Part shown: piece by piece, positions 1 to 32,437 of the stretch
Numbering within the stretch: position 1 is the first letter of the stretch
Layout: each line of letters starts with the position of its first letter
Source: Anaerolineales bacterium
Lineage (GTDB): Bacteria > Chloroflexota > Anaerolineae > Anaerolineales > E44-bin32
Assembly: GCA_037382465.1 (NCBI GenBank)
Contig: JARRPX010000035.1
Location: 1 to 32,437, forward strand
Direction of reading: 5' to 3'
DNA length: 32,437 nt
Position numbers and translations under genes: made by a program
The notes under the pieces: model-generated
What the model was told of the DNA's origin: nothing
The model's database searches: none
Seen by the model: only the letters and a program-made list of their open reading frames with translations

Positions 1-643
1 CAACATAAAAACCACGCTCTTCCAAAGCTTCCAGAAACGGTGTATTGTCATATCCATAATATTCCAACAAGGTATCGTCCCGAGTGTATGCATCGGTAAT
101 GATGTAATAGATATCGGGATATTCTCCGGATGCGTCTACATGTTGAGTGACCTCAAGATCAGCGGCCGAAGGACTCGATTTTCGAAACCGCAGCTCATAA
201 GATGTGATCTGAAACAATGGAACGATTAGAAGGATGAAAGCGATCGCATTCATTCCGATGGTTATATCCACGCTCTTCGTTTTCTTTACAACCCACGTCC
301 ATCCCACAATCAACAAGGCCAAAAATACGACAAGGAGGTAGCGATGGCGCCCCAGACTCACACCGAAGACATCCACGTTTTTCAATTCGCTGTAAACCTG
401 CCCGTAGCTGAAAAACAACAACGCGGCGATGGAAACCATCACAGCCGAGCGATCCCAATCCCGCACAAGAACTCGCAAGAGCAGGAATAACGCCAGGATA
501 CTCGCAGCGACAATTATAAATATCCGCATCGTGGAAACAATTTCAACTTCCTTAATATTGAAGGCCAAAAACTTTACGACCGGATATAGGCCGAAGAGTA
601 TCGGGTGAAACGGAATGTGTAAAAATTTTCGTATGGAAGACAT
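1..643 (-). CDS. Sulfatase-like membrane protein, N-terminal part (cut by window edge)
   Basis: This frame is open from an ATG at 643 (complementary strand) to the left edge, giving 214 codons with no stop. The start is supported by a GGTAGG-like SD just upstream and an in-frame stop at 656-658. The first 150 residues hold several hydrophobic segments separated by short charged loops, for example FIIVAASILALFLLL and YLLVVFLALLIVGW. A soluble region then begins with PDIYYIITDAYTRDD and YYGYDNTPFLEALEERGF. That entry sequence is typical of alkaline-phosphatase-superfamily sulfatase-like or phosphoglycerol-transferase-like proteins of the bacterial envelope, where a metal-binding Asp lies in the DAYTRDD region. 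The catalytic remainder lies outside the window, so sulfatase, phosphotransferase and phosphatase activities cannot be told apart. It is divergent from the DUF4388-GTPase operon. Confidence 0.75.
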   Translation of the reverse strand, partial: MSSIRKFLHIPFHPILFGLYPVVKFLAFNIKEVEIVSTMRIFIIVAASILALFLLLRVLVRDWDRSAVMVSIAALLFFSYGQVYSELKNVDVFGVSLGRHRYLLVVFLALLIVGWTWVVKKTKSVDITIGMNAIAFILLIVPLFQITSYELRFRKSSPSAADLEVTQHVDASGEYPDIYYIITDAYTRDDTLLEYYGYDNTPFLEALEERGFYV

Positions 644-1002
644 ATCGTACCTACCTTAATCAATCATGAGTGATTCTCAATAAAACCAACGACATGCAGT
701 CTATCGCAAATCGAGGGATGAAATCAACTATATATAAAGTATCTCGAAGGACAGATCAAGGCATTTTATTGAAAGAATAATCCATCTCCCACCTGTAGCC
801 GCTTCACCTCCTTTCGATTTACTCCGACTTTACATCGCGCTCAAGAGTTAATAGCCAATACGGACCAGTTGAAATCTCCCCATAGTTGTCGATACAATGA
901 GTGGGTGGTGTCTGGTATCGAACAACGATCTTTACGGGATGGTCACGATTCGATTAAAGGTAAGGCAACAAGAAGGCGTACCGACTTCCCTTCGTCTTGT
1001 GT
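644..1002. other. Intergenic region between divergent units
   Basis: I see no convincing gene here. The stretch is AT-rich near 720-780. It contains a perfect anti-SD-like CACCTCCTTTC at about 804-814. Read on the other strand this is a strong SD, but the only reading frames downstream of it are 8-9 codons long. The promoter of the leftward sulfatase-like gene must lie here, but I cannot point to a clear one. Confidence 0.5.
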
Positions 1003-1031
1003 TTGCACTGTCCGTCCCCTACAGGTATAAT
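1003..1031 (+). promoter_or_regulatory. Sigma70-type promoter of the DUF4388-GTPase operon
   Basis: TTGCAC at 1003-1008, a 17-base spacer and a perfect TATAAT at 1026-1031. The predicted transcript starts near 1038, leaving a leader of about 115 bases before the ATG at 1153. Confidence 0.7.
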
Positions 1032-1041
1032 CCCGCCACCT

Positions 1042-1122
1042 GATCGCGTTGAACACTCATGCAGCGAGCGAAACCTGAAAGCATGCTCCAGAGCCGCTTC
1101 GCTGCAGAGAAGTGGCGCGATC
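1042..1122 (+). promoter_or_regulatory. Nested inverted repeats in the operon leader
   Basis: An outer 7-base arm GATCGCG (1042-1048) pairs perfectly with CGCGATC (1116-1122). Inside it, GCAGCGA (1061-1067) pairs with TCGCTGC (1099-1105). Both lie between the predicted transcription start and the start codon, so the mRNA leader can fold into one long branched stem. It matches no riboswitch class I know. The function is unknown and a chance fold is not excluded. Confidence 0.4.
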
Positions 1123-1152
1123 GATGAGCGTAGCAATGTAGAAGAGAGCCAA

Positions 1153-1870
1153 ATGGCACTGAAGGGCAACCTGCGTGACTTTACGGTCACACAACTACGC
1201 ACAAATGGGCAAAGGAGACAGCTCGCTCACGAACATCTTGACCAAAGCCGGCGTGATGACCGCAAAGCAAGCCACGACCATCAAGGAACACGCAAGCGAC
1301 AAGACCGACAAGGAATTGGGACTGCTCTTGATCAATGCGGGTTATCTCAGCCAGCAGGATATTCTCTCGGGGATCCAACAATATGTGTTGGATACCGTGT
1401 ATCAACTCTTCACCTGGTCGGACGGTTTCTTCCGCTTCGACGCCAGCGTGCTACCCCCGGATGACGCCATCACAATTCGCCTCGATCTCGAGAACATCAT
1501 CATGGAAGGCTCGCGTCACGTTCAGGAATGGGAGCAGCTCCAGGACGAGATCCCCAATCTCAGCATGGCGCTGAATTTCGTCGAACGTCCCGGCGCGAAC
1601 ATCCGCGACGTAAATCTCACCGTCGAGGAATGGAAAGTGGTCTCGTACATCAATCCAAAAAACAGCATCAAACAAATCGCGAAAGCCAATAAAATGAACG
1701 ACCTGGAAATCCGCCGCATCGTGTACGGATTGCTCCAGGCTGGATTAATCGAAATCGTACGACCGGACGGCATGCCGCTGCCCCGGCACGCCCAACGGGT
1801 GCCGCCTGTCGATCGCAAGAAGCAGACATCTCTGGTCAACCGTCTGATCGATCGCGTCCGGTCCTTATAG
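1153..1870 (+). pseudogene. DUF4388 (PATAN-like) protein with winged-helix end, frame broken near 1190
   Basis: Two frames together spell one known protein type. The ATG at 1153 begins MALKGNLRDFTVTQL, the standard N-terminus of Chloroflexota DUF4388 proteins. The rest of the family continues in another frame from about 1192 (YAQMGKGDSSLT) to the TAG at 1868-1870. Family members have roughly 30 residues between these two pieces, so about 90 bases (not a multiple of three) appear to be missing. The surviving part holds the second half of the DUF4388 fold and a C-terminal winged-helix-like region (NLTVEEWKVVSYI... IRRIVYGLLQAGLIEIVRP). A GTG at 1175 could start a 231-residue protein lacking the true N-terminus. 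It sits 13 bases before its GTPase partner. DUF4388 proteins are thought to act in signalling or gene control with such small GTPases. Whether the lesion is real or an assembly error is open. Confidence 0.75.
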
Positions 1871-1883
1871 GCGAGGATCTTTT

Positions 1884-2414
1884 ATGCAAACTGTAAAGAT
1901 GGTCGTCACCGGCCCCTTCAACAGCGGAAAAACCGCCTTCATCTGCTCTGTGAGCGAGATCGATGTCGTCTCTACGGAGCGAAAGATCAGTTCGGAGGCG
2001 GAGCGCGTTAAAGAAACGACGACCGTGGCGATGGACTTCGGCCGCATCACCGTCGATGACGATCTCGTACTCTACCTATTCGGCACGCCCGGTCAAAAAC
2101 GCTTCGATTTCATGTGGGAGATTCTCTCGGAGGGCATGCTGGGCTTCATCGTGATGGTCGACAGCGCCCGTCCGGAAACCTTCCGTGAAGCTCGCGGCAT
2201 CCTGCAGACCTTCCGCGCCTATGCGCCGACTCCCTACGTCGTCGCAGCAAACAAACAGGATGTCGATGACGCCTGGGAAGTCGATGATCTGCGTATCGCT
2301 TTGAAGCTGGATGAGAAAGTCAAGATGCTGCCCTGTATAGCGACGGACAGAGATTCGGTCAAGAACGTTCTGCTCGAGCTTCTCTACAGTATTCTCGAAG
2401 AAATGAAAGAATAG
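1884..2414 (+). CDS. Small Ras-like GTPase, partner of DUF4388 protein
   Basis: A 176-residue intact GTPase of the compact prokaryotic Rag/MglA-like type (COG2229-like). The P-loop is GPFNSGKT (residues 10-17), the switch I region has ETTTVAMDFG (44-53), and the switch II or G3 motif is GTPGQKRF (67-74) with Thr-Pro in place of the usual Asp. The G4 base-recognition motif is NKQD (123-126) and CIATD (151-155) sits at G5. An SD-like GAGGA precedes the ATG at 1884. It is the second gene of a two-gene operon and is followed by a terminator. Relatives regulate polarity, motility or gene expression by cycling between GTP and GDP. The adjacent DUF4388 protein is the likely effector or regulator, but no GTPase-activating roadblock protein lies nearby. 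The biological role here is inferred only from the pairing. Confidence 0.85.
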   Translation: MQTVKMVVTGPFNSGKTAFICSVSEIDVVSTERKISSEAERVKETTTVAMDFGRITVDDDLVLYLFGTPGQKRFDFMWEILSEGMLGFIVMVDSARPETFREARGILQTFRAYAPTPYVVAANKQDVDDAWEVDDLRIALKLDEKVKMLPCIATDRDSVKNVLLELLYSILEEMKE

Positions 2415-2462
2415 GGTTATCCAAGCGATCATCCTTTCATTTTTATACGTATCGGACATTAC

Positions 2463-2486
2463 CCCTCCCTCGTCGGAGGGTTTTTT
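2463..2486 (+). terminator. Rho-independent terminator after the GTPase gene
   Basis: CCCTCC (2463-2468) and GGAGGG (2475-2480) form a 6-base-pair GC-rich stem with a 6-base loop, followed directly by six T (2481-2486). It lies about 50 bases after the GTPase stop codon and separates that operon from the thiamine operon. Confidence 0.8.
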
Positions 2487-2608
2487 CTTGCGGCTGCCGG
2501 AGCCGGTCTGCCTCGACAGCCGTATGTAGATAAATCGCCTGCTTCGAATTCGCGGATTTCACCAGTCCCGCCGGCAGCCCGTTCAATCCAACTGTACCCC
2601 GCGTTGGC

Positions 2609-2637
2609 TTGACGGCCCGATTTGCCGCCGGTATACT
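2609..2637 (+). promoter_or_regulatory. Sigma70-type promoter of the thiamine operon
   Basis: TTGACG at 2609-2614, a 17-base spacer, and TATACT at 2632-2637. Transcription should start near 2644, a few bases before the TPP riboswitch. Confidence 0.8.
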
Positions 2638-2659
2638 TCAAAGAGAGAAATGAGAAATC

Positions 2660-2748
2660 CACGGGGAGCCCGATGACCATCGGGCTGAGAGGAGGGTGAG
2701 CGCCCTCGACCCGTAGAACCTGATCCGGATCATGCCGGCGTAGGGATG
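2660..2748 (+). promoter_or_regulatory. TPP riboswitch (THI element)
   Basis: The conserved TPP aptamer core is present in order: CACGGGGAGCC, a variable hairpin, GGGCTGAGAGG, a second variable hairpin, CGACCCGTAGAACCTGAT, then CCGGATCATGCCGGCGTAGGGA. The CTGAGA and CCTGAT elements that bind the pyrimidine ring, and the ATGCC...GTAGGGA element that binds the pyrophosphate, are all recognisable. It sits between a strong promoter and the thiamine pyrophosphokinase gene, so high TPP is expected to turn the operon off. Confidence 0.95.
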
Positions 2749-2770
2749 GCACAGATATGAACAACACGAG

Positions 2771-2798
2771 AAGCCACTCCCCCGCCAAGGAGTGGCTT
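2771..2798 (+). promoter_or_regulatory. Expression-platform hairpin burying the SD
   Basis: AAGCCACTCC (2771-2780) pairs perfectly over 10 bases with GGAGTGGCTT (2789-2798). The SD AAGGAG (2787-2792) overlaps the 3' arm and the ATG follows at 2804. The hairpin therefore hides the ribosome binding site, which points to control at translation. The tail TTATTC is a poor U-run, so termination is less likely but not excluded. Confidence 0.75.
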
Positions 2799-2803
2799 TA
2801 TTC

Positions 2804-3459
2804 ATGGGAAAACGTACGATCGTCGTCGCCAACGGCGTCATCGCAGAACCCGAAAGAATCCGGGCGCGTGCAGAAGCGTTGGACGACGCACAGGTCATCG
2901 CCGTGGACGGCGGCAGTAAGAACTGCAAGCTGCTGGGTCTGGATTACGACGTCGTACTCGGCGACCTCGATTCACTGGAAAACGAAGAGCGCGAATCGCT
3001 GCGCAAATCCGGCGTGAAAGTCGATAGCTTTCCCACACTCAAGGATGAGACCGATCTGGAGCTGGCGCTGCTCCACGCCGTCGATCGGGGGGCGCAAGAA
3101 ATATACATTCTCGGCGCCGTGGGCGGCCGCCTGGACATGACCCTGTCCAACATCTACCTGCTTGCTCATCCGCGTCTGCAGGGCTTGAAAGTACGCATCT
3201 GGCACGGCGAGCAAACGGCATGGTTGATCCGCCCACCGGGCGGCGATGTCGATGGCCGGCAGGGAGATACGCTTAGTTTGATTCCCATCGGCTCCGCAGC
3301 AAGAGGGATCACGACGCACAACCTATCTACAGCCTGGATGGGGACGAGCTGATTCTCGGCCCGGCGCGCGGCGTCAGCAACGTACTGAAAGAATCCCCTG
3401 CGCGCATAATGCTGCAGCAGGGATTGCTGCTGGCGGTGCATACACCGGGCCGAGCCTGA
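2804..3459 (+). pseudogene. thiN: Thiamine pyrophosphokinase, frameshifted near 3325
   Basis: Thiamine pyrophosphokinase makes TPP from thiamine and ATP. Motifs from the ATG at 2804 are DGGS (35-38), GDLDS (53-57, metal/ATP site), KDETD (80-84) and GAVGGRLDM (104-112). The in-frame product stops at 3352 after an atypical tail. The missing C-terminal thiamine-binding strand is found in the next frame: YSLDGDELILGPARGVSNVL to QGLLLAVHTPGRA, ending at TGA 3457-3459. One base missing around 3321-3328 explains everything, and the rejoined protein has the normal family length of about 218 residues. The ATG at 2804 is preferred over a GTG at 2792 because AAGGAG lies 11 bases before it. It is the first gene after the TPP riboswitch. 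Either a real inactivation or a single-base sequence error; a truncated kinase would lack part of its substrate pocket. Confidence 0.85.
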
Positions 3460-3502
3460 ACCGCTTCCGCTTTGTCCGGGAAGCGTATGAGGAGAAAACG
3501 AA

Positions 3503-3811
3503 ATGGAAATGGATGAGAACCGAACCGTCAACGTGTCCGTTCAGGTGCTGCCGCTCACCGAGGACGCATTTCCGATCGTCGATCACGCCATCGAAGCGAT
3601 CGCCGCACAGGGAGTCCGATACGAAGTGACCCCCATGGAGACGGTGATGGAAGGCCAATTGGACGAATTGCTGGCGGCTGCCAAAGCGGCGCATCTGGCT
3701 TGTTTCGAAGCCGGTGCGCAAAAGGTGGTGACGCTGATCAAGATCGGGGACAGCGTCCACGGCACGACCATCGAAGAGAAAGTGGGCAAGTACCGTACGA
3801 AAAATGAGTGA
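3503..3811 (+). CDS. Thiamine-binding protein, MTH1187/YqgV family
   Basis: A 102-residue protein of the Thiamine_BP (PF01910-like) family, small ferredoxin-fold proteins that form multimers and bind thiamine or its pyrimidine in the cytoplasm. Typical segments are NVSVQVLPLTEDAFPIVDHA near the start, GVRYEVTPMETVMEG (residues 37-51) and the C-terminal KIGD...TIEEKVGKYR. The family length is about 100 residues, so it is complete. GGAG at 3491-3494 lies 8 bases before the ATG. It overlaps the permease start by 8 bases, which indicates translational coupling. Its place between the kinase and the transporter fits a role as a thiamine chaperone or sensor for the import system, though its exact job in the cell is not firmly known in the family. 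Confidence 0.88.
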   Translation: MEMDENRTVNVSVQVLPLTEDAFPIVDHAIEAIAAQGVRYEVTPMETVMEGQLDELLAAAKAAHLACFEAGAQKVVTLIKIGDSVHGTTIEEKVGKYRTKNE

Positions 3812-4643
3812 GTCAAACGCTGCCCCGATGAAAAGGGACAAACCACGCATCCGCTCGCGCTGGGCAGGCGAGATATTCCCTGCGCTGCTGCTGATCGCTT
3901 TCGTACTGCTGTGCTGGCAGGTCGTCGCCGCCCGAAGCGGTTTATCGGCCTTCATCCTGCCCTCCCCGCTCCAGGTCATTCAGGCAGGCTGGGAGACGCG
4001 CCACATCCTGCTCGCGGCGATCGGGACGACGATGCTCGAGACCGCCATCGGCCTGGCGATCGCCATCCTGTTGGGCATTTTGATCGCCGCAGCGATCGAC
4101 CTGTCTCCCTTTTTACGCAGAGCGCTCTACCCCATTCTCGTCGCCTCGCAGACGATACAAATCATGGCCATCGCGCCTTTGCTGATCATCTGGTTCGGTT
4201 TTGGATTGATGCCCAAGGTGATCATCGTCGTGCTGGTTTGCTTCTTCCCTATGGCGGTCAGCACCGCCGATGGACTGGCGTCCACCGATCCCGATCTGGT
4301 TGCACTGCTGCGCGCCATGGGCGCCAGCAGGCGTCAAATCTGGCGCATCGTACGCTTGCCGTCCGCACTGCCTTCCTTTTTCTCCGGTCTACGCGTCGCA
4401 GTCACGTACAGCGTCGTCGGTGCCACGATCGGCGAATGGGTGGGCGGTTCGGCGGGGTTGGGCCTGTACATGCTGCGTTCGAAAAACGCCCTGGCGACCG
4501 ATCAGGTGTTCGTGGCCATCCTGATCACCACGGCGATCAGCATCGGCCTGTTTGCGGCGCTGTACCTGATCGAACGCGCCGTACTTCCCTGGTATCACTC
4601 CGCACAGCGCAGCGAACAATGGGAGGATGCGGGAATCTACTGA
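3804..4643 (+). CDS. thiX: ABC transporter permease, thiamine/pyrimidine type (ThiX-like)
   Basis: A 279-residue inner-membrane permease of the BPD_transp_1 / SsuC-like family with about six transmembrane segments (residues about 23-43, 70-97, 108-131, 137-152, 196-213 and 237-258). The EAA loop that docks the ATPase is visible at about 167-190 as ALLRAMGASRRQIWRIVRLP, with the conserved Gly at 173. The start overlaps the thiamine-binding gene. With the lipoprotein and ATPase that follow it forms one import complex. The family also includes sulfonate and nitrate importers; the riboswitch and neighbours specify thiamine or its pyrimidine precursor. Confidence 0.88.
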   Translation: MSESNAAPMKRDKPRIRSRWAGEIFPALLLIAFVLLCWQVVAARSGLSAFILPSPLQVIQAGWETRHILLAAIGTTMLETAIGLAIAILLGILIAAAIDLSPFLRRALYPILVASQTIQIMAIAPLLIIWFGFGLMPKVIIVVLVCFFPMAVSTADGLASTDPDLVALLRAMGASRRQIWRIVRLPSALPSFFSGLRVAVTYSVVGATIGEWVGGSAGLGLYMLRSKNALATDQVFVAILITTAISIGLFAALYLIERAVLPWYHSAQRSEQWEDAGIY

Positions 4644-4670
4644 GATGAATCTTTCCAGGAGGGAACTTCC

Positions 4671-5669
4671 ATGAAAAGAATCTTGACCGTCAGCCTTTCG
4701 ATCGTGCTCCTCGGCCTTCTCGCGGCATGCAGCGCCGAAGAAACCGCGACCGAGACAACGAGCGTTGCGCCCGATGCGGTCACCTTGATGCTCGATTGGG
4801 TGCCGAATACCAACCATACCGGGCTGTTCGTCGCCCAGGCGAACGGCTATTTCGAAGACGAAAATCTGCAGGTCGATATCATCCAACCGGGCGAAGTCTA
4901 CGCCGAGCAAGCCGTTGCCAGCGGCGCCGCCGATTTCGGTGTAAGTTTCCAGGAACAGATCACCCTCGCCAGAGCGGACGACGTGCCCATCGTCTCCATC
5001 GCCGCCATCATCCAACACAACACCTCCGGATTTGCTTCTCGCGGTGAACTCCAGGTCAGATCCCCCGCTGACTGGGCCGGACTGACCTACGGATCCTACG
5101 GCAGTCCGTTCGAAGAGCCCACCTTGCGCGTCTTGATGGCCTGCGCCGGTGGAGATTACGAGGCGCTGAACATCGTCGATACGGGATTCGCCGATCCCTT
5201 GGCCCTGCTCGACGAGCAACAGATCGACCTGGCCTGGATCTTTTACGCCTGGCAAGGCATCCAGGCCGAAGAAGAGAACATCGACTTGAACGTGATCATG
5301 ATGCAGGACTGGTTCGATTGCATTCCGGATTATTACACGCCGGTGCTCATTACCAGCGAGCAGACGATTGCAGACCGTCCGCAGATCGTATACCGCTTTC
5401 TCCGTGCCGTCTCGCGCGGCTATCAACTCGCGATTGAAAACCCGGACGAGGCGGCGGCAATCTTGCTCGGCGCCGTTCCGGAACTCGACAGTGAACTGGT
5501 GTACGCCAGTCAGGCGTGGATCTCGCCACGCTACCAGGCTGAGGCTGCCCGCTGGGGCGAGCAGTCGCTGGTCGTCTGGCAGGGGTACTCGAACTGGATG
5601 CTCGAAAACGGCATCCTCGCCGAAGGGATGGATGCGGAAGCCGCATTCACCAATGCGTTCCTTCCTTGA
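4671..5669 (+). CDS. thiY: Substrate-binding lipoprotein of thiamine/pyrimidine ABC transporter (ThiY-like)
   Basis: A 332-residue NMT1/THI5-like solute-binding protein. It starts with a lipoprotein signal peptide (MKRILTVSLSIVLLGLLAAC) whose lipobox LAAC places the lipidated Cys at residue 20, followed by a Thr/Glu-rich linker. The mature protein opens with VTLMLDWVPNTNHTGLFVA (about 37-55), the family's ligand-site signature, then GYFEDENLQVDIIQPGE. AGGAGGG precedes the ATG. It should sit on the outer face of the membrane and deliver ligand to the permease. Related ThiY proteins bind formylaminopyrimidine, and relatives bind HMP or thiamine. Since the operon has thiamine pyrophosphokinase and no thiD, intact thiamine is a reasonable ligand here, but that is inference. 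Confidence 0.88.
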   Translation: MKRILTVSLSIVLLGLLAACSAEETATETTSVAPDAVTLMLDWVPNTNHTGLFVAQANGYFEDENLQVDIIQPGEVYAEQAVASGAADFGVSFQEQITLARADDVPIVSIAAIIQHNTSGFASRGELQVRSPADWAGLTYGSYGSPFEEPTLRVLMACAGGDYEALNIVDTGFADPLALLDEQQIDLAWIFYAWQGIQAEEENIDLNVIMMQDWFDCIPDYYTPVLITSEQTIADRPQIVYRFLRAVSRGYQLAIENPDEAAAILLGAVPELDSELVYASQAWISPRYQAEAARWGEQSLVVWQGYSNWMLENGILAEGMDAEAAFTNAFLP

Positions 5670-5699
5670 GCATGACCTGGCGGACCTTGAGATCAAAGG

Positions 5700-6470
5700 A
5701 TGACGATGCCGACGGCAAAAGTCGAACTTCGCAACGTCAGTAAGACCTTCAACGCCAATGGCAGGACCATACGTGCGCTGGAGAATCTTTCTTTCGAGGT
5801 GCATCCCGGCGAATTCGTGACCATCATCGGACCTTCGGGAAGCGGCAAGAGCACGATCTTCAATCTCATCGTCGGACTGCTCGAACCGGACTCAGGAGAG
5901 ATATGCATCGACGGGGAGACCTGTAAAAAGCGGACCGGCCGCGTGGGCTACATGCCCCAGCGCGATCTTCTGCTTCCCTGGCGCAGCGTTCTCGACAACG
6001 TCATCCTCCCACAGGAACTGCTGGGCATCCCGGCGGAAAGCGCCCGTTCGAAAGCGGAGCAGCTTCTGCCCCTCTTCGGACTGGCGGAGTTCCGCGCCGC
6101 CTACCCCAGTGAACTCTCCGGCGGGATGCGGCAGCGCGCCGCACTGCTGCGCACGATGTTGACCGAACGTGATGTCCTCCTGCTCGACGAACCCTTCGGT
6201 GCACTCGACGCGCTGACGCGGCGCGAGCTGCAGGACTGGCTGCTCGACATCTGGCGCCGCTTCGAGAAGACGATCATCTTCATCACCCACGACGTCGACG
6301 AAGCGCTGTACCTCGGGGATCGGGTTCTCGTGCTCAGCGCCCGGCCGGGAACGATCCTGCGTTCCAGCAAAGTGAATCTTCCCCGGCCCAGACGGCAGGG
6401 GATGATCGCCACACCGGCCTTCGGTAAACAAATCGCTGAATTATTGGAAGCGCTGGGGATCAGCGTATGA
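5700..6470 (+). CDS. thiZ: ABC transporter ATPase, thiamine/pyrimidine type (ThiZ-like)
   Basis: A 256-residue ABC ATPase of the SsuB/TauB/ThiZ group. Walker A is GPSGSGKST (44-52), the Q-loop is YMPQRDLLLPW with Q87, the signature is LSGGMRQR (139-146), Walker B is VLLLDEP with E164 as catalytic base, the D-loop is GALD and the switch His is H197 in ITHDVDEAL. All catalytic residues are present. ATG 5700 (or 5706) follows AAAGGA. It overlaps the DUF402 gene by four bases (ATGA). It powers uptake through the permease encoded two genes upstream. Confidence 0.9.
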   Translation: MTMPTAKVELRNVSKTFNANGRTIRALENLSFEVHPGEFVTIIGPSGSGKSTIFNLIVGLLEPDSGEICIDGETCKKRTGRVGYMPQRDLLLPWRSVLDNVILPQELLGIPAESARSKAEQLLPLFGLAEFRAAYPSELSGGMRQRAALLRTMLTERDVLLLDEPFGALDALTRRELQDWLLDIWRRFEKTIIFITHDVDEALYLGDRVLVLSARPGTILRSSKVNLPRPRRQGMIATPAFGKQIAELLEALGISV

Positions 6471-6973
6471 AACCCATTCCCCAGGAAGTTCGACCGTCGG
6501 CCGGAGATTCAGTAACGGTACACAAACTCGACGCAGATGGAATCGAGGCCTGGCGCTATACGGGCGAAGTGCTGCGTACGGACTCGGCGAGCGTCACCCT
6601 CGTGGCGGCGTTCGACCGGGAGGATCGATCTCTGGGCGGCATCGAACTGCAGCGCGGTGACCGCTTCGTGGAGACTTTCTACGCCGATCGGTGGTACAAC
6701 GTATTCCGGATTCACGACGGCCGAGACGGGCGCTTGAAAGGTTGGTACTGCAACGTCACCCGCCCGGCGAAAATCGAACCGGGGCATATTTATGCCGACG
6801 ATCTGGCGCTCGATCTGGTCGTACTTCCGAACGGTGAATGCCAGGTGTTGGACGAGGAGGAATTTGAAGCGCTGCAACTGACGCCGGAGGAACGCGAGAT
6901 GGGGCTCCAGGCTTTAGAGGAACTCAAAACGTTCGCGAGTAGTCACTCTGCACCATTCGATATTAATTTCTGA
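6467..6973 (+). CDS. DUF402 family protein, nucleoside/thiamine phosphate phosphatase-like
   Basis: A 168-residue DUF402 (PF04167-like) protein. The body shows the beta-barrel run FVETFYADRWYNVFRIHD (68-84 region), then GWYCNVTRP (92-100) and the acidic metal site YADDLALDLVVLP (109-121, with D111, D112, D116) and VLDEEEF (127-133). Characterised relatives (FomD, staphylococcal Sa1684/Ntdp) hydrolyse nucleotide or nucleotidyl phosphates using two metal ions held by such carboxylates. The start overlaps the ThiZ-like stop in ATGA, so the gene is translationally coupled and under the same TPP riboswitch. That context suggests action on a thiamine phosphate or a related small phosphate ester, which is inference only. 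No terminator is evident after it. Confidence 0.8.
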   Translation: MKPIPQEVRPSAGDSVTVHKLDADGIEAWRYTGEVLRTDSASVTLVAAFDREDRSLGGIELQRGDRFVETFYADRWYNVFRIHDGRDGRLKGWYCNVTRPAKIEPGHIYADDLALDLVVLPNGECQVLDEEEFEALQLTPEEREMGLQALEELKTFASSHSAPFDINF

Positions 6974-7080
6974 ACGTTGAAATGGATCATCTCACGCTAG
7001 ATCTGCGATGCACGTTAACCCCAAACCGAGGAGGCACAGAGAAACCATGGAGTAATTCTTCGAGGCCAGATCGGCCTAAC

Positions 7081-7367
7081 GTTTCGATCCCAGCCTGATT
7101 TTTACGGACTGCATCGAGAACGGCACCGCGTCGCTGCTGCTAGACAGGCCTGCCCTTCCGGCTGAATTCTTCGATTTGAGCAGCGGACTTGCAGGTGAGC
7201 TGCTGCACAAACTGTCTGTTTATCACATGCGTATGGCAGCCGTAATACCCGATTTGACGGCTCACTTTGTGAATCTTCAGGCGTTTGCATCTGAAGTAAA
7301 TCGGGGAGGGCAGATTCGATTTTTTCCCACTCGTCGGGAAGCAATCGATTGGCTTGAGTATATCTGA
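7081..7367 (+). pseudogene. DUF4180 remnant lacking its N-terminus
   Basis: The frame from 7081 (just after a stop at 7078-7080) to TGA 7365-7367 encodes about 95 residues that match the C-terminal two thirds of DUF4180 proteins: a hydrophobic strand TASLLLD, ALPAEFFDLSSGLAGELL, a helix, then GGQIRFFPTRREAIDWLE. Family members are about 110-120 residues and begin with a strand-rich segment that is absent here. No ATG, GTG or SD occurs at the required place; the only internal start is a TTG at 7176. It is read as a truncated, probably dead gene. DUF4180 has no assigned function. The stretch 6974-7080 before it holds only a short GGCC...GGCC inverted repeat. Confidence 0.65.
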
Positions 7368-7480
7368 GCTGTGAAAGACCGGGTTGCTTTCGTATCAAGC
7401 CGGCAAATAAGAGAAACAACAAGCGTAAATTCAGCGCAAACAGTTGCTCCGCTTGAAGCACTCAAGGGAAGGATTACGTT

Positions 7481-7900
7481 ATGATTCTGATACCCACTAT
7501 CGTCCTTTGTGTCTTGTTTCTAACCCTGTCTTCCATTCACCTCTACTGGGTTTTCGGAGGTAGATGGGGCTGGAAAAGTGCGACTCCAACACAAGACGGT
7601 ATACCGCTGTTCGAACCTGGGAAGTTTCAAACTCTTTTAGTGGCGGTGGCTCTTTCAGCAGCCGCGTTCGTAACGCTTTGGCGAGGCTTGTATACGGACC
7701 TCGGTCCAATGTGGATACCTCACATCGGTATGTGGGTGATCACTGGGATTTTCACACTGCGGGTAATTGGTGATTTTCAGTATTGTGGTCTCTTCAAGAA
7801 AGTGCGGGACACTACCTTCGCCAGAAATGATTCACGAATCTATGTGCCGATATGCTTGGTGATCGCCGGATTTGCTATTTGGTTGGCAATCGGACCCTAG
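7481..7900 (+). CDS. DUF3995 family small membrane protein
   Basis: A 139-residue protein with four predicted membrane segments (about 3-24, 51-67, 80-96 and 119-137). The opening LTLSSIHLYWVFGGRWGWKSA and the later MWIPHIGMWVITGIFTLRVIGDF are typical of DUF3995 proteins. GGAAGG lies about 7 bases before the ATG at 7481. The length is normal for the family. Function is unknown. It stands between two damaged genes and has no operon partner. Confidence 0.75.
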   Translation: MILIPTIVLCVLFLTLSSIHLYWVFGGRWGWKSATPTQDGIPLFEPGKFQTLLVAVALSAAAFVTLWRGLYTDLGPMWIPHIGMWVITGIFTLRVIGDFQYCGLFKKVRDTTFARNDSRIYVPICLVIAGFAIWLAIGP

Positions 7901-7989
7901 GAAAATGGGGAGTCGAGCCACAAAGGTTTTCCGGCTAGGGAAGTCATCCTTGTGCAGCAAGTGCGCTCAGCCTAGCGGGAAAAACTGTC

Positions 7990-8503
7990 TCAATCCTTTG
8001 TCGCTCTCTCGACATTCGCTCGCCGCCAGAGCCACCAGACGACGAATGCCGTAAACATGATGATCAGCGCGGCGATGGCCACGGGCAGTACGACGGCCAG
8101 AATCGAAATCACCGTGGCCGTCACATCCTCGGCGACGCTCACCGGGACGTTGCCGACGCCGGCCGTCGTCGCCGTGACCGTCGGGCGGACGGCGGCCGAC
8201 TTGGCCACGTGCACGCTGCCCGAAACCAGGATGCCGGCGATGATCGCCAGCACGGGATGGGGTCTGGATGGCATCGTTGACGTGATTGACGGCGGGCACT
8301 TTATCCACGAAGAATTCGATCACCCCCAGAATCACCAACACGGCGATCGTCCACCAACTGGTGAGCGGTTCCCACGTTTCAGACAGCGTGATCCAATCCG
8401 TGAAGCGTGCCATCAGCGCCACGATCAACAGCGGCACGTACGCGTTCAGGCCTGCACTTGCCGAAAGGCCGAATGCCGCAAATAATCCCGCGATACTTTC
8501 CAC
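7990..8503 (-). pseudogene. DUF4126 membrane protein with internal deletion and frameshift
   Basis: Read on the complementary strand, the gene starts at GTG 8503 (GGAGGGG SD just upstream; TTG 8506 is an alternative). It gives the usual DUF4126 start: AAFGLSASAGLNAYVPLLIV, then VIEFFVDKVPAVNHVNDAIQT. The family continues in another frame from about 8264 with HPVLAIIAGILVSGSVHVAK, TVTATTAGVGN and a C-terminal hydrophobic hairpin, ending at TGA 7990-7992. Between the two parts, family members carry about 20 residues (an FxRPxxGA-type segment) that are absent. So about 60-65 bases are missing and the frame is lost; the uncorrected product would be garbled after residue 80. The role of DUF4126 is unknown. 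Either decay or an assembly gap. Confidence 0.75.
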
Positions 8504-8609
8504 CAACTTCCCCTCCGCTTCTCGAGCAACATCCGATTCGAGTCAATCGATACTGCTTATACCACACATTTCTCGTGCCGCGAATCCCGTACGGCGAGAA
8601 TGGAAACGC

Positions 8610-9434
8610 TTAAAAATGAAAACCCGCCCATGTTCCCGTTAACGTGTAGCGAAGCAAATCGATGGCTCCGATCTGGATCACGGCCAGCGTCAATCCGATC
8701 ACAATGGGCGTGAATAAATCCCGCCAGCGTTCGGCTCGATTTTCCCGGCGCGAGACAGCCAACACGACCGATGTGTAAACGATCGTCAATATGAGGAACG
8801 CGGACAGCGTGCTGGCGACCGCCAGCGGATAGAGAACCAACGGATTTCCATCGAGAACGAAAGCCACAAGGATGGCGGCGATAAGCAGCAGCAACCCCAA
8901 ATCCTTGAACGAACGCAGCACCGGCTCGTTTTGGGCATCCTTCCAGGAAAACTGGCTGAAAGCCGGGTACACCAGAGTCGCCAGAGAGATTCCCACCAAT
9001 GTGCCCGTGATCAAGCGCAGCATGTTGCTCGGATGGTAAACGCCGGAGGCCATCGGCAGGAGCTGCAAGTACGAATTGAGCCCGTCGACGGCCCAGATGG
9101 CGGCGAAGCAAATGAGGGCCGCAGATACAGCCTTATCGGGATAACGGCCCGCTTTCGTCCGGCGGGTGATATAAAAACCGAGGCCGATCAGCACACCGAG
9201 ATACATTCCTGTGCAGCGTGCGCAGAGCGGCATCTGCCGCGTGCCGAGTTGGAAAGAGCGCAGGTCGATGCGATGGCACAATGCATATCCGACAGCGTCC
9301 GCTTTCCCCAGCAAGCCGTCTGGCGTGTATAGAAGCCACGTTACAAACACGATGATGGCGATCAATACGGCAAACGTTCGAGGGACGAAGGCACGTTTTG
9401 GCCGCTCCGGAACCCCTTCGCTCGAGGTGTACAT
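8610..9434 (-). CDS. DUF2085 family membrane protein
   Basis: A 274-residue protein from ATG 9434. It has the DUF2085 signature: CHRIDLRSF (C53-F61) followed by MPLCARCTGMYLG with a CxxC pair at 71 and 74, placed between membrane segments. About seven hydrophobic helices follow (for example LLLLIAAILVAFVL and ILTIVYTSVVLAV), longer than the minimal family core. The ATG at 9434 is preferred over an upstream in-frame start at 9488 because a perfect TATAAT lies exactly where transcription would begin at the ATG. The Cys/His cluster suggests metal or redox chemistry at the membrane, but no function is established. Confidence 0.78.
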   Translation of the reverse strand: MYTSSEGVPERPKRAFVPRTFAVLIAIIVFVTWLLYTPDGLLGKADAVGYALCHRIDLRSFQLGTRQMPLCARCTGMYLGVLIGLGFYITRRTKAGRYPDKAVSAALICFAAIWAVDGLNSYLQLLPMASGVYHPSNMLRLITGTLVGISLATLVYPAFSQFSWKDAQNEPVLRSFKDLGLLLLIAAILVAFVLDGNPLVLYPLAVASTLSAFLILTIVYTSVVLAVSRRENRAERWRDLFTPIVIGLTLAVIQIGAIDLLRYTLTGTWAGFHF

Positions 9435-9440
9435 GCCGTC

Positions 9441-9446
9441 ATTATA
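9441..9446 (-). promoter_or_regulatory. -10 box directly before the DUF2085 start (possible leaderless mRNA)
   Basis: On the complementary strand a perfect TATAAT ends 7 bases before the ATG at 9434, so the transcript could begin at the A of the start codon. No good -35 hexamer and no SD are seen. Confidence 0.45.
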
Positions 9447-9520
9447 GCGGAATCTCACTGAGACGATGGAAAATGCTCCGCGAAGCAATCATTGCCCTCG
9501 ATCCAACAGGATACGATTCC

Positions 9521-9550
9521 TTGACGGTGCGAGTGCGGGACGGTTATAAT
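9521..9550 (+). promoter_or_regulatory. Promoter of tRNA-Asn
   Basis: TTGACG (9521-9526), an 18-base spacer and a perfect TATAAT (9545-9550). The expected start is about 5 bases before the tRNA. Confidence 0.8.
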
Positions 9551-9561
9551 GCCACCTGCTT

Positions 9562-9634
9562 TCCTCGGTAGCTCAATCGGCAGAGCGGGCGGCTGTTAAC
9601 CGCTAGGTTGTAGGTTCGAGTCCTACCCGAGGAG
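9562..9634 (+). tRNA. tRNA-Asn (GTT)
   Basis: All cloverleaf parts are present in 73 bases. The acceptor stem is TCCTCGG with CCGAGGA, followed by discriminator G. The D arm is GCTC...GAGC, the anticodon arm is GGCGG-CTGTTAA-CCGCT, which gives anticodon GTT (Asn), and the T arm is GTAGG-TTCGAGT-CCTAC. CCA is not encoded. The gene is single, with its own promoter and probable terminator. There is no sign of an integrated element at its 3' end. Confidence 0.95.
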
Positions 9635-9648
9635 CCTGATGCCTCACG

Positions 9649-9686
9649 AGCACTCATGCGCAAGCGCAGCGGGTGCTTTATGTTTT
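9649..9686 (+). terminator. Probable terminator after tRNA-Asn
   Basis: AGCACTC (9649-9655) pairs with GGGTGCT (9671-9677, one G-U pair). An inner TGCGC/GCGCA arm is possible, and the tail TTTATGTTTT is T-rich. It lies 15 bases past the tRNA. Confidence 0.6.
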
Positions 9687-9783
9687 AAGGACGATTCGGC
9701 ACACGGATTACACCTTGCACCCGACAAAGATGCGATATGATTAGGCTTAGACCGATCCTTTTTGGAAAGGGGTACTCGCCCAT

Positions 9784-10101
9784 ATGAATCTCCTGAAAAA
9801 GATAGGCGACTTGTTTGTGCGTTCAGAGGACGACCAGGGGCTTTGGATCTACGTTCGTTGTAGTCGCTGCGGGGAAAAATTGAAGACACGCGTCGATTTA
9901 ATGACCGACCTGACTGTGCGCTACGGTGAGGGCGGCAGCGAGGACGCCTACTTCACTCGCAAAACGCTCATCGGCAGCGATTTGTGCTTCCAACCCATCG
10001 AAGCGACGCTCACTTTCGATCTCCGGCGTCAACTGCTCGACAAGCAAATCACGGGGGGAGAATTCATAACGAAGGAGGAATTCGACGCGGAGGAGGAATA
10101 G
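9784..10101 (+). CDS. Small conserved-type hypothetical protein with a CxxC pair
   Basis: A 105-residue soluble protein starting MNLLKKIGDLFVRSEDD, with an SD-like GGAAAGGGG upstream. It has one CSRCG knuckle (C26, C29) flanked by beta-type sequence (GLWIYVRCSRCGEKLKTRVDL) and a later lone Cys (SDLCFQP). The end is strongly acidic (KEEFDAEEE). The arrangement resembles half of a zinc ribbon, with possible metal ligands completed by a second chain or the later Cys. I do not recognise a named family. It runs convergently into the glucan synthase gene with 37 bases between stops and no obvious terminator. Confidence 0.6.
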   Translation: MNLLKKIGDLFVRSEDDQGLWIYVRCSRCGEKLKTRVDLMTDLTVRYGEGGSEDAYFTRKTLIGSDLCFQPIEATLTFDLRRQLLDKQITGGEFITKEEFDAEEE

Positions 10102-10138
10102 ACGTGCTTCCGCTGAGTTCAAAGGTTACACCGCACGG

Positions 10139-13100
10139 TCAATCGTCACCCGATTCAACCGGTTCCGCCGAATCTTCCTGCTTTTTGGATTTCGTATCTT
10201 CTCGAACCCCCATCCGTACGACCACCTTATGTTTCACGGCGTTGCCATCCAGGGGCAGCTCGAGCTTGTCCAGGCGTCTGCCGTCCATCTCGATCCACGC
10301 CACTCCCCGGCCGACGTGATCCGGATTCTCGACCTTCAGTTCATAGACCGCATCGCGGTGCGAATAACGGATGTTGAAATCGTCCCACGCGGCAGGGATG
10401 ACGGGATCCACGCGCAGCACGTCCCCCCGAACCTTCAAGCCCAGAATTTCTTCGACCCAGGCCCGGTACATCCAGCCGGCCGAACCGGTATACCAGGTCC
10501 AGCCCCCTTTCCCTACTTTGCCGGCGAGATTATAGACATCCGCCGCAATCACGTACGGCTCGACCGTATAACGGTCAACGTCCTGCGGTTCGCGGGTGTG
10601 CTCGATGGGATTCAGCATGCGCAAAATCTGCGCCGCGCGTTTACCGTCCCCCATGCGCGCGTACGCGATCGCCAACCAGACGGCAGCGTGGGTGTATTGT
10701 CCCCCATTCTCGCGAACACCGGGTGGATAGCCTGCGATGTATCCGGGATTGTGCGCGGATTTATCGAAGGGCGGTGTAAACAACAATACCAGGCGATCCT
10801 TTTCGCGCACCAATTGCTCCCACACCGATTCGAGTGCCGTCTTCGAACGATCCGGATCTGCGGCCCCACAAATAAGCGCCCATGACTGGGGCAGAGAATC
10901 GATGCGCGCCTCAACGTTTCTCGCCGAGCCAAGCGGTGTACCGTCGTCGTAAGTCGCTCGTTGGTACCAGGCGCCATCCCAGGCTTCCTTCTCGACATGT
11001 TCCGCAAGCCTGCTTGCGCGCTTACGGAAATCCGCCGCATCATCCTGCCGGCCGGTTTCTTCCGCCAGATCGGCAAAACCATCCAGGATATCGATCAGGA
11101 ACCAGGCCAACCAGACGCTCTCGCCTTTCCCCTCGACGCCCACCCGATTCAGTCCATCGTTCCAATCCCCCGTCCCGATCAACGGTAATCCATGCGGACC
11201 GCTGGTCGCACCGAGCTCGATCGCACGGCGGCAGTGCTCGTAGAGGGAGGCGCGTTCCGAACTCACCTCTGGAACGAGATAGATTTCATGCTCGTCTTCC
11301 TGCAGCTTTCGCCCGTTCAGGAAGGGCAGCTGCTCTTCGAGGATGTCGAAATCCCCCGTGACCCGAACGTAGTGATTGACGACGTAGGGCAGCCAGAGCA
11401 GATCGTCTGAAATCCGCGTGCGAACTCCCGCACCGCTTGCAGGATGCCACCAGTGCTGAACGTCTCCCGCCTTGAACTGACGCCTTGCTGCGCGCAGAAT
11501 GTGTTTGCGGGCGAACTGCGGAGCAGCGTGGAGTATTGCCATCACGTCCTGTAATTGATCACGAAAGCCGAAAGCCCCACCGGACTGGTAGAACGCCGAG
11601 CGAGCGAAGATTCGGCAGCTCAGTGTCTGATAAAGCAGCCAGCGGTTGAGCAGGAATTCCACGGAAAGCTCCGGATGGCTGACCTGCACACGCCCAAGGA
11701 ATTTATCCCACCAGCCGCTCGTTTCGTGCAGGGCTTCATCAACACGCGTGTTCTCCCGAAAATGGCGGATAATACGGCTGGCATCCTCCAGCGAATCCGC
11801 CGAACCCAGCATGACGTTTATTTCGTCGCGCTGGCCGGGTTCCAATTCGATCATGACACGCATCGCACCACAGGGATCCAGGCCCGCTCCTACCCGCTTC
11901 GACAACTGTGAGCGGTGCATGGCAGCCGGATTGGCGAGACACTGGTTCCGCCCTACGAACGCCGTGCGATCGGCGGTATAGTCGTCAGCCGCAGGACTCA
12001 TGGCGATGAAAGCCACGCGATCGGCATAATCCGGGTGGTAATGGTTGTAAGCCATCAAGGCATTTGTGTCTTCGTCCCATTTGGTGATGACGTGCATCTG
12101 ATTTTCTTCACGCACTTCGCCGAGGACCAAATCGGCATAGAAAGTCACGCTGAGGTGGCGCGTTTGCGTCGAATCGTTGTGCAGCCGCAGCCGCTGAATA
12201 CGTACCGGTTCACCACCTTTATCGCTCATGGGCACAAACGTGACCAACTCTTGCTCGATGGCATGGCTGTTGTGTTCGAACACGCTGTAGCCAGCGCCGT
12301 GGCGGGCGCGGTAGGCATCCAATTCGCGAACGGGCTTCGGCGTCGGCGTCCAGAAGGTGCCGCTATCCTCGTCCCTGATGTAGAGGGCATCTGAGGCGGG
12401 ATCGCAAACGGCATCGTTCGACCAGCCGGTCAAACGATTCTGCTGACTGTTGCCGTACCAGACGAAACCCGAACCGCTTTCGGAGATCAAGGCGCCGAAT
12501 TCCGGATTGGCCAACACGTTCACCCATGGTGCGGGCGTATTATCCTCCGGACCCAGATAAACGGCATACTCATGACCGTCGGGCGTGAATCCGCCAAGGC
12601 CGTTGAAGTACGGCAATTCCATAAATGGAAGCGGAGCGGAAGGTTCCTCCTGGATTTTCCGCGGCAGCAATTCGGTCGGTAAATCCGGCGACTCACGGGA
12701 AACGCCGAGCTGCTGCGAAAGCGGTCCGCGTGCTGCCACCATGGCCACTCTGGCCGCGGAAAGGATCAAGGTGAGATGGTCTTCCGGAATCTGGTCCACA
12801 CTGCGCAGATAGACCCCACCGGGCTGATCGACGGCGGTATAGATCGAGTTCGTCTCGATCAAATTCTCCAGTCGCTCGTTCAGCGGTTTTTCGTAGCTGC
12901 TGGCCTCTTCGTTGAGAATGATCAGATCGGACTTCAGGCCGTGTTGGCGCCAGAAAGTATGCGCCTGCAGCATTTGACGCACCGTACTCAGATCCCGCGC
13001 CTCACCGACGCTCACAACTGCGATGGGAAGATCTCCCGAGATGCCGTACGGCCACAAGCCCGACTGGCCCAGATGATTCTGTTCCAGCCGTTCGGGCGGC

Positions 13101-16100
13101 GGCCGCAGCCAGGCGTCCGGGTAAAGCATGGCGCTGGCCAACTGCTGGAAACGACGGGCGTCGTCCGGTTGTATGCGCAGCAAGCGCAGTTCGAGTTGGG
13201 CGTGAACCCAGGCCATCTCCAGGCTGCGCGTGATGGCGCGTGGGTCGCCGTATTTTTCCATCAACCGCACGGCCTGATCGCGTTCGTTCGAAGCAGCCAG
13301 CAGCATGGAGACGGAGAGGCGCTGTCGAGGCCGTATCGTCACCAACTTGCGAATGCTCAGAATGGGATCGAGAACGAAACCTTTGCTGTTACTCAGATTG
13401 CCTTCTAATGCGATTGGATTTTCCGGGGAACGCCCGCGGCCGATGAAGCGAGAACGGTCGGTTTCGAACTGCATCGGGCTCGATTCCCCGTTTTCAAGTG
13501 TGAGGCGGTGAGCGACGAAGATCGGTGTATCTTCTGGATCCCGCAGCCGGCGGAAGGCAAGCAGACCGTCGACCTGCGGCAACGACTCCGTCTGAATGAA
13601 CATCTTATTAAACGCAGGATGCTGCCGGTCGGCGTCGTGCGGCGCCATGGATAATTCGACGTAGCTGGTGATCTCGATCCGCCGGGCTCGGCTCGAGCGG
13701 TTGATGAAGGTCATGCGCCGGATTTCGACGTCATCCTCCGGCGAGACAACGATCTCGGTTTCTGTGTCGATGCCGTTGTCTCTGCGCCGGAACTCGGCGC
13801 GATCGATCGCCATATTAATGGAATAGTTATCCGGCTCCCCTCCGACCGGCTGATAGGTGTTGGACCAGATGCGCCCGTTATCGACGTCGCGGAGATAACA
13901 GAAGCTGCCCCACGCATCGCGTGTGGTATCGGCCCGCCAGCGAGTGAGTTCAAAATCCTTCCACTGGCTGTAGCCGCCGCCGGCGTTGGTGATCATCAAG
14001 CCCATGTTGCCGTTGGACAGTAGATGGGTCCTCGGCGTCGGGGTCTGGGCGGTGTCGAATTTGCTCACGGAAGGCGCCATTTCTACCGTCGTCGCACGCG
14101 TCGTCGGGCGTTCGCGAGTGGAGACTTCGTAAACCGGTGGCGCGACGGGGATGCGCTCGTACAACAATGGTTCGGTAGCCTGTACGCGCCGATCCTCATG
14201 GAAGCGCCGCTGCATGCTGTAATCGTGGAGTAGATTCACCATGGCCAGAAAACCCATCGCCTGGTGGTGGGCCATGTACGCCCGTACCAGGATTCCGCGT
14301 TCGCCCTCGCGCTTGCGCTGACGGGTGAAATCGATCGACTCGTAAAACCCGTAGCGGCTCTGCAGCCCTTCACCCGCCAGACGACGTAAATTCTGCGCCG
14401 CTTGATCCGGCTCCACCATCAATGCCAGCATGGAGGCGTAAGGTGCGACAACCAGGTCCTCCTCCAGGCCGCGCTTCAACCCCAATCCGGGTACACCAAA
14501 CGCCTTGTATTGGTACGTCTTGTTGACATCAAGATCGCCGTATGCGGATTCGGAGATCCCCCAGGGGATGTTGCGTTGATCCGCATACTGGCGCTGCAGT
14601 TCCACGGCCTCGTGCGTGGCGAGGTCCAACAGGGAATTGCTGTACGTACGCTGCAAGAGCAGGGGCATCAGATATTCAAACATCGTGCCGGTCCAGCTGA
14701 GCAGCAGTCTATGATTTCCGACGGAACCGTAAGGGCGATTGAGCGCAAGCCAATGTTCGCTGGGAACGTCCCCGCGCGCGATGGCGACGAAGCTTCCCAG
14801 ACGCGATTCACTGGCCAACAAGTCGTAATAGGACCCATCACGACGCTGGTTGCTTACGTTGTAGCCGATGGTAAATAGGCGGCGGTCGGGATCGTACAGG
14901 AAGCGCATATTCATGTTGCGGGCCAGCACTCGAACGGTATCGAGCAGATCTTCCCCCTGCCCCAGAATTTCTCCCGCGAACCAACGCGCCTCAGAGAAAG
15001 CATCACGCAAACGTTCGATCCATTCCGTGAGCGATGGCGGCAGCGAGTCATCGGATTGAATGGAAGCCTCGATGGCCTGCATCACGGGCACGGCGCCGGC
15101 GGCTAAATCTCGCAGCGAAGGAGCTTCACGAAGCGCGTGCCGACGGGCATCCAACGTTCCTGCACCCAACGGCGCGAGGACTTCCTCCGCTTCGGTCGTT
15201 AAAATCTCCGCCCATTTCATGTAGCGATCCACGGTGTGAATCCATTGGGAGATCTGCCGCTCCAATTTGCCCGCCCAGTATGCCGCTTCGTCGCCTGTTC
15301 CGGCGCTGCGGCGCAGACCGTAGGACAACGCAATCGACAGACCGCTGGCATGGCGAACGGTGCGGATGAGCTCTTCGAGATTGCCCGGCGATGATTCCAA
15401 CGTCTGCGCCAGTTTGTTGAAGGTCTGCATATGAGGATCGTCCGAACGCGTGGACGTTAAGACGTCCTTTAAAATATCGAGCGTGTCCCACGCGCCGTGC
15501 AGGATCACGGGATCGAGCAAAGGCGCATCCAACAATTCCCCGATTCCAATCTCCAGCGTCCACAAGCATCCCAAGAGGTTTCCGCTGTCGACCGTGGAGA
15601 CATAGCGTGGTTCCAACGGTTCCAGTGTCTCGATGTTGTACCAGTTCAATAAATGACCCTCATATTTCTCGAGTCGATCCAGGGTCTTCATCGTGGCGTT
15701 TACTTGTTTTATGACGCTGTCTGCATTGAGATAGCCGCAGTCGTTGGCGCCCAGGGCGGACAGCACCCATAGTCCGATGTTGGTCGGACTCGTGCGATCG
15801 GCAACTTGATTCTGGTGAGAGACCTGAAAGTTATCCGGCGGCAGCCAGTTTGTCTTTTCGGTGACGAAATCTTCGAAGTACGCCCAGGTGCGTCGCGTCC
15901 ATTTGCGTATCCTGCGGCGCGTTCGTCTGGAAAGCTGCTGTTGAGGCGTTTCTTGATCCGGTCCTTGATTCAGCCGCCAACCAATCCAGGGACTGACGAA
16001 CCACAGGATGAGGAAAGGAATGGCGGCAAACAGACTCATTGGCTGGACCAGCCAAACCAGAATGCCGAATACGATGGAAAACAAGCTGACGATACCGAGC

Positions 16101-19100
16101 GTGTTGGAGAAGGATCGTGCCTGATCGGTCGTGGACCATCCCGTCATCTGTGCCGTCGTCCATTCCAGGAAATTATGATGACTCACAAGCCGGCGGTACC
16201 AAACCCTGAGAATCGCATCCAGAGCTAAACCCGTCTGATGAGGGATCAAGGCCGCCTCAACAAACGAACGCCGGATGCCGTGCCACACTTCTTGCAGTGT
16301 AAAATTTGTCGATCCATGCGACGTCGTCATCCAGGTCACAGGCTGTACCAGTGGTTGGAACAGCATCAGACCGCCGACGAGCAGGCTGGACACGCCACCC
16401 ATTGCCGGAGAAATCAGCCACGCACCCAGCAGGTAGAGCATTAACGACACCGGCACCAAGCTGCGGCGGAGATTGTCAAACACTTTCCAGCGATTAAGGA
16501 TAGACAGTGGGTTGGGTACGCGCTTGCCGCTTCCGGAGGGTGCCCGGGGCAGGATCCAATCTGCAATTTGCCAATCCCCCCGAATCCAGCGATGCTGACG
16601 CCGCGCGTAGCTCATGTAATCGCTGGGAAAATCATCATACAGCTCGATGTCGCTCGCATAACCCACACGGACGTGTGCGCCTTCGATCAGATCGTGGCTG
16701 AGGATGCGTTCCTCGGGTAAACGGTCTTTCATGATCCGATTGAAGAAACGCGGATCGTAAATCCCCTTTCCGACATAAGATCCTTCGGAAGCAAGGTCTT
16801 GATACACATCCGAAACCGCTTTGGTGTACGGATCGGTCCCGATCGGATCGGTGAAGAGGCGTGTGAAAATCGTAGCTGTAGAGCTGGGCAGCGCCGTGCT
16901 GACTCGAGGTTGGATGATGCCGTATCCGTCAACCCGCAGTGGATTCTCGGTAACGACCGTTGGCCGATTGAGGGGATGGGCGATGGTTTCGATCAAACGA
17001 CGGGCGGTGTCCCGCGGCAGCTGCGTATCGCTGTCCAGGGTGATGACGAAACGCACGTTGGTCATTGCTTCCGCCCGACCGACGCGTACGATGTCCTCCA
17101 GTTCCTCGCCGTCGATCAGACGGTTGAGCAGTTGCAGTTTTCCGCGTTTACGTTCCTTGCCAATGAATTTACCTTCCGATTCACACCAGGTCCGTTCGCG
17201 GTGGAAAAGGTAGAAGCGTCCCGTGCCATGACGCCGGTTCAACGCCTCGATGCCGGCCACGGCTCTTCCGAGCAAGACCTCATCCTGCTTGGTCGTCGAC
17301 GCGTCGGCGTCCATGAAATCACCGAACAGCCCGAACAACAGGTTCGGATGTGGATTGGCGAGATAGCGTATCTCCAGTTTGTCGATCTCCTCATCGACCG
17401 TGCTTTCGTCCACCCACAATAAAGGCACGACCACGAGCGTACGGAATTCATCCGGTATGCCTTCCTCTTCGAAAGACATCTTCGGCAAGGCGATCGGTGT
17501 CAACAGCCGCGTGAAGCAGTAATTCACGATCTGGATTGCCAGTTGACTGGCCGGTAGTACGCTCAACAGCCCACCGAGGATGAGCCAGCCGCTGTGTTCT
17601 CCGACCACGTAACTCAGCGCGACAGCGATCCCGACCAACACGATATTGGCCAGTCCCACCGCACCCAGGTACAAGACCGTGTGGTTGCGTTTTATCCAAT
17701 CCAGAAACCGCTTGCCTAGTTTCTCCCGTCCGCCCAATTCACTAATGAAACTTTTCCGTCCCGAGCCGATGAGATAGGTGCCTACGTGATTTCGCCGGAA
17801 ATCTGCAGCGGCCGTTTCGACCTTGTTCGAAGCAGCCTCAATGGCGAGTTCCGCAACTTCGGTTTCGGGGATTTTCGATCCTCGGGCGATTTGCTCGACG
17901 GCGCGGCGGTAACGGTCACGCGTGTCGAAATCCATGTGGGGGTACACACCGGCGGGGTCACGGCGCAGAATTTCTTCCGTACGGCTGTGGCGCTCGAATA
18001 TTTCACGCCAATCCAGAAGCGAGAGTTGGCGTAGGCTGGTAATGGCGTTGCCGATCGAAATCTGCATCGCCGCCTGACGGGCCTGCTCGCGGCGGTTGAT
18101 CTCGCCCAACTCGGTCTGCAAACTGCGTTCCAACCAGCTTCGCACCGGCACGAGTGCCGCCTGCTCGTCGTACAGATGGCCGATCAACTGCGTGGCGAAA
18201 AAGGCGCTCGGTTCGGGTTGTTCTTTGGCCAATTCGGCGAGAACATTGAAGAGCTGGCTGGCATCACGGCGGGCGGTGGTCAGCAAGCGGTTGGCCCAGA
18301 AATCGGCCTGGACTGCCTCATGGAAACGCCGCAGCACCTGCAGCGCCAGTTCTCGCAAACGGTCGATGATGGTGATGCGCAGCATCATCGGCAGCGCCCA
18401 CAATTCCCCGATGCTTAGCAGAGAAACGGACTGGTAGGCCTGCAGGAAATCACCGATGTTGCTGCGGTCCAGGCGGGCATCCGTGTGGAGCACCAGATCG
18501 CTGGCCAAACCATAGACCCGCGGATCGCCTCGCTGCGGGCCGCTGCTCAAGATCGGCAGTTCCTCGTAGAAGCGCCGCGGCAAGTTGAGGCCTACATCGC
18601 GGATGTGACTCTGCATGATGTACGCGTTGTCCAACAACCATTCTGCCGAAGCAGTGATGCTTTGCTCGAGCCGCTCGTACTGCGCCAGGTCGTCGCACAC
18701 CTGCTGCAGCGTCTGACCGGATTGGATGATACGCGCCAGCAGGGCCGCGCCGCGCCCCCGTGAAGGCGGGCCGATCGTGTGCGTGGCCGCCAGCCGTCGG
18801 GCGTGATCTTGTATCTGCACCGGTGAGAGTGGGACCACCGCAGGGAACTCTCCGGGCTGGATTAAGGAACTCGTCTTCAGGGCAAAGATCGCAGGCTGCA
18901 TCTCCACAACCCTGCGCAGAATGGGAATCGCCCAAGCCAGCGATTCAGGCTCCGCCCGCAGCAGGATCAGCGACTCTTCCGTGACCAGCCATCGCGCGCA
19001 ACGTTCCTGCATCTTGCTTTCCACACCCAGGTCCAGCCACCGGGCGATCAAAGCGCCGAAAAGGCCCAACAGCAGCACCAGTATGCCGGTCGACAAATAT

Positions 19101-19351
19101 ATCGAGACCTTCAGAAAGGCGGGTACCAGATAGTGGAGCAGGAGACCCACAAGCAGACCCAGAAAGACCCCACCGAGGAAACCGTGCACTATCCAGGTGC
19201 GTCGACCATAGCCACGTTTGTGGATGTCACCTTCGGCAGTCTTTTGGATCAAAAACGTCCTGTCGAAACCTCGATGCCGCAAAGCTTGACGCGCCTCGAC
19301 GGCATCTTCGTGGCGCACGAAAAAAGCGACCAACGTCGCTAATTCACGCAC
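10139..19351 (-). CDS. Cyclic beta-1,2-glucan synthase-like protein (GT84 + GH94 modules)
   Basis: A single intact frame of about 3070 residues, longer than the usual 2800-2900. Modules in order: an N-terminal membrane module (1-170); a GT84 glycosyltransferase core between membrane helices near 560-615 and 960-1125, with the nucleotide-sugar site DSDTQLP (DSD at 773-775) and RRQHRWIRGDW (917-927); a glucoamylase-like region with GTMFEYLMP (about 1555) and IPWGISESAYGDLD (about 1595); two GH94 N-terminal beta-sandwich repeats (about 1770-1920 and 2260-2410); and a GH94 catalytic barrel with GTGDWNDGLNRVG holding the general-acid Asp (about 2729-2732). Known relatives (NdvB/Cgs) polymerise glucose from UDP-glucose into cyclic glucans at the inner membrane, with the GH94 part trimming chain length. 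GTG 19351 is chosen because GAGGTG lies at a proper distance; GTG 19357 would overlap that SD. No NdvA-like exporter is in the window. Confidence 0.9.
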   Translation of the reverse strand: MRELATLVAFFVRHEDAVEARQALRHRGFDRTFLIQKTAEGDIHKRGYGRRTWIVHGFLGGVFLGLLVGLLLHYLVPAFLKVSIYLSTGILVLLLGLFGALIARWLDLGVESKMQERCARWLVTEESLILLRAEPESLAWAIPILRRVVEMQPAIFALKTSSLIQPGEFPAVVPLSPVQIQDHARRLAATHTIGPPSRGRGAALLARIIQSGQTLQQVCDDLAQYERLEQSITASAEWLLDNAYIMQSHIRDVGLNLPRRFYEELPILSSGPQRGDPRVYGLASDLVLHTDARLDRSNIGDFLQAYQSVSLLSIGELWALPMMLRITIIDRLRELALQVLRRFHEAVQADFWANRLLTTARRDASQLFNVLAELAKEQPEPSAFFATQLIGHLYDEQAALVPVRSWLERSLQTELGEINRREQARQAAMQISIGNAITSLRQLSLLDWREIFERHSRTEEILRRDPAGVYPHMDFDTRDRYRRAVEQIARGSKIPETEVAELAIEAASNKVETAAADFRRNHVGTYLIGSGRKSFISELGGREKLGKRFLDWIKRNHTVLYLGAVGLANIVLVGIAVALSYVVGEHSGWLILGGLLSVLPASQLAIQIVNYCFTRLLTPIALPKMSFEEEGIPDEFRTLVVVPLLWVDESTVDEEIDKLEIRYLANPHPNLLFGLFGDFMDADASTTKQDEVLLGRAVAGIEALNRRHGTGRFYLFHRERTWCESEGKFIGKERKRGKLQLLNRLIDGEELEDIVRVGRAEAMTNVRFVITLDSDTQLPRDTARRLIETIAHPLNRPTVVTENPLRVDGYGIIQPRVSTALPSSTATIFTRLFTDPIGTDPYTKAVSDVYQDLASEGSYVGKGIYDPRFFNRIMKDRLPEERILSHDLIEGAHVRVGYASDIELYDDFPSDYMSYARRQHRWIRGDWQIADWILPRAPSGSGKRVPNPLSILNRWKVFDNLRRSLVPVSLMLYLLGAWLISPAMGGVSSLLVGGLMLFQPLVQPVTWMTTSHGSTNFTLQEVWHGIRRSFVEAALIPHQTGLALDAILRVWYRRLVSHHNFLEWTTAQMTGWSTTDQARSFSNTLGIVSLFSIVFGILVWLVQPMSLFAAIPFLILWFVSPWIGWRLNQGPDQETPQQQLSRRTRRRIRKWTRRTWAYFEDFVTEKTNWLPPDNFQVSHQNQVADRTSPTNIGLWVLSALGANDCGYLNADSVIKQVNATMKTLDRLEKYEGHLLNWYNIETLEPLEPRYVSTVDSGNLLGCLWTLEIGIGELLDAPLLDPVILHGAWDTLDILKDVLTSTRSDDPHMQTFNKLAQTLESSPGNLEELIRTVRHASGLSIALSYGLRRSAGTGDEAAYWAGKLERQISQWIHTVDRYMKWAEILTTEAEEVLAPLGAGTLDARRHALREAPSLRDLAAGAVPVMQAIEASIQSDDSLPPSLTEWIERLRDAFSEARWFAGEILGQGEDLLDTVRVLARNMNMRFLYDPDRRLFTIGYNVSNQRRDGSYYDLLASESRLGSFVAIARGDVPSEHWLALNRPYGSVGNHRLLLSWTGTMFEYLMPLLLQRTYSNSLLDLATHEAVELQRQYADQRNIPWGISESAYGDLDVNKTYQYKAFGVPGLGLKRGLEEDLVVAPYASMLALMVEPDQAAQNLRRLAGEGLQSRYGFYESIDFTRQRKREGERGILVRAYMAHHQAMGFLAMVNLLHDYSMQRRFHEDRRVQATEPLLYERIPVAPPVYEVSTRERPTTRATTVEMAPSVSKFDTAQTPTPRTHLLSNGNMGLMITNAGGGYSQWKDFELTRWRADTTRDAWGSFCYLRDVDNGRIWSNTYQPVGGEPDNYSINMAIDRAEFRRRDNGIDTETEIVVSPEDDVEIRRMTFINRSSRARRIEITSYVELSMAPHDADRQHPAFNKMFIQTESLPQVDGLLAFRRLRDPEDTPIFVAHRLTLENGESSPMQFETDRSRFIGRGRSPENPIALEGNLSNSKGFVLDPILSIRKLVTIRPRQRLSVSMLLAASNERDQAVRLMEKYGDPRAITRSLEMAWVHAQLELRLLRIQPDDARRFQQLASAMLYPDAWLRPPPERLEQNHLGQSGLWPYGISGDLPIAVVSVGEARDLSTVRQMLQAHTFWRQHGLKSDLIILNEEASSYEKPLNERLENLIETNSIYTAVDQPGGVYLRSVDQIPEDHLTLILSAARVAMVAARGPLSQQLGVSRESPDLPTELLPRKIQEEPSAPLPFMELPYFNGLGGFTPDGHEYAVYLGPEDNTPAPWVNVLANPEFGALISESGSGFVWYGNSQQNRLTGWSNDAVCDPASDALYIRDEDSGTFWTPTPKPVRELDAYRARHGAGYSVFEHNSHAIEQELVTFVPMSDKGGEPVRIQRLRLHNDSTQTRHLSVTFYADLVLGEVREENQMHVITKWDEDTNALMAYNHYHPDYADRVAFIAMSPAADDYTADRTAFVGRNQCLANPAAMHRSQLSKRVGAGLDPCGAMRVMIELEPGQRDEINVMLGSADSLEDASRIIRHFRENTRVDEALHETSGWWDKFLGRVQVSHPELSVEFLLNRWLLYQTLSCRIFARSAFYQSGGAFGFRDQLQDVMAILHAAPQFARKHILRAARRQFKAGDVQHWWHPASGAGVRTRISDDLLWLPYVVNHYVRVTGDFDILEEQLPFLNGRKLQEDEHEIYLVPEVSSERASLYEHCRRAIELGATSGPHGLPLIGTGDWNDGLNRVGVEGKGESVWLAWFLIDILDGFADLAEETGRQDDAADFRKRASRLAEHVEKEAWDGAWYQRATYDDGTPLGSARNVEARIDSLPQSWALICGAADPDRSKTALESVWEQLVREKDRLVLLFTPPFDKSAHNPGYIAGYPPGVRENGGQYTHAAVWLAIAYARMGDGKRAAQILRMLNPIEHTREPQDVDRYTVEPYVIAADVYNLAGKVGKGGWTWYTGSAGWMYRAWVEEILGLKVRGDVLRVDPVIPAAWDDFNIRYSHRDAVYELKVENPDHVGRGVAWIEMDGRRLDKLELPLDGNAVKHKVVVRMGVREDTKSKKQEDSAEPVESGDD

Positions 19352-19357
19352 AAGCAC

Positions 19358-19694
19358 ACCTCAGCATCACAGGCGACGAGAATGCAATCCACAGAGGACA
19401 TGGAGCGTGGGGAATTGTATTGCATCAGGCGAACGGAGATACTTTGACTCGGATGCGAACTCATGGGTCGTTACTACCCGGTTCATTCCTTTCAATCGCG
19501 ATGAAGAGATCTTGGTAACATCCCTTCCGCTGGAAAAGCGATCCTCTTGAGACCACTTCTGCAAATTATAACAAACGTACATGCTGCGAAACAGGATCGC
19601 GGATGATGTCCTCCCAAATGTAAAATATCGACGAATAAGATACAATAATTCAGCTTAAGGCCCAATTCACGCATCGCGAGCGGAGGGAAAGGGT
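19358..19694. other. Intergenic region between divergent glucan synthase and DUF166 genes
   Basis: About 340 bases, AT-rich near 19560-19660, with no gene that I can support. On the complementary strand an extended -10 (TGTTATAAT; TATAAT at 19565-19570) could drive the glucan synthase gene with a leader of about 200 bases. On the + strand TACAAT near 19643 is a weak candidate for the DUF166 gene. Confidence 0.45.
19565..19573 (-). promoter_or_regulatory. Extended -10 promoter candidate for the glucan synthase gene
   Basis: Complementary strand TG-T-TATAAT, a perfect -10 with the TGn extension. The -35 hexamer (TGTTTC) is poor, as is common for extended -10 promoters. Confidence 0.45.
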
Positions 19695-20456
19695 ATGCGC
19701 ATACTCGCCATCATATCGGGGGAATACGGTCGACGCCACCTCGAAAACTTGCGGGAGCACGGTCCATCCCAATGGCACTTCGAGGAATGGAGAGCGCCTT
19801 CTGTGCTTCCACCGGTGATCGACGATCCGGAGGAGCATCTACCCGATCATTTTCCGGCGGTTGATTTGATTCTCTCCTTCGCCGAGCATCGCGGCGTGGC
19901 GGAGCTGCTGCCCGAAATCGCCCGAATGAGCGGTGCGCAGGCGGTCATCGCCGCGATCGATGATGAAGCATGGCTGCCACGCGGTCTGGCTCGCCAGTTG
20001 CGCGGTTGGTTGAAGGACATGGGCGTTGAATGCGTCACGCCGAAACCATTGTGCACCCTCCGCGAAAACGACTACGGTGTGGCGCGCGGATCCCGAATAA
20101 CCTACGAGGATCCGCTGATTTCTACCTTCGCACGCCATTTCGGACAGCCGGAATTGAAACTCACCATCGACCCGAAAACGCGGATCATCACGGCAGCCGA
20201 AGTCCTGCGCGATGCGGTCTGTGGCTGCGCCCGCCACGCCGCACAGGGCCTGGTGGGTACTTCTGCCGACGAAGCCGAGGAGAAAGCCGGTCTGCTGCAT
20301 CATCACTATCCCTGCATGTCTGCCATGGGCATCGACGACGATTACGGCGACACACTGATGCACGTTTCAGGCAACGTACTCAAATCGGAAGTCGGGGCGC
20401 AGGTCAAACCCTTCAAGCAGGTGCAGGTTTTTCGGCCCGAGGGGAGAAGCGAATAG
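19695..20456 (+). CDS. DUF166 family protein
   Basis: A 253-residue soluble protein of the DUF166 (COG1810) family, known mainly from methanogens and other anaerobes. It opens with a Rossmann-like strand MRILAIISGEYGRRHLENL and has VDLILSFAEHRGVAELLPEIA (56-76), where families of this kind assess a neighbouring protein or cofactor. The C-terminal third carries the family cysteine/histidine cluster: CGCARHAAQGL (C176, C178), then LLHHHYPCMSAM (H202-H204, C207) and GDTLMHVSGN. These residues could bind a metal or Fe-S cluster. GGAGGGAAAGGG lies just before ATG 19695. Some members are labelled thymidylate-synthase-like, which the sequence here does not support by itself. No biochemical role is established. 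Confidence 0.8.
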   Translation: MRILAIISGEYGRRHLENLREHGPSQWHFEEWRAPSVLPPVIDDPEEHLPDHFPAVDLILSFAEHRGVAELLPEIARMSGAQAVIAAIDDEAWLPRGLARQLRGWLKDMGVECVTPKPLCTLRENDYGVARGSRITYEDPLISTFARHFGQPELKLTIDPKTRIITAAEVLRDAVCGCARHAAQGLVGTSADEAEEKAGLLHHHYPCMSAMGIDDDYGDTLMHVSGNVLKSEVGAQVKPFKQVQVFRPEGRSE

Positions 20457-20558
20457 ATCGGGATCTTTTGTGGGGGATCGAAGCGCCGAATGCGTCGACC
20501 TGCTGCCCGATAAATCGGCGCATCGAATCAACCCACTTCCTGCATGATCGTGGCCAGC

Positions 20559-20595
20559 GGAAATATGCCAATATTTCCCCAATTCCTGATAAAAT
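20559..20595 (+). promoter_or_regulatory. Perfect palindrome overlapping a promoter for the TPR protein gene
   Basis: GGAAATAT (20559-20566), a four-base centre, then ATATTTCC (20571-20578) is a perfect 8-base inverted repeat. It covers the -35 position of an extended -10 promoter TG-A-TAAAAT (TAAAAT 20590-20595). The arrangement looks like an operator, or alternatively a hairpin. No regulator gene is nearby. Confidence 0.4.
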
Positions 20596-20782
20596 AGTGC
20601 CCTGGAGGGTGGAGATCGACACCGACCCAATGCACCAACAAGGGTCTTCGCCCCAGTACGGGGTCAATAGCCCCAAAGGACGATAGTCCAAACGAGATCT
20701 TGCGGTTATCATGCGCGTAGGAGGAGCCGCGAAACGGGGAACGCTTCAACGCGTCCGCGTTTCGTGAAGGGCAAGCTCAGCC
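20596..20782 (+). promoter_or_regulatory. Hairpin-rich leader before the TPR protein gene
   Basis: CCCC (20651-20654) can pair with GGGG (20660-20663), which can instead pair with CCCC (20671-20674), so the two stems exclude each other. GGAC-GATA-GTCC (20678-20689) forms a GNRA-like tetraloop hairpin. CGAAACG (20730-20736) pairs with CGTTTCG (20758-20764) around an inner ACGC/GCGT stem. No gene is seen. It matches no riboswitch class I recognise. Confidence 0.4.
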
Positions 20783-22477
20783 ATGAGTAGACAATCACTG
20801 ACCGCCATCCAACAAGCGAAGGCAGCAGCTTCACGCGGCGATTATTCACGCGCCCGCAGCATCCTCCGCGAAGCGGCCCGTTACGATCCAAACAACGAGG
20901 AAATCCTTCTGCTCTTCGCTCAATTCGCACAGAAACGCGAGCATGCAATCATGTGCTACGAGCGCGTGCTTGAAATCAACCCCTACAACGAAACGGCGAT
21001 TCGTGCCCTCGACCGTGCCTACGCCCAGCAGGCACGCCGAGAAGAATTCGACCAAATCGTCGCCAAAACAAAATCCACCATCGGAAGTTTCGATCCTGCA
21101 GCGGCTAAGAAAGTCATCTCTCCGCTGACCAAGATACCATTCAAACGTTACTTCCTGACGGTGTTTCGAACGGTGATGGTGATCGCTATCGTCGTGGGCG
21201 GCATATACCTTGGCGTGAACGCCTACGATTTCATCAACCGCTTCTTCGGCTTGGGGACCTACGCGCCCACCACACCAACCCCCAACCCCAACTTGACGCC
21301 CACACCAACCGTCCCGGCAGACCTGCCCCTGCTGCAATCCGAATTTGCCGGCCGGATTTTCATCAAAGAAGGGGATCCGGCGCTCTTTGAAAACGTGTGG
21401 GACCTGATCAGCGTCGACAGTTTCAATACATATGCTTACGCCAGCGAGAATGGCGAGGAGTATTGGTTCGACGCAGTCGTAAATTTGCGTATAGGATTCC
21501 AACGCGCCCATCCCGTGCGCTTCCGCCTGACGATCACGAACCCCGCCACCGGCATTTCGTCCCCGCTTCTCCTGGAGGAGACCATCGTGCCCAACCACGA
21601 ACTTGGTCTCGGTGCCAATGCCCTCCAGGTGACCCGATTCACGTTCTATCAATACGTCGCCGGCGACTATGGCGGGAAACTCGAACTCGATAATGTCGAG
21701 ATCATGCGCATTGACGGCATGCGTCAGGAGGAATGGGTACCGCCGGAAGGCGGCGCCGGGAAGTACCGGGATGTTTGGAAAATCTACAACCCGCATGACG
21801 TTGCCCTGCCCCTCGCCTGGGAACTGGTCAAACGCGATCAAGCCGGAAATTCGATCGGACTTTCGGAGTACAAATTCTGTTTGCAGACGGACAGCGAGTT
21901 CGAAGCGCTCTACCGTGAATTCTCCCTGCTTCCACCGGGGAAACAGATCATCATCACGCAGAACATCACGCCCGAAGAAGAACAAAGCGGCGTGACCACA
22001 GAATTGAACCTGCGCTATCCCGACGAGTGTCAGCCGCTGCTGCAGAACGAAGTAACTTTCGATCCGTACGTTGTACTTGTGGATACAGCGGAGGAGGCCG
22101 GGGAAGGAGAAGAGCAGGTCCAAGCGACGGAACAGGTTGATGAAGATCCCTACGCACAAAATCTATTGATCGAAAACCGCGGCTTGAACGAAGCTTTCGG
22201 CTTGTTCTACGTCAATGTGTATGATGAGAATGGCAACCCCATCGCCGGGCGGGCGATCACGCTCAATCCGAGCACTTTCCCACTGATGCCCGATGAATTC
22301 CTGGAACTCAGTCCCAGGCTGGATTTTATCGAGCTGGTTGAACCAATCCCCAGCCGCTTCGAATTTGTTTTCCTCGGTTTGAGCAAGATCCCCGAACAGC
22401 CGGCGCCTGCTCCTGATGATAGTGAGCCGGTCACCACCGAAGTGGTTTTAACACCCGAGCCAACCAGCAGCGAATAA
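20783..22477 (+). CDS. TPR-containing single-pass surface protein
   Basis: A 564-residue protein with a cytoplasmic N-terminal TPR-like region (residues about 4-90: helical pairs such as AAASRGDYSRARSILREAA and ALDRAYAQQA). One transmembrane helix follows (VFRTVMVIAIVVGGIYLGV, about 126-144), then a Thr/Pro/Asn linker (TPTPNPNLTPTPT), a large beta-rich extracellular part (about 185-460) with two immunoglobulin-like stretches, an acidic spacer and a final beta-domain and Pro/Thr tail. TPR repeats usually bind proteins, so it may link a cytoplasmic partner to an extracellular domain. The extracellular part matches no family that I recognise. The ATG at 20783 has a weak SD (GAAGGG, about 14 bases away). 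It is followed after 31 bases by the ferredoxin gene in the same direction. Confidence 0.7.
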   Translation: MSRQSLTAIQQAKAAASRGDYSRARSILREAARYDPNNEEILLLFAQFAQKREHAIMCYERVLEINPYNETAIRALDRAYAQQARREEFDQIVAKTKSTIGSFDPAAAKKVISPLTKIPFKRYFLTVFRTVMVIAIVVGGIYLGVNAYDFINRFFGLGTYAPTTPTPNPNLTPTPTVPADLPLLQSEFAGRIFIKEGDPALFENVWDLISVDSFNTYAYASENGEEYWFDAVVNLRIGFQRAHPVRFRLTITNPATGISSPLLLEETIVPNHELGLGANALQVTRFTFYQYVAGDYGGKLELDNVEIMRIDGMRQEEWVPPEGGAGKYRDVWKIYNPHDVALPLAWELVKRDQAGNSIGLSEYKFCLQTDSEFEALYREFSLLPPGKQIIITQNITPEEEQSGVTTELNLRYPDECQPLLQNEVTFDPYVVLVDTAEEAGEGEEQVQATEQVDEDPYAQNLLIENRGLNEAFGLFYVNVYDENGNPIAGRAITLNPSTFPLMPDEFLELSPRLDFIELVEPIPSRFEFVFLGLSKIPEQPAPAPDDSEPVTTEVVLTPEPTSSE

Positions 22478-22508
22478 ACCCGAAGCGCTGCGGAACCCCG
22501 GATTCAAG

Positions 22509-23321
22509 ATGAGCCGACCATTGTGGTTTACGGAGTTCGTCAAGAAAATCTTCCCCACTCGCTATCTGCTCGCTCGCGCAACGCGCTTGCCCTACCTGGG
22601 CTCGCTCGTCGACCGCACACTTTTCGATGGCGACGATATGATCTATCTCCCGTCCAATCGAACAATACAAGTCAACGAAGCCATCCCGGCGAACAGAAAT
22701 ATGGTCGTACCCTCCCAGGTGGTGGAGCATTTTATCGAGCGTGCCGAGGTCCACTGGATCATGCACAGTTGTATTTGCCGTACGGCGGCAGGCTGTGAGG
22801 ATTATCCCAGGGACCTGGGATGCCTGTTCCTCGGGGAAGCTGCATTGGACATCAACCCCGACCTCGGCCGAAGGGTGACGAAGACCGAAGCCAGCCGGCA
22901 CGTTGCGCGCTGCCGCGAGGCGGGGTTGGTGCATTTGATTGGAAGGAACAAACTGGACACCGTCTGGCTCGGAGTCGGACCGGGGCATCGACTGCTGACC
23001 ATCTGCAACTGCTGCCCCTGCTGCTGCGTCTGGCGGGTGCTGCCCTATGTAAAAGCGGAAATTGGCGCCAAGGTCACGCGCATGCCCGGCGTCGAAGTCT
23101 CGGTCGGAGAGGCGTGCATCGGTTGCGGCGACTGCCTGGACACCTGCTTCGTGAATGCGATCCGCCTGGTCGACGATCGGGCACAGATCATAGAATCCTG
23201 CCGGGGCTGCGGTCGTTGTGTGGAAATCTGCCCGCAAGGTGCGATCGAACTCCAGGTGAACGCAGACGGGTTCGTCGAGCGCGCCATCGAGCGCATCGCT
23301 CCACTCGTGGATTTGCGCTGA
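22509..23321 (+). CDS. Cysteine-rich ferredoxin-like protein A (CNCC-x-CCC motif, two 4Fe-4S sites)
   Basis: A 270-residue protein with 19 cysteines. The C-terminus has two standard 4Fe-4S sites, CIGCGDCLDTC (C203-C213) and CRGCGRCVEIC (C231-C241), each followed by a Pro or loop typical of bacterial ferredoxins. Further in are two extra clusters: HSCICRTAAGC...GC (C88, C90, C96, C105) and ICNCCPCCCVW (C166, 168, 169, 171, 172, 173). The N-terminal 80 residues have no signal peptide. It is probably a cytoplasmic or membrane-side electron carrier or a carrier of an unusual cluster. A related protein, with the same order of motifs, lies at 26347-27285. Family function is unknown to me; the run of cysteines could bind a further metal centre. 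It follows the TPR gene by 31 bases. Confidence 0.8.
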   Translation: MSRPLWFTEFVKKIFPTRYLLARATRLPYLGSLVDRTLFDGDDMIYLPSNRTIQVNEAIPANRNMVVPSQVVEHFIERAEVHWIMHSCICRTAAGCEDYPRDLGCLFLGEAALDINPDLGRRVTKTEASRHVARCREAGLVHLIGRNKLDTVWLGVGPGHRLLTICNCCPCCCVWRVLPYVKAEIGAKVTRMPGVEVSVGEACIGCGDCLDTCFVNAIRLVDDRAQIIESCRGCGRCVEICPQGAIELQVNADGFVERAIERIAPLVDLR

Positions 23322-23346
23322 AACCACGAACTGCTCGCACGTTCGA

Positions 23347-24123
23347 TTATTCCAATACTTGCTGTGAACTGCCCCCGTTTTCCGCTGCGTAAGCCGTGTG
23401 TAATTTCAGCGGATCGCGCTCCTTGGCGTGCAGGCGCAGATTGAGCATTTCCACGAAGAACGAAAACGCCATGGCGAAGTAGATGTATCCTTTGGGAATA
23501 TGAAACTCCATCCCTTCCGCCACCAGCGAAACGCCGATCAACAGCAGAAAACTGAGGGCCAGGATTTTCAAGGTGGGATGCCGGTTGACGAAATCACCGA
23601 TCGGTCCGGCTGCGAACATCATCACCCCGACAGCGACGACCACGGCCGCCACCATCACCGCCAGCTCGTTGCCAATCCCCACGGCGGTGATCACGGAGTC
23701 CAATGAAAAAACGACATCGAGCAGCATGATCTGAAAAACGACGCCGACAAAGGATGTTGCCGCTCTCACCTCGGTGTGTCCCGAGGGCATTTCGAGCTTA
23801 TCGTGAATCTCGAAGGTGCTCTTTCCCAGCAGAAACAAACCGCCGACGATCAAGATAATGCCGCGGCCCGTAACGGTCAGGCCAACAACGTCGAACAGCG
23901 GCGTCGTGAGCCGCGTCAACCAGGTAATCGAGAAAAGCAGGAGAATACGGCTGACCATGGCCATGGCCAAACCGACCGTACGCCCGCGGGCCTGCTGGTC
24001 CTGCGGAAGTTTACCGGAGAGTATGGTTATGAAGATGATGTTATCGATGCCCAACACGATCTCCAGTGCGGTCAGCGTGAGCAGCGCAATCCAGTTTTGC
24101 GGATCCGAGATCAATTCCGTCAT
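23347..24123 (-). CDS. TerC family integral membrane protein
   Basis: A 258-residue TerC-type membrane protein with about seven helices. The two family acidic motifs are in place: LEIVLGIDNIIFITIL (E21, D27) and QIMLLDVVFSLDSVITAVG (D136, D142). These charged residues inside helices are thought to bind metal ions in the pathway. ATG 24123 has a GAGGGA SD. TerC proteins are linked to manganese or other metal export, including loading of secreted metalloproteins, and to tellurite resistance in some hosts. No yybP-ykoY manganese riboswitch is seen upstream. Tail-to-tail with the ferredoxin-like gene A (25 bases between stops). Confidence 0.88.
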   Translation of the reverse strand: MTELISDPQNWIALLTLTALEIVLGIDNIIFITILSGKLPQDQQARGRTVGLAMAMVSRILLLFSITWLTRLTTPLFDVVGLTVTGRGIILIVGGLFLLGKSTFEIHDKLEMPSGHTEVRAATSFVGVVFQIMLLDVVFSLDSVITAVGIGNELAVMVAAVVVAVGVMMFAAGPIGDFVNRHPTLKILALSFLLLIGVSLVAEGMEFHIPKGYIYFAMAFSFFVEMLNLRLHAKERDPLKLHTAYAAENGGSSQQVLE

Positions 24124-24268
24124 GCTTGTCCCTCAGTACCTGTTTTCCCAGGCTGCAGGTATTCTATCGTCCAGCGTTACGCCGGATCTGACCCACGCCT
24201 GACGCTGAAAATCCCGCTCCCTGACCGCTCGATGATACCACAGCCCACGAGTGGGAAATCCGCTGCGC

Positions 24269-24297
24269 TATACAAGACGTCCAAAGGTGAATATACT
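24269..24297 (+). promoter_or_regulatory. Promoter ending 7 bases before an ATG (possible leaderless start)
   Basis: TATACA (24269-24274), a 17-base spacer and TATACT (24292-24297). The predicted start of transcription coincides with ATG 24304. Confidence 0.5.
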
Positions 24298-24303
24298 ACC
24301 CGC

Positions 24304-25059
24304 ATGCCTGCCGCCCAGCCCAAATATCCATTCGTCACCCGAAGCTCATTGTCGATACTGGCAGGCATTCTCAGCGGCCGGCGCCGCAGTTTCCGGAGCG
24401 ACGCGTGCGCGATGACGTTCCAGCTAAAGAATCCAATACAAATTCAGGGTTCGCTGCCGGATTTTGCCGCGAAATCCTGGTTGATCGTCTGCAACCATTA
24501 CAGCCGCCCGGGCTTCGGCGCCTGGTGGATTCCGCTGGGGATCGCATCCATCGTTCACCACGAGATGCACTGGATCGTCACTGCCGCCTGGCGTTTCGAT
24601 GATCCGCTGCGAAGCCGGACGATCACACCGCTCTCCCACTGGTTCCTGCAGCGAGTCTCGCGTGCGTATGGATTCACCTGCATGCCCCCAATGCCGCCGT
24701 ATCCGGGGGACGTCGGGCAGCGGGCACGGTCCGTACGCGCCGTCCTGCGATACATCGAAACGAAACCGCATCCCGTTCTGGGCTTATCACCCGAAGGCGC
24801 CGATTCGTATTACGGAGACCTGCAGCCGCCTCCGCCGGGAACGGGTCGCTTCGCGGCCCTGTTGGCGAAGCGCAACTTTCACCTGCTGCCCATTGGCGTT
24901 TTCGAGCAGCAGCAGCGGCTTTGCCTTTCGATTGGCGAAGCGCAGCAGCTGCCAACGCCCACCGGCGAATCCAAAGTTCGTGACCGGCAGTTGGCCGATT
25001 TCGTGATGCGCACAATCGCCGCCTGTCTTCCCCCCCACTTGCGCGGACCCTATGCTTGA
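24304..25059 (+). CDS. PlsC-like lysophospholipid acyltransferase-like protein with altered HX4D
   Basis: A 251-residue protein with the fold motifs of 1-acylglycerol-phosphate acyltransferases. Motif I is VCNHYSRPGFGAWW (62-75), and motif III is LGLSPEGADSYYG (159-171), matching the FPEGTRS type. The catalytic dyad His at 65 is there, but the Asp expected five residues on (HX4D) is Gly 70. Relatives I recall from this phylum share the NHYSRPG form, so the change is likely a subfamily trait and not a lesion; catalysis may differ or be lost. It may modify a lipid or act as a lipid-binding protein. It is followed closely (12 bases) by an MFS gene, so the two are probably one operon. Much longer in-frame extension to the left has no support. 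Confidence 0.72.
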   Translation: MPAAQPKYPFVTRSSLSILAGILSGRRRSFRSDACAMTFQLKNPIQIQGSLPDFAAKSWLIVCNHYSRPGFGAWWIPLGIASIVHHEMHWIVTAAWRFDDPLRSRTITPLSHWFLQRVSRAYGFTCMPPMPPYPGDVGQRARSVRAVLRYIETKPHPVLGLSPEGADSYYGDLQPPPPGTGRFAALLAKRNFHLLPIGVFEQQQRLCLSIGEAQQLPTPTGESKVRDRQLADFVMRTIAACLPPHLRGPYA

Positions 25060-25071
25060 AAAGAGGCTTCG

Positions 25072-26346
25072 ATGCGAAAGAACTCCTTGTTCGAATTGAT
25101 CAAGCTGAACACGTACTGGTTTGGCTTGTCGTTCATGTGGACCAGTCTTCATACGCTCATCCTGCCGGCGCTGATACTGCAGTACGTGCCGGACGAGCGA
25201 AAAAACACCACACTCGGCCTGCTTACCTTTACCGGCTTGATCATCGCCGCCATCGTTCAACCACTTTCAGGTGCCGCCAGCGATCGTTGGGCTTCGCGTT
25301 TCGGGAAACGACGCCCGGCGATCGTCTTCGGTACATTATGCGACATGGTCTTCCTGGCACTGATGGCCTACGCCGGCGGGATTCCGCTGCTGGCTTTGTC
25401 ATACGTAGGCCTGCAGTTCACCTCCAACATCGCCCACGGTCCGGCGCAGGGATTGATGCACGACAAGGTACCCTCCGAACAGATGGGCATGGCCAGCGGG
25501 ATCAAAAACATGTTCGACATGAGCGGTGTGGTCGTCTCGTCCCTCGTGGTGGGATTCATCTTCACTGTGGAAACGCCGCTCGCGGCATTCATCGGGATTG
25601 CCCTTGCGTTGGTACTCGGAGCGACCTTCACGGTTTTCGGTGTTCATGAGGGCAGCACCGCTGCGGAGAAAAACGGCGAACCCATTCTGACGAGATTTCG
25701 CAATTCACTGCGCATCGACCGGAAGCAGCACGGTAATTACTGGCGCCTGCTTCTCGTGCGATTCCTGTTTCTTTCCGGCGTGTACGGCATCCAGGTCTTC
25801 GCGCAGTATTTCATCCGCGACGTCCTGCAGGTCGAAAATCCGATCGAATTCACGGGGTCGATGCTGGCTGTTATCGTCTTGGCGCTGATGCTCTTTTCCA
25901 TCATCGCCGGCCGGATCGCAGATCGCATCGGCCGCAAGCCGATGCACACCCTGGCTGCCGTGACCGTTTGCGTGGGGAGCATTTTGCTAACCATTGCCAG
26001 ACAACCAACCAGCGTATTGATCATCGGAAGCGTCGTCGGCGCCGGGATCGGCGTGTTCCTGAGTGCGAATTGGGCGTTGGCCAACGACCTGGCCCCGCTG
26101 GGAGAGGGCGGGAAATTCCTCGGTCTGACCAACCTGGCCACGGCCGGCGCCGGCGCCATGAGCCGCTTGCTGGGGCTTCCGATCGACGCGGTCAACAATT
26201 TGCGTCCCGGCGAGTATCTCGGTTACAACGTGCTGTTCCTGAGCGCTGCGGTGATGTCGATCGTCAGCCTGCTCATCCTGCGCAAGGTGCCGGAACAAAT
26301 AAACCCGCGGCGCACACAAGTGGTCGATATTCGATCCGATCGATGA
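25072..26346 (+). CDS. MFS transporter (SLC45-like)
   Basis: A 424-residue protein with 11-12 predicted membrane helices. Typical major-facilitator features include the loop DRWASRFGKRRP (residues about 70-80) after helix 2 and a second-half counterpart GRIADRIGRKP (about 282-292). The start FWxxLHxLILPALILQYVP resembles the SLC45 / sugar-type subgroup, where sugars such as sucrose or maltose are moved with protons, but the substrate here cannot be told. AGAGG lies 7 bases before ATG 25072. Its stop codon directly abuts the stop of the facing ferredoxin-like gene (TGA then TTA, stop-to-stop with zero bases between). Confidence 0.82.
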   Translation: MRKNSLFELIKLNTYWFGLSFMWTSLHTLILPALILQYVPDERKNTTLGLLTFTGLIIAAIVQPLSGAASDRWASRFGKRRPAIVFGTLCDMVFLALMAYAGGIPLLALSYVGLQFTSNIAHGPAQGLMHDKVPSEQMGMASGIKNMFDMSGVVVSSLVVGFIFTVETPLAAFIGIALALVLGATFTVFGVHEGSTAAEKNGEPILTRFRNSLRIDRKQHGNYWRLLLVRFLFLSGVYGIQVFAQYFIRDVLQVENPIEFTGSMLAVIVLALMLFSIIAGRIADRIGRKPMHTLAAVTVCVGSILLTIARQPTSVLIIGSVVGAGIGVFLSANWALANDLAPLGEGGKFLGLTNLATAGAGAMSRLLGLPIDAVNNLRPGEYLGYNVLFLSAAVMSIVSLLILRKVPEQINPRRTQVVDIRSDR

Positions 26347-27285
26347 TTAACTGCCGGCTTGCTGGATGAGCTCTCGAATCTCCAGCGGCGGACTCTTGGT
26401 CGCGTCCAGCACCAGCGTAAGCGCCTGCGGCGGGCAAACCGAAACACACACCCCGCAGCCCATACATGCGACCTCGTCCACAATCACCAGATCCCCATCC
26501 GCTTCGATAGCTTCGAACGGGCAGATTTCACTGCACTCGCCACACGCAATGCATTCGTCCGCATCGACACGGGCAACATAGCCGGAACTGGCCAACATTC
26601 CCGATCCTCGCCGGAAGGAGTCCATCGCCGCGCAGCAGCAGGAACAGCAGTTGCAGATCGCATAGAAGCGGCCGAACATCGCATCCTTGAAAAAAGCATG
26701 ATGCACGTGTCCGCGTTCGTGCTCCTCTTCGAGGATTTTTTCCGCCTGCGCCTGGGTGATCCAACGTGCCCGGTCTGGATGATGATCGATCACGAAGCCG
26801 GCAAAGGGTTCGCCGATCACCATACACACGTCCAGCGGCCGGCAAGGATCGGGCTTGCTCGAACGGCAGGCGCAATCAAGTACGGCGATATGATCGGGGT
26901 TTTTGAGTACAATGTCGCGCGCCATCTTGTAAGGGATGATCTGTTCGAGATCCCCGAGATCGACATCCTCCTGCACCGTGACCAACTGGCGAGCGGCTTG
27001 CGGGGTAACGACCTTGCCGTGATACGCGTCCGCGAACGTGTGCGCCTCCACGTCCGGCTCAGGGCGCGGCTGAAACCATGCCACGATCGCCCCCACAAAT
27101 TTCACCACCCCCGACAGCCAATGCTCGCCGCGGCCGGCGGCGATGTAGAGATAGGGCCAACGTCCGTAGACGTAGCCATGCAGAAAATCGAACCAGGAAT
27201 AATCTGAAACCGTTTGCGCTTCTCGGTGAAAATCCTTAGAACCCTGCGACCGCCAAAACCACTTCCATTCACGCTTGCCTGGCAT
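26347..27285 (-). CDS. Cysteine-rich ferredoxin-like protein B (CNCC-x-CCC motif, two 4Fe-4S sites)
   Basis: A 312-residue paralogue of protein A, read on the complementary strand from ATG 27285 with a strong AGGAGG SD. It has 18 cysteines: LDCACRSSKPDPC...VC (C138, C140, C148, C154), ICNCCSCCCAAM (C211, 213, 214, 216, 217, 218), and two 4Fe-4S motifs CIACGECSEIC (245-255) and CMGCGVCVSVC (274-284). The order and spacing match protein A. A 130-residue N-terminal part differs: it is rich in Trp and Tyr (FHREAQTVSDYSWFDFLHG) and includes a possible membrane-touching segment (VVKFVGAIVAWF, 60-71). A membrane-near redox carrier is plausible. The function of the family is unknown to me. Confidence 0.8.
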   Translation of the reverse strand: MPGKREWKWFWRSQGSKDFHREAQTVSDYSWFDFLHGYVYGRWPYLYIAAGRGEHWLSGVVKFVGAIVAWFQPRPEPDVEAHTFADAYHGKVVTPQAARQLVTVQEDVDLGDLEQIIPYKMARDIVLKNPDHIAVLDCACRSSKPDPCRPLDVCMVIGEPFAGFVIDHHPDRARWITQAQAEKILEEEHERGHVHHAFFKDAMFGRFYAICNCCSCCCAAMDSFRRGSGMLASSGYVARVDADECIACGECSEICPFEAIEADGDLVIVDEVACMGCGVCVSVCPPQALTLVLDATKSPPLEIRELIQQAGS

Positions 27286-27566
27286 CTCTACCTCCTACAG
27301 GGACAGGGTGACGATCTTCCGGCGATTTCGCTCTCCCAAAGCATACATCAAACGGACCCCGAAAACCGATCCATTTCCGCACACCCGCCGCTTGCCGCAC
27401 ATCTACCCGGCATGCGGCGGCATCGAATAGAGATCGATGTTCGAGACAGGGGATACGAAGCACGGCCCCAAATCGCACTGCGCGATCGAGATGAGCCGCA
27501 GCCCTGCAAAGGAATGGAGAGTGTGTTATCGTTGTTTGCTGCATCACGCAAAGGAGAATCTGCTGC

Positions 27567-28394
27567 ATGCCCATCCCCGCCGCCATTCTCGCCCGATCGG
27601 GAAAAATAGAGCCCGCACCCTACCAGGCCGAGGACATGTCCGCTCTGGCCAGGCTCGAACCGTCCGGGATCTACACCGTCGCCCGCACCTATCACGGCGA
27701 TCAAGCCGTTTTGCTGGATGCACATTTCGACCGCATGGAGGACTCGGCGCGCCTGGAAGATATTCCCCTCGACCTCGACCGGCAAGGCATCCGCCGCTGC
27801 TTACGCAAACTCATCGAAGAGTCTGGTTTCGAGGAAGCCAGATTCCGTCTGACCATTCCCCGCGACCGGCCCGATCGAGTCATCATCGCCCTGGAGCCTT
27901 TGGACCTGGACGTGATTGCCCGCCAACGCGAGGGCGTGACGGCCAGCACGCTCTACGTGCCGCGCGAAAATCCTCGCGCCAAACGCACCGAATGGGTGAC
28001 CGTTCGAAATCAGGCGCGCGGGCAGCTTCAGCCGGGTGCTGCTGTGGGCCTGCGGCTGTCGGCCGACGGGACGATCAGCGAGGGGTTCAGCAGCAATTTC
28101 TATGCGGTGAAAGACGGCGTATTACGCACGGCGCAGGACGACATCCTCTTCGGCATCTCCCGCCAGATCGTGCTCACGGTTGCCCCGGAAATCCTTCCGG
28201 TCGAGCTCCACCCCATCCACGAAGATGTAATCCCCGATCTGCAGGAAGCTTTTCGCAGCAGCAGCAGCCGCGGCATAACGCCGATCGTACGCATTAATGG
28301 AAATCCCATCGGCGACGGAAAGCCCGGTCCAAAGACGCTGGCGCTCATGCAGGCATTCGACGCCTGGGTGGAAGCGCACCTCGAACCCATCTGA
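27567..28394 (+). CDS. Class IV PLP-dependent enzyme (aminotransferase / aminodeoxychorismate-lyase-like)
   Basis: A 275-residue fold-type IV PLP enzyme, the family with branched-chain and D-amino-acid aminotransferases and aminodeoxychorismate lyase. The early HFDRM (53-57) matches the family's HxxRL/M element. The PLP lysine is most likely K139 in NPRAKRTEW. Later motifs are ISEGFSSNFYAV (170-181) with the conserved Glu 172 and Asn 177, GISRQIVL (196-203) and SSSSRGITPIVRING (231-245), the phosphate-contact loop. AAGGAG lies 10 bases before ATG 27567. The sequence alone does not decide between transaminase and lyase, and no folate or amino-acid biosynthesis genes flank it. Confidence 0.82.
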   Translation: MPIPAAILARSGKIEPAPYQAEDMSALARLEPSGIYTVARTYHGDQAVLLDAHFDRMEDSARLEDIPLDLDRQGIRRCLRKLIEESGFEEARFRLTIPRDRPDRVIIALEPLDLDVIARQREGVTASTLYVPRENPRAKRTEWVTVRNQARGQLQPGAAVGLRLSADGTISEGFSSNFYAVKDGVLRTAQDDILFGISRQIVLTVAPEILPVELHPIHEDVIPDLQEAFRSSSSRGITPIVRINGNPIGDGKPGPKTLALMQAFDAWVEAHLEPI

Positions 28395-28497
28395 TCGAGA
28401 TGTGGAGTTTCGGTCCATAACGCGGGCGAGGGATGTGGTTCTCTCGGCCGTAAGTTTTTATCCGCAGGTGTGCGGGAGAAATGAAAGACGGGGGAGA

Positions 28498-28531
28498 TGT
28501 TGGGTTTCGGTCCCCTCAACCCAACCTACGG
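28498..28531. repeat. REP-like palindromic repeat of the GTTGGGTT...AACCCAAC type
   Basis: GTTGGGTT (28499-28506) and AACCCAAC (28519-28526) form an 8-base perfect stem with a 12-base loop, with flanking TTTCG and CCTACG. This form is widespread as small extragenic palindromes in many bacteria (REP/RAYT-like), here between the PLP-enzyme gene and the kinase stop. The loop is not U-rich, so it is not a normal terminator. Only one copy is in the window. Confidence 0.55.
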
Positions 28532-28541
28532 GCTTCGATCG

Positions 28542-30359
28542 TCAATCCGAGAGCGTGCAGCCGTTGCTGAAATCGAGATCCAGGTTATAGCCTCCACTAT
28601 CGGGCGGATTACCAAAAATAAACCGTAGTGTCACTGGACCAGTAGGAATACTCGCGTTGGGAGAAGCCGATTCGGGTGAAAATTGCTCGTCAAACCAAAT
28701 CACGTTTCCAGCAAGTCTAACGATGTTGAGCGGAACTCCACCAGTCCAAGTGAGACTCCACGAATTCAACGTGACGGCAGATCCTGTACCATTCTGGATA
28801 ATCCAGCGAGCGTCCCTTTCTAAAGCAGAGATCGTTGGCCCAGTCAAACTCAATCCACCACACGGATCGGGCGTCGGCGTGCGCGTCAGCGTGATCGTGG
28901 GCGTGATCGTGGGCGTCGCCGTCGGTGGGGGCGTGAGCGTGATCGTCGGGGTGAGCGTGGGCGTGATGGTGCGCGTCTGGGTGATCGTCGGCGTACGCGT
29001 GATCGTCGGCGTGCGCGTGATGGTGGACGTCATGACGTTGGTGAGCGTCAGCGTTGGAGTGCGCGTGCGCGTAGACGTCGCGGTTGGCGGCACGGGCGTG
29101 TCGGTCGGAACCGGAGTCAGCGTGTTCTCCCCGGCGGCGGCCAGGGTTTCGTTGACGGAACCGAAGGCCGCGGTCTCCAGGGCCTGCATGGTGCCCGCCA
29201 CCGCAGTCTCGATTTGCTCGCCGGAAAGATCTTCCAGGCCGGAGCGGATGGCGACGGCCGTCGAAAGGGCATCGATCGTCTCCTGGGCGTCGTAGGTGGG
29301 AATCGCAGCAACCGCCGCACCTGGATCTCCGTCGTCGAGCATGTTGTCCACGATGCGCGAAGCGGCGTACAGGCTTCCTACGAGCAGGGGAATCAAAAAC
29401 AAGAGCATCGCCGACATGGGCATGCGCCTGCCCGATTTCCCGCCGTTGCCGCCATCGTCGGGCGGGACGATGAAATCCTCCGGCTTCGGCGGCGGCGATT
29501 TGGCGCCCGGTTTCAATCGTCCGGATTCCGGATCGTACACATCCTGCATCGTCTTCTGAAACGCCTCGTTCATCTTCGCAATGGAGGCGTAGCGTTCCTT
29601 TGGATCCTTGGCCATCGCCTTTACGATGACCTGCTCGACTTTCGCCGGCAGGTTGGCGTTCACCAGACGGGGTTGGGGCAAAGGCTCGTGTGCATGCATC
29701 AACGCGATGGCCAGGGGTGTGTCTGCTTCGTAGGGAAGCCGGCCCGTACAGACCTGATACAGAATCACGCCCAGCGCGTACTGGTCGGCGAGATGCGAGA
29801 CCTTCTCACCGCGCGCCTGTTCGGGGGCCATGTACGTCGGTGTGCCGATCAAACCCGAACCGGTCAGGGTCATCGTCGCTTCCGAGACCTGGGCGGTGCC
29901 GAAGTCGGAAAGCCAGGCGTTGCCTTTCTCGTCGATCAGAATGTTGGAGGGTTTGACGTCACGATGGACGATCCCCGCATCGTGCGCGTACTGCAGTGCG
30001 CTGGCGATTTGATTGATGATGATGGCGCCCTCTTCGGGGCTGAGTGGATGGTCAAGCAGGCGTTCACGCAGCGTACCCACTTTCATGTACGGCATGACAA
30101 TGTAGGCCAGATCGTCTTGCTCGCCAAAATCGAGAATCGGTACGATGTTCGGATGGCGCAGGCCCATGAGAACCCTGGCCTCACGCCGGAAGCGCGCCAG
30201 GAAACCTTCCTCTTCAGCCAGACCCGGAGAGATCACTTTGATGGCGACGACGCGCTCGTTGGTCACGTCGACGGCCTGAAACACGGAAGCCATCCCGCCG
30301 CGGCCAATTTTCTTGACGATCTCGTATTTTCCGAGGATCTTACCGATTAAGTACGCCAT
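28542..30359 (-). CDS. Transmembrane Ser/Thr protein kinase (PknB-like) with Thr/Pro stalk and beta-domain
   Basis: A 605-residue Hanks-type kinase read on the complementary strand from ATG 30359 (AGGA SD). Kinase core: glycine loop GRGGMA (19-24), Lys 41 in AIK, Glu 60, catalytic HRDVKPSN (132-139, D134), DFG (152-154), APE (178-180). All catalytic residues are present. The linker is Pro- and Gly-rich, the transmembrane helix is about 315-335 (MSAMLLFLIPLLVGSLYAA), then comes an extracellular Ala/Glu-rich helix region, a long Thr/Pro stalk (about 414-498) and a final beta-sandwich-like domain (about 500-605) with a Cys near each end (C500, C601) that could form a disulfide. It has no PASTA repeats. 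It is probably a sensor kinase that reads surface cues. Confidence 0.9.
   Translation of the reverse strand: MAYLIGKILGKYEIVKKIGRGGMASVFQAVDVTNERVVAIKVISPGLAEEEGFLARFRREARVLMGLRHPNIVPILDFGEQDDLAYIVMPYMKVGTLRERLLDHPLSPEEGAIIINQIASALQYAHDAGIVHRDVKPSNILIDEKGNAWLSDFGTAQVSEATMTLTGSGLIGTPTYMAPEQARGEKVSHLADQYALGVILYQVCTGRLPYEADTPLAIALMHAHEPLPQPRLVNANLPAKVEQVIVKAMAKDPKERYASIAKMNEAFQKTMQDVYDPESGRLKPGAKSPPPKPEDFIVPPDDGGNGGKSGRRMPMSAMLLFLIPLLVGSLYAASRIVDNMLDDGDPGAAVAAIPTYDAQETIDALSTAVAIRSGLEDLSGEQIETAVAGTMQALETAAFGSVNETLAAAGENTLTPVPTDTPVPPTATSTRTRTPTLTLTNVMTSTITRTPTITRTPTITQTRTITPTLTPTITLTPPPTATPTITPTITLTRTPTPDPCGGLSLTGPTISALERDARWIIQNGTGSAVTLNSWSLTWTGGVPLNIVRLAGNVIWFDEQFSPESASPNASIPTGPVTLRFIFGNPPDSGGYNLDLDFSNGCTLSD
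28869..29110 (-). repeat. Imperfect short tandem repeats coding the kinase Thr/Pro stalk
   Basis: The + strand shows many imperfect 6- and 12-base units such as CGTGATCGTCGG and GTGCGCGT. In the gene they code alternating Thr with Pro, Ile or Arg. Such repeats can change length by slippage without shifting frame when units are multiples of three, so stalk length may vary between strains. Confidence 0.65.
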
Positions 30360-30382
30360 TCGTTCCTATCCTGCGGACCCAT

Positions 30383-30412
30383 ATCATACAGGCAAACGAA
30401 AATCCAGACCAA
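30383..30412 (-). promoter_or_regulatory. Promoter candidate for the kinase gene
   Basis: Complementary strand: TTGGTC (30412-30407), 18-base spacer, TATGAT (30388-30383) with a TG extension. Transcription would start near 30376, 17 bases before the kinase ATG. Confidence 0.5.
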
Positions 30413-30990
30413 CGCATAGACACAAGCCGCACCTGCTCTCGGGCCGGAAGTGAACGAGTCGTCCGGAATCATGGCCGACGAGATCGGTGCTGAATCTCAA
30501 TATAGCCGTTTTCACCGGGAATCCACAAGGTTACGTTTGTCATCCTTTCGGAACCGCAGCAGATCAGCCTTCGCCAGGGCCGCCAAACAGAGGGAAAAAT
30601 CCCTGTCTTCCGACGTAAAGAGAAACCAGGCTAAAACGTACAAGCCTCCCTTACGAGCCTTCCTTTTAATCCGCGGTATCCGGGAGTAGGACTGGATAGC
30701 TATTTCTCTGCGGCCCGGAGAATGCTATAAAAAGGGTGCGTCTTTTGTGGTATATTGGTGTAAGTTCTCTTGCGTTGGTACTAATAAAAATACTCTAGAC
30801 TTCGCAGACGGGAGGCGAGAAATTGCCGTCCATCTGCGGGAATCGCTTTTGGAGTGTTGGGGACTTCTGGAGGACTGAAGCAAGCGTTGCCAAAGGGAGG
30901 CAATCGTTGCATCACTGACCCACAGGCGAGTGACGACGCGCGACTGCAAATCGCAACGATGAAAATCCTGAACTACGGAGAACGCTAAAC
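30413..30990. other. Intergenic region between divergent kinase and propeller genes
   Basis: About 580 bases with no gene that I can support; short open frames here lack SD sites and family likeness. A small hairpin is centred near 30597. An extended -10 candidate (TGGTATATT at 30748-30756) could drive the propeller gene, which would give it a leader of about 230 bases. A very short open frame (ATG 30959 to TAA 30986-30988, 9 codons) ends just before the propeller start. Confidence 0.4.
30803..30954 (+). promoter_or_regulatory. Structured leader candidate before the propeller gene
   Basis: Stems in order: CGCAGA/TCTGCG (30803-30808/30833-30838) with inner CGG/CCG; GCAA...TTGCC/GGCAA...TTGC (30880-30891/30899-30910); CACT/AGTG (30913-30916/30929-30932); and GCGA/TCGC (30940-30943/30951-30954). 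The last loop holds TGCAA (30945-30949), complementary to TTGCA at 30907-30911, so a pseudoknot-like contact is possible. It matches no known riboswitch class I recognise. Confidence 0.35.
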
Positions 30991-32437
30991 TTGACCTCCC
31001 AAACATCAACTTCATCTAAGCTCGCGATCGGCCTTGCTCCGCTTCTCGTGGCAGCTGGTTTGCTGCTGGCTGACGCCGTGCTGGCAAACCCGGTCGTCAC
31101 AGAGCGGGTGAGTATCGATTCGGACGGCACCGAGGTTTTCGGCCCCAGCTCGGACCCCAGCGTCAGCCAGGATGGCCGTTTTATCGCCTTCTCGTCTGAT
31201 GCGACAGATCTGGTCCCGGGCGATACGAATGGGGTCAAAGACGTCTTCGTACATGACTGGGCCGAGGGGGTGACCGTGCGCGTCAGCGTGTCGTCCTCAG
31301 GTTCTGAAGCCAACGCGGGCAGCAATTCTCCCTACATCAGCGAGGACGGACGTTACGTTGCCTTCTACTCCAACGCCGACAACTTGGTCGCAGGCGACAG
31401 CAACGGCGCCCCCGATATCTTCGTCCACGATCTCCTGACCGGAACGACGGAACGAGTGAGTGTGAATGCCAGCGGTGTGGAAGCCAACGCCGCTTCCAGT
31501 TCACCCAGCTTGAGCGCTGACGGACGTTTCGTTGTTTTCGCTTCAGAAGCGGACAATCTCATCGCTGGCGATTCCAACAGTGTGGCCGACATCTTCCTCT
31601 ACGATCGGGTGTCCGCTACGGTCGAACTGATTTCTGCGGCCCAGGTTCCATCCGAATGGGCCAACGCAGCGAGCGACACCCCGGTGATCAGCGCAGACGG
31701 CAACTTCGTCGCCTTCGCATCCAACGCCAGCAATCTGGTTCCGGATGACACCCTTGGCCGCCAGGACATCTTCGTTCGAGATCGAACCCTGGGCATCACG
31801 GAACGTGTAAGCATCTCAACGGATGGGGACGAAGCCAATTTCTCTTGCTATGGACCCGACATCAGCACCGACGGGCGCTTCGTTGCCTTTCGATCGACTG
31901 CGACGAACCTGGTAACGGGCGACACCAACTACTGGCCGGATATTTTCCTGCGCGATCGACAAAGCGGCATAACGGAACGTGTAAGCGTCGACAGCGACGG
32001 CGTGGAAAGCAACGGCGCGAGCTACGAAGCTTCACTCGGCGTAAACGGCCGTTTCATCGCCTTCCGCTCCAGCGCGTCGAATCTGGTTGCAGACGACACG
32101 AACGGATCCACCGACGTCTTCGTGCGAGACAGACTGGGGCTCACCGTACGCGTCAGCGTCGACAGCGAGGGAGTGGAAGCTGATGATTCCAGCTACCTGC
32201 CCTCGATAAGCTCCAACGGAATGGTGGTCGCCTTTTATTCCATGGCGACGAATCTGATACAAGACCCATTTGACACCAACGGTGTGTTCGACGCTTTCGC
32301 CCACGGCGAAAAACCGGAAGCGTCTCCGGAACCGACGGCCACGGCGACGCCCACGGCAACGGCCACCGCGACTTCGACATCCACCAATACGCCGACCGAC
32401 ACGCCAACGAACACACCGGTCCCCACCGACACACCGA
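30991..32437 (+). CDS. Secreted seven-repeat beta-propeller (PD40/WD40-like) protein, cut by window edge
   Basis: The frame is open to the right edge (482 codons seen). The start chosen is TTG 30991 with GGAG 10 bases upstream; it gives a signal peptide (KLAIGLAPLLVAAGLLLADAVLA) likely cleaved before NPVV. Seven repeats of about 57-60 residues follow, with pattern TERVSxxxxGxEA...SxDGRFVAFxSxAxNLVxGDTNGxxDIFVxD. This fits a seven-bladed PD40-type beta-propeller as in TolB-like proteins. Each repeat carries a DTNGxxDxF loop that looks able to hold calcium. A Thr/Pro/Ala-rich stalk (EPTATATPTATATAT...) begins near residue 440 and runs to the edge, so an anchor or further domain lies beyond. It is divergent from the kinase gene. 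Function is unknown; surface binding is likely. Confidence 0.8.
   Translation, partial: MTSQTSTSSKLAIGLAPLLVAAGLLLADAVLANPVVTERVSIDSDGTEVFGPSSDPSVSQDGRFIAFSSDATDLVPGDTNGVKDVFVHDWAEGVTVRVSVSSSGSEANAGSNSPYISEDGRYVAFYSNADNLVAGDSNGAPDIFVHDLLTGTTERVSVNASGVEANAASSSPSLSADGRFVVFASEADNLIAGDSNSVADIFLYDRVSATVELISAAQVPSEWANAASDTPVISADGNFVAFASNASNLVPDDTLGRQDIFVRDRTLGITERVSISTDGDEANFSCYGPDISTDGRFVAFRSTATNLVTGDTNYWPDIFLRDRQSGITERVSVDSDGVESNGASYEASLGVNGRFIAFRSSASNLVADDTNGSTDVFVRDRLGLTVRVSVDSEGVEADDSSYLPSISSNGMVVAFYSMATNLIQDPFDTNGVFDAFAHGEKPEASPEPTATATPTATATATSTSTNTPTDTPTNTPVPTDTP

Follow-up and report, generated by a model that had tools for sequence, protein, structure and literature searches.

Two neighbouring genes of an Anaerolineales bacterium encode proteins that, by sequence comparison, consist of an ordinary ferredoxin joined to a new cysteine domain, and alignments identify them as members of a real and widespread family that the searched libraries leave undescribed beyond its ferredoxin part. 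The genes, here P1 and P2, lie in a 32,437-nucleotide stretch of DNA (the window; contig JARRPX010000035.1) that was analysed as a whole (Table 1). A preliminary description of the window had reported that both proteins carry a CxC cluster, a six-cysteine octad and two 4Fe-4S sites in the same order; this is borne out, with both open reading frames confirmed at their ends. The first site proved fuller than the plain CxC described: the CxC is present, as part of a CxCR (ending in R91 in P1 and R141 in P2) accompanied by two more conserved cysteines. All 18 cysteines of P2 fall within the sites of Table 1, leaving none free, and only C135 lies outside them among the 19 cysteines of P1. Translated in six frames, the window contains the pattern C.CC.CCC two times, against none in 200 shuffles. 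P1 and P2 align with each other at 23% identity (E 7e-11), orthologues of P1 in related genomes are 55–66% identical to it, and the two CxxCxxCxxxC motifs found in each protein are reflected in PF00037 scores of 39.6 and 50.8 bits against a cut-off of 21.1.

Table 1 Features of the P1–P2 locus, in window coordinates
Feature	Coordinates	Strand	Basis and remarks
P1 (subfamily A), cysteine-domain ferredoxin, 270 aa	22509..23321	+	ORF, Pfam Fer4, orthologues
P1 undescribed cysteine-rich domain	22644..23084	+	Alignments; no match in Pfam, NCBIfam or PDB sequences
P1 CICR-x5-C-x8-C (C88, C90, C96, C105)	22770..22823	+	Invariant in 16/16 subfamily A
P1 octad CNCCPCCC (aa 166-173; C166...C173)	23004..23027	+	Six cysteines invariant in 16/16 subfamily A
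P1 two [4Fe-4S] motifs (ferredoxin domain), cysteines 203/206/209/213 and 231/234/237/241	23115..23231	+	Pfam Fer4
TerC-family membrane protein	23347..24123	-	PF03741, E 2e-44; also adjoins subfamily B in L188, L191
Acyltransferase-like protein	24304..25059	+	Sub-threshold PF01553; 50% identical gene adjoins B in L192
MFS transporter	25072..26346	+	PF07690; 57% identical gene adjoins B in L192
P2 (subfamily B), cysteine-domain ferredoxin, 312 aa	26347..27285	-	ORF, Pfam Fer4, orthologues
P2 two [4Fe-4S] motifs (ferredoxin domain), cysteines 245/248/251/255 and 274/277/280/284	26434..26553	-	Pfam Fer4; VIA-align
P2 undescribed cysteine-rich domain (aa 95-233)	26587..27003	-	Alignment; AlphaFold2 pLDDT mostly 84-98 from residue 111
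P2 octad CNCCSCCC (aa 211-218; C211...C218)	26632..26655	-	Six cysteines invariant in 22/22 subfamily B rows
P2 CACR-x7-C-x5-C (C138, C140, C148, C154)	26824..26874	-	Invariant in 22/22 subfamily B rows

Pfam, NCBIfam and the sequences of the PDB recognize only the C-terminal 2[4Fe-4S] ferredoxin part of P1 and P2. These ~60 residues carry the same two CxxCxxCxxxC motifs as clostridial-type ferredoxins (Fer4/PF00037, Fer4_7, Fer4_10), score above the Pfam cut-off and match known domains in structure, with VIA-align giving Z values of about 9–11 between the P2 ferredoxin domain and known ferredoxin domains; P1 and P2 differ from such ferredoxins by a fused domain of ~140 residues that contributes ten further conserved cysteines. 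Apart from scattered weak single hits, a 48-row alignment of this cysteine domain matched nothing in Pfam or NCBIfam, and its profile retrieved only noise-level DEP matches from PDB sequences (one at E 0.15). The earlier reading of the octad is supported to the extent that it belongs to a conserved domain absent from all three libraries. Existing annotation calls the family proteins only '4Fe-4S binding protein', a generic label under which the conserved cysteine-rich domain is therefore hidden. A literature search, with most subscription journals outside its reach, found no paper on the family and no experiment on any member, and a text search with the motif string turned up nothing relevant, its matches concerning insect CncC or neural crest cells or being scanning noise.

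The search for relatives and their neighbours that the preliminary description had proposed uncovered numerous relatives across phyla, and no described family with the cysteine domain was found in Pfam or NCBIfam. Scanning DNA for the pattern [FILMV]CNCCxCCC, a method that sets a lower bound on family size, yielded at least 117 loci with at least 118 open reading frames containing the octad. Among the matches listed are Asgard archaea, Desulfobacterota, Chloroflexota, Bacillota, Bacteroidota, Campylobacterota, Spirochaetota, Acidobacteriota, Planctomycetota and others. Nearly all of the octad reading frames keep the same site order, with CxC[RK]...C before the octad and a 4Fe-4S motif after it, and those that break the order are mostly cut at locus ends or are single-domain forms. 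P1 and P2 both show the arrangement that defines the family: CxC[RK], a further cysteine, and then CxC-x3-4-C about 66–81 residues downstream of the first CxC. Within the phylum of the window, a profile scan located the cysteine domain in 28 of 201 genomes.

Conservation of the cysteines is strict within each subfamily. All 18 cysteines of P2 are invariant across subfamily B (P2 and 21 relatives; 22 of 22 rows), as are 18 of the 19 cysteines of P1 across subfamily A (P1 and 15 relatives; 16 of 16 rows). Some of these rows were found through the octad pattern itself and are circular as evidence for octad conservation; the octad is retained as well in rows retrieved purely by protein similarity (L013, L028-L031, L179-L195 and L200). 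Because conservation is this strict, the cysteine domain likely holds an extra metal centre. A 60-row alignment shows no variation at the first two cysteines upstream or at octad positions 1, 3 and 8. Divergent members have lost octad cysteines 4, 6 and 7, and the family-wide core is therefore CxC plus CxC...C. The wider family includes the degraded octads CNCCxCHC, CNCCxCSC, CNCAKCHC, CNCYKDRC, CNCDRADC and CNCDQDC, and losses among positions 4, 6 and 7 in the last four of these leave a metal site that requires all six octad cysteines unsupported.

On balance, we consider it probable that P1 and P2 are Fe–S electron carriers or relays from two old subfamilies, each combining the ferredoxin with at least one further Fe–S cluster in the cysteine domain and serving a partner. 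The proteins would be soluble or peripherally membrane-associated. Beside the C-terminal domain, assigned by family match as a 2[4Fe-4S] ferredoxin, the cysteines of the N-terminal domain (CxCR...C, CxC...C and the extra octad cysteines) would, judging by their invariance, bind at least one further Fe–S cluster. The ferredoxin clusters would be the entry or exit point for electrons, which would move between them and the cysteine-domain cluster, making the protein a carrier or relay that may serve its partner through the cysteine domain. The flanking genes suggest that this partner varies by subfamily or is encoded elsewhere, since family genes stand alone in most genomes.

Several lines of evidence point to such a relay. 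All P2 cysteines are invariant and none is free, as cluster ligands would be; the family is defined by alignment and its ferredoxin part matches solved 2[4Fe-4S] domains; and the domain also occurs alone with CxCR...C and the full octad. AlphaFold2 models of P1 and P2 have mean pLDDT values of 87 each (87.2 and 86.9) and agree on the placement of the CxC and the octad: in both, the CxC is predicted to come after the domain's first strand and octad cysteines 1 and 3 to lie at the end of its last. This modelled placement is compatible with one shared metal site. Foldseek and VIA-align searches with both full models gave match lists filled by the ferredoxin domain, with none of the listed matches over the cysteine domain, and a search of a viral structure library gave no match. 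Against the relay, the family as a whole can dispense with octad cysteines 4, 6 and 7, and a zinc site or a redox disulfide would yield similar conservation. The dense cysteines, the octad positions that are not fixed and the TerC neighbours in a few genomes would indeed suit a cysteine domain that is a zinc site or a metal-storage or chaperone module instead of a redox centre, yet nearly all members have the domain fused to a 2[4Fe-4S] ferredoxin, which speaks for electron transfer, and we regard the zinc or storage alternative as quite improbable.

If the cysteine domain binds a cluster, its form may be unusual. In the [8Fe-9S] double cubane, six irons are bound by cysteine thiolates (PMC11971306). 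The family-wide CxC...C plus CxC...C resembles the 3+3 cysteine set of double-cubane proteins (DCCP, BzdN) as an analogy of ligand count only, and the spacing and length of those proteins differ from those of the P1/P2 family. Membership of the double-cubane family was rejected, as P1 and P2 have only Fer4-type Pfam matches and the 48 cysteine-domain rows have none related. Likewise, the CCG domain of HdrB (PF02754), which is similar as a cysteine-rich redox domain of anaerobes, was rejected: the proteins show no CCG pattern and no PF02754 match, and the hhalign probability is 0.2%. It is a tentative and rather unlikely proposal that the domain is a new metal-site fold with a non-standard cluster, such as two linked cubanes on 3+3 cysteines or a cluster beside a redox disulfide.

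A redox disulfide would also be central to a ferredoxin-dependent disulfide or thiol reductase analogous to ferredoxin-fed FTR, in which four cysteines would hold a [4Fe-4S] cluster, a neighbouring pair would form the disulfide and the fused ferredoxin would be the donor. The CxCR of P1 and P2 resembles the CPCR of the FTR catalytic subunit (PF02943), hhalign pairs these 24 columns, both have CxC motifs and cysteines in excess of what one cluster needs, and a fused electron donor fits. Yet FTR has three CxC motifs (CPC...CPC...CxC) and the P1/P2 family has two, no thioredoxin-like neighbour was seen, and profile–profile probabilities of 4.2% and 0.5% do not show homology; we judge a reductase of this type to be unlikely.

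The cysteine domain also occurs without the ferredoxin, in reading frames of about 180–225 aa from small-genome members of the window's phylum, and because it occurs alone it is, at the level of sequence, a module of its own. Such single-domain forms at L215, L218 and L222 (also L096 and L123) have CxCR...C and CNCCxCCC and lack the equivalent of C154, an absence that weighs against the proposed relay; genome G048 has two matches of equal score 31 kb apart. A reduced-cysteine variant, CNCDQDC with a ferredoxin domain, is present at L226-L229 in genomes of the window's own order. The window's genome encodes a third paralogue, P3 (L002:1444-2502 on the minus strand, equivalent to G000:C23 near 46245-46823), whose octad CCCCGCCC has seven cysteines. 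At its N-terminus P3 has a segment resembling a winged helix, a divergent TetR gene lies alongside, and the CCCCGCCC form is retained in L042, likewise adjoining a TetR gene.

Members such as P3 bear on another possibility, namely that the cysteine domain senses redox state, oxygen or metal and that winged-helix-like segments act on DNA or a partner. In many members an additional stretch at the N-terminus reads as winged-helix-like, P3 and some others have a TetR gene next to them, and the one weak DEP profile match (E 0.15) is to a winged-helix domain. P1 and P2, however, lack a winged-helix-like segment, TetR adjacency is non-significant (p 0.09) and the DEP match is at noise level, and we hold a sensor role to be rather unlikely.

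The preliminary description had placed TerC, acyltransferase and MFS genes between P1 and P2 and suggested a dedicated redox system, with TerC perhaps supplying a metal, a reading in which all five genes would act together. Pfam confirmed the TerC and MFS genes, whereas the acyltransferase assignment is sub-threshold (17.4 bits against a cut-off of 23). Some linkage extends beyond the window: in G000, G133, G149 and G150 subfamilies A and B adjoin each other convergently, and G151 probably has the pair too; there, both contigs are broken within one kind of gene, which by its sequence reads as a transposase. TerC adjoins B in G149 and G150, which are close relatives, and MFS and acyltransferase genes adjoin B in G135 (57% and 50% identical, respectively). 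In a Dehalococcoidia genome (L085), an MFS gene with 39% identity is located close to A. The gene between A and B in G133 was rejected as a conserved partner, since it reads as a transposase.

Among the loci read, all five genes occur together only in the window, and other neighbours are unrelated, including an HpaB-family enzyme, acyl-CoA dehydrogenase, PEP carboxykinase, 4-alpha-glucanotransferase, a glycosyltransferase, a RadA-like protein and others. No flanking gene is significantly enriched near family genes (TetR, p 0.09; MFS, 0.17; TerC, 0.09, in a count excluding the window's own TerC, which the simple gene caller missed; acyltransferase, 0.21; HpaB-type dehydratase, 0.25). Of the 27 genomes in the family to which the window's genome belongs, 17 have B (its own included) and 8 have A; all 8 A-bearing genomes match B too, one B match being broken by stops, and 9 of the 17 B-bearing genomes have B without A. 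As flanking genes vary and none is enriched, a dedicated system with TerC, acyltransferase and MFS is unsupported and appears highly improbable; gene order comparisons identify the linkage at this locus as a feature of close relatives. Subfamily A genes at L180, L191 and L085, from two classes, lie near an HpaB-family gene with a 4-hydroxyphenylacetate 3-hydroxylase fold, possibly 4-hydroxybutyryl-CoA dehydratase-like, an association without significant enrichment. Elsewhere, the window encodes a thiamin pyrophosphokinase together with a nearby NMT1/THI5-like binding protein and ABC ATPase (2792-6970), likely a thiamin-precursor uptake cluster; a giant 3072-aa protein (10139-19357, minus strand) that resembles cyclic beta-glucan synthases and in which a glucoamylase-like domain accompanies GH94 supersandwich and catalytic domains; and a Ser/Thr protein kinase that has a linker rich in Thr and Pro and an additional C-terminal region (28542-30359, minus strand).

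P1 and P2 had also been described as two diverged copies, a local pair. In a tree of 116 rows, built by a short search without bootstrap and with SH-aLRT support, the P1 clade (15 rows; SH-aLRT 100) spans Chloroflexota, Asgard, Thermoplasmatota, Desulfobacterota and Spirochaetota, and the P2 clade (12 rows; SH-aLRT 98) spans Chloroflexota, Syntrophaceae and Desulfovibrio. The two proteins thus fall in separate, ancient, well-supported clades that each extend across several phyla, which argues against local duplication and identifies them, on this tree, as old paralogues since brought together. Other pairs include a tandem B-type pair in a Dehalococcoidia genome (L148:1661-2632 and 3065-4030) and a convergent family pair in a Spirochaetes genome (L056:57-830 on the plus strand and 1612-2544 on the minus strand).

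Together, the alignments point to a conserved cysteine-rich domain of many anaerobe lineages and Asgard archaea that generic annotation has concealed, and the ten invariant cysteines of the domain in subfamilies A and B provide a precise, testable prediction of extra Fe–S content. Should the centre prove non-standard, it would represent a new cluster type or electron-delivery route for anaerobic metabolism, and a non-standard cluster with its own ferredoxin donor, shared by bacteria and Asgard archaea, would constitute a previously unseen class of redox enzyme or electron delivery.
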